NCBI GenBank assembly: GCA_017538255.1
Contig: JAFYJD010000028.1
Coordinates: 1 to 56,143, forward strand
Length of the DNA stretch: 56,143 bases
Reading direction: 5' to 3'
Origin: Clostridia bacterium
Lineage (GTDB): Bacteria; Bacillota; Clostridia; Christensenellales; CAG-138
Both the position numbers and the translations under genes were made by a program. How positions within the stretch are numbered: the first letter of the stretch is position 1; the number at the start of each line of letters is the position of its first letter. The notes under the pieces are model-generated. The model was not told the DNA's origin and did no database searches. It was given only the letters and a program-made list of their open reading frames with translations. Shown here one piece after another: positions 1 to 56,143 of the stretch.

Positions 1-1
1 C

Positions 2-145
2 GAGAAGCTCGGCGAAGAAGGAATAAAAGCGACGATCCTCGTTCCCAAGCACAAGGACTGGAACGAGGATCTTTTATGTTTAAGCCAAGATGAAGGCGAG
101 GAAAGAAGCGAGGTGGAAAGCCCATGTCAGGCATTCCAATCCTGA
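2..145 (+). CDS. 3' end of an ICE toprim-type (DUF3991-like) protein, partial
   Basis: An open frame enters from the left edge and stops at the TGA at 143-145. The visible 47 residues contain a VPKHKDWNEDL stretch, then an acidic tail. This kind of ending is, from memory, typical of the toprim/DUF3991 proteins encoded just upstream of the coupling protein in Clostridia conjugative elements. It overlaps the start of the coupling-protein gene by 22 nt, which suggests one operon with coupled translation. The catalytic domain is outside the window, so the family assignment is an inference from the tail and the context. Confidence 0.5.
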   Translation, partial: EKLGEEGIKATILVPKHKDWNEDLLCLSQDEGEERSEVESPCQAFQS

Positions 146-1312
146 TCATCGTCGGAGCTCTTATGTTCGCCGTGCTCGGCGGGATAACCCTGCTTGCGTA
201 TGTTTACAGCCTTAACAGCATTAAGTCCAGGACCGTTGGCGACGGTCAGCACGGCACGGCCCGATGGATGACTAAGGGGGAACAGAAGAGGGTTTATAGT
301 CATATTCCTTTCACGCCCGATAAATGGCGTGAGCAGGCGAAGAATGGGAACGCGCCCACCGGTGAGGACGGCAAGCCTCTGCCGCAAGGCATAGTCGTCG
401 GCTGCAAAGGCAATACCACGGCGATGGTCGATACGGGCGATGTCCATGTCCTTATGATCGGAGCGGCAGGCGTCGGCAAGACCGCATTTTGGCTTTACCC
501 CTGCATAGAGTACGCCTGCGCAAGCGGAATGAGCTTTCTCTCCAGCGATACCAAAGGCGATGTTATGCGAAACTACGGCAATATCGCAAAGGGCTATGGC
601 TACAATGTATCCGTAATCGATTTGCGAAATCCCACACGCTCAAACGGAAACAATCTTCTGCATCTCGTCAATAAGTATATGGATCTTTATCAGGCGCATC
701 CCGATATGCTCGTGTATAAGGCAAAGGCGGAAAAATACGCCAAGATCATTTCAAAGACGATCATCCTCTCCGGCATGGATGCCGCCTCCTTCGGACAGAA
801 CGCCTATTTCTACGACGCCGCGGAAGGTCTGTTGACGGCAACGATACTGCTCGTTGCCGAGTTCTGTAAGAAGGAGGAAAGGCACATAGTATCGGTATTC
901 AAGATAATTCAGGAACTTCTTGCTCCATCCGGCAAGAAGGGCAAGAATCAGTTCCAACAGCTCATGGAGCTGCTTCCGAACGACCATAAAGCCAAATGGT
1001 TTGCAGGTGCGGCGTTGAATACCGCAGAGCAGAGCATGGCTTCGGTTATGTCCACGGCACTTTCAAGGCTCAATGCCTTCCTCGATTCGGAGCTTGAACA
1101 GCTTCTCTGCTTCGATACCGAGATAGACGCCGAGCAGTTCTGTCGTGAGAAATCGGCGATATTCATAATCATGCCGGAGGAGAACCCCAACACATTCTTT
1201 ATGATCTCGCTTATAATCCAACAGCTCTATCGCGAGATACTCGCCGTTGCGGATGAAAACGGCGGCCAGCTCAAGAATCGCTGTGTTTTCTTCTGCGATG
1301 AATTCGGAACGC
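124..1312 (+). CDS. traG: Type IV secretion coupling protein TraG/VirD4, exon 1 (N-terminal 396 residues)
   Basis: Coupling ATPase of a conjugative type IV secretion system. It would link the relaxase-DNA complex to the membrane channel. There is one strong hydrophobic segment at residues 4-28. Walker A (GAAGVGKT) is at 113-120 and the Walker B core FFCDEFG is at 389-395. The reading frame is cut right after the Walker B block by a group II intron. Without splicing, translation would read into the intron and stop at 1360-1362, giving a 412-residue protein with a foreign 16-residue tail. Joining base 1312 to base 4063 restores DEFGTLPKIES, the usual continuation of this family, giving about 643 residues in total. 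Function therefore depends on RNA splicing. Confidence 0.88.
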
Positions 1313-2046
1313 GTGCGACATGTTCGCAACTGAAAAGGTTGCGTGCAAGGCAAAGAAAGTGAGGTGAAAAAACAGCCTTGCAAACTGATATTCCGAAAGG
1401 TGGAATGAGAGGGTAACGCCTTGAAACGCCTTCCTTAAAACTGCGACAGGCGGCAGCCGTGCAATAGGTTTGCTGTCTGAGAGCTCGTGAAGTCGGCAGA
1501 AGTCTGCCCAAACATGGCAATGAATTGCTGAATGTGGAAACCGGCTTGGAGGCAAGCTGTGCAGATGATATGCCGGAGGTCTATAAAATATCTATGGTGA
1601 GAATGTCATTATGACTGACGAAACCCCGAATGAACGGCTCTATACGAATGGGCGGCAGAAATGCCGTTGCCGCCTTGCGGGCGGTGTATGTGAGGATGAG
1701 TAAAACTGTGTACTATGAAAATCCTTATATCGTTACAGGCGATATCAAGCATACAGGGTCAAAGGGAAGCTTAAGGATATATGTACAGATAGGAATATCG
1801 GAACATGGAAAGGTCGGAACATGGAGCGAATTGCATCGCTGTGAAATGTTGTCAGGGAAAGTCACTGATATAACCTGACTTAATCCGGCTGAGAGCGATG
1901 TCACAGTACCTGTGAAGCGGTGATAACAAGCCGTGGAGGGATAGACATCAGTCGTCTTGTATGTTTAAAGTAAGTATCAATAATTTCATAGGTTCGAGTA
2001 AGACTAAGAAAGGCTTATCTCTAATAAAATGGAGGAACAGCCGACT

Positions 2047-3918
2047 ATGACAACAGCAAAGAAACCCAAAAAGCAAAAGCTGAGAAACGCGGAATACTAC
2101 GATCTGCAAGAAGCTTTTGACAAGCTGTATTTGGACAGCCTGAAAGGGAAAGGCTTCACAAAGCTAATGCCCATGATCCTGTCCGAAAACAACATTCGTC
2201 TTGCATATCGCAATCTCAAAAAGAACAGCGGAAGCAGGACAGCGGGAACTGACAAAAAGACCATAAAAGACTTTGAAGCATGGAATGAACAGGATTTTGT
2301 CAAATACGTCCGCAGACGGTTGGAATGGTATGTTCCACAGCCTGTGCGCAGGGTTGAAATACCCAAAGAAAGCGGAAAGACACGTCCACTTGGTATTCCT
2401 ACAATTTCCGATCGGCTTATACAGCAATGCTTTCTGCAAGTGCTGGAACCTATATGCGAAGCGAAGTTTCATGACAGAAGCTTTGGTTTTAGACCAAACA
2501 GAAGTCAGGAAAACGCCATGGCTGCAGCATATTCCTTGGCTCAGCGGCAGCATCTGTATTATGTTGTCGACCTTGATATTAAGGGGTTTTTCGACAATGT
2601 AAACCATGGAAAGCTGCTGAAACAGATGTGGATGATCGGAATAAGAGATAAACAGGTAATATCCATCATATCGGCAATGCTTAAGGCGGAGGTCGCCGGA
2701 ATAGGATTTCCGGAAAAAGGGACTCCTCAGGGCGGAATTATCTCCCCTTTACTATCAAACATAGTGCTGAATGAACTGGATTGGTGGATCTCAAGCCAAT
2801 GGGAAACAATTCCAATGCAAAATGATTATGCTCATATCAGAAGTGATAATGGCGTCATTGACAAGGGATATGTCTATCATGTTCTCCGAACACAGACAAA
2901 CCTCAAGGAATGCTATGGTCTCAGGTATGCCGATGATTTCAAAATATTCTGCCGCGAAAAAGCCGATGCCGAAAAGCTGTTTATTGCCACTCAAAATTGG
3001 CTGAAGGAGCGATTGGGGCTTGAAATAAGTCCTGAAAAATCCCGAATAGTCGATTTGCGAAAGCAGTATTCGGATTTTCTCGGTTTTAAGATGAAAGTCA
3101 AGCAAAACGGCAGGAAAAACGGAAGAATACGGTATACCGTTGTCTCCCACATTTCGGACAAGCGGAAACAGCGAATCAAAAATCGCGCCGCCGATATGAT
3201 CGGGAGGATCAAGTTCCCCGCAAATGAAAATGAAGAACACAAATACGTAATGGACTATAATTCATTTGTATTAGGTGTTCATAACTATTACCGTATAGCA
3301 ACACATGTAAGTAAGGACTTTGCGGAAATAGGCTTTTCAGTCAAAAGAACTATGAAATGCAGATTGGGACAAAGGTTAAAGAGAAACGGAAATACTCTGC
3401 CCGAATATGTGAGGGCAAGGTATGGAAAGAGCAATCAGATGCGATATATTCGCGGCTTGTTCATTCTGCCGATTGCTTATGTTCAGACAGTCGCACCCAA
3501 GCATAGACCAAGAAATTGGAGTATCTACACGGCAGAAGGACGTGCGAGCGTACACAGATCACTTGAAGTGGTGAATATGTCGATTCTTCGCTATCTTATG
3601 GAAAACCCCGTAAGAGGTGAAAGCATTGAATACAACGATAATAGGCTTGCTCTCTATTGCGCACAACACGGAAATTGCGCGATAACGGGAAAACCGCTGA
3701 CTATCGGAAGCATTCACTGCCATCATAAGACGAGGAAAAAGGACGGCGGGGACGACAGATACACTAATCTCATACTGATATGCCAAGATGCTCATATACT
3801 CATTCACGCCGTGGATAGAGATACAATAATGATCTATTGCGAAAGACTAAAATTGAACGCCAAGCAAAAGGACAAGCTTAACAGACTGCGAAAGCTCTTA
3901 AACCTTAGTCCTGTCTGA
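2047..3918 (+). CDS. ltrA: Group II intron-encoded reverse transcriptase/maturase with HNH endonuclease
   Basis: Multifunctional intron-encoded protein for splicing (maturase), DNA cleavage and target-primed reverse transcription. The RT core holds GTPQGGIISPLL and the catalytic YADD, about residue 294 from this start. A maturase (X) domain follows. The C-terminal HNH endonuclease has the pattern C-x3-G, then HCHHK, GGDDRYTNL and HILIH. The ATG at 2047 is preferred over the in-frame ATG at 2029 because GGAGGAA at 2031-2037 gives a well-spaced ribosome site. At about 623 residues it has full length for the family, with no frameshift, so the element is probably active. Confidence 0.92.
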   Translation: MTTAKKPKKQKLRNAEYYDLQEAFDKLYLDSLKGKGFTKLMPMILSENNIRLAYRNLKKNSGSRTAGTDKKTIKDFEAWNEQDFVKYVRRRLEWYVPQPVRRVEIPKESGKTRPLGIPTISDRLIQQCFLQVLEPICEAKFHDRSFGFRPNRSQENAMAAAYSLAQRQHLYYVVDLDIKGFFDNVNHGKLLKQMWMIGIRDKQVISIISAMLKAEVAGIGFPEKGTPQGGIISPLLSNIVLNELDWWISSQWETIPMQNDYAHIRSDNGVIDKGYVYHVLRTQTNLKECYGLRYADDFKIFCREKADAEKLFIATQNWLKERLGLEISPEKSRIVDLRKQYSDFLGFKMKVKQNGRKNGRIRYTVVSHISDKRKQRIKNRAADMIGRIKFPANENEEHKYVMDYNSFVLGVHNYYRIATHVSKDFAEIGFSVKRTMKCRLGQRLKRNGNTLPEYVRARYGKSNQMRYIRGLFILPIAYVQTVAPKHRPRNWSIYTAEGRASVHRSLEVVNMSILRYLMENPVRGESIEYNDNRLALYCAQHGNCAITGKPLTIGSIHCHHKTRKKDGGDDRYTNLILICQDAHILIHAVDRDTIMIYCERLKLNAKQKDKLNRLRKLLNLSPV

Positions 3919-3979
3919 GTATAACAACCGCTATGTTGTTGAAATTGATACGTTTATATTGGATATACAAGACGATGGA

Positions 3980-4013
3980 ACGCCGGATGAGCGGAAACGC
4001 TCATGTCCGGTGT
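3980..4013 (+). ncRNA. Group II intron domain V
   Basis: This folds by eye into the canonical 34-nt domain V: an 8-bp lower stem, a 2-nt bulge (TG), a 6-bp upper stem and a GAAA tetraloop. The triad position reads CGC instead of the more common AGC. CGC is also the triad of the Oceanobacillus iheyensis intron, so this is a permitted variant. Domain VI follows up to 4062. Confidence 0.85.
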
Positions 4014-4062
4014 GGAGTGGGGGAAAATCCGGAGATCACATCAAACGATTACCTATCACTAT

Positions 4063-4805
4063 TGCCTAAGATAGAGTCCGCCGAAATGATGTTCAGCGCG
4101 GCGCGCTCAAGGCGCTTGCAGATAGTGCCGATAATCCAGTCCTTCGCTCAGCTTGAAAAGAACTACGGCAAGGAAGGCGGCGAGATAATCGTGGATAACA
4201 CGCAGATAACCCTGTTCGGCGGCTTTGCTCCAAACAGCTCATCCGCGGAAACTCTGTCAAAGGCGCTCGGAAGCCGCACCGTTATGTCAGGCTCGGTATC
4301 AAGGAGCAAGAACGATCCTTCCGCATCCCTGCAGATGATGGAAAGACCGCTGCTCACGCCCGATGAGCTCAAATCCCTGCCGAAGGGCGACTTCGTAGTT
4401 ATGAAAACCGGCGTTCACCCTATGCGCGTACACCTCAAGCTCTTCTTCAAATGGGGCATAGAGTTCGATAAGGACAACCCATACACCGTTGAGGAAAACG
4501 GCAACCGTGAGGTCAAATACGCGAGCAAGGAAGAACTGACGGAAGCCATTCTCAAAAAGTATCATCCGGATGCGAAGCGTGCAGGAGATACCCCAAGCGA
4601 CGAATATAAGCCCACAGGCGAAGAAAACAGCGGAGAGAATAACGCGCCCACAGAAAAACCGCCGGCAAAAAACAGACAGCCCAAACCGCTTCCTGATTCG
4701 ACCGAAAAGGCCGTAAAGAAAGACGACGCCCCGCCATGGATGAACACAGCAAGCGAAGCGCAGAATAATACACATACGGAGGAAGAAACCGATGGGCAGG
4801 CTTGA
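4063..4805 (+). CDS. traG: Type IV secretion coupling protein TraG/VirD4, exon 2 (C-terminal part)
   Basis: The continuation of the coupling protein begins at the second base of the Leu codon after DEFGT. It encodes LPKIESAEMMFSAARSRR and the QSFAQLEKNYG stretch typical of the C-terminal half of the VirD4 ATPase. A low-complexity hydrophilic tail rich in Pro, Lys, Glu and Asn follows from about 4570. Unspliced, this part has no good start of its own. The stop overlaps the start of the next gene by 14 nt. No base change in the ATPase core suggests decay. Confidence 0.86.
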
Positions 4806-5052
4806 TCTCATTTACAGCTCCGAGCTTCCGCACCGCGCAAGATCCGTCTATATCTACCTTGCGGACAGAGCCAACAAGGATGGCGAGTGCTGGCCCGCTA
4901 TACCCACAATCGCCAAAGAGCTGAAGCTGTCGCAGACAACTGTGCGCCGCGCATTGAACGATCTGAGAAAAGCAGGCTGGCTTCAAACGGAGCAGCGGTA
5001 TAGGAAAAACGGCGCAAAGAGCAGTTTGCTGTATTCGATAAAGCGGGATTAG
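4792..5052 (+). CDS. Small winged-helix/HTH protein of the conjugative element
   Basis: An 86-residue protein with a recognisable helix-turn-helix in its middle: IPTIAKELKLSQTTVRRALN (residues 39-58), followed by DLRKAGWLQ. It resembles small replication-initiator-like or GntR-like HTH proteins found next to TraG in Clostridia elements. It starts inside the last codons of traG, so translation is probably coupled to it. Likely a DNA-binding regulator or plasmid-type initiator fragment; the exact role is unknown. It is the last recognisable element gene on this side. Confidence 0.7.
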   Translation: MGRLDLIYSSELPHRARSVYIYLADRANKDGECWPAIPTIAKELKLSQTTVRRALNDLRKAGWLQTEQRYRKNGAKSSLLYSIKRD

Positions 5053-5503
5053 TGTTTTGGGGAGCAAATTCTTCCGCCAAGGGGTAACCATACCCAAACG
5101 GTGGGAGGTGCCATCTGTCATGGTGGAAGGAGAATGTGAAGAACCCAACGGAAAAGGTGTTACGGCAGAAAGAAGGTGAATAGATATGCTCAGTTTATGC
5201 AATTAAAGAGCATCAGTCCCTCGCTGCTGAGTGAGGACTGATGCTGAAATGGCGGTTATAGTACACGGCTCTTTGAACATTTTTCTGCGAAACGATAGCT
5301 ATGGATTTTGAGAATCATACTAAGTGCCGGACGGCTGAATCGCTCGGCTCATTTGCGGATTAATCAAAAAACGGACGGTCATCAGCGGGGAGAAGGGTTC
5401 ATCATACCCTTGTCGACCTAATTGGTTTCGGCTATTCTGGCAAGTGAATATCGTGCTTGATTAACGATGCCTTTTTGCGCGTGTATGATCGGATGATCCG
5501 TCC
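5053..5503. other. Gene-free junction between conjugative element and nucleotide operon
   Basis: No supported gene. It has a hairpin at 5210-5244 whose arms GCATCAGTCC and GGACTGATGC pair over 10 bp. No strong T-run follows on either strand, so it is not a clear terminator. The genes usually found after the HTH gene in such elements are absent. The gene direction switches here, so this may be an element boundary or the scar of a deletion. No attachment repeats could be recognised. Confidence 0.5.
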
Positions 5504-6031
5504 CTAATACCTCCAGTTATTCATTATGCTGTTTAATATCTTTTCATAGCTGTTTGCCGAATATGTTGAATAAGTAATGCGGAACGCTTCCAGCATTTCT
5601 ATGACTTTCTGCTGTATTTGATCGCTTTGTTCTTCACTTTGGTAACGTCCGTCTTCCCTATATGGGAATGACCTGGTTAGAAGAAAATTCAGATTATTAA
5701 ATGAGTTGTGTGCATCAATAACAGCAGCCATAAAATGGTCTGATAGGTAGTCCCGATCATTATAAACAGCCGACAATAAAAGTGGACTGTCCACGATAAC
5801 AATATCAAACTGTTCGGCGCATTGTTCAATTCTCCACAGCTGGTTTCCGAATACAAACGCTTGATTATACGGGGGCTTTATACCTGTGTATAAGAACAAA
5901 TCTTTAGTAAACTCTTGCACCATTTCAACATTATACCCGAGTTTTTTTAATGCGGAATAACAGTATGCTGCACAAGTGCTTTTCCCATTCCCCGGGGCTC
6001 CGAAGAAGTTCACGATGAGTGATTTGTTCAT
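5504..6031 (-). CDS. Small P-loop nucleotide kinase-like protein
   Basis: A 175-residue P-loop protein. Walker A is GAPGNGKST (residues 10-18), and a hydrophobic strand ending in a Walker B-like VIVDSPLLL stretch follows near residue 80. Length and layout resemble nucleoside/nucleotide monophosphate kinases of the small AAA type common in phages and accessory islands. It would phosphorylate a (deoxy)nucleotide or a similar small molecule. It is the last gene of a four-gene operon with two deaminase-fold proteins and a radical SAM enzyme, 45 nt behind the latter. The substrate cannot be read from the sequence. Confidence 0.65.
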   Translation of the reverse strand: MNKSLIVNFFGAPGNGKSTCAAYCYSALKKLGYNVEMVQEFTKDLFLYTGIKPPYNQAFVFGNQLWRIEQCAEQFDIVIVDSPLLLSAVYNDRDYLSDHFMAAVIDAHNSFNNLNFLLTRSFPYREDGRYQSEEQSDQIQQKVIEMLEAFRITYSTYSANSYEKILNSIMNNWRY

Positions 6032-6076
6032 AGCATTATTTCTCCATCTTTAGTGGTGTTTTTCAAGGTACGACTA

Positions 6077-7447
6077 TTAGTCGCCCAAATCTACGGTAAA
6101 CGGGAGTTCGGAACGATTACACAAAGCGAGATCGCTTAAGAACTCAGAGTATGTGTATCCGGGTTCAAAGTACGAAATCGATTTTATATCATAAAAGTCC
6201 CTTTGATTAGCAATTAGCTTCGGTATCTCCAATGCGATTTGGCTGGCAGTTTCTCTATCGATCTGCTCGCTCAGATTCAAATTGACAAATCCGTTTTCCG
6301 CAACACTCTCGCCACCAGGTATTGACGCACCAAAATGCTGTAATTCCAGAATAGAATCCATGTTGTAATAATAAACCAAGCTACTAACTGATACGTCTTT
6401 AATTAATTCTTTTCTTTCAACCAGCCATTTAATAGTTTCATCAATAGTTTTAATAGTCTCTCCGGCATAAAGTAGCAAGTTAAACTTTACCCATACATTA
6501 TATTTTGCGCAAGTCAACAATAACTTTTCTGCCATCGACAAGTATTTCTTCGGATCCTTTGTTTTGTGCATATTGATCAACTGCTGATGACTCGCGCTTT
6601 CCAAGCCGATATCAAGAACCTTTAAACCGGACATGCTCATCACCTCAATCATATCAAGAGGAACAGTTTCGACACGTGAAGTACATCTCCACAAAACTTG
6701 CCGCTTTCTAGATTGAAGACTATTGCATAGGCGTTGAGTCCACTCGCGTTCAAAAACAAAATGGGGAGCCTCAAAATACACAGAGTAATCACCATAAAAA
6801 CTATCGAGTTTATCCAACTCTGAAAGAATTGTTTTCACCGGTTTGTTGCGAAGCCGCTTATTGTCCTTATCGGCACAGAATTGACAACCGGAACCACATC
6901 CTCTGGACACTTCTATGCAAGGCTGATACTTATGGTAATCATACAGCAGCTGGTAATCAAACCAATCAAAGCATTTAGTCTTGCCATCAGGAATCGATTC
7001 CCAATCCCTAAACCTAAAGTACTCCGCCAGTTTCCGCTCTCCAAATCCTTCTATGATAGTATCTGCATAAATCAGTTGGTCTTTTACCCACTCAACATGA
7101 TTGTCTACAACCCAACGCCCTCCAACTATTATCGGCTTATTGTATCTTTGTTTTGCAGCTCTACAAAACCTTACGCTCCAAGACATTGAATAGTAACTAG
7201 GAATTGAAAGCAAAAAACATTCGCAATCATATAAAAGATTTATGCCTGAATCCTCTATAATAGCAAAGAGTTCTTCAACGGAATATGAATCTGCCTGATA
7301 CACAACAACATCCAAGTTGCCATTATGCTTTAGAATTGTAGCAAGCCCAAGCAATCCATAGTTGAGATAACGAATTCTCTTGCGAATTAATATATCGGCT
7401 TTTTTCGTTGCATCATGTCCTGCAGAAATCGCGATTATTTTTTTCAT
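6077..7447 (-). CDS. Radical SAM enzyme with cobalamin-binding-like N-terminal domain
   Basis: A B12-type radical SAM protein of about 456 residues from this start. The N-terminal 150 residues look like a Rossmann cobalamin-binding domain (GLLGLATILKHNG, LLSIPS, IIVGG). The radical SAM cluster motif is C-G-S-G-C-Q-F-C, i.e. CxxxCxxC, at about residues 184-191. Later features include a DIGLESAS motif near the SAM site. Enzymes of this layout (BchE, OxsB, P-methyltransferases) do methylations or ring rearrangements; the substrate is unknown here. The ATG at 7447 is chosen because it lies 4 nt behind the upstream stop with GGTGA before it. The neighbours suggest a nucleotide substrate, which is inference. 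Confidence 0.75.
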   Translation of the reverse strand: MKKIIAISAGHDATKKADILIRKRIRYLNYGLLGLATILKHNGNLDVVVYQADSYSVEELFAIIEDSGINLLYDCECFLLSIPSYYSMSWSVRFCRAAKQRYNKPIIVGGRWVVDNHVEWVKDQLIYADTIIEGFGERKLAEYFRFRDWESIPDGKTKCFDWFDYQLLYDYHKYQPCIEVSRGCGSGCQFCADKDNKRLRNKPVKTILSELDKLDSFYGDYSVYFEAPHFVFEREWTQRLCNSLQSRKRQVLWRCTSRVETVPLDMIEVMSMSGLKVLDIGLESASHQQLINMHKTKDPKKYLSMAEKLLLTCAKYNVWVKFNLLLYAGETIKTIDETIKWLVERKELIKDVSVSSLVYYYNMDSILELQHFGASIPGGESVAENGFVNLNLSEQIDRETASQIALEIPKLIANQRDFYDIKSISYFEPGYTYSEFLSDLALCNRSELPFTVDLGD

Positions 7448-7451
7448 ATCG

Positions 7452-8252
7452 TCACCGTCTTTTTCCATTTGCGGTATCATTCGCAATTAATCCTATCAAA
7501 CATGTGCCTGCTGGAAAAATGTATTTACTCCATTCAGAGTTATCCGAAGGCGTAAACCAGCGGTTGATTGCGAAAAAAGCAGCACCAACTATGCCAAAAA
7601 ACATGCTGTATTTTATAAACATTTTATTTGTGAAAAGCTTTTTGACGAAGCTTTTTCGTGCGTAATCAGTTCTGTTTTTATTAAAAGCCTCAGAATACTT
7701 TTCTTTAAATTGTCTTTTTAACAGCTTGGGATTATTTACCCACTGATTATTATTCAGCCATTTTTCATATCGATTATCTGAATCCATTTTTGCAACCTTG
7801 TCTTTATGACTCGGAGGCGTAGCAAGTACTGCTTCATGTATAGGGGTTGACAGATAGTAGAACACCAAAGAAACAAGACGATCACCAACACCAATAGTTA
7901 TGTCGGAATCCGTCATATTATGCAGAACTATTAGTGATTGACCACAATACTCAGGATCCAGCATTGTTCCGATATGCCCTAAACCCCTTTTGGCTAAGGA
8001 CACTCTTGAGTGATAAGTGCCACCAATTCTTTTTGTTACATAAATAGCCTCATTTGTTAGAATGCACGCAGTTTGATGCGGGGGTATATTAATATTCTTT
8101 TCATCCTTATCTGTCAGATTGCCGCCTTTTGCATTCCAAGCAAATTTGCTGGCTGTCAAATCGATCGAGTTGTCCCTAAAGTTATCGATGCTCAATGGGC
8201 AAACAAAGATATTCTTCCCCATCTCCTTGTAGATATCCTCAATACTTAACAT
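7452..8252 (-). CDS. Membrane-anchored dCTP deaminase/dUTPase-fold protein
   Basis: 266 residues. Residues 1-145 follow the dCTP deaminase/dUTPase fold. The signature SRVSLAKRGLGHIGTMLDP (82-100) and CGQSLIVL match the SSLxRxGL and PGxxGxxTLE regions of Dcd. In a by-eye alignment with the neighbouring deaminase, the catalytic Glu position is a Val (about 109), so deaminase activity is doubtful. A charged linker is followed by two hydrophobic segments at about 212-232 and 244-258, which would anchor it to the membrane. It lies 18 nt behind the intact deaminase. Possible roles are nucleotide sensing or pyrophosphatase activity. Confidence 0.7.
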   Translation of the reverse strand: MLSIEDIYKEMGKNIFVCPLSIDNFRDNSIDLTASKFAWNAKGGNLTDKDEKNINIPPHQTACILTNEAIYVTKRIGGTYHSRVSLAKRGLGHIGTMLDPEYCGQSLIVLHNMTDSDITIGVGDRLVSLVFYYLSTPIHEAVLATPPSHKDKVAKMDSDNRYEKWLNNNQWVNNPKLLKRQFKEKYSEAFNKNRTDYARKSFVKKLFTNKMFIKYSMFFGIVGAAFFAINRWFTPSDNSEWSKYIFPAGTCLIGLIANDTANGKRR

Positions 8253-8270
8253 TTGTCTACCTCCGATTGT

Positions 8271-8795
8271 TTATATCTCTTTGAAAAGTTTACTGGGTTC
8301 TGCCTCTGTACTGTACTGGTATTTGTCGCTATTGCAAAGGGCAATATCCCCGTCGACCGTATTATAATAGATTTGACATACGGAGATATACGGATAAACT
8401 ATTATCGGCTGTACACATGAGAGCTCCAATGTCCAGTGTCCGTCAAATCCCGCTTCACCTAGCCCGGCGGTGATATGTACAAACAAGCCTAACCTAGCAA
8501 GGGAAGACCGTCCTTCAATTTTGGGAATGAACTTCGTAGTCAACGTCCTCTCAACTGTTGATGCAAGATATAGTTTTCCAGGCTGCAGCAAAAAGCCTTC
8601 ATTGGGGATGAACAACTCGGTCATATCATTCGCATCATACTTCTTTTTCATATCAAGCGTAGAAGTATTATACACAAGTAGCCGCTCAGATAATGAGAGG
8701 TTATAGCTGTTTGAATTAAGCTTTGACTCATCGAACGGCGAGATAAAGATTGAATTATTCAGTTCGCTGAGTATTCTGTTCTTAGATAAAATCAT
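8271..8795 (-). CDS. dcd: dCTP deaminase (Dcd family)
   Basis: Converts dCTP to dUTP, or is a bifunctional relative releasing dUMP. The core motif GRSSLARLGL and the following AGFDGHWTLEL are classic Dcd signatures, and the catalytic Glu in TLEL is present. Length (about 174 residues) is normal. The ATG at 8795 is preferred over 8804 because AAGGA lies 9 nt before it. It is the first gene of a four-gene operon and AT-richer than the chromosomal genes around. A Dcd next to another Dcd-fold protein, a kinase and a radical SAM enzyme is not the usual housekeeping context; phage-defence deaminases are a known precedent. Confidence 0.85.
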   Translation of the reverse strand: MILSKNRILSELNNSIFISPFDESKLNSNSYNLSLSERLLVYNTSTLDMKKKYDANDMTELFIPNEGFLLQPGKLYLASTVERTLTTKFIPKIEGRSSLARLGLFVHITAGLGEAGFDGHWTLELSCVQPIIVYPYISVCQIYYNTVDGDIALCNSDKYQYSTEAEPSKLFKEI

Positions 8796-8897
8796 ATAGG
8801 ACATTCCTTATTATAGTATGATTATTATGGTTCAAAGTATCTACGCACATAATTGTGCTATTCTCGGTTGGATTTGTAAATGCAGCTGTTTTATGGA
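8796..8897 (-). promoter_or_regulatory. Promoter region of the deaminase operon
   Basis: A short AT-rich spacer that must hold the promoter of the minus-strand operon. It contains an imperfect palindrome GCACATAATTGTGC (8845-8858), possibly an operator. A TATAAT on the minus strand (8810-8815) abuts the ribosome site and is too close to be a normal -10. The exact start cannot be placed. Confidence 0.35.
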
Positions 8898-9563
8898 CTA
8901 TCCCTCCAGCTTTCCATCGCGCATTTTCAGCACCACATCGGCTTCATCGGCTACGGCTTGATCGTGTGTCACAATAACAACGCAGCAGTTTTCTTCGTGG
9001 GCAAGGCGTTTCAGTATTTCCACGATATTCCTGCCGTTTTCGCTGTCGAGGTTGCCCGTCGGCTCGTCCGCAAGAATGATCCTGCTGCCGGATGCAAGCG
9101 CCCTTGCTATCGCCACGCGCTGCTGTTCGCCGCCGGAGAGCATATTGGGCAGGCGGTCAAACTGCTCCTCTTTCAATCCTACCGCAAGCAGTTTTTCCCT
9201 TGCTTTTGCTTCCGCCTCGTTCTTCTTCATACCGCGCATATATAGCGGATATGCTGCATTTTCAAGCACGGTCAAATGCTGAAACAGATTGAAGTTCTGA
9301 TAGATCACCGAAGCGCTTTCGCGTCTGTAACGGTCGCGATCCATTTTTGCGGTGGATTCGCCCTTCCATTCGATGCTTCCGCTTTCCGGCACGTCAAGCC
9401 CCGCCAGCAGAGAAAGGAAGGTTGTTTTTCCGCAGCCGGACGAGCCGACGATGGTGTACATCTTGCCCGGCTCAAATTCGACGCTCACGCCGCCCAGTGC
9501 GCGGACGGTCTGATACTTGTTGCGATAGCTGTATGTTATGTCCTTTACAAGCAGGCTTTCCAT
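8898..9563 (-). CDS. ABC transporter ATP-binding protein (MacB/LolD type)
   Basis: 221-residue ATPase. Walker A is GSSGCGKTT (residues 40-48), the signature is [16 protein letters not shown], and Walker B is [12 protein letters not shown] followed by the H-loop VTHD. The [13 protein letters not shown] form is typical of ATPases that partner FtsX-like permeases. It starts 3 nt after the stop of the small permease, so the three genes are one transcription unit. It should power the two permeases upstream, either for export of the secreted peptides or for removal of a toxic compound from the membrane. It is the last gene of the sigma-controlled cluster. Confidence 0.92.
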
Positions 9564-9566
9564 GTT

Positions 9567-10715
9567 TTATTCCTCCGTTTTCATAAGTTTCATTACATTG
9601 ATTCGCGTGATACGGGAAACGGAAATCGCCGTCCCGATTAAAAACGCGGAGATCGCTCCTGCCGCATACAGCAGCATACGAAGCGAGAGAGTTCCGTTTA
9701 TCACGATTCCGATGACGGTTCCGACGGCGGCGCCCACGACCGCAAGCGCAAGATACTCGCCGAACGTCAAGCGGAAGATTTTTCCGCGTGTCATGCCGAG
9801 ACAGCGCATGACTGCGTACTCGCGCAGGCGCGACTGTGTGGAGAGGTATGCCGCAAAGAATCCGACCGCTCCCTCAATTATGAGCAGCGCGGGGATCAGC
9901 AAATGCAGCGTTCGGATATTTCCCCGTATTTCTTCCAATGTGTTGCGAAGAATATCGTCATTTATACGAACGGCAAATGCGGGGCGAATGCCCGATTGGT
10001 CATCGGCGTTCAGATCCGCAAAAACTTCGTAGAGCGACGCCTTTGCCTCATCAAGACGGCGTGTATCCCTGATGTCGAAGGAGCAGGAATCCGCCGTAAT
10101 CATATAGCTTTGCCCGTCATGGAAGTCCATTGTGTGAAAGGGGCAATACAGGGTCTTCGCCGAACCCGTATGCGTTCCGATAATCCGCAAACTCACGGAA
10201 AAATTGCCGTTGTCGATTTCTATGTACTCGCCGTCAACAGCAAGCCCCTGCGGGATTACGCACACTTCCTGATTGCCCGCAAACACGGAAGCATCCCATC
10301 CGTCAAACAAAATCATGCTTCCGCCTCCGGCCGCTGTCAACGCATAGTCGGAATCGGGAGTTAAAAGGCATACCATCGTGTATTCTTTCGGCGCGATCAG
10401 CTTGATGCTCGCCTTTGAGCGCACATTTTTGATATGCTCGTCCTGATAGTAACCTCTCTCATGCCGCAGCCCGCACAGCAAATCCACAAAGCCCGTCGCC
10501 ATGTGCAGATTGTCCTGATTTGTGCCCTGTGAATCTGTGATAACGCAGGAGATCACAGTATCATCTACCGTTTTCTCAAGCGCCGCCTCCTGCCTCGCGG
10601 TAAGCGAACACAGCACCATAGCGGCGCAGGTTTCAAGCAAAGCGATGAACAGCAGCAGGAGCGTCCATCGTTTGCGCCTCATCATTGCGGAGATCGTGAC
10701 ATGCCGCATGCTCAT
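9567..10715 (-). CDS. FtsX/MacB-like ABC permease (short type)
   Basis: About 382 residues from the ATG at 10715 (MSMRHVTIS), placed 2 nt behind the stop of the larger permease. Layout: a TM segment near the N-terminus after MMRRKRW, a large extracytoplasmic domain of some 240 residues, then three C-terminal TM segments with the charged loop MRCLGMTRGKIFRLTFGE. This is the MacB/FtsX architecture. Together with the larger permease and the ATPase it should form a heterodimeric complex. A 25-codon remnant of a second copy survives at 13446-13523. Confidence 0.85.
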   Translation of the reverse strand: MSMRHVTISAMMRRKRWTLLLLFIALLETCAAMVLCSLTARQEAALEKTVDDTVISCVITDSQGTNQDNLHMATGFVDLLCGLRHERGYYQDEHIKNVRSKASIKLIAPKEYTMVCLLTPDSDYALTAAGGGSMILFDGWDASVFAGNQEVCVIPQGLAVDGEYIEIDNGNFSVSLRIIGTHTGSAKTLYCPFHTMDFHDGQSYMITADSCSFDIRDTRRLDEAKASLYEVFADLNADDQSGIRPAFAVRINDDILRNTLEEIRGNIRTLHLLIPALLIIEGAVGFFAAYLSTQSRLREYAVMRCLGMTRGKIFRLTFGEYLALAVVGAAVGTVIGIVINGTLSLRMLLYAAGAISAFLIGTAISVSRITRINVMKLMKTEE

Positions 10716-10717
10716 TT

Positions 10718-12697
10718 CTATTTCAATCCCTTCTTTTCGGTTTGCAATAACGGTACGTTGGACAGCGCCTTTGCGCACAGCAGCGAAATCATCGCCAGCA
10801 GCAGGAACGCTGCGGCAGCGCAGGCGGCGATAACGGGATAATCGGGCGCAAGCGCAGTTGATACCGCTTTCTCCGTAACGGTGGAGAACAGCGCAGCGGC
10901 AAGTCCCGCTCCAAGCAGGGCGGCAATGGCATCGATCAAAATGAAGGCTCCAACTGCCTGCTTCGCCACAACCTTGCGGTCGATGCCGAGTATGCGCATG
11001 GTTTTAGCGGACGGGGCAAAGCGCCGCATCGTGAGAAAATGCGCAAGCGCAGCGGTTATGATAAACGCGGCAATACCGATCCATAAAAGCATCTGCCCGT
11101 TTTCAACCAAGGCGTCAATGCTTACCTCAGTTGCGCTGAAGTTCTGATCAAAGCAAATATAAGCATCCTTATAGCCTTCCTGTTCCATATAGGAAAGAAA
11201 GCTTTCCTTTGTTCCGTTCTTCAAAATCAGCGATGTCACCAGCCGATCTTTTGGATTCGTTTCAAACGATTCGCTGCCGGAAACGGATTTCTTGGGTATC
11301 AGGATCGTATCTGCGCAAATCATTTGGATTCCCTTTGAAAACTCCGGCGCGGAATAGATACCGACAATCTCATATTCTTCCGTCACGCCTAATCGATCCT
11401 CCGGCAGACAAGGGCCGCGAGGGATGGTGTCGCTGCTCCAATAACCGGTATCATAGAAGTCCATCTCAAGCTTGTCCCCGATCTTGTAGCCGTTATACTG
11501 CGCGTATGCCGCGCTTATCATACAGACCTTTTTGCCTGCGTAGTCTGAACTGTCAAAGAAGCGTCCTTCCAATAGAGCCGCCACACCCGTGTTAAAAATA
11601 TACATACTTTGCACATTGTCGGAGAGTATCACCGTTGCGCTGCTTTGGTTGACATTGCAAAGCGGTATAATATCTTCACGCCATACCATGCATTCATCGC
11701 TCGCAAGGAAGTCCTCCAGCGAGCCGTTGTACTCCGCCCAGCGAGGAAGCATCTCTTCATCGGGATAGTAATACGGCGTTCCATCTTCCATATATCCACG
11801 CTCCACCTGAAGCGCCTTGTCATAAAACTCACCAATTTTACCGGTCATCTCGCTTGGATCGGTAAAAGTAATGTTTCCGCCGCGATCAAGATGTAGATAT
11901 ATTCTCGCGTAATCCAAGAAAAGGATGCTGCGTCCGTTATCCAAAAGTCGGCCTTGCGTTATACTGGTCTGAGTGCTCATCGTAATAACCGTATAATCCC
12001 TATAAAAACCATAGATCAGATAGGTTTTCCCTTCTTGAAAAGGTATTTCGCCTTCAGCCGTAAACAGACTCCCTTTTATAGTTATTGTTGCCGGAACGGG
12101 TACGGATGCTTTAGCGGTTTCATGTACATGTCCTGGAACATAAGCGATTAGCTCGGAGTCATCATAAATATCAGGGTAACCGTCTGCAAGGGAAACGACG
12201 TCAACGATCTCGGCTTCCATATCATAACCGGCGATGATTTCGCCCATCGGAGTTAATGTTTCTCCATCTTTGACGGATTTGCATTTGACAGCAAAAACAG
12301 TCATATTATAGCAGGGGGAATCAAACTCCGTATCATAATCCAGCAAATCCCGACAGCCCGAAATGATCGCCTTGCTTCCCTTGACCTCCGCACCGAGAAT
12401 ATAACGGTAATCCACGGACTGAACGAATCCGCTGTTTATTGCTGCCTCATGTACTGCGAACGGATCATATTCCCTCTCTGTAAAAGTACCGTTTTCAAGC
12501 TCCTCTCCTGTGGGAGTCCTATAATCCGGAAGAACAGCTATGGTAACATAATCGTTGGAAACCTGTGCGGCTTGGCGAAACGTCCAGCAAAGCATAGCCG
12601 CTCCAAGCACGGTCAAAGACACCGCAAGCAACAAAAGCAGAGAAAGCAGTATAGGAAACAAGGGTCTTTTTTTATGTAAAGCAGAAAATGTTTTCAT
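10718..12697 (-). CDS. Large FtsX/MacB-like ABC permease, copy A
   Basis: 659 residues. The N-terminal TM segment follows KKRPLFPILLSLLLLL. A very large extracytoplasmic domain of about 480 residues contains the NQSSATVI and AYAQYNGYKIGDKL stretches. Three C-terminal TM segments are separated by the loop RRFAPSAKTMRILGIDRKV. It is a close paralogue of the protein at 13526-15502. The last 535 bp of the two genes are nearly identical, while the extracellular parts differ clearly. It lies 78 nt behind the secreted Cys-rich protein A and 2 nt before the short permease. Confidence 0.85.
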   Translation of the reverse strand: MKTFSALHKKRPLFPILLSLLLLLAVSLTVLGAAMLCWTFRQAAQVSNDYVTIAVLPDYRTPTGEELENGTFTEREYDPFAVHEAAINSGFVQSVDYRYILGAEVKGSKAIISGCRDLLDYDTEFDSPCYNMTVFAVKCKSVKDGETLTPMGEIIAGYDMEAEIVDVVSLADGYPDIYDDSELIAYVPGHVHETAKASVPVPATITIKGSLFTAEGEIPFQEGKTYLIYGFYRDYTVITMSTQTSITQGRLLDNGRSILFLDYARIYLHLDRGGNITFTDPSEMTGKIGEFYDKALQVERGYMEDGTPYYYPDEEMLPRWAEYNGSLEDFLASDECMVWREDIIPLCNVNQSSATVILSDNVQSMYIFNTGVAALLEGRFFDSSDYAGKKVCMISAAYAQYNGYKIGDKLEMDFYDTGYWSSDTIPRGPCLPEDRLGVTEEYEIVGIYSAPEFSKGIQMICADTILIPKKSVSGSESFETNPKDRLVTSLILKNGTKESFLSYMEQEGYKDAYICFDQNFSATEVSIDALVENGQMLLWIGIAAFIITAALAHFLTMRRFAPSAKTMRILGIDRKVVAKQAVGAFILIDAIAALLGAGLAAALFSTVTEKAVSTALAPDYPVIAACAAAAFLLLAMISLLCAKALSNVPLLQTEKKGLK

Positions 12698-12775
12698 CTA
12701 TTTGCTCCTATTCCTTTATAGGGTATCTTTTGCGAAGCGCCTGTGGAAACAGACGCCCCGCAATATGGTCAATGA

Positions 12776-13192
12776 TCAAACCGGAAGATACGGACATGCG
12801 CCAGTATGAGGTCCTGCAGGGCACTTCACGCGCTTATACCCATAACCGTTGCAAGTCAAACAGGTGCCATAATGCTTCTGCCAAGTTCCATCGCATGAAG
12901 CCGAATAAACAGAAATTCTGTCATGAAGCACAGGAGCTCCGTATGAATTCCAAGTAAGGAGAGCGCCGCACTCCTTACATTTGACGCTGTTCACATATAC
13001 CATCTTATGATTGGTATCATCATGGTGTACATAAGTGTTGAGAGGTTTGGTAACAATGTCTTGTGGACGGATCACATGCGTATGCCCTTTAGGTTCATCC
13101 ACATGCTCATCACTTACTGCAGCAAATGCCTGCAAGGGGAGTACTGCAATGCAGAGCACTGCGACAAGTAAAAGAGAAACGAACTTTTTCAT
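12776..13192 (-). CDS. Secreted Cys/His-rich protein A
   Basis: 138 residues. A typical signal peptide (MKKF, hydrophobic core, AFA-A cleavage site around residues 24-25) is followed by a His-rich stretch. The C-terminal domain has seven Cys: CKEC, SC, CLTC, KC and AC. It ends in CPxGPHxGxCxYLPV. The same Cys pattern and ending are in paralogue B (15581-16045). The spacing recalls a zinc ribbon, but function is unknown. GGAGG lies 6 nt before the ATG. It follows a leader with a five-codon ORF and precedes permease A. It might be a peptide exported or sensed by this transporter, or an envelope-stress protein. Confidence 0.75.
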   Translation of the reverse strand: MKKFVSLLLVAVLCIAVLPLQAFAAVSDEHVDEPKGHTHVIRPQDIVTKPLNTYVHHDDTNHKMVYVNSVKCKECGALLTWNSYGAPVLHDRISVYSASCDGTWQKHYGTCLTCNGYGYKRVKCPAGPHTGACPYLPV

Positions 13193-13340
13193 AGAATACC
13201 TCCGTCATATTCTTTTGTGAGATAAGGTTTTACTCAAGGTCACTTCTGCAATACTGCTTTACCGGAAGACAATCATAGGCTTCACCTCCATCTGACCGTT
13301 GTGTTATAAACGCAACCTATTCAATAAACCACAATAGGTT
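13193..13340 (-). promoter_or_regulatory. Leader of unit A with five-codon ORF and inverted repeat
   Basis: On the minus strand, GGAGGTG precedes ATG ATT GTC TTC CGG TAA (13259-13276), a potential five-residue leader peptide (MIVFR) 66 nt before the secreted protein. Upstream an inverted repeat AACCTATT/AATAGGTT (13314-13340, 11-nt spacer) and a TATAAC may form a promoter/operator. The whole leader is repeated almost unchanged before unit B. The mini-ORF differs there only by a synonymous TTC/TTT change. Confidence 0.5.
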
Positions 13341-13445
13341 ACAGTGCCGTGGTGAATAAGGACACTTTTCGTCCTTCTACTATATACAACGCCTCCCACA
13401 AGGGAACAGGTTACAAACTTTGCAAAATATATCATCGCAAGTTTT

Positions 13446-13523
13446 TCACCGGCAAGAATGAGCGTTGTGCGCAGCGGCAGCTGTCAACACATAGTCGGAT
13501 AGAGTGACATGCCGCATGCTCAT
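13446..13523 (-). pseudogene. Remnant of a second short permease gene
   Basis: Starts MSMRHVT exactly like the short permease (10715), 3 nt behind the stop of permease copy B. It then jumps to SDYVLTAA, which matches an internal piece of the short permease (SDYALTAA near 10350). It ends after 25 codons. Most of the gene has been deleted, so the duplicated unit has no short permease of its own. Confidence 0.8.
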
Positions 13524-14038
13524 TTCTATTTCAATCCCTTCTTTTCGGTTTGCAATAACGGTACGTTGGACAGCGCCTTTGCGCACAGCAGCGAAATCAT
13601 CGCCAGCAGCAGGAACGCCGCGGCAGCGCAGGCGGCGATAACGGGATAATCGGGCGCAAGCGCAGTTGATACCGCTTTCTCCGTAACGGTTGAAAACAGC
13701 GCAGCGGCAAGTCCCGCTCCAAGCAGGGCGGCAATGGCATCGATCAAAATGAAGGCTCCAAATGCCTGCTTCGCCACAACCTTGCGGTCGATGCCGAGTA
13801 TGCGCATGGTTTTGGCGGACGGGGCAAAGCGCCGCATCGTGAGAAAATGCGCAAGCGCAGCGGTTATGATAAATGCGGCAATGCCAATCCATAAAAGCAT
13901 CCGTCCGTTTTTAACCAAGGCGTCAACGCTTACCTCGGCCGCACCGAAGTTCTGGTCAAAGCAAATATAAGCATCCTTATAGCCTTCCTGTTCCATGTAG
14001 GAAAGAAAGCTTTCCTTTGTTCCGTTCTTCAAAATCAG
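13504..14038. repeat. 535-bp direct repeat, copy 2 (copy 1 at 10696-11230)
   Basis: Near-identical to 10696-11230, at a constant offset of 2808 with only scattered substitutions. It covers the 3' part of the large permease gene and the first codons of the short permease. Outside it the two genes differ much more, as expected from gene conversion or a recent recombination limited to the membrane domain. Confidence 0.85.
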
Positions 14039-15502
14039 TGAGGTGATCAATCTGTTGCTTGGACGCGTGCTAAACTCCTCGCTGCCCGAAACAGCTTTTT
14101 TAGGTATAAGAATCGTATCCGCACAGAACAATTGCTCACCTTGTGAAAACTCAGGCGCGGAATAAATGCCCACTATTTCATATTCACCTGTTACGTTCAT
14201 ACGATCCTCTTTAAGACATGATCCGCGCGGTATGGTCTCACTTGCAAAGAATCCGGTATCGTAGAAATCCAACGTAAGCTTATCTCCGATCTTATAACCG
14301 TTGTACTGAGCGTAAGCCGCGCTTATCATACAGACCGACCTTCCCGCATAGTCCTCATCGTTGAAGAAGCGCCCCTCAAGCAAACCCGCTACTCCGGTAT
14401 TGAAGGCATACATGCTTCGCACATTGTCGGTAACGATCACCGTTGCGCTGCTTTGATTGACCTTGCACAGAGGTATGATCTCCTCGCGCCATATCCTGCC
14501 TTCGTCGCTTGCAAGAAAGTCCTCCCAAGAACCGCTGTATTCTGCCCAGCGTGGAAGCATTTCCTCATTCGGATAGAGGTATGGCATTCCATCTTCCGTA
14601 TAATCGCGCTTTACTTGCATCGCATCGTCACCGGCCTTCTCGAAATCGGAAATTGCAGTGCCGGGGAGCTTTATAAATCTTCTCGTTTCATCAAGGAGGC
14701 TGAACTGTCGTCCGTAATCCAGTATTCTGCCTGTAATTACCGATGTCTGCGTTTTAATGGTGTCCACAGGATAATCATGATAGAATCCGTAGACAAGATA
14801 TGTATGCCCTTGCTTAAACGGGATATCCCCATCGGGTGTAAACAGCGTTCCGTATATACGCATCGTTGCCGGAACAGGAACAGTAGCTTCGACTTCATGA
14901 ACTTCTATACCATGTTCATGTGTATCGATCAGCGCAGTATTATCATATATGTCGAGATAGCCGTCCGCGAGAGAAATGACATCGATAATCTCCGTTTCAG
15001 CAAAATAATAGGCTGAGGAACCTGTATCAACGGGAGTGCCATCTTCGCCGTCTTCATCAAAACTTGGCATCTCACTTTTTATGCATTTGACCGCGAAAAC
15101 GGCCATGTTGTAGCAGGGTTCGTCAAAATCAGCATTATAATCCAACACATCCTTGTATCCGGATGTTATCGCTTTGCTTCCCTTGACCTCCGCTCCAATG
15201 ATATATCTGTAATCAACGTCCTGCACAAAGCCGCTGTTCATTGCCGCTTCATTCACCAAATAGTATGGGATAATAGGAGTCTCCTCGGCTAAACCGTTTT
15301 CCATTTCCTCATGCGTATATGTCCTTCTGTCGTTTGGAACGGCAATGGTAACGTATTCATCGTTGATCCCTTCGCTCTGCCTATGTGCGCTCGCCATCAT
15401 GGTCGCTCCGATCACATTCAAGGAAACCGCAAGCAGCAAAATCAGAGAAATCAAAACAGGGAACAACGGTCTTCTTTTATATACTGCAAAGAACGCTTTC
15501 AT
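13526..15502 (-). CDS. Large FtsX/MacB-like ABC permease, copy B
   Basis: About 658 residues from the ATG at 15502, chosen because GGGAG lies just upstream and MKAFFAVYKRRPLFPV aligns with copy A. An in-frame upstream extension exists but lacks homology. Architecture is as in copy A: one N-terminal TM, a large extracytoplasmic domain, three C-terminal TM segments. The extracytoplasmic domain has diverged from copy A, with small insertions such as an acidic PSFDEDGEDG stretch. The C-terminal part is almost identical. It may pair with the same short permease and ATPase, giving a transporter with alternative recognition domains. Confidence 0.85.
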   Translation of the reverse strand: MKAFFAVYKRRPLFPVLISLILLLAVSLNVIGATMMASAHRQSEGINDEYVTIAVPNDRRTYTHEEMENGLAEETPIIPYYLVNEAAMNSGFVQDVDYRYIIGAEVKGSKAITSGYKDVLDYNADFDEPCYNMAVFAVKCIKSEMPSFDEDGEDGTPVDTGSSAYYFAETEIIDVISLADGYLDIYDNTALIDTHEHGIEVHEVEATVPVPATMRIYGTLFTPDGDIPFKQGHTYLVYGFYHDYPVDTIKTQTSVITGRILDYGRQFSLLDETRRFIKLPGTAISDFEKAGDDAMQVKRDYTEDGMPYLYPNEEMLPRWAEYSGSWEDFLASDEGRIWREEIIPLCKVNQSSATVIVTDNVRSMYAFNTGVAGLLEGRFFNDEDYAGRSVCMISAAYAQYNGYKIGDKLTLDFYDTGFFASETIPRGSCLKEDRMNVTGEYEIVGIYSAPEFSQGEQLFCADTILIPKKAVSGSEEFSTRPSNRLITSLILKNGTKESFLSYMEQEGYKDAYICFDQNFGAAEVSVDALVKNGRMLLWIGIAAFIITAALAHFLTMRRFAPSAKTMRILGIDRKVVAKQAFGAFILIDAIAALLGAGLAAALFSTVTEKAVSTALAPDYPVIAACAAAAFLLLAMISLLCAKALSNVPLLQTEKKGLK

Positions 15503-15580
15503 TGATATCACTCCCGTCATGTTGTTTGTTTCATTTGCGGAACGCTCGCAAAACAAGCGCCCCGCAAAGCTCATAAGTAA

Positions 15581-16045
15581 TTATACAGGAAGATAGTTGC
15601 ATCCGCCGATATGCGGTCCTCCGGGACAGTTTTTTTGCACAGTCTTATGACCATTACAGAGTCGGCAAGAATACTGAAGTGTTTGCATAGTACCGTTGCA
15701 GGAACCATCATAGACGGACCAGTTGTGACTCATAAGGGGGCCATATGTATATACTGTCGCAGTTTTACTGCAAATAAGGCAAAGACCGACATTCTTGTAA
15801 CGCATTTTATGGTAGCTGTTGTTATGCGATATATAGCGATCCTCAATAGTGACGATGGTCGATCCATCCAACACGGGGTTACTGCAGGTGCATACAAGAA
15901 CACGTTCAGCATATACATCTTCTTTGACATGGTCTGTACGTGAGCACTCTTCAGAATGAACATGGTCTTCTGCGGCGAACGCCTGCAGGGGAAGTACTGC
16001 AATGCAGAGCACTGCGATCAAGAAAAGAGAAACGAACTTTTTCAT
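15581..16045 (-). CDS. Secreted Cys/His-rich protein B
   Basis: 154 residues. The signal peptide is nearly identical to protein A (two changes in 24 residues), but the mature part has diverged. It has an extra N-terminal Cys set (HSEEC, CTC), then the shared domain: HKMRYKNVGLCLIC, SVYDGSC, CRLCNG, NC, GC, ending in CPGGPHIGGCNYLPV. The conserved leader and signal with a variable mature region looks like a family of related secreted peptides made for the same machinery. It lies 78 nt before permease B. Function is not known. Confidence 0.75.
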   Translation of the reverse strand: MKKFVSLFLIAVLCIAVLPLQAFAAEDHVHSEECSRTDHVKEDVYAERVLVCTCSNPVLDGSTIVTIEDRYISHNNSYHKMRYKNVGLCLICSKTATVYTYGPLMSHNWSVYDGSCNGTMQTLQYSCRLCNGHKTVQKNCPGGPHIGGCNYLPV

Positions 16046-16190
16046 AGAATACCTCCGTCATATTCTTTTGTGAGATAAGGTTTTACTCAAGGTCACTTCT
16101 GTAATACTGCTTTACCGAAAGACAATCATAGACTTCACCTCCCTCAGGCCGTTGTGTTATAAACGCAACCTATTTGATGCTCAATAGGTT
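16046..16190 (-). promoter_or_regulatory. Leader of unit B with five-codon ORF and inverted repeat
   Basis: Second copy of the leader. The mini-ORF ATG ATT GTC TTT CGG TAA (16112-16129) is preceded by GGGAGGTG. The inverted repeat AACCTATT/AATAGGTT (16167-16190, 8-nt spacer) overlaps the last codons of the anti-sigma gene. TTGAGC and TATAAC, 17 nt apart on the minus strand, could be a promoter for unit B. Confidence 0.5.
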
Positions 16191-16811
16191 GTGAAGAAGC
16201 TTCTCTAAAGCAGTTTCGCTGTTATGGTAAAACTGGATCGAATAGTTATCTTCGCCATAGCGGAAGACGGCTTCCCAACAATCTTCATCTTCGTTAAGAC
16301 CATAGTTTACAGCAGTATTGTCGATAGAAACCACCTTGCTCAAAGAATGATTCTCAACGGTATTATTGAGGGTTTCCTCCTTGCCGTTTGGCTCGATGGT
16401 TATCTCGGCAACAACCCGATCCTTGGAATGCAGAACAACAAAATAGGTATCGTATTCACCGTCCCGGTGTGACTTGTTGTTTGATTCGTAGCTGCCAAAG
16501 TATTCGAGCTCATACTCATTTGTATCCTTCAGGTTTTTGATCAAATCAGCATCAGCGAATGCCTCTGCGAACTGCTCATAAGAAGCGAATGAATCCATCT
16601 TAAACTCATTTCCCGCTTTTTTCAGCATGTGGGGCAATACTGCCGCTATTGCCAACATAGCGATAAAGCATGCCGCTATTTGCAGCCATCTGTTTTTCCA
16701 AACGGGGCTTTTTTTAGAATGTGTCATCCGAACAGCATCCGTAGGATCATATTCGAGCACATATTCGTCCCGAATGTTCGTTATTGCATCTGCAAGTATT
16801 CTTGTATTCAT
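16170..16811 (-). CDS. Membrane-anchored putative anti-sigma factor
   Basis: 213 residues. A cytoplasmic N-terminal stretch of about 40 residues (LADAITNIRDEYVLEYDP) is followed by one TM segment at about 43-62 and an extracytoplasmic domain. This single-pass layout directly behind an ECF-type sigma gene is typical of anti-sigma factors. The start codon overlaps the sigma stop by one base (TAATG), so the two are translationally coupled. The C-terminal codons contain one arm of the unit-B inverted repeat. The extracytoplasmic domain is not a family I know; it may sense the envelope signal or the secreted peptides. Confidence 0.7.
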   Translation of the reverse strand: MNTRILADAITNIRDEYVLEYDPTDAVRMTHSKKSPVWKNRWLQIAACFIAMLAIAAVLPHMLKKAGNEFKMDSFASYEQFAEAFADADLIKNLKDTNEYELEYFGSYESNNKSHRDGEYDTYFVVLHSKDRVVAEITIEPNGKEETLNNTVENHSLSKVVSIDNTAVNYGLNEDEDCWEAVFRYGEDNYSIQFYHNSETALEKLLHNLLSIK

Positions 16812-17383
16812 TATAATACTCCTTCATCTTTCAAATAATCTTTGAGTGAGTTCCTCATTCTCAAGAGGATCATTTTTGTTTTGCTATCAGATATTCCGAG
16901 GTTTTTTGCGATACTGCTTACCGGTTCAAAATACCAGTATCTTGCAATAAAAACCTTGCGGTTTTGAGCGCTTTGGTTATCAAGAAATGCGTTGATAGCT
17001 TTACTCAAAGCCATAGCTTCCAAATGCTCATCTACCGAATTATGAGCTGCCGTCAAAACATTTTCAAGCTCTTCAAATGCTACTGAGCATTCATTGGCAG
17101 CGCGTTTTTGTCGGTTGCTATGCTTGAGCTTGTTTAGGGAAATGTTGCGGATAACCTTTCCCAAATAGGCTTTTAAGGAATTTGGACGCGTCGGCGGGAT
17201 TGAGTTCCACGCTTGATAAAGCATATCGTTTATACATTCCTCCACATCCTGGGAGTCGTTAAGTATTCGGAGCGATATCGTGCGACAATAAACACCGTAT
17301 TTCTCGTCTGTTCTAATCAGCGCATCGTTATTGCGAGAAAAGAACAATTCAATTATTTGATTATCTGTTGCATGTTCGCCCAT
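16811..17383 (-). CDS. ECF-type RNA polymerase sigma factor
   Basis: About 190 residues from the ATG at 17383. GGGAG lies 7 nt before it, whereas the longer reading has no good ribosome site. Region 2 is visible in DVEECINDMLYQAWNSIPP and KAYLGKVIRNISLNKLKH. Region 4 is VSSIAKNLGISDSKTKMILLRMRNSLKDYL, a typical HTH. With the coupled anti-sigma factor it should control the secreted protein and transporter units immediately downstream on the same strand. Confidence 0.88.
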   Translation of the reverse strand: MGEHATDNQIIELFFSRNNDALIRTDEKYGVYCRTISLRILNDSQDVEECINDMLYQAWNSIPPTRPNSLKAYLGKVIRNISLNKLKHSNRQKRAANECSVAFEELENVLTAAHNSVDEHLEAMALSKAINAFLDNQSAQNRKVFIARYWYFEPVSSIAKNLGISDSKTKMILLRMRNSLKDYLKDEGVL

Positions 17384-17483
17384 GAACATCTCCCTTCGAG
17401 TAATGAACCGGTTCACCTTAATAGACAACAAAAAAAGATGAATGGTCACAGAGTTTTGGATAGAATAGAGCAATCCGATTGAC

Positions 17484-17512
17484 ATTTTAACATGATTGGT
17501 AAAAAAAGTTAA
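17484..17512 (-). promoter_or_regulatory. Probable promoter of the sigma/anti-sigma genes
   Basis: On the minus strand, TTAACT (17507-17512) and TAAAAT (17484-17489) are 17 nt apart, about 100 nt upstream of the sigma start. Acceptable sigma-A type, with a weak -35. Confidence 0.45.
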
Positions 17513-17734
17513 CAGCGGATGTGACCAAGCATTAGAAAATGTTGTCTATGTAAGTAAGATAGTAGTTATTGGATACTATAATTACTATCTGTCCAAACAA
17601 TCTATGCAGGATATGAGTATTGAGAGCAGATGAGTTCTATAATGGCTAAAAAGAAAGTATTAAAACGAATAAATGCTATTATTGCCATTTGCGTGGTGAC
17701 TATAGCATTTTTTCTTCTACTTAAGATAACACAC

Positions 17735-17772
17735 GTCGTCGCGGATTTCGTATCGTTCGCGACGACTTTTTT
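17735..17772 (+). terminator. Intrinsic terminator-like hairpin
   Basis: A perfect 9-bp stem GTCGTCGCG/CGCGACGAC with a 14-nt loop is directly followed by six T. No supported gene lies upstream on this strand, so what it ends is unclear. Confidence 0.6.
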
Positions 17773-17932
17773 GTTTCAAAAAAGCCATCTATCACTCACT
17801 TCATCGCTCCTCCTTTCCGCAAAAGTCCTCGTTTGCTGCGCCTGTTCGCTTGTAAACGCGCTCACAACGGCTACGCGGCACTACCACACTTTTGCGGACT
17901 TGCGAGGGTTCAACTCCCACCGCAAAAATCCG

Positions 17933-17995
17933 ATGAATCACCGTTCGGGATCTGAACCCTCTGGGTTGGACAACAAACGGTGATTCATTGTTTTT
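17933..17995 (+). terminator. Long hairpin followed by T-run
   Basis: 13-bp arms (17933-17945 and 17976-17988) enclose a smaller AACCC/GGGTT hairpin. TGTTTTT follows. Could be a terminator or a recombination site. Confidence 0.4.
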
Positions 17996-18366
17996 GCTTG
18001 TCTTATATGAGTTTTCTGGCTGTCGTTTTTTGTTTTCAAATTGGACACGAAAATCAAAAAAGTTCAAAACATAAATCGAAACCGAAAAACCTTTACTATC
18101 CGAACCCCCTTGTCTAATTTGAATTGAGTGAAAAACCTTCTTGTTTGTTGGAAAAACAGAGCTTTGTTTCCGTTCTTGCCTTGTTTCATTGTTGAACTCA
18201 GAGTGCAACTTGATCAGAATAATAGAATGCAGAATACAAGCGGTTTAGTAAGACGTCATGCGGTTACGGGAGTTCAACTCCAACCTTGAAAAACCAAAAA
18301 ATCTTTTTCTATGGCATTTTTCAATGAAGGGACTTGAATGGCGAAATCCGTGGCGCTATCCGAACT

Positions 18367-19374
18367 TCAAGTTCGCGGCGCGAAGCGCACATACGCGGCC
18401 GGTGCGCCGTTATTATCCAATATCGAATAATCGAATATGGAGTTCCCGTCGTCTGTCCCCCTGCTCAGTATCCCGCCTTCGCCGCCGATCGTTTCGATCG
18501 GTTTGAGGCATTGGACCGCTTCGGCCATTGACGTTTCCGAGATATAGATCGCCTGATCGCCCCAGACCTCCACCGTCGCCTCCCTGTCGATCATAAGACA
18601 GCTTTGGCTCAATTCCGCATTGAGGCAGATGCCGATGCCTGTGCCATTTTCGTTCACATACAGCGTGCCGTTTCCGGTGATCGTCAGGCTGCCGCCGTAC
18701 ATCGCGCCCCAGATCACGATATTTCCGATGCGGTTTGTGCCGATGAGTTTGAGTTTAAAACCGTTGCCCATCAAATTGACGTCCAGAATATCGCAGGTGA
18801 AGTTTTCGAGCGTCAAAGTATTGGATGCAAGGTCATAACTCGCGCCGGGCGCAGAGCCGAGCGTATAGCCGAACCTTTCCCACACGGTGCCGATCTCAAG
18901 ATAGGTATAGTCGTTATCTCCCGGCAGCACCAATCGGACATATTCCTCCGAGCCCTGTCCGCTCCACGCGTACTCGCCCGCGGTATCCGGATCGAGATTC
19001 GGCAAAATCGGGAACGTGTCGTTCCAATCGTCCGTCGGCTTCTCCGTCGGGACCGCAGTCGGGGCTTCGGTGCCGCGTGGCGCAGACGCAGCGACGGGCG
19101 TTTCGCTGTTTGCCGAAACAAGACCGCTCACAAGAAAATCGTTGCCGAGCGGATCGCTGCCGAGCGCCGAAAAAAACAGCGCGGCGGCTGAGATGGACGC
19201 CGCTATCGGCATCAAAACGAGTCGCTTTACTATGCTATGACGGTCCTTTTCTTCCGCGCGCGTGGGAGCCTGGTACCCGCTGAACTCATTGTCCGGCATG
19301 GACCTGTCTTCCGGCGGAAGTTTATACTCTTCGGGCGGCAGGCTGTATTCACTTCCGATAAGGTCATGATCCAT
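18367..19374 (-). CDS. Membrane-anchored surface protein of unknown function
   Basis: 335 residues. The cytoplasmic N-terminus of about 50 residues is rich in Pro, Glu and Asp. One TM segment follows (about 52-70, LVLMPIAASISAAALFF), then a Pro/Thr-rich linker (TEAPTAVPTEKPT). The extracellular domain has repeating strands such as SNTLTLENF, GGSLTITGNGTLYV and EATVEVWGDQ, suggesting a beta-helix or beta-sandwich. The C-terminus ends in YVRFAPRT. No known family could be named. It lies 31 nt behind the MscS-like channel gene and is probably co-transcribed with it. The Pro/Thr linker resembles those of two other surface proteins in this window. Confidence 0.6.
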   Translation of the reverse strand: MDHDLIGSEYSLPPEEYKLPPEDRSMPDNEFSGYQAPTRAEEKDRHSIVKRLVLMPIAASISAAALFFSALGSDPLGNDFLVSGLVSANSETPVAASAPRGTEAPTAVPTEKPTDDWNDTFPILPNLDPDTAGEYAWSGQGSEEYVRLVLPGDNDYTYLEIGTVWERFGYTLGSAPGASYDLASNTLTLENFTCDILDVNLMGNGFKLKLIGTNRIGNIVIWGAMYGGSLTITGNGTLYVNENGTGIGICLNAELSQSCLMIDREATVEVWGDQAIYISETSMAEAVQCLKPIETIGGEGGILSRGTDDGNSIFDYSILDNNGAPAAYVRFAPRT

Positions 19375-19405
19375 CCGCTGCTCCCCTCCTTCCGATCAAT
19401 GCGCT

Positions 19406-20293
19406 TTACCTGTCCGTATGGACGTCCACCTGCGGGAACGGGCACTCCACTCCCAGCCTACGGAAACCGAGCAGCAGGTCGTGATTGAGTATACGTGCGC
19501 CGGAGTAGATATCCTTTTCATCAACGTTGACAACAAAGCGCAGCACGATCGAACTTTCCGCGAGTTCCTGCACGCCAAGATAGATCGGAGCGGTCTTCAT
19601 AACGTCCTGATGCGCTTCAAAGATCGACTGCATAAGTTCGGGAATGCTCGCTTCGAGTTTTTCGAGATCCGTTCCGTACGGGATCGCGATATTGCTGATC
19701 GAACGCGAGAGTTTATCCGAACGGTTCAGGATGTTCTTCATCGCGGAATTGTTGACGATCTTGACATTGTCGCCCGGATCGGTGATACAGGTCGTCCTGA
19801 TGCCGATGGAGGTAACCGTGCCGCGGAAGCCGTCTATCTCCACGATATCGCCTACGTTGTACTGGTTTTCAAAGATCATAAAAGCGCCTGTAACGACGTC
19901 CGCGATCAGGCTCTCGGCGCTGAAACCTACGATGAGTGCAACGATCCCGACGCTCGCTACGATCGTCGAAACATTGACGCCGATTATCGAAAGACCCCAG
20001 CAAAGAATGATTATGAACGCGACATATTTCATCAGGCTCGATACTATTGAAAGGATCGAACGGGCGCGGTGATTTTTCGGCTTCGGAATGCTGAGGAGCA
20101 GTACGATCAGCGCTTCGACCGTGATGACACAGAGGATCATTATGACGAGTTTCCAGATGACAGCCACATCGATCTTGATCGCCTTCAGTTCCTCAATATT
20201 GAACGCCTTGGTCAAAAAGCCGAGCGGGATCAGTATCGCAAGGATCACTGCACAAACGATGAGCCGAATTATCGCAGACTTGCTTGTATTCAT
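19406..20293 (-). CDS. MscS-family mechanosensitive ion channel
   Basis: Small-conductance mechanosensitive channel that releases solutes on osmotic downshock. 295 residues with three hydrophobic segments in the first 150. The pore helix region GIVALIVGFSAESLIADVVTGAFMIFE is followed by the beta domain NQYNVGDIVEIDGFRGTV and the conserved IRTTCITDPGDNVKIVNNS. The length is that of short MscS proteins. First gene of a two-gene minus-strand unit with the surface protein downstream. Confidence 0.92.
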   Translation of the reverse strand: MNTSKSAIIRLIVCAVILAILIPLGFLTKAFNIEELKAIKIDVAVIWKLVIMILCVITVEALIVLLLSIPKPKNHRARSILSIVSSLMKYVAFIIILCWGLSIIGVNVSTIVASVGIVALIVGFSAESLIADVVTGAFMIFENQYNVGDIVEIDGFRGTVTSIGIRTTCITDPGDNVKIVNNSAMKNILNRSDKLSRSISNIAIPYGTDLEKLEASIPELMQSIFEAHQDVMKTAPIYLGVQELAESSIVLRFVVNVDEKDIYSGARILNHDLLLGFRRLGVECPFPQVDVHTDR

Positions 20294-20526
20294 AAACTCC
20301 TCCCGTTTTTTCGGGGTTGTCCCCCGCTGTTATCACTATGATTCTAACACATTCGGCAGGCAAAATCAATAGATAATATAGAATAAACAGACCGTAAAAC
20401 TGCAATGAAAGGGAATCTCAATCGGGCATAACCCGCGATCCCATTCTCCTTTTATATTGCCATCTATCACAGCGTAAGCGCCCGCCCTCCGCAAGAGGCG
20501 CCGAGGTCAAATAACGCCATCCGCGC

Positions 20527-21075
20527 TTACAGAGCAAAGGTCTTTTTTATTATCTGCGCCGCTTCGCTTGCGGTGATGTTTGAGTTGTCGAGCCTAAGAT
20601 AGTTTTCAAACGGCGCTTCGCCATCGCGGCTTACAAGGCGGTACTTTTTCTCCGCGTGGATGCGTTCGCGTGAAAACGCCTCGTCCGCTTTGGACGGTTT
20701 GTGTTTGCGCCTGTTCGCCGTCGCGTTTCGCTTGAGCCTTATCTCCTCCGGCGCGATCAGTTCAACGCAGTAAAAATCGGTGTTGTACGGTGCGAATATC
20801 TCCTTGATGTGCGCGACATAGTCCCAATCAGACTGCTGATCGAACGCCCACATATAGGTAAATATCATCCCATAGTTGTTTGACGCCGCAAATCGGGTGA
20901 AGAATACCTCGCGCAGTTCCGCGATCGTCTGTGGGTCGTAGTATCCGAACACCTCGATCACGGGCTCGATCGTCATATGATTATGAAAGAGGCTCAGGTC
21001 GGTGATCTTCATAAGTTCCTGTCCGACGGTCATCTTGCCCACCGCCCCGCTTCCGATTATAAATACCAGTTTCAT
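20527..21075 (-). CDS. Small P-loop kinase-like protein
   Basis: 182 residues. An N-terminal Walker A variant, GSGAVGKMT (residues 8-16), is followed by a conserved HNHMTIEPV stretch and, near the middle, an RLKRNATANRRKHKPS basic lid-like segment. This matches the AAA/shikimate-kinase-like P-loop proteins often annotated only as ATP-binding protein in Firmicutes. The substrate is unknown. Met replaces the usual Ser/Thr right after the Walker lysine, with Thr one position further. It appears to be a stand-alone gene. Confidence 0.65.
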   Translation of the reverse strand: MKLVFIIGSGAVGKMTVGQELMKITDLSLFHNHMTIEPVIEVFGYYDPQTIAELREVFFTRFAASNNYGMIFTYMWAFDQQSDWDYVAHIKEIFAPYNTDFYCVELIAPEEIRLKRNATANRRKHKPSKADEAFSRERIHAEKKYRLVSRDGEAPFENYLRLDNSNITASEAAQIIKKTFAL

Positions 21076-21111
21076 TTTTTACTCTTTTTCTATTTGCCGA
21101 CATTTGCAAAC

Positions 21112-21133
21112 GGGGACGGTTTTACCCGTCCCC
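21112..21133 (-). terminator. Hairpin behind the hypothetical gene at 21140
   Basis: Perfect 8-bp stem GGGGACGG/CCGTCCCC with a 6-nt loop, just past the stop of the minus-strand gene. Only a short T-run follows, so it is a moderate terminator. Confidence 0.5.
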
Positions 21134-21139
21134 AAAGCA

Positions 21140-21634
21140 TTACGGTAATTCGACATCGGAGCCTGTGTAAAGGTATCTCAAATGAAATCCCGCATCGGCG
21201 TCCTTGATATCGGAATAAGCGATGGTTACGCCGTACTGCACGGATACGTCCAGCCCCTTGTCGCCGAAACCGTAAACGTAATGATAGCGCGGGTGCGCGT
21301 CTTCGATAGGTTTCGGAGTGCGCCTCGTTACCCAATTCTCGTTCTGCATCAGATACGCTTTTTCGGCAATGCGCTTTATCGTGCTGCCGTCGGGCATAGC
21401 CTTTTCCTTTTTGCTTTCGCCGCTGCCCTTGATATACGTATCTTCCCACTTGCCGCCGCTGTATTTGCCGATGTATGTTTCCGACATCTTGCCTTTTTTC
21501 ATTATGACGTACCAATATGTATCGCCTTTGCCTCCGAGGACATGGTCGACATCGTTGCGATACGCCTGATAAAACTCAAAGCCGTCGTTTTCCTCAACGA
21601 GCCGAATGAACTTTTCTTCAAACATAGCGTTCAT
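21140..21634 (-). CDS. Hypothetical protein coupled to a lipoprotein
   Basis: 164 residues without signal peptide or TM segment. Recognisable stretches are GGKGDTYWYVIMKKGKMSETYIGKYSG and PRYHYVYGFGDKGLDV. No family was recognised. Its start overlaps the stop of the preceding lipoprotein by one base (TAATG), so the two are probably translated together and may act together. A hairpin terminator follows. Alternative: a cytosolic partner or former second domain of the lipoprotein. Confidence 0.6.
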   Translation of the reverse strand: MNAMFEEKFIRLVEENDGFEFYQAYRNDVDHVLGGKGDTYWYVIMKKGKMSETYIGKYSGGKWEDTYIKGSGESKKEKAMPDGSTIKRIAEKAYLMQNENWVTRRTPKPIEDAHPRYHYVYGFGDKGLDVSVQYGVTIAYSDIKDADAGFHLRYLYTGSDVELP

Positions 21635-22323
21635 TATTCGTGCATAAGGGCTTCGAGCTCGGCGTCGGATTTAGCGGAGATTTCTCCATCTTTATAGAAA
21701 CGGGTGAGCAAGGTAGCGATTGCTTTTCCTTCATAGGTGAAAACGAAATCGTAATAGCCGGGTTCGCATCCATCCTCATGCAGGTAGAAATTGCCCCAAT
21801 ACCAATTGCCGGGATCTTCCACGTCCTCGGGGTAGTGCAGGTCGCAGAAGTTGGCAAAGTTTGGCATCAGATCGGAGAACTGGCAGGTGTTGTAATACTC
21901 CTGATCGTCCCTATGTTTGAGGATCCAGACCTTGATGCCGTAGGTCGCGTCGGTGTCGGGGTAAAACTCGATCCACTCGTTCAGTTCAAAAATGCAGCGA
22001 ACGTCGGTAAGGGAGTACTCTCTGCTATTGAAGCCATCGGCCGAGCCTACGCTGAGCCCGTTGATGCGTACTCCGCGCAGTACAGACGAATCCCTGTCGT
22101 CAAGGTTGATAAGATTGAGTTTGCCTGTCAGTTTTGCCGCTTCGGGAGTTGTATTGCCGGACTGACCGTTGCTTCCGGAATTGTTTCCGGACTGTGAACC
22201 GCCGCCTGTTGGGTTGGCGGAATTGTTGTTGCCTTGGCTGTTGTTATTGTTGTTAGTTTTGCCGCAGGCAACTAAACTGACAACCATTAAAAGCGCAAGG
22301 ATGACCATAAGTATTTTTTTCAT
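21634..22323 (-). CDS. Lipoprotein with Asn/Ser/Gly-rich linker
   Basis: 229 residues. A lipoprotein signal peptide with lipobox SLVACG (Cys about residue 20) is followed by a low-complexity linker of Asn, Ser, Gly and Gln up to about residue 60. The extracellular domain has unknown fold (LNLINLDDRDSSVL, NEWIEFYPDTDATYGIKV). Function unknown. First gene of a two-gene unit. The AGGTG ribosome site is close to the ATG. Confidence 0.7.
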   Translation of the reverse strand: MKKILMVILALLMVVSLVACGKTNNNNNSQGNNNSANPTGGGSQSGNNSGSNGQSGNTTPEAAKLTGKLNLINLDDRDSSVLRGVRINGLSVGSADGFNSREYSLTDVRCIFELNEWIEFYPDTDATYGIKVWILKHRDDQEYYNTCQFSDLMPNFANFCDLHYPEDVEDPGNWYWGNFYLHEDGCEPGYYDFVFTYEGKAIATLLTRFYKDGEISAKSDAELEALMHE

Positions 22324-22429
22324 AACGCACCTCCAAAATTATATGTTTGCACATATATATTCCTTGCCTTTATTCTATCTCATTAATTACCGTTTTTCAA
22401 GCGTTTTTTCAAAGTTTGCCTATTGTGAT

Positions 22430-22452
22430 TCAAAAACTCCCCGTGCGGAGTT
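22430..22452 (-). terminator. Terminator behind the GNAT-like gene
   Basis: On the minus strand AACTCC and GGAGTT form a stem with a 6-nt loop and TTTTTG follows. It sits about 50 nt behind the stop at 22501. Confidence 0.6.
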
Positions 22453-22500
22453 ATATTTCCGCGCCGGTATTCTTCCGGCATAGAAACAGCGGCAGCGTTT

Positions 22501-23370
22501 TTATTTATTCCAAAGCAAAATATAGTCCGTTATGAAGTGCGCGCCGAGTTCGTCTAAAACGGCGTGTTCCCGCGCAGCCTCCGCAAAATAGACCATATTC
22601 GCAGTGCCGCTTGCCTTGCTTTCGTTAAGCGCGCGGATCAAAAGAGCCCTTTCGGCATCCGCGTCAAAGCCTTCGTCCCTGTGATCGATACCGAATATCT
22701 CCGTCATTCCGTCGCCGCTATAGCGCTTGTAATAGATGTTTGCGACCGCTTTGCCTTCCCGTCGGTAAAGAAACAGCCTCCAGCCGCCGCGATCCGTGCT
22801 GAAATAGGCATCTGCAAGCCTTTTGGCGTTCCAGTACATCATTTCATCGGTGTGAAGCGCCGCAAAATCCGTCCAGTTTTCCGCGCTGACCGCCTCCACG
22901 CCGCCTTGTTCCTCCTGCTCGATGTATTCGGCAAAATCGAATACCAATAAACTGCTTTCATCTCCGACGGTAAATCCCCTGCTTTTCAAATGGCGCACCG
23001 CCGCCTCGTTCTCCTTCGGAAAACCGAAATAGATTTCGACGCAGGGATACCTTTTACGCGCATAGTCCAAAAACTCGTCGATCGCGTCCTCGGTGTTTTC
23101 TTCGATGCAGAACGCTTCAAATCCCAGATACTCTCCTCCGTCCTCAATATAGTAATGTATCCAGCCCTTTATCCGTTCCTGCACAAACAGCAGTATCTCC
23201 GAATTCGGGTATTTATCCTCCGCAACATCCATCGCGATCCGAGTGAAATCCTCTTTGGTCTTTATCCCGTCGCAATAGGTGGGGAACGCAGATCTTTTCA
23301 GATCCAGCGCAAGCGAATAAGCATAGTCGATATGGTTTGCGATCTCGTTGTTTTCGAGTTTTTTAAGCAT
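22501..23370 (-). CDS. GNAT-like acetyltransferase
   Basis: About 289 residues. The order of strands and helices suggests two GNAT-like halves. The first half ends with VEIYFGFPKENEAAVRHLKSRGF, the classic last segment of a GNAT domain (Asn/Ala followed by a helix and the GF ending). The second contains WRLFLYRREGKAVANIYYKRYSGDG and ends with a similar ELGAHFITDYILLW. The ATG at 23370 is preferred over 23376 since AAGGA is 7 nt upstream of it. Substrate unknown. Confidence 0.6.
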   Translation of the reverse strand: MLKKLENNEIANHIDYAYSLALDLKRSAFPTYCDGIKTKEDFTRIAMDVAEDKYPNSEILLFVQERIKGWIHYYIEDGGEYLGFEAFCIEENTEDAIDEFLDYARKRYPCVEIYFGFPKENEAAVRHLKSRGFTVGDESSLLVFDFAEYIEQEEQGGVEAVSAENWTDFAALHTDEMMYWNAKRLADAYFSTDRGGWRLFLYRREGKAVANIYYKRYSGDGMTEIFGIDHRDEGFDADAERALLIRALNESKASGTANMVYFAEAAREHAVLDELGAHFITDYILLWNK

Positions 23371-23517
23371 AGACATTTCCTTTTATCCCACTTATTTGCG
23401 CAAAAAACCGCGCCGCAGCCGGATACGGGTATTATACACACAATGCGATAAGATTTCAACGCGGGCGTTTTGGGCGCTTCGCTTCCGTTCTTTGCACGGC
23501 GTTTTGCGCCTTTTGAC

Positions 23518-23647
23518 AAAAGCCGGCCGTGCCCCGTCTGGTACGCCCACAGGGCGGACGGGGCTCGGCTTCGACTCCCTTCCTTCATTCTGCCAAATAA
23601 ACAGGGGCGCAAGCCCCCCTGTTTATTTGGTGCCGGTGGTGGGAGTC
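23518..23647. repeat. 130-bp direct repeat, copy 1, with a tRNA-Leu 3' fragment
   Basis: Matches 23708-23838 apart from one or two bases in a G/C run. It holds an imperfect GC hairpin (AGCCGGCCGTGCCCCGTC with GACGGGGCTCGGCT). It also holds a near-perfect hairpin of CCAAATAAACAGGGG with its complement. The last 20 bases are the 3' end of tRNA-Leu including CCA. The remainder of the tRNA is missing. Confidence 0.9.
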
Positions 23648-23707
23648 CTTTTTCGCGCTTCGGGTCTCCGTGCTCGCTCACTCCGCTTCGCACTCGCCCT
23701 GCGTCGA

Positions 23708-23838
23708 AAAAGCCGGCCGTGCCCCGTCTGGTACGCCCACAGGGCGGACGGGGCTCGGCTTCGACTCCCTTCCTTCATTCTGCCAAATAAACAGGGGGGC
23801 AAGCCCCCCCTGTTTATTTGGTGCCGGTGGTGGGAGTC
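23708..23838. repeat. 131-bp direct repeat, copy 2, running into the intact tRNA-Leu
   Basis: Second copy, ending inside the T-arm of the intact tRNA. The long hairpin (23783-23821) begins at the tRNA CCA end and may act as a processing or termination structure for it. The two copies are separated by 60 bp. Confidence 0.9.
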
Positions 23839-23905
23839 GAACCCACACGGTGTTGCCACCAACGGATTTTGAGTCCGTCACGTCTGCCAATTCCATCACA
23901 CCGGC
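23819..23905 (-). tRNA. tRNA-Leu(CAA)
   Basis: 87 nt including an encoded CCA. Acceptor GCCGGTG pairs with CACCGGC. The anticodon loop reads CTCAAAA, giving anticodon CAA for UUG codons. A long variable arm (TGGTGGCAACACCG) marks a class II tRNA, and the T-arm has GGTTCGACTCC. A good promoter lies just upstream. Confidence 0.95.
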
Positions 23906-23923
23906 AAGTATCAATTAGCGTGT

Positions 23924-23952
23924 ATTTTAGCACAGTTTTGCGCTCTTTTCAA
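23924..23952 (-). promoter_or_regulatory. Promoter of tRNA-Leu
   Basis: Minus strand TTGAAA (23947-23952) and TAAAAT (23924-23929), 17 nt apart, about 19 nt before the mature tRNA start. Confidence 0.7.
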
Positions 23953-24160
23953 TGCCTTTTGAAAAGTTTTTCAAAAAAAAGTGATTATTGGTCGACTCCG
24001 CGCCGTATTTTTACCGACGGGCAAGGTGATCCCCAAGCAGGGTATTCCCCTCTTCGGTATTAAGCCGCGAACGGCGTGGCGGAAAATTGCTCGGGCGAAT
24101 CTGCACGATCGCGCAGAGCAAGTGCAGCACGCTTTGGCTGCGCTTTCAACGGTAAAATCA

Positions 24161-24189
24161 TTGAATACTGTTTGAAAATATGCTATAAT
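24161..24189 (+). promoter_or_regulatory. Promoter of the small membrane protein gene
   Basis: TTGAAT (24161-24166) and TATAAT (24184-24189) with 17-nt spacing, 22 nt before the ATG. The preceding 250 nt (23953-24160) hold no gene. Confidence 0.7.
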
Positions 24190-24211
24190 CCCAACGGAAG
24201 GGGGCGAGATA

Positions 24212-24532
24212 ATGTCAGGCGATCAAAAAAGAAAATCCGGCGGGCTACTCAACATCTTCATCGGATTTATCTTTTTTCTTTTTATGCGGCTCGATTCCTG
24301 GGTGATATCGCTGCCCGCTTGGCTTACGCTGATACTGCATTTTACTACCGGGCTCTCGCTCAAGTGGTTTCTTTTGACGCTCATAGTATGGCTTGTTGTC
24401 GGCGCGCTCCGCTTTGTAATTATTATGTTTGCCCGCTGGGGCGCAAGCAGTTCCGATTCGGTCAAAAAAGAGAGTAAAAACCCATATTCCATAAAGAAAA
24501 CCGACAGGAGCGGCGAGCGGGACGGCGAATAG
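24212..24532 (+). CDS. Small membrane protein
   Basis: 106 residues. Three hydrophobic stretches between residues 11 and 75 (LLNIFIGFIFFLF; WLTLILHFTTGLS; WFLLTLIVWLVVGALRFVIIMF) are followed by a basic, hydrophilic C-terminal tail. AAGGGGGCGAG gives a ribosome site before the ATG, and a consensus promoter lies directly upstream. No family recognised; function unknown. Confidence 0.65.
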   Translation: MSGDQKRKSGGLLNIFIGFIFFLFMRLDSWVISLPAWLTLILHFTTGLSLKWFLLTLIVWLVVGALRFVIIMFARWGASSSDSVKKESKNPYSIKKTDRSGERDGE

Positions 24533-24551
24533 TGGCCTTCGCCTCTTGCTA

Positions 24552-24581
24552 TTGACAAAATGCCCTAAAATACGCTATTAT
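24552..24581 (+). promoter_or_regulatory. Promoter of the lipid-kinase operon
   Basis: TTGACA (24552-24557) and TATTAT (24576-24581), 18-nt spacing. A TATAAT three bases further is the alternative -10. Confidence 0.6.
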
Positions 24582-24663
24582 AATATTGGGTCTATTTACG
24601 CCTTTATATTGAGCGCATCCGCACCCGATATCCAAATCTGTATCCGTGCCGAGGAAACGGTTT

Positions 24664-25599
24664 ATGTCTTTTAACGAAACTGCCGCAAAGAACCCCGCCC
24701 CCCACGAAACGAAAAGGCGCGGGGAGTGCACGATCATCTCCAACCCCTGCGCGGGCTCGGGTCAATGCGAAGTATCGCTCGAAGCCGCCCTCCGGCGCTT
24801 CGACGCGGCGGGGCTTCGCTATCGCGTTCTCAGAACGGAACGCCCGTACCACGCAACACAGCTCGCGCTCGAAGCGATTGAAAGCGGCGCCGAAACGCTG
24901 ATCGTCGCAGGCGGCGACGGCACGCTGCGCGAGGTCGCCTCGGCGCTCGTAGGCAAAGCGGGCGTCGAAGTCTGCATCCTTCCCTTCGGAACGGGCAACG
25001 ATTTTGCATCCGCGCTCGATATACCTGCCGATCCGCTCGAAGCCGCCGAACTCGCGCTGTACGGCGAGGCAAAAAAATGCGACCTTGCCCGCGCAAACGG
25101 CACCGTCTATACAAATGTTTGCGGACTCGGCTTCGATGTAGAGGTCTTAAAGCGCGTTGAAAAGCATAAAAAAGGGCGCAAGGGTATGCTCCCTTACGCG
25201 CTTGGGATAATCGACGCGCTGTTTACGCGCAAAAAGATACGTGCACGCATCAGCATCGACGGCGGCGAAACGCTCGAACTCGACACGCTCCTCATCACGC
25301 TCTGCAACGGCAAGCGTTTCGGCGGCGGGATGCTCGTTGCACCCGACGCTTCGGCGGACGACGGATTGATCGACGTGATGATCGTAAAATGGATCGGCTT
25401 TTTTAAGATGATAGTGCTTTTGCCTCTTTTCTTAAAAGGAGGGCATATCGGCAAAAAGCCCGTTATCCATTGCCGCGCACGCTCCATCCGCGTTGAAACG
25501 CAGTACGAAAACACCGTCGAAACGGACGGCGAACTCATCGAGCGCACCCCGCTTCTTTGCGAGATACTGCCCGCAGCGATAAACGTAGTGCGCCCCTAA
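24664..25599 (+). CDS. Diacylglycerol kinase-like lipid kinase (YegS/DgkB family)
   Basis: ATP-dependent lipid kinase that phosphorylates diacylglycerol or a related lipid at the cytoplasmic membrane. NPCAGSG near the N-terminus and the catalytic GGDGT (residues 83-87 from this start) are followed by LPFGTGNDFA, all hallmarks of the DAGK catalytic domain. The C-terminal beta domain includes FGGGMLVAPDASADDG. Length (about 311) is usual. The ATG at 24664 is chosen because GAGGAA lies 7 nt upstream; a GTG at 24646 is possible but has no such site. First gene of a plus-strand row of housekeeping genes. Confidence 0.9.
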   Translation: MSFNETAAKNPAPHETKRRGECTIISNPCAGSGQCEVSLEAALRRFDAAGLRYRVLRTERPYHATQLALEAIESGAETLIVAGGDGTLREVASALVGKAGVEVCILPFGTGNDFASALDIPADPLEAAELALYGEAKKCDLARANGTVYTNVCGLGFDVEVLKRVEKHKKGRKGMLPYALGIIDALFTRKKIRARISIDGGETLELDTLLITLCNGKRFGGGMLVAPDASADDGLIDVMIVKWIGFFKMIVLLPLFLKGGHIGKKPVIHCRARSIRVETQYENTVETDGELIERTPLLCEILPAAINVVRP

Positions 25600-25650
25600 C
25601 TAAAATATTTTTCAGCGCATTGAGCGCACCAAAACCGCAAATACTTGATT

Positions 25651-26754
25651 ATGGAAAGAAAAAGACGGAAAAGACGCCTTTCTAAACAGGGCAAAAGATA
25701 TCTATTCGGCTTCCTCGGCGCAATGGCGATCGTTGGCATCGTTTTCGGCGTCGTTATGGGCGTGCGCTCATGCAAGGTATCCGCCTCAAAGCGCGTCCTG
25801 CCGTTTACCGCCGATTCCAAATACTTCTACACAGGCGATGGATTTATGTTTTTGAGCGGCAAGACGCTTCGCTATATGAATCTTGTCGACGAAAAGAAGG
25901 ATTTCAGCATCGACGTTGAGTCTGAAAATGTTAATCTTACGGGCTCGGAACTTATCAAGGCGCTCTACGGCGCATCCACCGTGCGCGTGATCGGCACCCC
26001 GTTTGACAACCGCATCGACGGCGGCATAATCAAAACGGCTTCGGGCGGCAAATATGTCGGTGTATATGTGGAAACCCCCGACAATACCAAAGCGCTGATC
26101 GTGTACAACTCCACCGGCGCACAGACTTATCGGCTCGACTTTTCGGACAGCGTGCTTCTTGATTTCGGCTTTGAGGGCGGATCGAGTTCCGTCATCTACA
26201 CGACCGAGTTATCAACGCTCGGCGGCGCGATCACGACCACCATCACTACATACGATCTCAGCCGCGAGAGCAAAACCGGCGTTATTAACATAAGCGGCCA
26301 GACAGTGAAAAACGTCATTCTGACCAAAAAGAGCGTTTTTGCGCTCGGTACGGACAGCCTCGTGCGCTTTGACCGCAGCACCAATGAGGAAGCCTACCGC
26401 ATCATCTGCCGCGGCTACGATCTTAAAAGCAGTTCCCGTGATGGCGGCAAACTGCACCTTATGCTGAAACCGAGCGATAACGCGCTAATGCCCGTGCGCG
26501 TTTTGACCGTAAGCGAATCGAACGCTCCCGATGATAAAATGACCGAGTTCGTAGCGTCGACGGACGCGATCGACGCGTTCGTTATGGGCGGGTATGTTGC
26601 GATAGTGCATACGGACAGCATTAATGTCTATTCGACACAGGGCAAACCCGTCAAGAGTTTTTCGCTTGATGGAGCGGACTCCGCTCAAAAACTCGACGAT
26701 AAGAATATCCTTATCACTCGCGCAAGCGAGGCGATACTCTATACATTCAAATAA
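25651..26754 (+). CDS. Membrane-anchored beta-propeller-like protein (DUF5711-like)
   Basis: About 367 residues. A highly basic N-terminus (RKRRKRRLSKQGKR), one TM segment at about 21-41, then a long extracytoplasmic region of repeated strands such as YFYTGDGFMFLSGKTLRYMN and FALGTDSLVRFDRS. This fits a beta-propeller. It resembles Clostridia proteins grouped as DUF5711, named from memory. Start taken at the ATG 25651; a TTG two codons earlier is possible. It sits between the lipid kinase and the CvpA-like gene, pointing to an envelope role. Function unknown. Confidence 0.6.
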   Translation: MERKRRKRRLSKQGKRYLFGFLGAMAIVGIVFGVVMGVRSCKVSASKRVLPFTADSKYFYTGDGFMFLSGKTLRYMNLVDEKKDFSIDVESENVNLTGSELIKALYGASTVRVIGTPFDNRIDGGIIKTASGGKYVGVYVETPDNTKALIVYNSTGAQTYRLDFSDSVLLDFGFEGGSSSVIYTTELSTLGGAITTTITTYDLSRESKTGVINISGQTVKNVILTKKSVFALGTDSLVRFDRSTNEEAYRIICRGYDLKSSSRDGGKLHLMLKPSDNALMPVRVLTVSESNAPDDKMTEFVASTDAIDAFVMGGYVAIVHTDSINVYSTQGKPVKSFSLDGADSAQKLDDKNILITRASEAILYTFK

Positions 26755-26778
26755 TCGAAAGGAGCACAGCGGGAACCG

Positions 26779-27483
26779 ATGGGTATTTTGGGTTTGGCCG
26801 TAATCGGCATAATCGGTATTTTTCTGCTTGCGGGCATATATAAAGGCTTTCTTTGGAATCTGGCGACACTCGGCGCGATGATCGTTTCGATCATACTCGC
26901 GGCGCTGTTTATGGGCAGCGTTTCAAAGGCGATAATCAAAAACAACACGCTTTACGAGGCGATGCTCAGTTATACCGAGGGCTCGGAAGCCATCTACGAC
27001 GTGGAACTTGTGGACAGGGATATCACTTCCCTATCCAACAGCGAGATAGACGAGATCATGGAGCGTTCCAATCTCCACTTCCCCCTGCGTGAGCGCGTTT
27101 ATGAAAACATTATGAACGAGTCGCTCAAGTCCCGCGGCGCGACCACGCTCGGCGAGTACTTCAACGAGAGCATCGTGCTTGTTATAATCAACATACTTTC
27201 GTTCCTGCTCGTGTACTTCGTGTCCCGCGTAGCGCTGACGTTTTTGATCAGTTGGCTGGACTATTCGTTCAAGTTCCCGCGGCTCAGGCATTTCGATCCC
27301 GCGATCGGCGGCGCGATCGGCGTTATCCGCGGCATTATAGAACTGCTGATCGTCTTTATGATAACGCCGATAGTTTTGACGGTGCTTCCGTTCGATCAGA
27401 TCGAGGAACTGTTCTCTGCGAGCGCGGTTGCGACCTATTTCCACCGCTCCAACATACTGCTGAAACTCATCCCCGGAGTTTGA
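26779..27483 (+). CDS. CvpA family membrane protein
   Basis: 234 residues. Two TM segments lie in the first 50 residues (GILGLAVIGIIGIFLLAGIYKG is the typical CvpA start). A hydrophilic loop of 80-90 residues follows, larger than in short CvpA proteins. Then come two more TM segments around the conserved GGAIGVIRGIIE. Related proteins affect colicin V production and biofilm or envelope integrity. AAGGAG is 13 nt before the ATG. It follows the propeller gene by 24 nt. Confidence 0.8.
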   Translation: MGILGLAVIGIIGIFLLAGIYKGFLWNLATLGAMIVSIILAALFMGSVSKAIIKNNTLYEAMLSYTEGSEAIYDVELVDRDITSLSNSEIDEIMERSNLHFPLRERVYENIMNESLKSRGATTLGEYFNESIVLVIINILSFLLVYFVSRVALTFLISWLDYSFKFPRLRHFDPAIGGAIGVIRGIIELLIVFMITPIVLTVLPFDQIEELFSASAVATYFHRSNILLKLIPGV

Positions 27484-27500
27484 TCGGGACATAAACGAAT

Positions 27501-28262
27501 ATGACGGAAACTTGCGATGAAAAATCGCTGCTCAACGAGGGCGAGCGCGTGGACGATCTTCAGTCAAAGGGGCTGAAACTCATTCAGGCGCCCGCGTTCT
27601 TTTGTTTCGGAACGGATTCCGTGCTTTTGACGCACTACGCGCTCGATGCACTTAAAACCGCGAAAAGCGGAGGCAAGCTGATCGATCTCGGCGCGGGCTC
27701 GGGCTTTATCTCCGTTATGCTTGCGGCGCATACACGCCTTGACATCACCGCAGTCGAGATAGACGCGGCTCAATGCTCGCGGCTTGAACGAAGCGCTCTG
27801 ATCAATGGCTTTCCGCCGTCCAAACTCACGGTAGTGAACGCCGACTATACATCATCGGGCGGCGCATTGACCCCTGGCTTTGACTATGCCGTCGCCAACC
27901 CGCCGTATTTCAAGCTCGAAAGCGGGGGCGCACCGACGCACGCCACGGCCACGCACGAAGAATCCGCCGATATTTTAGGCGTTTGCGGCGCAGCATCAAG
28001 GCTTTTGAAGTTTGGCGGCAAGTTTTTCTTCTGCTTCCCCGCCTCGCGCATCGCTGAAGCGTTCAGGGCGCTCGACGTGATCGGGCTTGAGCCGAAAAAA
28101 CTGCGCTTTTGCGCGTCCACACCGACAAAAAAGCCCTATCTCGCGCTTATCACGGCTATAAAGGGCGCGAAACCCGGGCTCGATATCGAAAAGGAACTCG
28201 TAATCACGGACGAAAGCGGCGGCTACACGGATGAAGTGGCCGCGTGGTACGGCGAAAAATGA
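27501..28262 (+). CDS. trmN: tRNA1(Val) (adenine-N6)-methyltransferase-like protein (TrmN family)
   Basis: SAM-dependent N6-adenine methyltransferase expected to modify A37 of a tRNA. The SAM-binding motif is LIDLGAGSGFISVML (about residues 54-68), and the catalytic VANPPYF (about 132) has the (N/D)PP(Y/F) of N6-adenine enzymes. The N-terminal QAPAFFCFGTDSVLLTHY matches the family opening. Length is usual at 253. Its stop overlaps the start of rsmI (ATGA), an arrangement seen in many Firmicutes. Confidence 0.88.
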   Translation: MTETCDEKSLLNEGERVDDLQSKGLKLIQAPAFFCFGTDSVLLTHYALDALKTAKSGGKLIDLGAGSGFISVMLAAHTRLDITAVEIDAAQCSRLERSALINGFPPSKLTVVNADYTSSGGALTPGFDYAVANPPYFKLESGGAPTHATATHEESADILGVCGAASRLLKFGGKFFFCFPASRIAEAFRALDVIGLEPKKLRFCASTPTKKPYLALITAIKGAKPGLDIEKELVITDESGGYTDEVAAWYGEK

Positions 28263-29137
28263 AAAACGGCATCGGAAACAAACTCTATCTCTGCGCGACC
28301 CCGATAGGCAATCTCGGGGACATCACTCTGCGCGCTGTCGAAACGCTCAAAGGCGTGGACAAGATCTACTGTGAGGATACGCGCAATACGCTCAAACTTT
28401 TGAACGCTCTCGACATCAAAAAACCGCTTGAAAGCTGCCATGAGCATAACGAAAAACTCCGTGCCGACAGGATCGCCGCCGAGGTGCGCGGCGGTATGAG
28501 CGTGGCGTTCGTAAGCGACGCGGGTATGCCCGGCGTATCCGACCCCGGCGCGGCGCTTATAGAAAAGTTTATCGCTGAGGGTCTCCCCTACTGCGTGCTT
28601 CCGGGCGCGAGCGCGGCGATAACCGCCTTCGTTATGAGCGGGCTCGATACCGATGAAATGTACTTTGTTGGCTTCCTTCCCAGAAGCGGCAGGGAGCGCG
28701 CGCAAAAACTCAATCGCGTTATCCGCTCCACGGCGACGACCGTCATCTACGAAAGCCCGCTCCGCGTCGGCGCGACCCTCTCGGATATCGAAAACGCGAT
28801 CCTCGCCGCGGGCGGCGACCCGTCGTCGCGCAGATGCGCGCTTGCGCGGGAGATAACAAAGGCGTTTGAGGAGTGCGTGCGCGGAAGCGTTTCGTGCCTT
28901 CGCGCCCGCTACGAAACCGAAGCCCCGCGCGGCGAATGCGTCATCCTTCTCGGCGGCGCGGAAAAAAGCGCGGACGATCCGCAAAGCGGCGAAAAACTCG
29001 CTTCACTTCTGACGCTGATGCTTGACGAGGGCGTTACGGTAAAGAGCGCCGCGAAGATAGCGGCCGAAGCGCTCGGCGTTCCGAAGAACGCGGCGTACAA
29101 ACTCGCGGACGAACTTCGGAACGGACGAAGCGAATAA
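28259..29137 (+). CDS. rsmI: 16S rRNA (cytidine(1402)-2'-O)-methyltransferase RsmI
   Basis: Methylates the ribose of C1402 in the 16S rRNA decoding centre. LYLCATPIGNLGDITLRA at the start is diagnostic. Also present: YCEDTRNTLKLLN and FVSDAGMPGVSDPG in the tetrapyrrole-methylase fold. The ATG at 28259 overlaps the trmN stop (ATGA). Length about 292, normal for the family. A strong bidirectional terminator follows. Confidence 0.95.
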   Translation: MKNGIGNKLYLCATPIGNLGDITLRAVETLKGVDKIYCEDTRNTLKLLNALDIKKPLESCHEHNEKLRADRIAAEVRGGMSVAFVSDAGMPGVSDPGAALIEKFIAEGLPYCVLPGASAAITAFVMSGLDTDEMYFVGFLPRSGRERAQKLNRVIRSTATTVIYESPLRVGATLSDIENAILAAGGDPSSRRCALAREITKAFEECVRGSVSCLRARYETEAPRGECVILLGGAEKSADDPQSGEKLASLLTLMLDEGVTVKSAAKIAAEALGVPKNAAYKLADELRNGRSE

Positions 29138-29145
29138 CAAAAAAT

Positions 29146-29185
29146 AAAGCGGGGCCTCTGCGGATTTCCGAGACCCCGCTTTTTT
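29146..29185. terminator. Bidirectional terminator between rsmI and the DUF1294 gene
   Basis: AAAGCGGGGCCTC pairs with GAGACCCCGCTTT. T6 follows on the plus strand, and an A-rich stretch before the stem gives a T-run on the minus strand. Confidence 0.85.
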
Positions 29186-29188
29186 GTG

Positions 29189-29467
29189 TCATTTCATCAA
29201 AAAAATCAGCCCCACGGCCTGGCATACGAGTATCAGCGGTATGAACACCACAAAATACCAATGCTTCGTCTTGTGCCTGAACAGCCACATACCGATCAGC
29301 GATCCTAAACTGCCTCCGATCAGCGCGAAAACGAACAGCATCCTTTCGCTGATGCGCCACTTGTGCTTTTTGGCGCGGTTTTTATCTATAAGCATTGAGA
29401 AGAATCCGATAAGGCTTGTAAAAGCGATCCATATCAGTACAACGAGTATGAGCGTTTCCTTCTTCAT
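29189..29467 (-). CDS. DUF1294 family small membrane protein
   Basis: 92 residues. Three hydrophobic segments, with the conserved ISERMLFVFALIGGSLGSLIGMWLFRHKTKH in the middle, which identifies DUF1294. Function unknown. The start overlaps the addB stop by 4 nt (ATGA), so it is the last gene of the addB transcript. Confidence 0.88.
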   Translation of the reverse strand: MKKETLILVVLIWIAFTSLIGFFSMLIDKNRAKKHKWRISERMLFVFALIGGSLGSLIGMWLFRHKTKHWYFVVFIPLILVCQAVGLIFLMK

Positions 29468-32400
29468 TGCGCTTTATCCCCCTTTCCTTCATTATTGGTC
29501 TCTTTGCCGCCCTTTTTGGCGGGTTTTTGGGCGTCCTTCGGCACCTCGGTCTTATCCAGCAATTCGTGCCCAAAGAACTTGACCGCGTTCTTTTTCTTGA
29601 TGCGGCGGTATCTGCTTCCGGCGGTGGTGTCGAAGCGGCACACGCTTAAATACGGGCAGTATTGGCAGGCATACGAGTTTGCGTCCTTCCTGTACGGGCT
29701 TATGCTCGCCTCTCCGTCCAAAATGCTTTTGAGCGCGTCCTTGGCACGGGTCTCGGCGGTTTCGAGCACCTTTTTCATATCCTTCTCTTTCAGCAATTCG
29801 CCCGCTGAAAAGCCGCACTCATACTTTTGTGAAGGACGGATCCCCTTTATGACTGTCGAGTAGTCCGAAGTGCCCTCTATCGCGGAGTCGCTTGCGTAGA
29901 TGACCTCTTCATCAAACAGCGTCGGCCCTGTAAGTTTCATATTGCCGATCGCCGTATCTTTGATTCTTTCCCCATCGTTCGTTTTGGGCGCATCGATCCC
30001 AAAATAGTACATTCCGGCGGGTCTTATCCCCTCTTTTCCCCATATCTTCTCCGTCGCCGCGGCGTAGATGGGCAGCTGGAGGGATATGCCCGCGTCGAGT
30101 TCGCCGTAGTCAAAGGAATGCGGCGACGATTTATAGTCGATTATCCTGAACAGTTTTTCTCCGTTTTCGCTCGTATACATATCGATCCTGTCCACCTTGC
30201 CGTTCATTCGGAACGAGAACTCTTCTCCATCCTCCGAGCCCTCTTGCCCGTCCTGTCTTATAGCGATCTCGTAATCGTTCTCGGCGTTCTTGCCGAACTC
30301 GAACTCAAGTTCATACGGTCTGAACTTGCCGCTGTTGATCTGGTGGATGACTACCGCAAGCGTTTCGTACAAAAGCTGTTTTATCTCCTCGGCGCTTACG
30401 CGCATAACGGCGGAATCGTCGAACATACCGAAGGTCTCGTTTTCAAGTTCCCTGTCGATCAGCTCATCAAATCTTTCCTCAAGAGTCTCCCTCGTGATGC
30501 TTTCGTAGTTGCCCTCCTCCGCCAGCGCTTTCATAATTTTATCGAACACGTTGTGGATTATCGTGCCCCTTGTGCTTTTTTTGAGTTCGTACTCCTCCCT
30601 CTCGCGCACGGAAAGACCGTAGTTCATCAAATAGCGATACGGGCATTCGTTGAACTGCTGCAGGCGCGATACGCTTCCGCGCAGTGTATTGCCCGCGCCG
30701 TACAGCATTTTGGACGCGTCGCGCCCGAGCGAGAGCGCGCCCGAGCCCTTGGAGCAGAGTTTCAGCATCCGCTCCGTTTCCTGTTTGTATTCTTCATCCG
30801 CGATAAAATACGCGTACAGCGGCGCGGTGATATCCTCGGCTTCACCCGTTTCTATCAGTCTGCGCATACCGCGAGCGAGCGCGTCGAACGCGAACGCTTT
30901 CGCGCTCATATCCACGGTTTCGGCCGTTGAAGCGTTCTCGGTATGCTTCGGAAAAAGCGCCGCAATGTTTTTAAGCAGCCTTGCGGGCTTTGTCGGGCTT
31001 CCGTTCACGCTTCGCGGATACGAAAGCGTGAGTTTTTCCGTCGGACGGGTCAAAAGCGTGTAGAGCGACAGTTTGCCCGCAGCGTCCATCTTTTCGGTCG
31101 TATCCCACGCGTTGATGCCGCATTCGCGCATAGTTTTGAGGTCGTGGTCGTTGATTATCGAATCATCCTGCCTAACGGCGGGGAACGCGCCTTCGAGCGC
31201 GCCGAGCACGATCAGGCGCTTTATCGCAGGGGTGTGCATCGAGCCGAGATCTCCGACGAGCACGCCGTCGAGTTTGGGCGGTATAAGCCCGATCTCGTAG
31301 GATTCCAGACCCTCGCGCACGACCGAAGAGAAGCGTTCGAGCCCGATCGATTCCTCGCCGAGGATGACGTAGATCTGGTCGAGCAGTTCGATGCATTTGT
31401 CGTACACCTGGCGTTCCACGCCCGCGTATACGGCGTTCATCGGATCGTCCGTTCTTTTCTCCAGCACGCGCGAATGCTGCTTCACCTTTTCGGCGACGCC
31501 GAGTTCCTCGAGTAAGCCGTACAGCGCCTCTATGCGCGAGGCCGCGGCGCGCGGGGCGTTGCTCTCGTCAAAAGACTGTTTGAGCCTCAGTATCGGCGCG
31601 CTGATGCGTTTGCGCACGCTCTCGATATCGTCAAAGCCTATTATTGAGCTTGCTTTTTCGCCTTTTACGCTCGGCTCGTCCGAATAGATGCGGCTTCCGT
31701 TCAGTCCGAAGCGTATTATATGGTTTTCGAGTTTTTCGATATCCGACTGTTTTTCGCCCGTTAGCCCCGTTTTCATAACGCGGATAAAGTCCTTTGCGCG
31801 GAAATTATGCTCAACGCAGTCGAGCGCGGCAAGGATCAGTTCCGCTATCGGATGCGCGGCGAGCGGGGGCTTGTCGTCCATAAAATACGGTATCCCGTAA
31901 GCGCCGAAAACGCGGCGTATCGTTTCCTTGTACGCTTCAAGATCGCATACCGCGACGGCTGTTTCATTAAAGCGCAGGTCGGCGTTTTGCTCGTAGGAGT
32001 CCTTTATCTCGCGGATGATCCTGCCCGCAGCGTCGCGCACTTCGGAGATAATATCGGGCGACGAGCAGATCTCTACCACGCTCGCATCCCCGCCGTACTC
32101 GGGCGCATAATAATCAAACAGCGCGCTTTCGAGATATTTGAGCGCGTCGCCGGCGCCGCGTTTATTGCCGTTCAAATAATGCACGCGCACGTCGCAGCCG
32201 CACCGCCGTGCCGCCTGTTCGAGCCTTGAAAGCGCTTCCGCGTCGGGGGCGAAAAGCCCGCCGTTCGCGCCCGGGTCTTCCCCGTCGCCGCGCATCGTTA
32301 TAATAACGTTCTTTGCAAGAGCGAATATGGATTCCGTTATGCGGTATATCTGCTCGTTGAGCATATCCGGCGCATCGATGAACACATCCGCGCCGCGCAC

Positions 32401-32961
32401 CGAGGATTCGGGCAGGCGCTCGATGAGCGAGTTTATCCTGTCCTCCGCGTCGAGATAGCGTTTTTGCATACGCTCGATGAGTTTTGAATAAACGAGTGCA
32501 AAATCGTCGAGTTTTGCTTTTAACTGTTTATCGAGCCCGCTTGCGGAAGTTAGTTGATCGGGCGTGATGTCGAAGCGTTTGAACATCAGTATCGTGCGGT
32601 CGCATTCCTCGGCAAAGCCGTTGTGCCGGCAAATGCCCTTGAACGCGGTGAGTTTATTCGCGTTTTCGTCGATCACGCGGCGGATGAGCATACGCCTGCC
32701 CTGCGCCGACAGATGCGCGAGCGAGCGCCCCGTTTCTTCGATAACGCGGTTAGCAAGCCTTGTGAACGACAGCACGGACGTATTGAACAGCCCCTTGCCG
32801 AGACGGATGGACAGCGCGCGCTCGACCTCGAACGTTTCGCGGTCGGGCACGATCAAAAACGAGCGAACGCCCTCGCGCTCGTTTTTTGCGATCGCCTCAA
32901 AAACGGCTTCGGTTTTTCCGCTCCCCGAGCGGCCTACGATAAGATCAACTCTTGCGCTCAT
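29464..32961 (-). CDS. addB: ATP-dependent helicase/deoxyribonuclease subunit B (AddB)
   Basis: Subunit of the AddAB helicase-nuclease that processes DNA double-strand ends for RecA and degrades linear foreign DNA. 1165 residues, the usual AddB length. N-terminal Walker A is GRSGSGKT (10-17). The C-terminal nuclease domain carries the iron-sulfur Cys set: one Cys in NECPYRYL and three in CQYCPYLSVC. FRIIDYKSS is the nuclease motif. AGGAG precedes the ATG. The partner addA is not adjacent, which is unusual for Firmicutes and means it must lie elsewhere or be replaced. Confidence 0.95.
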   Translation of the reverse strand: MSARVDLIVGRSGSGKTEAVFEAIAKNEREGVRSFLIVPDRETFEVERALSIRLGKGLFNTSVLSFTRLANRVIEETGRSLAHLSAQGRRMLIRRVIDENANKLTAFKGICRHNGFAEECDRTILMFKRFDITPDQLTSASGLDKQLKAKLDDFALVYSKLIERMQKRYLDAEDRINSLIERLPESSVRGADVFIDAPDMLNEQIYRITESIFALAKNVIITMRGDGEDPGANGGLFAPDAEALSRLEQAARRCGCDVRVHYLNGNKRGAGDALKYLESALFDYYAPEYGGDASVVEICSSPDIISEVRDAAGRIIREIKDSYEQNADLRFNETAVAVCDLEAYKETIRRVFGAYGIPYFMDDKPPLAAHPIAELILAALDCVEHNFRAKDFIRVMKTGLTGEKQSDIEKLENHIIRFGLNGSRIYSDEPSVKGEKASSIIGFDDIESVRKRISAPILRLKQSFDESNAPRAAASRIEALYGLLEELGVAEKVKQHSRVLEKRTDDPMNAVYAGVERQVYDKCIELLDQIYVILGEESIGLERFSSVVREGLESYEIGLIPPKLDGVLVGDLGSMHTPAIKRLIVLGALEGAFPAVRQDDSIINDHDLKTMRECGINAWDTTEKMDAAGKLSLYTLLTRPTEKLTLSYPRSVNGSPTKPARLLKNIAALFPKHTENASTAETVDMSAKAFAFDALARGMRRLIETGEAEDITAPLYAYFIADEEYKQETERMLKLCSKGSGALSLGRDASKMLYGAGNTLRGSVSRLQQFNECPYRYLMNYGLSVREREEYELKKSTRGTIIHNVFDKIMKALAEEGNYESITRETLEERFDELIDRELENETFGMFDDSAVMRVSAEEIKQLLYETLAVVIHQINSGKFRPYELEFEFGKNAENDYEIAIRQDGQEGSEDGEEFSFRMNGKVDRIDMYTSENGEKLFRIIDYKSSPHSFDYGELDAGISLQLPIYAAATEKIWGKEGIRPAGMYYFGIDAPKTNDGERIKDTAIGNMKLTGPTLFDEEVIYASDSAIEGTSDYSTVIKGIRPSQKYECGFSAGELLKEKDMKKVLETAETRAKDALKSILDGEASISPYRKDANSYACQYCPYLSVCRFDTTAGSRYRRIKKKNAVKFFGHELLDKTEVPKDAQKPAKKGGKETNNEGKGDKAQ

Positions 32962-33019
32962 ATCGCTTCTCCTGATAAACGGGTGAGGTTGTTCTCAAAA
33001 GGAGTATGCTCCGTATTAT

Positions 33020-33730
33020 TTACAGCGGCGTTTTTGTTGCCGCACCTGCTTTTCTCGGGTATTTTTTCGGTGTTGGCTCTGTCTTTTTTGCGACGATCAG
33101 GTTTCTTTCGCCCCACGGCGTTTCCTGGTGGAGCATCTCGGCCCGCCCGCCGAGCAGTTTCAGCGCGCGCTCGGCGTTTTGGAGTTCCTCCGCCGCGCCG
33201 GGACCCTTGTACATTATCGAAAAGCCTCCCGTTTTGACAAAAGGCATCGTCCATTCCGCAACTATCCTCGCTTCCGCAACCGCGCGGGAAAGCGCGATAT
33301 CGTAGCGTTCGCGGTGGGCTTCATCCGCTCCCCCGTCCTCGGCGCGCGCGTGCACAAGCGTACACCCAAGCCCGAGTTCCCCGTTGACCTCTTTCAAAAA
33401 ACCTATGCGTTTATTGAGCGAATCAAGAAGGGTCAAATCGATGTCCGGTCGCATTATTTTGAGCGGCACACCGGGCAGCCCCGCGCCCGTTCCGACGTCG
33501 ATCACGCGGGCTCCCTCGGGTATCAGCGCGGATGCGATCAGGCTGTCCGCAAAATGCCTCAAAACAACGCCCTCGGGGTCGGTGATCGCCGTCAGGTTCA
33601 TAACATTGTTTTTTTCGATCAGCATCACATAGTAGCAAACAAGTTTTTCCGTCTGTTCGGCGTCCGCTTCTATGTATTTGCCGATAAGTTCGCGCACTGC
33701 GCCGCGATCGGGTACAACGATCTGTTTCAT
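33020..33730 (-). CDS. rsmG: 16S rRNA (guanine(527)-N7)-methyltransferase RsmG
   Basis: SAM-dependent methyltransferase (GidB) that modifies G527 of 16S rRNA. The SAM motif is VIDVGTGAGLPGVPLKI, and LLDSLNKRIGFL and ISRAVAE-like LSRAVAEA are typical. It has 236 residues, with a Lys/Pro-rich C-terminal tail a little longer than usual. AGGAGA lies before the ATG. The start overlaps the mnmG stop by 4 nt (ATGA), the classic mnmG-rsmG arrangement near replication origins. Confidence 0.95.
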   Translation of the reverse strand: MKQIVVPDRGAVRELIGKYIEADAEQTEKLVCYYVMLIEKNNVMNLTAITDPEGVVLRHFADSLIASALIPEGARVIDVGTGAGLPGVPLKIMRPDIDLTLLDSLNKRIGFLKEVNGELGLGCTLVHARAEDGGADEAHRERYDIALSRAVAEARIVAEWTMPFVKTGGFSIMYKGPGAAEELQNAERALKLLGGRAEMLHQETPWGERNLIVAKKTEPTPKKYPRKAGAATKTPL

Positions 33731-35625
33731 CGGTCTTCTCCTTCGCCCTTCTTTTGGGAACGCTCCGCTTCTTTAAGGCGTATCATAATAACCGCTATAT
33801 CGCTTGGCGAAACGCCCGATATCCTGCTTGCCTGCCCAAGATTTTTGGGGCGCGCGTCGGAGAGTTTCTGCCGCGCTTCAAGGCGCAGTCCGCCGATCGC
33901 GTTATAGTCCATATCCTCGGGAAGCAGTATGTTTTCGCTTGCTTCAAAGCGGCGTATGCGCTCGTTTTCGCGCTCGATATAGCCGCCGTAATGCGCCTCG
34001 GTCTCCACCTCAAATCGTGCCGCTTCCGTCAGCGCAGGGAGCGTGTCATAGAGCGCCGAAAGATCGGTATAGCCGATGCCGTTCCGCTTCAAAAGCGCGT
34101 CAAGGCGCACGCCGGTTATTACGGGGGGCTCGCCCTTTGCCGCCAAAAGCGCGTTGAGCGCCTCGCTCGGCGGCACGGTCTTTTTGAGCGCTTCACGCGC
34201 ACGGTCTATCATCTCCGCCTTGCGCATAAGGCGGTCATAGCGCGCACTCGAAGCGAGCCCGATGCGCCACGCACGCTCGGTAAGGCGCAGATCGGCATTA
34301 TCCTGCCTTAAAACAAGACGGTATTCAGCGCGGCTCGTCATCATTCGATAAGGCTCGTTCGTGCCCTTTGTGGTAAGATCGTCCGTCAAAACGCCGATGT
34401 ACGCGTCGGAGCGTTTAAGGATAAAGCTTTCCTCGCCCTTTACGGAGAGCGCCGCGTTTATGCCCGCGATAAGCCCCTGCGCGGCGGCTTCCTCATAGCC
34501 GCTTGAGCCGTTTATCTGCCCCGCGAAAAACAGCCCGTTTACATCCTTGCTTTCAAGGCTCGCGTCAAGCGCCGTCGGGTCGATGCAGTCGTATTCGATC
34601 GCGTAGCCGTAGCGCGTTATCTCGCAGTTTTCAAGCCCCGGGATCGTTCTTAGCGCGTCGCGCTGAACGTCCTTCGGCAGACTCGTGGAAAAGCCCTGAA
34701 CATACATCTCGCACGTTGAAGCGCCCTCGGGCTCGATGAAGAGTTGATGCCTCGGCTTGTCGCTGAAGCGGATCAGTTTATCCTCTATCGACGGGCAGTA
34801 GCGCGTCGGCGCAGCGTTGATGCGCCCGGAAAACATCGGCGAACGGTCAAGATTATTCAGTATAAGCGAATGCGTGTCGGAGTTCGTATACGTAAGATAA
34901 CATAAATCCTGCTCCTTTTTTAACCCATCCGTCAAAAACGAGAAATGCGGGATCGGCTCGTCGCCGTATTGTTTCTCCGTTTTTTCAAGGTCGAGGCTCG
35001 ATCTCAGCACGCGCGGCGGCGTGCCCGTTTTGAATCGACGCAGCGAAAAGCCGAGTTCCGTAAGCGAAGTGGAGAGCGCGTTCGCCCTCGACAGCCCCGA
35101 CGGGCCCTGCTCGCGGCTGAACTCTCCGATATGTATCAAACTTTTCAGGTATACGCCCGCGCATATCACGACGGCGCGGCAGTCATAGCGCGTTCCCCCC
35201 GCGCAAATTATGCCCGAAACACGTCCGTTTTCTGTCCGGATATGTTCGCATTCGTCCTGCCGAAGCGTCAGGTTTTCCTGCGTTTCAAGCGCGCGCTTCA
35301 TCCGAAGGTGATAACCGGTTTTGTCTATTTGGGCGCGAAGGGAATGCACGGCGGGACCCTTGCTCAAATTGAGCATACGCATCTGCAAAAACGTGTCGTC
35401 GGCAGCAAGCCCCATCTCGCCGCCGAGCGCGTCTATCTCTCGCACAAGATGCCCCTTGCTCGTTCCGCCTATCGCCGGATTGCAGGCGCAGAGCGCGACG
35501 GCGTCGAGGTTGAGCGATATTAAGAGCGTTTTAACGCCCAAACGCGCGCAGGCAAGCGCCGCTTCCACGCCCGCGTGCCCCGCTCCGAGAACTATGATAT
35601 CGTATTTTTCCTGCGCTGAGTGCAT
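33727..35625 (-). CDS. mnmG: tRNA uridine-5-carboxymethylaminomethyl modification enzyme MnmG (GidA)
   Basis: FAD enzyme that with MnmE makes cmnm5U34 in tRNAs. N-terminal FAD-binding GAGHAGVEAALACARLG (14-30); GGTSKGHLVREIDALGG and RFKTGTPPR are family signatures. 632 residues, full length. It starts 3 nt behind the stop of the pseudouridine synthase gene and overlaps rsmG. mnmE is not in this window. Confidence 0.96.
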   Translation of the reverse strand: MHSAQEKYDIIVLGAGHAGVEAALACARLGVKTLLISLNLDAVALCACNPAIGGTSKGHLVREIDALGGEMGLAADDTFLQMRMLNLSKGPAVHSLRAQIDKTGYHLRMKRALETQENLTLRQDECEHIRTENGRVSGIICAGGTRYDCRAVVICAGVYLKSLIHIGEFSREQGPSGLSRANALSTSLTELGFSLRRFKTGTPPRVLRSSLDLEKTEKQYGDEPIPHFSFLTDGLKKEQDLCYLTYTNSDTHSLILNNLDRSPMFSGRINAAPTRYCPSIEDKLIRFSDKPRHQLFIEPEGASTCEMYVQGFSTSLPKDVQRDALRTIPGLENCEITRYGYAIEYDCIDPTALDASLESKDVNGLFFAGQINGSSGYEEAAAQGLIAGINAALSVKGEESFILKRSDAYIGVLTDDLTTKGTNEPYRMMTSRAEYRLVLRQDNADLRLTERAWRIGLASSARYDRLMRKAEMIDRAREALKKTVPPSEALNALLAAKGEPPVITGVRLDALLKRNGIGYTDLSALYDTLPALTEAARFEVETEAHYGGYIERENERIRRFEASENILLPEDMDYNAIGGLRLEARQKLSDARPKNLGQASRISGVSPSDIAVIMIRLKEAERSQKKGEGEDR

Positions 35626-35628
35626 CTG

Positions 35629-36999
35629 TTATACCCTGTAAACAACTATCCCGTTTTTTGTCAATTCAAACGGCGGCGCGATCTCAATCACCTTACCCGA
35701 ATACCTTTTAAGCGGCGGTGGGAGTTCTTCATTGAACTCTATCCGCTCCGCACAGAGCATAAGTCTATCCATAAACGCCCTGTTCTTTGCGCGGTCGCCG
35801 TATTTGTCGTCCCCCACTATCGGACAGCCGAGCCGCTCAAAACTCGCCCTTATCTGGTGCGTGCGCCCCGTTATCAGTTCCGCTTCTACGAGGGATACGG
35901 TCTCGCCGCTTTCAAGGCGCACGCTCTTTTTGAGGGTGTAGCGCGTACGCATTTCAAAAGTGTTCGCGCCCGGTCTGTCAAAAAGCCGCACGCGCGCCTC
36001 CGAACTGTCCTTTTCGGCATGGAAAACTGCCTCTCCCGATGGTCTTTCGGGCTTTGAAAACACTATTAGCGAATAGGTTTTTTTCAGTTCGCGCCCGGCG
36101 ATGAGTTTGAGCAGCGCATCGCGTACGTGGATCGTCCTTGCAAACAGTACGAGCCCGCTCGTCGGCACGTCGAGCCGATGCACGGGATACACTTCGCCAA
36201 ACGCCGCCCGAAGCCGCGCTTCAAGCGTATCCTCTCCCCCGTCCGCTATCGCGCAGGAGATGCCCGCGGTCTTATTCACGGCGATTATGCCGTCGTCGAT
36301 ATACGGGCATCTGACGCCGCTTGTAAGCGCCGCCAAAGCGTCGCCGAACGGTGCGAACGCGCCGAACGTCGGGATGCTCGTAAAGGTCATATTCTCCTTA
36401 AGCGTCGGATGCTCAATGGTCAAACTGTACGCATACAGCGCGATCTGCTGTCCCCTTTCGGCGGCTGGATTATAGCGTTGATCGCCCCAAAGCGGCATAT
36501 TTGCGCCCGCGAACTGCGCGCGTATCTGATGATGCCTCCCCGTGTGAAGATCGACGTCAACAAGCGTAAAGCCGTTTTTGCTCATAACGGCGGCGTAATC
36601 GAGGCTTGCCCTCTGCGCTCCAGGCTCATCCTTTGAAGTGAGCCTTGAAGAATGGGTGCTTTCGTCCTTAACGATGTAGTTTTCAAGCGTCCCGTACGGA
36701 GCGATACCCAAAGCCACGACCGCCGCGTAACGTTTTTTCGTGCGCCGTGCCTTCATAGCCTCGGTAAGGCGCGCCGCCGCCTTGCTCGTGCGCGCAAATA
36801 CCATAACGCCGCCGACGGGTCGGTCGAGCCTGTGCACGAGCCCGAGATACACCTCGCCGGGCTTGTTGTATTTTTCTTTTATGTAATACTTGGCTTCGGT
36901 CAAAAGATCCATATCGCCGCTCGAATCCGCCTGCACGGGCATATTGATCGGCTTTTCAACGACCAAAAGATGATTGTCCTCGTAGATGATCTTCAGCAT
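35629..36999 (-). CDS. Tandem RluA-type pseudouridine synthase (two catalytic domains)
   Basis: 456 residues made of two RluA-family domains in one chain. Domain 1 (about 1-215) has HRLDRPVGG with the catalytic Asp at about 59, and TGRHHQIRAQF. Domain 2 (about 230-456) has HRLDVPTSG with Asp about 277, and TGRTHQIRASF. Both catalytic Asp residues are present, so both could be active. Normal RluA/RluD proteins have one domain of roughly 220-320 residues. No S4 domain is visible. RNA targets are unknown; 23S rRNA or tRNA is likely. Confidence 0.88.
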   Translation of the reverse strand: MLKIIYEDNHLLVVEKPINMPVQADSSGDMDLLTEAKYYIKEKYNKPGEVYLGLVHRLDRPVGGVMVFARTSKAAARLTEAMKARRTKKRYAAVVALGIAPYGTLENYIVKDESTHSSRLTSKDEPGAQRASLDYAAVMSKNGFTLVDVDLHTGRHHQIRAQFAGANMPLWGDQRYNPAAERGQQIALYAYSLTIEHPTLKENMTFTSIPTFGAFAPFGDALAALTSGVRCPYIDDGIIAVNKTAGISCAIADGGEDTLEARLRAAFGEVYPVHRLDVPTSGLVLFARTIHVRDALLKLIAGRELKKTYSLIVFSKPERPSGEAVFHAEKDSSEARVRLFDRPGANTFEMRTRYTLKKSVRLESGETVSLVEAELITGRTHQIRASFERLGCPIVGDDKYGDRAKNRAFMDRLMLCAERIEFNEELPPPLKRYSGKVIEIAPPFELTKNGIVVYRV

Positions 37000-37029
37000 T
37001 TGATAATTAAACCGTTAATCTATGCGCTT

Positions 37030-37896
37030 TTATACCTCGCGCCACCATCTGCCCGTGCAACCGCAGGGCAGGATCAGTTCTCCCCCACCGATCGGCAGCC
37101 CTATCTCGTCGGCTACGATCTTGCCGCCGCGTTTGGAAAGCGCAACGCTCAAAACGTTCTTGACTACCGCGGGCGCAAGCCCCGTTGTATACGAGTTTAT
37201 CAGGAAGAATCCCGCGTTTTTGCTGAGCAGATCCGCGCATTCGCTCACGAGCGGAAACAGTCCCTCCTCGATGCGCCACATCTCGCCCGTCGGACCCCTG
37301 CCGTAGCTCGGCGGATCCATAAGTATGCCCTCATATTCGCGGCCGCGGCGTTTTTCCCGCGCGACGAACTTCATCGCGTCGTCAACGATGAATCGTACGG
37401 GACGGTCGGCAAGCGCCGACGCGGCAAGATTGCTCTTTGCCCACGCGACCATACCCTTTGCGGCGTCCAGATGCACTACCTCCGCGCCCGCGGCGGCAAG
37501 CGCCAGCGTTGCGCCGCCCGTATAGGCAAACAGATTCAAAACGCGGAAGGGCTCGCCGTGTTTTTTCTTGTAATTCTCGACGATACCGCGCATAAAATCC
37601 CAGTTGACCGCCTGCTCGGGGAACAGCCCCGTATGCTTGAACCCCGTCGGCCGCACGATGAAGGTCAGATCCTTATAGCGGATATTCCAGTTTTCCGACA
37701 GATCACGATTGAACTGCCACTCGCCGCCGCCCGACGACGAACGAATATAGTGCGCATCGATATGATCGGGCGCTTTCATCGGCCAGATCGCCTGTGGATC
37801 GGGTCGAAGCAGCACGATGTCCCCCCAACGTTCGAGTTTTTCGCCATTGCCGGCATTTATTATCTCAAAATCTTTCCAACCGTTTGCAAGAAACAT
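37030..37896 (-). CDS. Class I SAM-dependent methyltransferase (RlmI/RlmK-like, COG1092 type)
   Basis: About 288 residues. SAM-binding FRVLNLFAYTGGATLALAAAGA and the catalytic MDPPSYGRG are typical of 23S rRNA cytosine/guanine methyltransferases of the RlmI/RlmK group, but the N-terminal PUA domain of RlmI is missing. KHTGLFPEQ is a further family motif. The ATG at 37896 (GGTGAG 5 nt upstream) is preferred over a TTG at 37914 that overlaps parB. Likely an rRNA methyltransferase; the target position is uncertain. Confidence 0.82.
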   Translation of the reverse strand: MFLANGWKDFEIINAGNGEKLERWGDIVLLRPDPQAIWPMKAPDHIDAHYIRSSSGGGEWQFNRDLSENWNIRYKDLTFIVRPTGFKHTGLFPEQAVNWDFMRGIVENYKKKHGEPFRVLNLFAYTGGATLALAAAGAEVVHLDAAKGMVAWAKSNLAASALADRPVRFIVDDAMKFVAREKRRGREYEGILMDPPSYGRGPTGEMWRIEEGLFPLVSECADLLSKNAGFFLINSYTTGLAPAVVKNVLSVALSKRGGKIVADEIGLPIGGGELILPCGCTGRWWREV

Positions 37897-37910
37897 AGTC
37901 TCACCCGCCG

Positions 37911-38762
37911 TCAATCCTCGGTTTTACCCATTATCTTATCAAACAGCCCGTTGAGTTCTTCGGGGCTGTAATACTCTATTACGATCCTACCCGATTCCTC
38001 GCTGCCCTTGATGCTGACCTTGGTGCCGAGTCGCTCGCGCAGGGCGTCCTGTGCGCTGACAAGGTCGTTTGAAAGTTTGCTGCGCTTCGTCTGCCTCTTT
38101 TCAAGCGCCTTTACCTCGAGCGCTTTTTCGACCATCCGCTCCGTTTCGCGTACCGACCAGCCCTCGCGCACCGCCTGGCGCGCAAGTTCCGTCATAAGTT
38201 CGTCGTCGGTGATCGTTCCCAGCGCACGGCAATGCCCGGGCTGTAAGAGCCCGTCCGCGACGTATTTTATTATCTCCTCGGGCAAAGTAAGCAGTCTTAG
38301 AGTGTTTGCTATTGCGGGTCGTGATTTTCCGAGGCGTTTTGCAACGGCGTCCTGCGTTAGATCGTGCTCGTCCATCAGCGCCCTTATCGCAAACGCTTCC
38401 TCGATCGCGTTCAGGTTTTCGCGCTGAAGATTTTCGATTAGCGCGAGTTCGCGCACCTCCTGTTCGTCTATCTCGCGGATGATCGATGGGACTTCGTTGA
38501 GCCCCGCTATCCTCGCTGCGCGGAAACGCCTTTCACCCGCAATGATCGTGTATCTGTCGCCGTTTGGTTTTACAATTATCGGCTGAACGACACCGTGCTG
38601 CTCAATGCTCGCGGCAAGTTCCTCAAGTTTTCTTTCATCAAAACGCTTGCGCGGCTGATCCGCGTTGTTGTCGATCAAATAGACGGAGAGCATACTTATC
38701 GCTCCATCCTTGTTTATGCTGCCGCCGAGCAGCGCATCAAGTCCTTTTCCCAAACCTTTCAT
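37911..38762 (-). CDS. parB: Chromosome-partitioning protein ParB (Spo0J)
   Basis: CTP-dependent DNA clamp that loads at parS and organises the origin region. The N-terminal domain has GERRFRAA (76-83) for CTP binding and ENLQREN (110-116). A central HTH follows (TQDAVAKRLGKSRPAIANTLRLL) and a C-terminal dimerisation region. 283 residues, normal. It lies 15 nt behind parA. Two parS sites lie 2-4 kb away in this window, the expected close linkage. Confidence 0.96.
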   Translation of the reverse strand: MKGLGKGLDALLGGSINKDGAISMLSVYLIDNNADQPRKRFDERKLEELAASIEQHGVVQPIIVKPNGDRYTIIAGERRFRAARIAGLNEVPSIIREIDEQEVRELALIENLQRENLNAIEEAFAIRALMDEHDLTQDAVAKRLGKSRPAIANTLRLLTLPEEIIKYVADGLLQPGHCRALGTITDDELMTELARQAVREGWSVRETERMVEKALEVKALEKRQTKRSKLSNDLVSAQDALRERLGTKVSIKGSEESGRIVIEYYSPEELNGLFDKIMGKTED

Positions 38763-38777
38763 ATTCTTCTCCTGAAA

Positions 38778-39572
38778 TTATTTACTTTCCTCGGTCGCAT
38801 CATCCATAGGCTGCTGCTCGTCCAACAATTCGAGCGCAAGCGTTTTGTAAGCGTTGGATGCGCCGCATTTCGGGTCGTACATCGTTATCGGCAGACCGAA
38901 ACTCGGCGCTTCACCAAGGCGTACCGAGCGCGGTATCACGGTATTGTAGACCTTGTTGCGGAAGAACTTTTTGACCTCCTCGACCACCTGGTTGGACAGG
39001 CGAGTGCGCGCATCGTACATCGTCATAACGACGCCCTCGACTGCCAGATCGGGATTGAGGTTTATGCGAACAAGGCGCACCGTATTCATAAGCTGCGAAA
39101 GCCCTTCGAGCGCGTAGTATTCGCATTGGATCGGCACGAGCAGCGTATCAGCGGCGGCAAGCGCGTTGAGCGTGATAAGCCCCAGCGAAGGCGGACAGTC
39201 TATGAATATGTATTCGAACTCATCCCGCACCGAGCGGAGCGCGTTTTTAAGTTTGAACTCGCGCGACATCTGGCTGACGAGTTCGATCTCCGCGCCTGCG
39301 AGTTCGATCCTTGCCGGGAGCACGAACAGTCCCTCCACCTGAGTTTTAAGCATAATTTTCTCAGCGTTCACGCCGTTTATCAGCATATCGTAAACGCTGT
39401 ACTCACATTCCTCCTTATCAACGCCGATGCCGCTTGTTGCGTTGCCCTGCGGATCGACATCGACGAGCAGCGTCCTATGCCCCTGCTGCGCGACGCAGGT
39501 AGCAAGGTTGACGGCGGTCGTGGTCTTCCCCACCCCGCCCTTCTGATTTGCTATTACTATAACTTTTGCCAT
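38778..39572 (-). CDS. parA: Chromosome-partitioning ATPase ParA (Soj)
   Basis: Walker-type ATPase that works with ParB in chromosome segregation and, in spore formers, in control of sporulation and DnaA. The deviant Walker A KGGVGKTT (11-18) stands at the start (MAKVIVIANQ). FIDCPPSLGLITLNAL is the Walker B region. 264 residues. The ATG at 39572 has GGAGGAACTT in front of it; an in-frame upstream extension has no ribosome site and no homology. Confidence 0.96.
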   Translation of the reverse strand: MAKVIVIANQKGGVGKTTTAVNLATCVAQQGHRTLLVDVDPQGNATSGIGVDKEECEYSVYDMLINGVNAEKIMLKTQVEGLFVLPARIELAGAEIELVSQMSREFKLKNALRSVRDEFEYIFIDCPPSLGLITLNALAAADTLLVPIQCEYYALEGLSQLMNTVRLVRINLNPDLAVEGVVMTMYDARTRLSNQVVEEVKKFFRNKVYNTVIPRSVRLGEAPSFGLPITMYDPKCGASNAYKTLALELLDEQQPMDDATEESK

Positions 39573-39621
39573 AAGTTCCTCCGCAAATGGGGTTTGTTTC
39601 ATACTTTTTTTATAGCTCATA

Positions 39622-40683
39622 TCAATTTCCGTTAAGGGTTTCAAACTTGGCAACATAGTAGAACGTGCCTTGAATCAGTCCGGTTTCTTCGTCCATAGGA
39701 AGCCTCATACGGTGTGACGATACAAGCTTGCCGTCTTTATCATACCAGCCAAGGAATCTTATGTTCTCATTTTCCCTATCCCAGCTAGCTGACAATTCCA
39801 CATCAAAGTGCGTAACCGACCAATCGGTAGCATAATCATTGTCTATTCCCACATAGCCGTCACCCTCTGCAACTACCGTAAGATCAAAATCAAAGTTATT
39901 GAGATAAAACGGTTCACCATCATAGCAAAATTCTTCATGTTCTTCCGGCACAGATACCCAACGAAGCCGTTTGAGTTTATTTGCGTAAATGGAAATATGG
40001 AAAGATTCTATCGTTTCAGGCAGCACTTCTTCAAGCTGCTCACAAAAGGTGACGTCTATTTCAGGTTCATTGCAGCCTGTAACATCGAGCGCGGTTATCC
40101 CGCACCAGTTGCAGTTGACAGAAATCAACTCTTCGCAGCCGCTGAGATCGAGTTTGCCAACAAGGTCATAACCGGTGACATTATAAACTTCGCGCCCCTT
40201 TTCTGTTCGTATTTTATGTGGAACATAGAAAGCGACCAGTCTGCCGTTTTCGTTAAACTCTGCGATCGGAATATTGCCTTCGGGTTCATGAAAGATGGAG
40301 TCCCAGAAGAACCATGTTGTGGGATCGTCGGGATCGTAGTATTCATTCATTTTCTCTCCGTTACGAACTCCGTTTTCATCCTTTATTTCAAGGAAATTGC
40401 GAACGGCGTTGAAATCATGCTCGTTAATCTCGGAAACAGGGGGGCAAGAGACGGCAGGGCGCGGACCCTGCGTAGGCTCTGCGGTGGGCGCCGCCGTCGG
40501 GGTTTCGGTGGGCTGTTGCGTGGGCTCAACCGTTGGCTCTTCGGACGGGGCCCCCGTGGGGGCCTCCGTCCAAAGCTTCGGCGATGGGCTCGGATCGGCA
40601 TTCTTCACCGGCGCACACGCCGCGAGCATAAATGCCGATGCAAGCAGCGCAAGGGTTATCGCTTTAAGCTTTGTGTTTTTCAT
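39622..40683 (-). CDS. Lipoprotein with Pro/Thr/Glu linker and leucine-rich-like repeat
   Basis: 353 residues. Lipoprotein signal with lipobox MLAAC (Cys 22), a linker of PT/EPT repeats up to about residue 75, then an extracellular domain. Its middle (LDLSGCEELISVNCNW, then ALDVTGCNEPEIDVTFC) resembles a short Bspa-like leucine-rich repeat. The C-terminal part (FLGWYDKDGKLVSSHRM) recalls repeats in cell-surface proteins. Function unknown; likely a surface-exposed binding protein. It sits upstream of parA on the same strand, but a separate role is likely. Confidence 0.75.
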   Translation of the reverse strand: MKNTKLKAITLALLASAFMLAACAPVKNADPSPSPKLWTEAPTGAPSEEPTVEPTQQPTETPTAAPTAEPTQGPRPAVSCPPVSEINEHDFNAVRNFLEIKDENGVRNGEKMNEYYDPDDPTTWFFWDSIFHEPEGNIPIAEFNENGRLVAFYVPHKIRTEKGREVYNVTGYDLVGKLDLSGCEELISVNCNWCGITALDVTGCNEPEIDVTFCEQLEEVLPETIESFHISIYANKLKRLRWVSVPEEHEEFCYDGEPFYLNNFDFDLTVVAEGDGYVGIDNDYATDWSVTHFDVELSASWDRENENIRFLGWYDKDGKLVSSHRMRLPMDEETGLIQGTFYYVAKFETLNGN

Positions 40684-40788
40684 GGTTGATTTCCTCCGTT
40701 CTCATCTTTCTTCGCTTTCAGCAAGCCGTACCCGCTTATTATACACGCAAACGGAGTTCATTACAAGGCTTTTAAAAACAAAAGAGAA

Positions 40789-40804
40789 TGTTTCCCGTGA
40801 AACA
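40789..40804. promoter_or_regulatory. parS site 1 (one mismatch)
   Basis: TGTTTCCCGTGAAACA differs from the Firmicutes parS consensus TGTTTCACGTGAAACA in one base. It lies in the 217-nt gap upstream of the lipoprotein gene; nothing else was recognised in that gap. Confidence 0.85.
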
Positions 40805-40900
40805 TTTCACCGTTTGTGCTATCATCAAAAATGGCGTCGTTGACTTTAAATTTAACTGAATGCGTTTAGCAAAAGATATGTATGCCAATCTGTCGTATGT

Positions 40901-41410
40901 CTATCCCAACAAAAGCTTTACCGCTGCGATGCCCGTTATCACGCCGACCGCACCACTGATCAGCGCCACCGGTATCGCATACGAAGTCTTTTTGATCCCC
41001 GCCGAGCCGCAGTACAGTGCGATCGTATATACGATGGTCTCCGTCGAGCCGACGCAGACCGAAGCCGCGTTGCCTATAAAACTGTCCGCTCCATATGTCT
41101 TCAAGACGTCCGACAGTACCGCGAGTGCCGCGCTGCCCGAAAATGGGCGCATCACGAGCAGCGGGATAAGTTCTGCTGGAACTCCAAGCGCGCCGAAGAC
41201 GGGGGATAGCAGGCGTGAGATCAGTTCAAAACCGCCGCCCGCTCGAAACACGGCTATCGAACCGAGCATCAGCGCAAGATTCGGAAGTATCGAAAGCAGG
41301 GTCGGTACCGCATCTCGCGCCCCCTCGACAAAAGCGTCGTATGGATCGCATCTTTTAATAAGCGCATATATGAGAAGGAGCGCTATAAGGGTAGGGAAGA
41401 GGAGTTTCAT
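40901..41410 (-). CDS. spmB: Spore maturation protein B (SpmB)
   Basis: 169-residue membrane protein of the nucleoside-recognition (Gate) family, needed for spore core dehydration and heat resistance in Bacillus. Conserved PYDAFVEGARDAVPTLLSILPNL and VMRPFSGSAAL. About four TM segments. The start overlaps the spmA stop (ATGA). Indicates that the organism can sporulate or descends from a sporulating lineage. Confidence 0.95.
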   Translation of the reverse strand: MKLLFPTLIALLLIYALIKRCDPYDAFVEGARDAVPTLLSILPNLALMLGSIAVFRAGGGFELISRLLSPVFGALGVPAELIPLLVMRPFSGSAALAVLSDVLKTYGADSFIGNAASVCVGSTETIVYTIALYCGSAGIKKTSYAIPVALISGAVGVITGIAAVKLLLG

Positions 41411-41970
41411 TTAATTATCGATGCAAAGGCCTTGCTTGCTATAATTGCTGCAACTGCGGCAAAAATCGAAGATATCAGGGTGGGAAGTACTATGGAATAA
41501 GCGTCCGCCGCGCCGAGTGAGAAGCGTATCGCAAGCACGTTCGTCGGCAAAAGTTCTATTGCGGACGCATTAAGTGCAAGGAACATACAGATATTGGCCG
41601 TTGCACTCTCTGAGCCGTGCGCTTCACGTTTCAGTTCACGCATAGCATCTATTCCAAACGGTGTAGCGGCATTCCCGAGACCGAAGAAGTTTGCGGCAAG
41701 ATTCATCGTTATCGGCGCCGCTGCGCCCGATACGCCCGGCATCAGCAGCCCGAGCGGTTTTCGTATCAGTCGTGCAAGTTTTTCCACGAGCCCGGCGCGT
41801 TTTGCAACATTCATAAGCCCCATCCATATGAGATATGAGCCTGCAAGCGAAGCGCAGAGTTTTACCGCTCCGTCCGCGCCCGAGATCAGTTCGTCAAGAG
41901 GGGATATCCCGTTTACAATGCAGAGCAGACAGCCCACAGCAAATAATACCGTTATTATTAAACTCATCAT
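41407..41970 (-). CDS. spmA: Spore maturation protein A (SpmA)
   Basis: About 187 residues with Gate-family TM segments. Family motifs are the KPLGLLMPGVS stretch, NFFGLGNAATPFGIDAM and MFLALNASAIELLP. The start at 41970 (or the next ATG at 41967) is chosen since homology begins there. A longer frame would include the parS palindrome. No strong ribosome site is visible, which is odd. Forms a pair with spmB. Confidence 0.93.
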   Translation of the reverse strand: MMSLIITVLFAVGCLLCIVNGISPLDELISGADGAVKLCASLAGSYLIWMGLMNVAKRAGLVEKLARLIRKPLGLLMPGVSGAAAPITMNLAANFFGLGNAATPFGIDAMRELKREAHGSESATANICMFLALNASAIELLPTNVLAIRFSLGAADAYSIVLPTLISSIFAAVAAIIASKAFASIIK

Positions 41971-42021
41971 ATAACAGGCTATGCACCTATGTGCACCGCT
42001 ATTCACAAACAAAAAAGAGAA

Positions 42022-42037
42022 TGTTTCACGTGAAACA
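42022..42037. promoter_or_regulatory. parS site 2 (perfect), centre of a 30-bp palindrome
   Basis: Exact TGTTTCACGTGAAACA. The symmetry extends to 42015-42044 (AAGAGAA...TTCTCTT), a perfect 30-bp inverted repeat in the gap between spmA and the upstream small gene. Confidence 0.95.
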
Positions 42038-42059
42038 TTCTCTTTAATATCTGTCCTCC

Positions 42060-42368
42060 TCATTCCCACTCGACGGCATCTATGGAAACGAGATATTGTT
42101 CCATAAAGTCCATATAATCGTCTACGAAACGCATAATGTACGTCTTATAGGCGGGGAACTTTTTGTTGAGTTCATCCGTCATACGGTCAAATATTACGTC
42201 CTCATCGTAGGGATCTTCTTCGCCGATCTCATCGAGATATGCAATGTCCAGCGCGATCAAGGCATCGAGCATCTCGCCGAAATCGGTTTCGGAAACGAAG
42301 TCAAAATCGCCTTGGTTGGCAAACTTTTCGGCAATATAGGTCTTTGCCTCGGCAAGTTCCAGTATCAT
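42060..42368 (-). CDS. Small acidic protein of unknown function
   Basis: 102 residues, very rich in Asp and Glu (IGEEDPYDEDVIFDRMTDEL), no TM segment or signal, all-helical by pattern. Preceded by AAAGGAGCAACC as ribosome site. No family recognised. It may be regulated together with the USP-like gene 31 nt upstream. Confidence 0.65.
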   Translation of the reverse strand: MILELAEAKTYIAEKFANQGDFDFVSETDFGEMLDALIALDIAYLDEIGEEDPYDEDVIFDRMTDELNKKFPAYKTYIMRFVDDYMDFMEQYLVSIDAVEWE

Positions 42369-42399
42369 AGGTTGCTCCTTTCAAATTTTTATTTTCAGT

Positions 42400-42822
42400 T
42401 TATTCCACTATTATAAAATCTACAGCGCTGAGCCGCGAAGCGAGGCGCACCGTGAAACTGCCAGGGCCTTGATTCAACGAAGTACCGAGAATAATCTGCG
42501 ATACGCCGTTCGTTTCCGCAAAATCAACGAGCGCATCTACGACGTTTTCAGCGCGCAGTATCGCGAGTTCGGCATCGATCAGGCTTGCGCAGGTGAACAG
42601 GTATTCTATCGCATCCGGCTCGGAACGGTAGTCCAAAAACGCATGTCCTTCTTGGACGCAATGTACTACAAACAGTCTTTGATTTGGTTTTCGCATATAG
42701 GCACCGCGTTCTATCAGGCGCTCGCAGGCACGCTGACCCGTTACGCAGACCATAAGCCCTCCTGCTCTCTCTTTTTCGGCTGTATCGGTTGCAATATTAT
42801 CGCTAATTTCGTTCTTTTTCAT
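42400..42822 (-). CDS. Universal-stress-protein-like domain protein
   Basis: About 140 residues from the ATG 42822 (GGAG upstream; a longer frame has no homology). MVCVTGQRACERLIERGA and FVVHCVQEG form the first strand-helix-strand. VSQIILGTSLNQGPGSFTVRLASRL is the nucleotide-binding GxxxxG-like loop of USP domains, close to those of KdpD. Likely a small nucleotide-binding stress protein in the cytoplasm. Lies 25 nt behind the LOG-family gene. Confidence 0.7.
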   Translation of the reverse strand: MKKNEISDNIATDTAEKERAGGLMVCVTGQRACERLIERGAYMRKPNQRLFVVHCVQEGHAFLDYRSEPDAIEYLFTCASLIDAELAILRAENVVDALVDFAETNGVSQIILGTSLNQGPGSFTVRLASRLSAVDFIIVE

Positions 42823-42847
42823 ATTGGCTCCATTTCCCGCCGGCTGT

Positions 42848-43459
42848 TCAATCGTGTTTTCCGAAATGTGCCGAGCGGATCGCGTCCTGCATCTTATCAG
42901 GCAGGACCGGTGTGTCGCTGTTATCAATCGCTTCGATCGCCTCGTCGACGGTGTGCACGACCGTAAACAGGCGCATAAACAGGGGATTTGCAAACCCGTC
43001 GTTTACGCAGCGTTCAAACTGCGCGATCAGCGCGTCGTAAAACCCGCCGATATTCACGATTATTATGGGTTTTGAGTGATAGCCGAGCTGCTTGAGCGTT
43101 ATTACTTCGAGCAGTTCCTCGAGCGTTCCGAAGCCGCCGCCGAGGGCGATAAACGCCGAACTTTTTTCTTCCATAGCGGATTTTCGCTCGTGCATCGTTT
43201 TTGTTTCGATACGTTCGGTACAATGCTCGAAGTATATGCCGGGAAGATTGAGTTTTTCCGGTATAACGCCGATGATCTCGCCGCCGTTTTTGTGCGCGCC
43301 GCCCGCCGTCGCGCCCATAAGCCCCGTTCTGCCCGCACCGAACACAAGCCCCATGCCAAGAAGCGCGAGCCTTGCACCGAGTTCATACGCAAACTCGATG
43401 TGTTCATTTGGAACGGCGCTTGACGATGCGCCGAAAACGCAGACATATCTGTCGGCCAT
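42848..43459 (-). CDS. LOG family protein (nucleoside 5'-monophosphate phosphoribohydrolase-like)
   Basis: About 203 residues. Rossmann fold with CVFGASSSAVP at the start and ALGGGFGTLEELLEV, the GGxGTxxE catalytic motif of LOG/cytokinin-activating proteins formerly called lysine decarboxylases. Cleaves the N-glycosidic bond of (modified) AMP. ATG 43459 follows GAGGTG. Length usual. Confidence 0.9.
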   Translation of the reverse strand: MADRYVCVFGASSSAVPNEHIEFAYELGARLALLGMGLVFGAGRTGLMGATAGGAHKNGGEIIGVIPEKLNLPGIYFEHCTERIETKTMHERKSAMEEKSSAFIALGGGFGTLEELLEVITLKQLGYHSKPIIIVNIGGFYDALIAQFERCVNDGFANPLFMRLFTVVHTVDEAIEAIDNSDTPVLPDKMQDAIRSAHFGKHD

Positions 43460-43685
43460 AATCACCTCGTTGACCGCAAGCGGTTTTGCTCCGCAGTTTC
43501 CTTATTGCCATTATAACATCTTTTTTACCTAAATGGAATTGGATAAGTGTGAAAAATTGTGTCAAATTGTTAACTGAACGGATAGACGAGGGTGATTTTA
43601 GGCGTTTTTGTGAAAATATACTGTTTTCTGGGGCTTTTGGCACTTGTAATCCCGTTCACCGTTTGGTAAAATACCGCACGGAAAA

Positions 43686-43829
43686 ACAGAGTAGGGAACG
43701 GTGAGTTTTTAAGTGTCGGGGATACAGGGAGTTGATTCCCGAACGAAAACTCGTTTCGCAGGCACAAATACCGTAAGGGCTGCGCCGATTGTAGAAACAG
43801 GTTGCTGTACCGTTCTCGCATCCCGCTGG
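43686..43829 (+). ncRNA. Tetrahydrofolate (THF) riboswitch aptamer
   Basis: Conserved blocks of the THF class appear in order: GAGTAGG (43689-43695), TAAGTG, AGGGAGTTG, CCCGAACGAA and CGCATCCCGCT near the end. Helices seen by eye: GAACGGT/ACCGTTC (outer) and GAGTTTT/AAAACTC (P2). An additional hairpin arm of about 50 nt with ends GTTTC/GAAAC is inserted near 43753-43798, which makes it longer than usual. It sits directly upstream of a folate transporter and folC, the known targets. Confidence 0.85.
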
Positions 43830-43847
43830 CTATATGAACGGATACTG

Positions 43848-43890
43848 CTCCTTTGTGTAGCGACGAGATCGCTCTACGAAGGAGATTTTT
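43848..43890 (+). promoter_or_regulatory. Riboswitch expression platform: SD-sequestering hairpin
   Basis: CTCCTTTGTGTAGCGA pairs with TCGCTCTACGAAGGAG with few mismatches, burying the AAGGAG ribosome site of the next gene; ATTTTT then ATG follow. It could block translation or end transcription when folate is high. Confidence 0.65.
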
Positions 43891-45225
43891 ATGGAAAAAG
43901 CACAAAAAAACACGATCAATTCAGCCAAGACCTCATCAAATGCAACGGCGTTTCAGCACATTACGCGCATCCTTATCGCGATCGCGCTGCCGGTTATTAT
44001 GCTGCTTGTTCTGTTTTTGAACTTCAAATCCGTCTTCGGCAACGATGCTTGGACAAAGAGCGCGTACGAAAAACTCGAATTCGGCGAGACCGAACGCACG
44101 AACGCGGACAGAGTGAAGGCGTTCAAGGCGCTCGCGGGTTTTGTTAAGTCCGAATCCGACGAAACGGCACTTGCCGCCGTTACCGCGGGCGAGAGTGGGG
44201 AAGCGTTCTTTACGGAAACGGAACGCGCCGCGCTCGCGTCGCTGCGTCCGACCGTCAAAACCCTCACCACCGCCGCCTACTGCGTTGCGGGGTTTACTTT
44301 TGTCGCGCTGATACTCGCATTTATCGCGCATCGCGGCGCCGACGCGGGAAGGCTCATCCGCTTTATCGCAAAAGCGGCGCTTTGGTCCGCACTCGGTATG
44401 ATCCTTATTATGTTCGCAGGTTGGGTCTGGTCGAAGTTAAACCCCGATTCGTTCTTCTCCGCCGTCAAAAACACCGTTCCCGCGCTCAAAAACTTTGACG
44501 CGGGCTGCGGCAGACTCGCTTCGCTCTGTCCGAATGCGCTGTTTAAAGATATGTACTCGCGCATCATACTGCTTGCCGGTATGGTCATAGCGATAATCGC
44601 GATCAACGCCGGGCTCTATCTTGCCGCGAGCCGTATGGTTAACACCAAGTTTTCCTTGCAGATACTTGCGCGCACGGCGCTGCTTATCGCGCTCTACATC
44701 GTGCTTGACCGCATCGTGCCCTCCGTCAAACTTCCCGGCGCCAAGATAGGGCTTTCGTTTGTTGCGCCGTTTATCGCGGCGATGCTCTACGGACCCGTTA
44801 TCGCCATGCTCGTTTACGGCATCGGCGATTTTATCGCGGCGATCCTGTTTCCGTTCGGCACATACCACGTGGGCTTCACCCTCGTAGCGGCGCTGATGGG
44901 CGTCATCCTCGGTCTGTTCCTCAACAAAAAACCCCTCGAAGCGTTCGGAAGCGACAGGGGGTGGCAGAAGATAAAACTTTTCCCTAACATAATAGTTCCG
45001 GTTGTTATAAACTGCCTGATCCTTGGTCTGTTTGTGAACACGATCTGGGTCGCCCAACTCTACGGAAGCAAAACCTACTGGGGCTGGTTCGTTTACAGGC
45101 TCACCGAGTACGCGATACTCGTTCCGGCGCAGATAGTGCTTGCGCCCCTGCTTCTCAAAGCCTGCGAACAGCTTGAAAAGGCTGGCGGCGCCCGTTCCGC
45201 TTGGTCAAAGAGGAAGAACAAATGA
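43891..45225 (+). CDS. folT: DUF1461-FolT fusion: folate ECF transporter substrate-binding component
   Basis: 444 residues. Residues about 1-245 form a DUF1461 membrane domain (AIALPVIMLLVLFL, FIAKAALWSALG, CPNALFKDMYSRIILLAG) clearly related to the separate protein at 53612-54346. Residues about 255-430 are a FolT-like S component: IALYIVLDRIVP, FVAPFIAAMLYGPVIAMLVYGIGDFIAAILFPFG and the C-terminal helices. FolT captures folates and joins the ECF energising module, which is not in this window. A THF riboswitch and folC around it support folate as substrate. The fusion is unusual. Confidence 0.88.
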   Translation: MEKAQKNTINSAKTSSNATAFQHITRILIAIALPVIMLLVLFLNFKSVFGNDAWTKSAYEKLEFGETERTNADRVKAFKALAGFVKSESDETALAAVTAGESGEAFFTETERAALASLRPTVKTLTTAAYCVAGFTFVALILAFIAHRGADAGRLIRFIAKAALWSALGMILIMFAGWVWSKLNPDSFFSAVKNTVPALKNFDAGCGRLASLCPNALFKDMYSRIILLAGMVIAIIAINAGLYLAASRMVNTKFSLQILARTALLIALYIVLDRIVPSVKLPGAKIGLSFVAPFIAAMLYGPVIAMLVYGIGDFIAAILFPFGTYHVGFTLVAALMGVILGLFLNKKPLEAFGSDRGWQKIKLFPNIIVPVVINCLILGLFVNTIWVAQLYGSKTYWGWFVYRLTEYAILVPAQIVLAPLLLKACEQLEKAGGARSAWSKRKNK

Positions 45226-46505
45226 ACTACCGCGAGACCCTTGACTACATACATTCCGTTTGCTGGAAGGGCTCGCGCCCGGGACTCAGCCGCATCACGG
45301 AACTGCTTGACGCAATCGGCAACCCCGAAAAGGGACTGAAGGTCGTGCACGTTGCCGGCACTAACGGCAAGGGCTCGTTCTGTTCGATGCTTACCAACGT
45401 GCTGATTGAGGCGGGCTACAGCGTCGGCTCGTTCACCTCGCCTTATATAGAGGAGTTCACCGAACGCATCCGCTATAACGGCAGGGATATAACAAAGCGC
45501 GAACTCTCGTCCGCAACGGGCTTTATCCGCCCGTTTGCGGATAAAATGGAGGATACTCCGACCGAGTTCGAACTCATAACCGCGATCGGCTTTGAGTTTT
45601 TCAGGCGCAAAAAGGTCGACGTCGTCGTGCTTGAATGCGGTATGGGCGGCAGGCTCGATTCGACCAACGTCATCGACGATCCGCTTCTTTCCGTCATAAC
45701 CGGCATAGCGCTCGACCATACCGAATACCTCGGAGATACGATCGAAAAGATAGCGGGGGAGAAGGCGGGCATCATCAAGCCCGGCTGTCCCGTGCTCTTC
45801 GGCGGCGAGGGCGAAAGCGCAAAGCGCGTGATCGCGGAGCGTGCATCGGAACTCGGAAGCGCCTTTTATTCAACGGATCGCGGCGCGATCCGCGTTAAAA
45901 ACTGCACCGTAAACGGCAGCGTCTTCGATTACGGGCGTTATAAGGACGTGTGCCTCCGTCTTCTCGGCTCGTACCAACCGCAGAACGCGGCAAACGTTAT
46001 CGAGGCGGTGAAGATACTCAATACACGCGGGCTTGCGATCACGGACGAAGCGCTCCGCCGAGGTCTTGCTTATGCCGAATGGAAGGGGCGTTTTGAGATG
46101 CTCTCGACCGATCCTCTCGTCTTCTTTGACGGAGGGCACAATATCGAGGGCACGGCCGCAGCCGTCGAGACCGTCAAACTCTATTTCAAAAACGCACGCG
46201 TAAATGTGATAACCGGCGTTATGGCGGATAAGGAATACGCCGAGATGGCGAGGATCATAGCGTCCGTCGCAAACAAGGCCTTCACCGTCGCGCCCGACAA
46301 CCCGCGCGCGCTCGATGCAAAGGAGTATGCCGAAGTGTTCCGCTCGCTTGGCGTTGAGGCGGAAAGTTTTGAAAACTACGACGGCGCAGTCGCCGCCGCG
46401 CTCAAAAACTGCGCCGAAACAAAGACGCCGCTGCTTGCGCTCGGCTCGCTCTACGCTTACGCGCCGTTCAAAAAGGCGCTCCGCAAGGCGCTCAAACTCA
46501 AATAG
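45222..46505 (+). CDS. folC: Folylpolyglutamate synthase/dihydrofolate synthase FolC
   Basis: Mur-ligase-like enzyme that adds glutamates to folates and retains them in the cell. ATP-binding HVAGTNGKGSFCSML and SFTSPYIEEFTERI near the N-terminus, and LECGMGGRLDSTNVID, are diagnostic. 427 residues. ATG at 45222 overlaps the folT stop (ATGA) with GAGGAAG in front. In one unit with the folate transporter under the THF riboswitch. Confidence 0.95.
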   Translation: MNYRETLDYIHSVCWKGSRPGLSRITELLDAIGNPEKGLKVVHVAGTNGKGSFCSMLTNVLIEAGYSVGSFTSPYIEEFTERIRYNGRDITKRELSSATGFIRPFADKMEDTPTEFELITAIGFEFFRRKKVDVVVLECGMGGRLDSTNVIDDPLLSVITGIALDHTEYLGDTIEKIAGEKAGIIKPGCPVLFGGEGESAKRVIAERASELGSAFYSTDRGAIRVKNCTVNGSVFDYGRYKDVCLRLLGSYQPQNAANVIEAVKILNTRGLAITDEALRRGLAYAEWKGRFEMLSTDPLVFFDGGHNIEGTAAAVETVKLYFKNARVNVITGVMADKEYAEMARIIASVANKAFTVAPDNPRALDAKEYAEVFRSLGVEAESFENYDGAVAAALKNCAETKTPLLALGSLYAYAPFKKALRKALKLK

Positions 46506-46518
46506 ACCCGTTTTATCG

Positions 46519-46552
46519 GCAGGCGGATGTTGAATCCGCTTGCTTTCATTTT
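46519..46552 (+). terminator. Terminator behind folC
   Basis: GCAGGCGGAT and ATCCGCTTGC form a 10-bp stem with one mismatch; a T-rich stretch follows. The following 380 nt up to the CIRCE element hold no gene I can support. Confidence 0.6.
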
Positions 46553-46937
46553 ATAATCCACAGGGTAAAACCTTAGATGGGGTGTGGCTGTAAAAAAGAG
46601 TTTCCTCGACGTTCTTCTTCCGTTCGAGAATCCTGCGGGTATCGTTGTCGGCTGATGAGATAACAGAATATTTTATTCGGGACTGCTATACGGGCCCTTT
46701 TTTGTGTAAATACTAATGTTTGGGAGCGCGGCGTCGTCATAACTTTGCCGGAAGAGGGGACGCGCTGACCGTTCCGCAAAGCGGTAATATAAAACCACAG
46801 GCGGCGCGATATCGATCGCCGTGCTTAAACGCCCCTTTTTGCCGCCCAACAGCCGCCGTTCCGGGCTGATTATGGCAAAAATATGTATTTATTGAAACAA
46901 ACTTATGTAAACACTACACTTTTGCCGGAAACGGGGT

Positions 46938-46971
46938 TATAATGTTAGCACTCAATAGGCAAGAGTGCTAA
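46938..46971 (+). promoter_or_regulatory. Promoter with CIRCE (HrcA) operator of clpB
   Basis: TATAAT (46938-46943) is followed by TTAGCACTC-N9-GAGTGCTAA (46945-46971), a perfect CIRCE element. HrcA should repress transcription until heat stress. The -35 is weak. A leader of about 190 nt follows before the ATG. Confidence 0.92.
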
Positions 46972-47162
46972 CAACCCATCCGGGCAAACGCCGCACGGAT
47001 CGGGGATTGGCAACACCCCTTGCCCATGCAGCCATGCCCGACAGTTGCAAGCGCACCCGTGCAAAGCCCGGCGGTTTGATGTTTTTAGAGCGGAAACGCC
47101 TTGACGGAGCGTTTAGCGCATCCGAAAAATGTTAAAAAGCTCTATTGAGAGGTGAAAAAGAT

Positions 47163-49742
47163 ATGAACGCAGAAAAAATGACGCAAAAGACGCTTGAAGC
47201 GCTCGGCGAGGCACAGCGCACCGCCGAGGAGCGCAGGCACACGCAGGTGGGGCAGATACACGCCCTGTACGCGCTGACGAACGATGCGGACGACCTCAAC
47301 GCGCAGCTTTTGACCGCGATGGGCGTTCCGCTCGACGCGTTCCGCGCCGCCATAGAGGCGGAACTCAAAAAGCAGGCGAGCTACGGTGGAAGCGGCGGTC
47401 AAGTCTATATCACGAGCGAACTGAACGCCGCGCTCAACCGCGCCGAGGATGAAGCAAAGGCGATGGGGGACGGGTTCGTATCCGTTGAGCACATAATGCT
47501 CGGCCTTATCGAAAAGGCGGACGGCGTGCTCAAAAACCTGTTCAAACGCTTCAATATCGAGCGCAACGCCTATCTCGGCGTGCTGAAGAACGTCCGCGGC
47601 AACACGCGCATCAACAGCGATAATCCCGAGAGCACCTATGATGTGCTCAACAAGTACGGACAGGACCTTACCGACCTTGCAAAAAAGCAAAAACTTGACC
47701 CCGTCATCGGCAGGGACAACGAGATAAGGAGCGTTGTGCGCATCCTTTCGAGAAAGACCAAAAACAACCCCTGTTTGATCGGCGAGCCGGGCGTCGGCAA
47801 GACCGCGATAGCCGAGGGGCTCGCACAGCGCATCGTGCGCGGCGACGTACCCGATAATCTAAAGGATCGCAGACTGTTCGCGCTCGATATGGGCGCGCTT
47901 GTCGCCGGCGCGAAATACCGCGGCGAGTTTGAGGAAAGGCTCAAAGCCGTGCTCAACGAGATAAAAGCGAGCGATGGCAGGATAATCCTTTTCATCGACG
48001 AACTGCATACGATAGTCGGCGCGGGCAAGACCGACGGCGCGATGGACGCGGGCAATATCCTTAAGCCCATGCTCGCGCGCGGCGAACTGCACTGCATCGG
48101 CGCGACGACGCTCGATGAATACCGCAAATACATCGAAAAGGACGCGGCGCTCGAAAGGCGTTTCCAGCCCGTAATCGTTGCGGAGCCGACCGTCGAGGAT
48201 ACGATATCCATACTGCGCGGGCTTAAGGAGCGCTACGAAGTCTACCACGGCGTAAAGATCCATGACTCCGCGCTGATCGCCGCCGCGACGCTCTCCGACA
48301 GGTACATCTCCGACCGATTCCTGCCCGATAAGGCGATCGACCTTGTTGACGAGGCCTGCGCGCTTATCAAAACGGAGATGAACTCGATGCCGAGCGAGAT
48401 GGACGAGATATCGCGCCGCATAATGCAGCTCGAGATAGAGGAGCAGGCGCTCAAGACCGACACCGACGCGCATACCGCCGAACATCTTGACGAGATACGC
48501 ACCGAACTTGCGGCGCGGCGCGAAAAACTCAATGAGATGAAGGCCAAATGGGAGAACGAGAAAAACGCCATCGGCAAGGTGCAGCAGCTGCGCGAGCGCA
48601 TCGAGCAGGTCAACGCCGAGATACAGAAGGCGGAGAGCGAGTACGATCTCAACCTTGCCGCAAAACTGAAATACGGTGAACTCCCGAGCCTTCAAAAGGA
48701 ATTGCAGCAGGAGGAGGAGACCTCCTCAAAGCGCGAAAACAGCCTTTTGAGGGATCATATCTCGTCGGAGGAGATCGCGAAGATCGTCGCGCGCTGGACG
48801 GGTATCCCCGTATCCAAACTGCTTGAAAGCGAAAGAAAGAAACTCCTGCGCCTTGACGAACAACTCCACAGGCGCATCATCGGTCAGGACGACGCCGTAC
48901 AGCGCGTGTGCGACGCGATACTCAGGTCGCGTGCGGGCATACAGAATCCCAACCGTCCGATAGGCTCGTTCCTGTTTATGGGTCCAACGGGCGTCGGCAA
49001 AACGGAACTCTGCAAGGCGCTCGCCGAGGCGCTGTTCGACGATGAGCGCAGTATGGTCAGGATCGATATGAGCGAGTATATGGAGCAGTATTCCGTGTCC
49101 CGCCTGATCGGCGCGCCTCCGGGCTACGTGGGTTATGACGAGGGCGGGCAGCTCACCGAGGCCGTTCGCAGAAAGCCTTATGCGGTACTGCTTTTCGACG
49201 AGGTGGAGAAGGCGCATCCCGATGTGTTGAACGTGCTGCTTCAAGTTCTGGACGACGGCAGGATCACCGACGGGCAGGGGCGCACCGTGGACTTTAAAAA
49301 CACCATAATCATACTTACGAGCAACATTGGAAGCGATATGATACTCGGCGAGATGGAGCAGGGCGAACTGACGGTCGAAACGCAGGAACTTCTCAATAAG
49401 GTATTGAGAACGAAGTTCCGTCCCGAGTTCATCAACAGGCTCGACGAGATAGTCTACTTCCGCGCTCTGACGGTGGAGAATATGCGCGGCATCGTGGATC
49501 TGCAGCTCAAAGACCTTGCCGCAAGGCTCGAACAGCGCAGGCTCTCGCTCCACGTCAGCGACCGCGCAAAGCAGGCGATAATCGACAACGGCTCGGATCC
49601 GCTCTTCGGCGCAAGGCCGATAAAGCGCTATATCCAGGGTCAGCTCGAAAGCCTGATCGCAAGGTTCATCATCGCCGAGTCCCCCGAGGACGGCGCGGCG
49701 GTGAGCGTGGACTACGACGGCGAAAAGTTCACCGTCAAATAA
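47163..49742 (+). CDS. clpB: ATP-dependent chaperone ClpB
   Basis: Hexameric disaggregase that works with DnaK to rescue aggregated proteins. About 859 residues. N-domain to about 145; NBD1 Walker A GEPGVGKT (207-214) and ILFIDELHT; a long coiled-coil middle domain rich in Glu/Lys, which separates ClpB from ClpC; NBD2 Walker A GPTGVGKT (607-614) and [13 protein letters not shown] 47163 has GAGGTG upstream. Under direct CIRCE control; no groE or dnaK genes are near. Confidence 0.95.
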
Positions 49743-49770
49743 CGGCTCGTTATTCGGCGCAAACTTATGC

Positions 49771-49812
49771 AAAAAGCCGTGCAGGCCATATAGACCGCAC
49801 GGCTTTATCTAT
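49771..49812. terminator. Terminator between clpB and the DUF4349 gene
   Basis: AAAGCCGTGC pairs perfectly with GCACGGCTTT; A5 before and T3AT after serve both converging genes. Confidence 0.75.
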
Positions 49813-49844
49813 ATTAACGCAGGGGATATCCTCTGCGGAAGGAC

Positions 49845-50837
49845 TTATTTGTCGCCCTTGTTTTGAACGCTCGGAGCGGGCACGTTATAAGCGGCATTGG
49901 CCCTTGCGCGCCTCTTTGCGCGGCCCCTCTTGATCATTTTGATTATGAACAGTACGATGAAGACGATGCCGCCGATTATCGCAAGCGTGATGACGATATG
50001 GGGCAGGTCTCCGATGAACCATACGGCAAAACTCCTGAAACCCTGTCCGACGTCCTCAAGGCTCTCATTGAATCTGCGGCCGATCTCCTTGCCGAAGCCC
50101 TCTTTTTCAACAACTGTCTCGCGCTCCACCTCGGAGATCTCGAGCGTAACTGTACTGTACGCCACAAGGCTGTCATAGGAGCGCAGGGTTGATTCCATCG
50201 ATTCTATCCGATAGCGCACGTTCGAGAGCCTATCCTGCAGGGTGATTATGTTGTCGAGCGATTCCGCGTTTTGGAGCAGCCCCAAAAGCGTATCGTATTC
50301 AACGCGGAGCGAATTCAACTGCGCTTCGGTATCGACGTATTGGCTCGTAATGTCGACCGCCGACTCGCTGCGGCTGAGTACATTGCATATCCCCGCTACG
50401 GCGCCAAGGAACTCGTCGAGTTTTTCGGCGGGCACGCGCAGCACCATTGTCGCGTATCGCAGCGCTTCTTCGTTATAGATGCTTCTGCCGCGCACGTCGT
50501 TGCGCTCAATATAGCCGCCGATCGCGAGTATCCTCGCGTTCAGCGCGGATGAAAACTCGTCAAAATCCAGGGTCTGCACACTCAATTCGGCGTTTTTGAT
50601 GACCTTTTGACCGATGAGGGTCGAGTTCTCGCCTGGCTCCGCTTGCGCAAGCGCGTTCATCGCGTAGTTTGCGCCGTCCTTCAAGCCTTCAAGACCGTAC
50701 TCAAGTTGCGACAAGTGATCCGCATTCCGTTGGTTTGGATAGTCCCCGCTTTCCGCGCGCTTTCCGGCGCTGCAGGCGGTAAGCAACATTAGTGCCGCGA
50801 CCATCGCGGCGAAAGTGGGTATAAGGATTCGTTTCAT
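49845..50837 (-). CDS. DUF4349 domain lipoprotein
   Basis: 330 residues. Lipoprotein signal with lipobox LLTAC (Cys about 22); DUF4349 domain with IKNAELSVQTLDFDEF, GGYIERND, MVLRVPAEKLDEFL and SQYVDTEAQLNSL; a coiled coil at about 165-215; a C-terminal TM segment (HIVITLAIIGGIVFIVLFII) with a basic tail. It is thus held in the membrane at both ends. Function unknown; in other bacteria such genes are linked to envelope stress. Confidence 0.88.
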   Translation of the reverse strand: MKRILIPTFAAMVAALMLLTACSAGKRAESGDYPNQRNADHLSQLEYGLEGLKDGANYAMNALAQAEPGENSTLIGQKVIKNAELSVQTLDFDEFSSALNARILAIGGYIERNDVRGRSIYNEEALRYATMVLRVPAEKLDEFLGAVAGICNVLSRSESAVDITSQYVDTEAQLNSLRVEYDTLLGLLQNAESLDNIITLQDRLSNVRYRIESMESTLRSYDSLVAYSTVTLEISEVERETVVEKEGFGKEIGRRFNESLEDVGQGFRSFAVWFIGDLPHIVITLAIIGGIVFIVLFIIKMIKRGRAKRRARANAAYNVPAPSVQNKGDK

Positions 50838-50969
50838 AAAAATGGTCCTTTCTGTTTTTGTTTTGTTTTTCTCTGTCTATTAAACGAACGCGGAGCCGAT
50901 TCGGTTGCACAATGGCGCCAAATTGTTGTATTTTGTATGCTTTCGGCGCTGATTCGTGCGTTTTTTCGG

Positions 50970-50998
50970 TTGTCCGCGTGGCGTTTATATGGTATAAT
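50970..50998 (+). promoter_or_regulatory. Promoter of the Dabb gene
   Basis: TTGTCC (50970-50975) and TATAAT (50993-50998) with 17-nt spacing. Confidence 0.7.
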
Positions 50999-51032
50999 GT
51001 ACCACAATAATACCGAGAAAGGAAGCCCCGAT

Positions 51033-51350
51033 TTGAAAATACTCAAACATATCGTTATGTGGCGTTTTCTTGACGAAGCGCAGGGAAGGACCCGCGAGGA
51101 GAATATGCGCTTTGTTGCGGAGCGCCTGCGCGCGCTCGTCGGCGTCGCGCCCACACTTCTCTCTCTCGAAGTCGGCGATGATGTGCTCCACAGTCCGCAG
51201 AGCGGCGATATGGCTCTCATCTGCGAGTTCAACAGTCTCGAGGATATGCACGCGTACCGCGATTTTCCACCGCACGCTGAGATATCCGCCTACATAAAAC
51301 TCGTTACGAGCGAGCGTCGGGTGGCCGATTTCTACGTCGAGGTCGACTAA
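51033..51350 (+). CDS. Dabb (stress-responsive alpha/beta barrel) domain protein
   Basis: 105 residues from a TTG start at 51033. AAAGGAAG is about 9 nt upstream, and the family opening LKHIVMWRF begins only 3 codons later. Earlier ATGs in frame overlap the promoter. Conserved SLEVGDD, DMALICEFNSLEDMHAYRDFPPH. Dabb proteins are small ferredoxin-like dimers found alone or in oxidative-stress and plant defence proteins; the exact function is unknown. 63 nt before psuG. Confidence 0.85.
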   Translation: MKILKHIVMWRFLDEAQGRTREENMRFVAERLRALVGVAPTLLSLEVGDDVLHSPQSGDMALICEFNSLEDMHAYRDFPPHAEISAYIKLVTSERRVADFYVEVD

Positions 51351-51413
51351 AACCAAGCAAGGATCGGGCGTTGTGCCCGCGATATAAGTATTATTTCAGA
51401 AAGGACAGGAGTT

Positions 51414-52346
51414 ATGAACCCAGAAGTGATTCTTTCCGACGAAGTCCGCGAAGCCCTCGCCGCAGGAGAGCCCGTTATCGCGCTCGAAAGCGCTCTGTTG
51501 ACGCACGGACTTCCGTATCCCGAAAACGTCAAGACCGTCGTTGCCTGCGCGCGCCTCGCAAAGCGCCACGGCGCCGTTGCGGCAGTCTGCGCGGTCATAA
51601 ACGGCAAAATGCACGTCGGCCTTACGGATGAGCAGGTCGACCGCCTCGGCAAACTCGGACAGGCCGTTCCCAAAGTCAGCCGTATGGATCTTCCGTACGT
51701 TGCGGCCAACGGGCTCGACGGCGGCACGACGGTCGCCGCTTCGATGATAATCGCAAAGCGCGCCGGCATCAAATTGCTTGCAACGGGAGGCATCGGCGGC
51801 GTAAACCGCGGCGGACATATCACTATGGACATATCCGCCGATCTGACCGAACTCGGCAGAACGCCCGTCGCTGTCGTCTGCGCGGGACCCAAAGGCATAC
51901 TCGACACGGGCAGAACGCTCGAATACCTTGAAACGCAGGGCGTTCCCGTCGTTGTTTTCCGTTCGGACAGAATGCCTGCGTTCCTCACGCCCGACTGCGG
52001 CGTTGCCGCTCCGCTTCGCCTCGATTCCGTTGAGGAACTTGCCGCGATGGTCGAGTCGATGGACGAACTCGAACTCGGAAGCGGTATGGTCGTTGCCAAC
52101 CCCATCCCCGAAAAGTTCGTTCCCGATAAAGATATGATCGAAAAGGCGACTCTCAAAGCCTTCAAGGAAGCGGAACGCGCCAATATCGAAGGGCGCGAAC
52201 TGACGCCGTTTATGCTAAACCGCATATCGGAACTCACAAACGGCGAGAGCCGTCAGGCAAATATCGCGCTGATCTACAACAACGTGCGCCTTGCCGCGCT
52301 TATCGCCGTGCAGTTGTCCAAACGCGCCGAAGGGAAGCCGCATTGA
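51414..52346 (+). CDS. psuG: Pseudouridine-5'-phosphate glycosidase PsuG
   Basis: Cleaves pseudouridine 5'-phosphate to uracil and ribose 5-phosphate, in the degradation of pseudouridine from RNA. 310 residues. IALESALLTHGLPYP, the THGxxxP motif, VCAVINGKMHVGLT, ATGGIGGVNRGG and GMVVANPIPEKF are family signatures. AGGAG before the ATG. The usual partner kinase PsuK and a nucleoside transporter are absent here. Confidence 0.95.
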   Translation: MNPEVILSDEVREALAAGEPVIALESALLTHGLPYPENVKTVVACARLAKRHGAVAAVCAVINGKMHVGLTDEQVDRLGKLGQAVPKVSRMDLPYVAANGLDGGTTVAASMIIAKRAGIKLLATGGIGGVNRGGHITMDISADLTELGRTPVAVVCAGPKGILDTGRTLEYLETQGVPVVVFRSDRMPAFLTPDCGVAAPLRLDSVEELAAMVESMDELELGSGMVVANPIPEKFVPDKDMIEKATLKAFKEAERANIEGRELTPFMLNRISELTNGESRQANIALIYNNVRLAALIAVQLSKRAEGKPH

Positions 52347-52383
52347 CCGCAAAACAAAAGTTTGCGAAAAGGATCTTGTTCAA

Positions 52384-53610
52384 TTGAAATTATCACCTAA
52401 AACCAAGCGGATCGTTTTAACGGCGCTGTTTGCGGCGCTGATGATTTCAGCCGCCCTGTTTTTGGGGTGTTCGGACGATATCCCGCACAGCGAGATAGTT
52501 GCGGTCGTCCCTCTTACCCCCACGCCAAGCCCCACGCCCTCGCCCACTCCCACACCCGAGCCGACGCCGGAGCCCACTCCCGAGCCCGAGCCCGTCGAAG
52601 CGGTTATGATGTTTACGGGCGATCTTATGTGCCTTTCGATGCAGCAGAACTACGCAAAGACCCAGTCGGACGGCACCTACGAATACGATTTCCGCCCGTC
52701 GTTTGATTATGTGCGAGGCATTTTGAGCCGCGCCGACTGCGCAATAGGAAATCTTGAAACCACGCTCTCCTCGTCGTGGCCGTATGCGGCCAAACTCAAA
52801 ACCACAAGCGACGGTATGCCCAACTGCAACGGACCCGCGCTCTTCCTTTTGGGCGTTAAATACGCGGGCTACGACGCGCTCGTGCTTGCGAACAACCATT
52901 GCTGCGACGCGGGCGTAAAGGGCATAGAGGAAACGATAGCCGAGGTGGAAAGATACGGCTTCCTTCATACGGGTCTTTTCAAAAGCGAAACGGAAAAGCG
53001 CTATATAATCCTCGACGTCAAGGGCATAAAGGTCGCGCTTTTATCGTATGCGGAGTTCTATAACGGCAAGCAGGGCTGCGTCAGCCAGGCAGGCCGCCCC
53101 TATATGATCAACACCTATTCCGAAGATGTAATAAAGCGCGATATAGCCGCCGCAAAGGCGGACGGCGCGGAGCTCATCGTTGCCTACAACCATTGGGGCG
53201 CTGAGCATACGCATAAGCCCACCGCCAAAGTCCGCACTCACGCGCAGCAGATGGCGGACGCGGGCGTGGACATAATCTGCGGCTCGCATTCGCACTCTAT
53301 GCAGCCGATAGTTTGGCTCGACGCGGCGGACGGTCGGCGCGTGCTCTGCTTCTATTCGCTCGGCAACTTCGTATCGAGTATGGGGCGCAATACCGCCAAG
53401 GATACCGTTATCGCCGAGATCAAAATCGAGCGCAAGCGCGACGGAAGCGTTTCCGTTACGGACGAAGAATACCATACCTGCCGTGTGTTCCCCAATCTCA
53501 ACGGCAAATACTATGTGGTCGTACCCACCGAGACCGGCCTTTCCTCCGTCCGCGCCGAACTCGAAGCGGCGGAAAAGCGCATCCGCGCCATTCTAATGAG
53601 CGAAAGATGA
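52384..53610 (+). CDS. CapA-family (PgsA-like) metallophosphatase lipoprotein
   Basis: About 408 residues from a TTG start at 52384 (AAAAGGAT 9 nt upstream). Signal segment with a possible lipobox LFLGC, a linker of PTPSPTPTPEP type, then a CapA domain: MMFTGDLMC, AIGNLETTL, LANNHCCDAGVKG, VAYNHWGAEH and IICGSHSHSMQP carry the metal-binding Asp, His and Asn residues. CapA relatives are linked to poly-gamma-glutamate capsule, but no capB/capC genes are here, so a stand-alone surface role is possible. Confidence 0.87.
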   Translation: MKLSPKTKRIVLTALFAALMISAALFLGCSDDIPHSEIVAVVPLTPTPSPTPSPTPTPEPTPEPTPEPEPVEAVMMFTGDLMCLSMQQNYAKTQSDGTYEYDFRPSFDYVRGILSRADCAIGNLETTLSSSWPYAAKLKTTSDGMPNCNGPALFLLGVKYAGYDALVLANNHCCDAGVKGIEETIAEVERYGFLHTGLFKSETEKRYIILDVKGIKVALLSYAEFYNGKQGCVSQAGRPYMINTYSEDVIKRDIAAAKADGAELIVAYNHWGAEHTHKPTAKVRTHAQQMADAGVDIICGSHSHSMQPIVWLDAADGRRVLCFYSLGNFVSSMGRNTAKDTVIAEIKIERKRDGSVSVTDEEYHTCRVFPNLNGKYYVVVPTETGLSSVRAELEAAEKRIRAILMSER

Positions 53611-53611
53611 T

Positions 53612-54346
53612 ATGAACACACTCAAAAAAGTATCCAAAACCCTTATAGCAATAGTTTTGCCCCTTGTTATGCTCCTTGTTATCTTCATCGGCGTGGAGTT
53701 GTTTTCGGGCGACCGCGCGTGGCTTGAGCGCGAATACACCAAACTTGATATCAACGCTTATACGGGTATGAGTACCGACGATATGATCGCGGCGTTTATG
53801 CAGATGGTCGGCTATATGAAGGGCAGCGAAAAAACGATGGACGTACTCGTCAGCGTGAACGGCGAGCGCGTTCAAATGTATAACGAGGCGGAGCGCGCAC
53901 ATATGGTGGACGTTCGGCAGCTGTATAAAACGCTGACGATCGCCGCGTATATCGTGCTCGCGCTTGGCGTGATCAGCATTGCTCTTGCGCTTGCCGCGCA
54001 CAGAACCAAGGACGAAAGGCGAAGCATATTGCGCTTTTCCGCTAAGGCCGCGCTCTGGTCGATAGCGGGCGTTGTGGGCTTCCTTCTCGCGCTCGGCGCG
54101 TGGGCGGCGATCGACTTCAACTCCTTCTGGGCGGTGTTCCATATCGTTTTCCTCGACCTTGAAAGTTCGACCTTCGACCCTGCGGTCAGCCGAATGATAC
54201 GCATCTGCCCCGCGGAACTGTTCTTCGATATGGTGCTGCGCATCTTCCTGTTCGCGGGCGGCGCGATGGCGGTGATAGCGGCGGTCTGCGGAGTTTATCT
54301 TAAAAGGCGAAGGAAAGAGGAAACAATTAGCGCGGCTCCACTATGA
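53612..54346 (+). CDS. DUF1461 (TIGR01906-like) integral membrane protein
   Basis: 244 residues. Four TM segments. An extracytoplasmic loop has DDMIAAFMQMVGYMKG, and ERAHMVDVRQLYKTL lies before the second TM; the HMxDVRxL motif is the family mark. The FSAKAALWSIAG and CPAELFFDMVLRIFLFAG parts align with the N-terminal domain of the FolT fusion. It starts directly after the CapA-like gene. Function unknown. Confidence 0.85.
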   Translation: MNTLKKVSKTLIAIVLPLVMLLVIFIGVELFSGDRAWLEREYTKLDINAYTGMSTDDMIAAFMQMVGYMKGSEKTMDVLVSVNGERVQMYNEAERAHMVDVRQLYKTLTIAAYIVLALGVISIALALAAHRTKDERRSILRFSAKAALWSIAGVVGFLLALGAWAAIDFNSFWAVFHIVFLDLESSTFDPAVSRMIRICPAELFFDMVLRIFLFAGGAMAVIAAVCGVYLKRRRKEETISAAPL

Positions 54347-54383
54347 CTTAAGGCTGCTTTCCGCTGTAGAAAGGAAAACGGAG

Positions 54384-54716
54384 ATGCTGACGGCGATCAT
54401 CGTATTCTTGATTATGTATTCGATCTTTTGTATGGCGGCGAGCCCAAGACCCGACGAGCGCGAAGAGTGTACCAAACTACCGCCTGTTCTGCGTTTCCTG
54501 CTCTTTCTTCCGTCGGCTCTGCTTGGGAGTCGCGATTTTAGAATCGTTATCGTGCCGTTTCAGGCGGGAAATCTGCTTTTATTAATATGCTATGCGTGGA
54601 TAAAGCTGTTCGCGGGCGATGCGATGTACATTCTCGGATATCTGGTCATCGCCGTTATATGGATATGCTTGGCGATCGGTCTGATTTGGCACTTTATACA
54701 TAAGAGTAAACTATGA
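54384..54716 (+). CDS. Small membrane protein
   Basis: 110 residues with three to four hydrophobic segments (LTAIIVFLIMYSIFCMAA; FLLFLPSALL; AGNLLLLICYAWIKLF; LGYLVIAVIWICLAIGLIW). GAAAGGAAAACGGAG upstream as ribosome site. The stop overlaps the tsaD start (ATGA). No family recognised. Confidence 0.65.
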   Translation: MLTAIIVFLIMYSIFCMAASPRPDEREECTKLPPVLRFLLFLPSALLGSRDFRIVIVPFQAGNLLLLICYAWIKLFAGDAMYILGYLVIAVIWICLAIGLIWHFIHKSKL

Positions 54717-55780
54717 ACTATTTTTCAAGAACAAAAACTGCATTTGAGCAATATAGAGATAACGAAAACGCGCTGACCCTCGGCATTGAGACCTCCTGCG
54801 ACGAGACCGCGGCGGCGGTTTTACGCGGCGGACGTGAGGTTTTGTCGATGGCCGTGCATACGCAGATACCCGTGCACCGGCTGTACGGCGGCGTCGTGCC
54901 CGAGATCGCGTCAAGGAGCCATACCGAGCGCATAACCGCGGTCGTCGACGAGGCGATAAAGAACGCCGGCGTATCTTTGGGCGATATCGGCGCGGTTGCC
55001 GTAACGAGCGCGCCCGGGCTCATCGGCGCGCTGCTCGTCGGCGTCAGTTTCGCAAAGGGCATAGCGCTTGCAAAGGATATCCCGTATCTCGGCGTAAACC
55101 ATATCGAAGGGCATATCGCCGCGAATTATCTGACATACGCCGATCTCGAGCCCCCGTTTATGTGCCTCGTCGCCTCCGGCGGGCACAGCCATATCGTGCT
55201 CGTCAAGGACTATAACGAATTTGAACTCGTCGGCAGAACGCGGGACGACGCGGCGGGCGAGGCGTTCGACAAGGTCGCGCGCGCACTGTCCCTGCCGTAC
55301 CCCGGCGGGCCCGAGGTGGAAAAACTCGCAAGATCCGGCAACGAAAGGGCGTATCCGTTCCATACGCCGTTCAATTCGGATACCTCAAACTTTGATTTCA
55401 GTTTTTCGGGCGTCAAGACCGCTGTCGTCAACCTTATACACAACGCCGCCCAAAAGGGCGAAAGTATCGACCGTGCCGATCTTGCCGCGTCGTTCCAGTA
55501 CTCGCTCGTTGAAACGCTTTCAAAGAAGGCGGTCGCCGCCGCGCTTAAATACAATATGAATACTCTCGCGCTCGCGGGCGGGGTCAGCGCAAATGCCGCT
55601 CTGCGTGAAAGACTGCAGAAGGAGTGCGACGCAAGCGGCATCCGCTTCTGCCGCCCCGATATGCGTTTTTGCACCGATAACGCCGCGATGATAGCCTGTC
55701 AGGGCTATTATAGAATGAAGCGTGGCGAACGCAGCGACCTCGACCTCAACCCGTCGGCGGAATCGTTCCTTTCAAGGTAA
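54713..55780 (+). CDS. tsaD: tRNA N6-adenosine threonylcarbamoyltransferase TsaD
   Basis: Transfers the threonylcarbamoyl group to A37 of tRNAs that read ANN codons, with TsaB and TsaE. LGIETSCDETAAAVL, NHIEGHIAANYL with the metal-binding HxxxH, ASGGHSH and LALAGGVSANAALR are diagnostic. 355 residues. The conserved start is preceded by about 20 extra residues (FSRTKTAFEQYRDNENA), with no inner ATG that would remove them. The partners tsaB and tsaE are not in the window. Confidence 0.95.
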   Translation: MNYFSRTKTAFEQYRDNENALTLGIETSCDETAAAVLRGGREVLSMAVHTQIPVHRLYGGVVPEIASRSHTERITAVVDEAIKNAGVSLGDIGAVAVTSAPGLIGALLVGVSFAKGIALAKDIPYLGVNHIEGHIAANYLTYADLEPPFMCLVASGGHSHIVLVKDYNEFELVGRTRDDAAGEAFDKVARALSLPYPGGPEVEKLARSGNERAYPFHTPFNSDTSNFDFSFSGVKTAVVNLIHNAAQKGESIDRADLAASFQYSLVETLSKKAVAAALKYNMNTLALAGGVSANAALRERLQKECDASGIRFCRPDMRFCTDNAAMIACQGYYRMKRGERSDLDLNPSAESFLSR

Positions 55781-55795
55781 TATCAAGCGCCCTCG

Positions 55796-55826
55796 AAGCC
55801 GCGAAAAGGTCGCGGCTTTTTGTTTT
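55796..55826 (+). terminator. Terminator behind tsaD
   Basis: AAGCCGCG/CGCGGCTT stem with a 7-nt loop and a T-rich tail. Confidence 0.85.
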
Positions 55827-55953
55827 TATGCAAATATATCTTTGCTCCTTTGGCAAAAAAGCGCGCCAAAAGCGCAAAAAAACCCTTATTTGCGTTGATT
55901 TTTTGTCGCCGTTTGCGTCCAAGTTCGCTCCAAAAAGTTTTTTCAAAAAACTC

Positions 55954-55982
55954 TTGACAAAGCCTCTTGCAAGTAGTAGAAT
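55954..55982 (+). promoter_or_regulatory. Strong promoter, probably of an rRNA operon
   Basis: Consensus TTGACA (55954-55959) and TAGAAT (55977-55982), exactly 17 nt apart, after an AT-rich upstream stretch with A and T runs that could act as an UP element. No coding gene follows in the window. Confidence 0.75.
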
Positions 55983-56143
55983 ATCAAGGCTGTCGCCGCG
56001 AGGGGGATACGCTCGTCGGGAACAGCGCAGCACCTTGAAAACCGTATAGTGAGACCAAGAACCGTTCGTTCATTGAGAGATGAACGGACACGCGCAGAAA
56101 GGCTTTTTGAAAGAGGAGCCGAGTAAGCAAAAGTAATTTTGAG
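55983..56143 (+). other. Leader, probably preceding a 16S rRNA gene beyond the right edge
   Basis: No gene. It includes CCTTGAAAACCGTATAG, a pattern seen in Clostridia rRNA spacers and leaders, and a hairpin GTTCAT/ATGAAC (56067-56084). The window ends with AATTTTGAG, which fits the beginning of a bacterial 16S rRNA (GAG followed by TTTGATC outside the window). The continuation is not visible, so this is an inference. Confidence 0.6.

What the first reader, a model, noticed from the sequence alone, without database searches (positions are those of the whole stretch)
5504..8897. Possible new nucleotide-based system: Dcd, membrane Dcd-like protein, B12-type radical SAM enzyme and P-loop kinase in one operon
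Four minus-strand genes with gaps of 18, 4 and 45 nt, visibly AT-richer than the genes around them and directly beside a conjugative element. Seen: an intact Dcd motif, a second Dcd-fold protein with two TM segments, CxxxCxxC radical SAM with a cobalamin-like N-terminal domain, and a Walker A kinase-like protein. Known: dCTP deaminases can defend against phage by depleting dCTP, and the cobalamin radical SAM enzyme OxsB rearranges deoxyadenylates. Inference: the operon could make a modified (deoxy)nucleotide or act as a defence module, with the membrane protein as sensor or anchor. I know no named system with this set.
Basis: partly seen in the sequence, partly recalled or inferred. Interest (0 to 1): 0.78.

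Follow-up and report, generated by a model that had tools for sequence, protein, structure and literature searches.

The report
Mobile Dcd–radical-SAM–kinase nucleotide defence cassette
A bacterium carries, beside a conjugative-transfer gene, a four-gene set whose kinds of gene recur in shuffled order in another bacterium and whose radical-enzyme relatives sit among anti-virus genes on plasmids; it likely makes an altered DNA building block that would poison virus replication, which would be a new chemical form of bacterial immunity.

Summary
In detail: four minus-strand genes (5504-8804; gaps 18, 4, 45 nt), the most AT-rich stretch of the window, beside a conjugative coupling-protein gene. 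They encode a Dcd-family protein with the catalytic Glu; a second Dcd/dUTPase-fold protein (mDcd) without that Glu but with the dUTPase-type Asp and predicted membrane helices; a B12-type radical SAM enzyme; and an AAA_28 kinase-like protein. In genome G1201 (same class) thymidylate kinase, Dcd, radical SAM (broken) and mDcd are consecutive in another order. 23 of 68 mDcd clusters share an exact contig length with a listed radical SAM cluster (shifted control mean 0.4). Distant radical SAM relatives lie near thymidylate kinase, dGTPase/HD or AAA_28 kinase genes (11 of 27 loci; controls 1 of 52), on two plasmids among Gabija and Qat-like, or Lamassu and Septu, genes. The host has its own Dcd and Tmk. 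Best reading: a nucleotide-based defence cassette, probably making a modified pyrimidine deoxynucleotide that poisons phage DNA synthesis ('a viperin for DNA'). Mechanism inferred; product and phenotype unknown. Closest: PADLOC candidate PDC-M51, viperins, Clover/dGTPases and the thmA-C 4'-thiothymidine cluster.

The parts
8271..8804 (-). Dcd, dCTP deaminase family, 177 aa; Glu127 at the place of E. coli Dcd Glu138
   Evidence: Pfam DCD E 2.2e-33; TIGR02274 95.0 bits against cut-off 92.8; PDB stretch with query 127 opposite chain residue 138 (position); 62% identical (106/170) to the Dcd of L106
7452..8252 (-). mDcd: Dcd/dUTPase-fold domain (1-~139) plus helical linker and predicted C-terminal membrane helices, 266 aa
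   Evidence: Pfam DCD and dUTPase; model pLDDT 90.8, best PDB match a dUTPase-dUMP complex 8y1w, TMt 0.84; no Glu in the deaminase-Glu column in 40 of 40; Asp99 in 38 of 40, His81/Ser82/His93/Asn112 in 40 of 40
6077..7447 (-). B12-type (class B architecture) radical SAM enzyme, 456 aa from ATG at 7447
5504..6031 (-). P-loop nucleotide-kinase-like protein, AAA_28, 175 aa, Walker A GAPGNGKS
   Evidence: PF13521 E 1.9e-11; PHROG thymidylate kinase E 3.8e-12; 34 homologues incl. itself
8805..8897 (-). 93-nt upstream region between the ABC transporter gene and dcd; one promoter-like site -8880..8852, scan not above chance
124..1362 (+). T4SS coupling protein (conjugative transfer), N-terminal part; reading resumes at 3933-4805 after a group II intron-type RT ORF (2029-3918)
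   Evidence: PF02534 E 7.4e-18, RVT_1 E 1.4e-39; continuation at 3933-4805 read by eye

Best explanation
The window carries an AT-rich, same-strand four-gene cassette beside a conjugative-transfer gene (a Dcd-family protein, a Dcd/dUTPase-fold protein with predicted membrane helices, a B12-type radical SAM enzyme and a P-loop nucleotide-kinase-like protein) that likely works as anti-phage defence by making a modified pyrimidine deoxynucleotide that would poison phage DNA synthesis. Proposed route, every step inferred: (1) Dcd turns dCTP into dUTP, draining dCTP; (2) mDcd, which lacks the deaminase Glu but keeps a dUTPase-like site, binds or hydrolyses dUTP at the membrane and may be the regulator that senses pool changes of infection; (3) the radical SAM enzyme rewrites the sugar or base of a dUMP/dTMP-type nucleotide; (4) the dedicated kinase (thymidylate kinase in related loci) re-phosphorylates the product; (5) the analogue triphosphate is incorporated or blocks polymerase. 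Shown: genes, motifs, predicted folds, recurrence of the set with shuffled order, partner enzymes of the relatives, defence-island placement of some relatives, and separate Dcd and Tmk copies in the host. Not shown: substrate, product, B12 dependence, any phage phenotype.
For: Same four kinds of gene consecutive in L106 (tmk 7424-8059, dcd 8088-8606, radical SAM 8641-10037 broken, mDcd 10037-10930). 23 of 68 mDcd clusters (window included) share exact longest-contig length with one of 120 listed radical SAM clusters; shifted control mean 0.41, max 5 in 2000. Distant radical SAM relatives: thymidylate kinase in 7 of 27, HD/dGTPase in 5 of 27, AAA_28 kinase in 1 of 27, any of these in 11 of 27, against 1 of 52 control radical SAM loci; the five plasmid relatives opened each have an adjacent kinase gene (four tmk, one AAA_17/18; the Nostoc one is not found by the seeds). 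Islands: Rhizobium plasmid GajA (1137 bits) and QatC-like, with dGTPase; Sphingomonas plasmid LmuA/LmuB and PtuA/PtuB; Burkholderia plasmid PDC-M30A/B; Nostoc DrmMI/DpdE/DruE-like; Pseudomonas sp. A-1 between HsdR and a type I specificity subunit. mDcd relatives pair with dUTPase on Priestia and Peribacillus plasmids, the latter next to SIR2 PDC-S25. Sporadic: at E up to 1e-30, besides G000, 0 of 296, 0 of 390 and 0 of 397 further genomes in order, class and phylum samples. Host has its own Dcd-like and Tmk genes.
Against: No biochemical or phage data. Near the window's cassette I identified a conjugation gene but no known defence system (only the cassette itself was scanned with PADLOC). 16 of 27 distant relatives show none of the tested nucleotide partners, and three clostridial ones (L019, L020, L022) lie among genes that look like housekeeping ones. 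The window kinase is AAA_28, not Tmk, and its homologues share no contig length with mDcd or listed radical SAM clusters, so in this exact form it is a looser member. The B12 domain is below Pfam cut-off. PADLOC gives only E 3.9e-4 for the radical SAM protein, and the L009 relative has no PDC-M51A hit at E up to 0.01. A similar gene logic (radical SAM + kinase + triphosphatase) makes an antibiotic in Photorhabdus (PMC12691670).
Confidence: 0.5

Rival explanations
1. It is a small nucleoside-antibiotic cluster: the radical SAM enzyme and kinase make a thymidine-like analogue that is released against competitors, and Dcd/mDcd supply precursor or hydrolyse the analogue triphosphate for self-protection.
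For: thmA-C of Photorhabdus (radical SAM, AbmG-like nucleoside kinase, nucleoside triphosphatase) makes 4'-thiothymidine and the triphosphatase gives self-resistance; B12 was in the expression medium (PMC12691670, sections 7, 12 and 19 read). OxsB/OxsA is a B12 radical SAM plus HD pair for oxetanocin (passage in PMC7074753).
Against: Relatives on two plasmids sit between known phage-defence systems, and several lie beside STAND-like NTPases; thymidylate kinase suits activation inside the cell rather than release; I saw no transporter in the set shared by the window and L106. Homology of ThmA to this family could not be tested.
Confidence: 0.2
2. It is a nucleotide-sensing abortive-infection device: Dcd/mDcd sense a changed dNTP pool, the radical SAM/kinase product is a signal, and mDcd opens or damages the membrane as effector.
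For: mDcd relatives have C-terminal membrane segments and lack the deaminase Glu; Dcd structures with dTTP exist (titles); Clover uses dTTP and p3diT as signals for a dGTPase (abstract and opening of PMC12265719); an mDcd-like gene stands next to a SIR2 defence candidate on a Peribacillus plasmid.
Against: None of the 27 genome or 5 plasmid relatives scanned has an mDcd or Dcd gene within 3 kb, so the chemistry does not need this effector; two short helices may be only an anchor.
Confidence: 0.15
3. It makes a modified dNTP for hypermodified DNA of a mobile element, protecting that DNA from restriction, as phages with dU- or hmdU-type DNA do.
For: Dcd plus modifying enzyme plus dedicated kinase is the logic of phage base-modification routes (recalled); location beside a conjugation gene and, for relatives, on plasmids.
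Against: Rare in viral contigs: one mDcd and three weak radical SAM matches, none for the kinase in a close-relative scan, no mDcd match in 50,697 phage records; I saw no polymerase gene in the window or L106 set.
Confidence: 0.1
4. A chance or housekeeping neighbourhood: unrelated nucleotide-salvage genes.
For: 16 of 27 distant radical SAM loci show no tested nucleotide partner.
Against: Shuffled recurrence in L106, contig-length sharing, GC offset, sporadic distribution and second host copies of Dcd and Tmk.
Confidence: 0.05

Closest known systems
PADLOC candidate PDC-M51 (radical SAM PDC-M51A + kinase PDC-M51B)
   Same: Radical SAM protein plus P-loop kinase; some relatives of this family hit PDC-M51A (1.2e-13 for L011, 1.1e-10 for L013) and PDC-M51B (1.1e-13 for the L106 Tmk, 1.8e-11 for the L015 Tmk)
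   Different: Window radical SAM only E 3.9e-4 and window kinase no hit to PDC-M51B; other relatives weak (7.9e-5 for L015) or without a hit (L009); Dcd and mDcd are extra. No paper with the name PDC-M51 in the held library
Prokaryotic viperins (SAND; ddhNTP makers)
   Same: Radical SAM enzyme proposed to make an antiviral nucleotide analogue; one relative (L013) has a weak pVip hit, E 1.4e-4
Clover and defensive dGTPases / dCTP deaminases (nucleotide-pool defence)
   Same: Target the dNTP pool; related loci contain dGTPase-type HD proteins (PADLOC dGTPase 2e-111 in L012, 1.7e-61 in L096)
   Different: Window Dcd matches no PADLOC model; the extra radical SAM and kinase imply synthesis, not only depletion
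thmA-C 4'-thiothymidine cluster; oxetanocin OxsA/OxsB
   Same: Radical SAM + nucleoside kinase + triphosphatase, or B12 radical SAM + HD phosphohydrolase, making nucleoside analogues (4'-thiothymidine enters DNA and inhibits replication)
   Different: No Dcd or mDcd in the passages I read; homology to ThmA untested; OxsB is a fold relative but not in the profile search list at E up to 0.01

Membership tests
dCTP deaminase (Dcd, TIGR02274) | Family score and catalytic Glu | tested here: met
   95.0 bits against 92.8; Glu127 opposite E. coli residue 138; activity not tested
dCTP deaminase (for mDcd) | Catalytic Glu | tested here: not met
   In an alignment with three Dcd proteins the Glu column holds M 11, V 8, A 7, T 6, I 6, L 1, N 1 in the 40 mDcd sequences; 39.8 bits against cut-off 92.8
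dUTPase (for mDcd) | Fold, motif-3 Asp and C-terminal glycine-rich motif V | tested here: inconclusive
   Fold met (8y1w TMt 0.84); Asp99 in 38 of 40; no motif V seen by eye after residue 139 (motifs recalled); catalysis untested
Radical SAM superfamily | CxxxCxxC and PF04055 | tested here: met
   E 7.3e-11, 43 bits against 29.5; three Cys invariant in 30 of 30
Cobalamin-dependent radical SAM (class B) | N-terminal B12-binding domain | tested here: inconclusive
   PF02310 E 0.039, 14.2 bits against 32.1; 9 of 120 listed relatives carry PF02310; fold aligns over the N-terminal domain with OxsB, TsrM and also AprD4, which by recall binds no cobalamin
Cobalamin-dependent radical SAM (class B) | Cobalamin bound and required | not testable with these tools
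   Needs purified protein
PADLOC PDC-M51 | PDC-M51A radical SAM model | tested here: inconclusive
   E 3.9e-4, 17.4 bits
PADLOC PDC-M51 | PDC-M51B kinase model | tested here: not met
   No hit at E up to 1 for the window kinase; the L106 Tmk hits at 1.1e-13
Prokaryotic viperin | Match to pVip models | tested here: not met
   No hit at E up to 1 for the window protein; relative L013 has E 1.4e-4
Defensive dCTP deaminase (PADLOC) | Match to its models | tested here: not met
   No hit at E up to 1 for Dcd or mDcd
thmA-C 4'-thiothymidine type cluster | ThmA-homologous radical SAM enzyme | not tested
   No Photorhabdus sequence was reached with the tools
Nucleotide-based anti-phage defence | Reduces phage plating | not testable with these tools
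   Needs phage challenge

The most novel reading that the evidence does not exclude
A 'viperin for DNA': a B12-family radical SAM enzyme, fed by a private dCTP-to-dUMP route (Dcd plus a membrane dUTPase-like partner) and a private thymidylate-type kinase, makes inside the cell a thymidine-like poison for phage DNA polymerases. The clostridial (Dcd/mDcd) and proteobacterial (thymidylate kinase with STAND or dGTPase) loci are two branches of one unrecognised immune family spread by plasmids and conjugative elements.
Probability: 0.37. Interest if true: 0.9.

Novelty: new variant of a known kind. Interest (0 to 1): 0.74.

Why it matters
Known radical SAM immunity is the viperin type, which makes RNA chain terminators; nucleotide-pool immunity, as far as I know it, mostly destroys dNTPs. 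A system that builds a poisoned deoxynucleotide would join the two, would explain why radical SAM + thymidylate kinase (+ dGTPase or STAND-like) genes sit among Gabija, Lamassu and Septu, and would offer a source of new DNA-targeting nucleoside analogues.

Tried and rejected
Rejected: chance neighbourhood (see rivals); identity with known defensive dCTP deaminases (no PADLOC hit); phage origin. ARAGORN found only tRNA-Leu at 23819-23905. Promoter and terminator scans were at chance level. E. coli genomes hold no DNA match to the Enterobacter relative. More genome searches gave little: 0 of 180 in another order (no positive control), 1 of 11 in the genus of G1201, that genome itself, 2 of 348 in its family, the second, G1233, being partial and weaker. 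I looked for relatives of a permease of the ABC transporter to the right, to find an empty site: at E up to 1e-50 one other genome of 60 has one, 31% identical, so the cassette's ends are not mapped.

Limits of the counts; seeds came partly from the loci counted; L015 and L031 are near-identical; the control set lost one locus (L063, no anchor). One search uses longest-contig lengths only, and 120 of the 346 radical SAM proteins found; 45 of 68 mDcd clusters (27 of the 50 on contigs of 3 kb or more) show no such match. The genome samples overlap in part. The tree leaves out L001 (window copy, present as P0069) and L018, L028, L029, L032 and L033 (split or short frames) and uses 38 of the 120 listed proteins. 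Neighbour ORFs are longest-frame picks, not gene calls; some in GC-rich loci are spurious. 'STAND-like' rests on a P-loop read in the sequence plus Pfam TPR hits. I chose which island neighbours to scan (19 proteins, of which L096:12169-12741, L096:4809-6461 and L016:4553-7264 had no hit), so these give examples, not a rate.

Literature: ten searches; in the titles, abstract starts and passages that I saw, no paper describes this gene set. Seen: abstract and opening of PMC12265719; passages of PMC7074753, PMC10250203, PMC10732462, PMC9642334, PMC10853773, PMC12839542 and PMC11084316; abstract, passages and sections 7, 12 and 19 of PMC12691670; the rest only as listings.
Full report
WHAT IS THERE. 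Four same-strand genes lie at 8804-5504 on the minus strand with gaps of 18, 4 and 45 nt. Their GC (39.1%) is the lowest of any stretch of that length in the window (1 of 529 windows). To the left is a conjugative coupling-protein gene split by a group II intron-type RT ORF (the continuation at 3933-4805 read by eye), to the right an ABC ATPase/permease pair at about 53% GC, and farther right genes that read as chromosomal.

DO THE GENES BELONG TOGETHER? Of 68 mDcd clusters found in about 5.8 billion proteins, 23, the window included, have a longest contig of exactly the length of one of the 120 listed radical SAM clusters; shifting lengths gives 0.41 on average and at most 5. The kinase's homologues (34) share none, so the kinase type probably varies. 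Direct evidence for the set comes from genome G1201, another family of the same class: thymidylate kinase (Pfam E 4.6e-34), Dcd (62% identical to the window's), radical SAM (interrupted by stops) and a 297-aa mDcd variant (38% over 136 aa) with a C-terminal hydrophobic segment lie in one run, in an order different from the window's. Shuffled order with kept content argues for function as a set. mDcd also occurs without radical SAM: beside dUTPase on Priestia and Peribacillus plasmids and in one viral contig (L088). So two modules, Dcd or dUTPase + mDcd and radical SAM + kinase, are combined here.

THE WIDER RADICAL SAM FAMILY. Relatives at 30-38% identity occur in Proteobacteria and others, and one at 52% (L008, no partner seen, contig end near). 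Within 3 kb, 7 of 27 have thymidylate kinase, 5 an HD/dGTPase protein (two of these also a thymidylate kinase), 1 an AAA_28 kinase: 11 of 27 with any, against 1 of 52 unrelated radical SAM loci from the same scan; none has Dcd or mDcd (with the caveats under Tried and rejected). The plasmid relatives opened (a second Burkholderia plasmid) show the same: divergent tmk with a roughly 900-aa neighbour, P-loop/TPR-like where examined (Burkholderia, Sphingomonas, Pseudomonas), or with dGTPase (Rhizobium), and an AAA kinase upstream in Nostoc. In the tree the thymidylate-kinase loci form a supported group (100/99, with L012 as its dGTPase-only member) and the window's group (100/99) lies apart from it; L008, L013, L014, L019-L023, L030 and L034 show no such partner.

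DEFENCE CONTEXT. PADLOC models put several plasmid relatives inside defence islands: GajA on one side and a QatC-like protein on the other (Rhizobium), LmuA/LmuB and PtuA/PtuB (Sphingomonas), PDC-M30A/B (Burkholderia), DrmMI/DpdE/DruE-like proteins (Nostoc); the chromosomal relative of Pseudomonas sp. A-1 lies between HsdR and a type I specificity subunit. The Peribacillus mDcd-dut pair follows a SIR2 protein of candidate PDC-S25. I chose which neighbours to scan, so this is not a rate. PADLOC itself lists a radical SAM + kinase candidate, PDC-M51; some relatives match it, the window only weakly.

HOST AND DISTRIBUTION. The host keeps its own Tmk (224 aa) and its own Dcd-like protein (181 aa) elsewhere, so the cassette's enzymes are extra. 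The radical SAM gene is rare and patchy: at E up to 1e-30 only the window's own genome in samples of 297, 391 and 398 genomes of its order, class and phylum, which overlap in part.

MECHANISM. The partners repeatedly named by the data, Dcd, dUTPase fold, thymidylate kinase, dGTPase, are deoxyuridylate/thymidylate and dNTP-pool enzymes. The simplest common role for a radical SAM enzyme among them is to convert a dUMP/dTMP-type nucleotide into an analogue which the kinase activates. Precedents: thmA-C makes 4'-thiothymidine, which enters DNA and inhibits replication, with a triphosphatase for self-resistance (PMC12691670); OxsB/OxsA (passage in PMC7074753); viperins and ddhNTPs (passages in PMC10732462). 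dTTP is an infection cue in Clover (PMC12265719), and Dcd structures with dTTP exist (titles), so mDcd may sense the pool. The mechanism is inference throughout.

VERDICT. The product and the phenotype are unknown. I file it under no named system; it works most like a viperin-type nucleotide defence aimed at DNA, with a released nucleoside antibiotic as the main rival.

Noticed in passing
window 124-4805: A group II intron-type RT ORF (2029-3918) splits the T4SS coupling-protein gene; reading seems to resume at 3933.
   Followed up: partly
window 8898-15574: ABC ATPase and FtsX-like permeases with a tandem duplicate (10718-12697 and 13526-15574, 74% identical); close relatives rare in the family sample.
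   Followed up: partly
L098 5923-7440 and L099 4348-7401: Priestia and Peribacillus plasmids carry an mDcd-like membrane protein followed by a dUTPase gene, in Peribacillus after a SIR2 protein (PDC-S25): possibly a separate dUTP-centred defence module.
   Followed up: partly
L106 5850-7414: Two proteins without Pfam hit, coiled-coil-like by eye, the second with a hydrophobic segment at 32-50, directly precede the thymidylate kinase of the G1201 operon.
   Followed up: partly
L088 6679-9679: mDcd relative (39% over 233 aa) in a viral contig beside a 412-aa protein without Pfam hit and, by eye, a resolvase-like protein, without a radical SAM match.
   Followed up: partly
L011 647-1531 and L024 2896-4005: Homologous proteins, hydrophobic near the N-terminus by eye, lie just upstream of two distant radical SAM relatives (in L011 with a P-loop kinase between); the L011 one has no Pfam hit over cut-off.
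   Followed up: partly
L010 5629-12628: A radical SAM relative sits inside a type I restriction-modification locus, between hsdR and the specificity subunit.
   Followed up: partly
L096 9536-15912: Downstream of radical SAM/tmk/dGTPase on the Rhizobium plasmid is a QatC-like protein annotated 7-cyano-7-deazaguanine synthase, with an RmrA-like regulator.
   Followed up: partly
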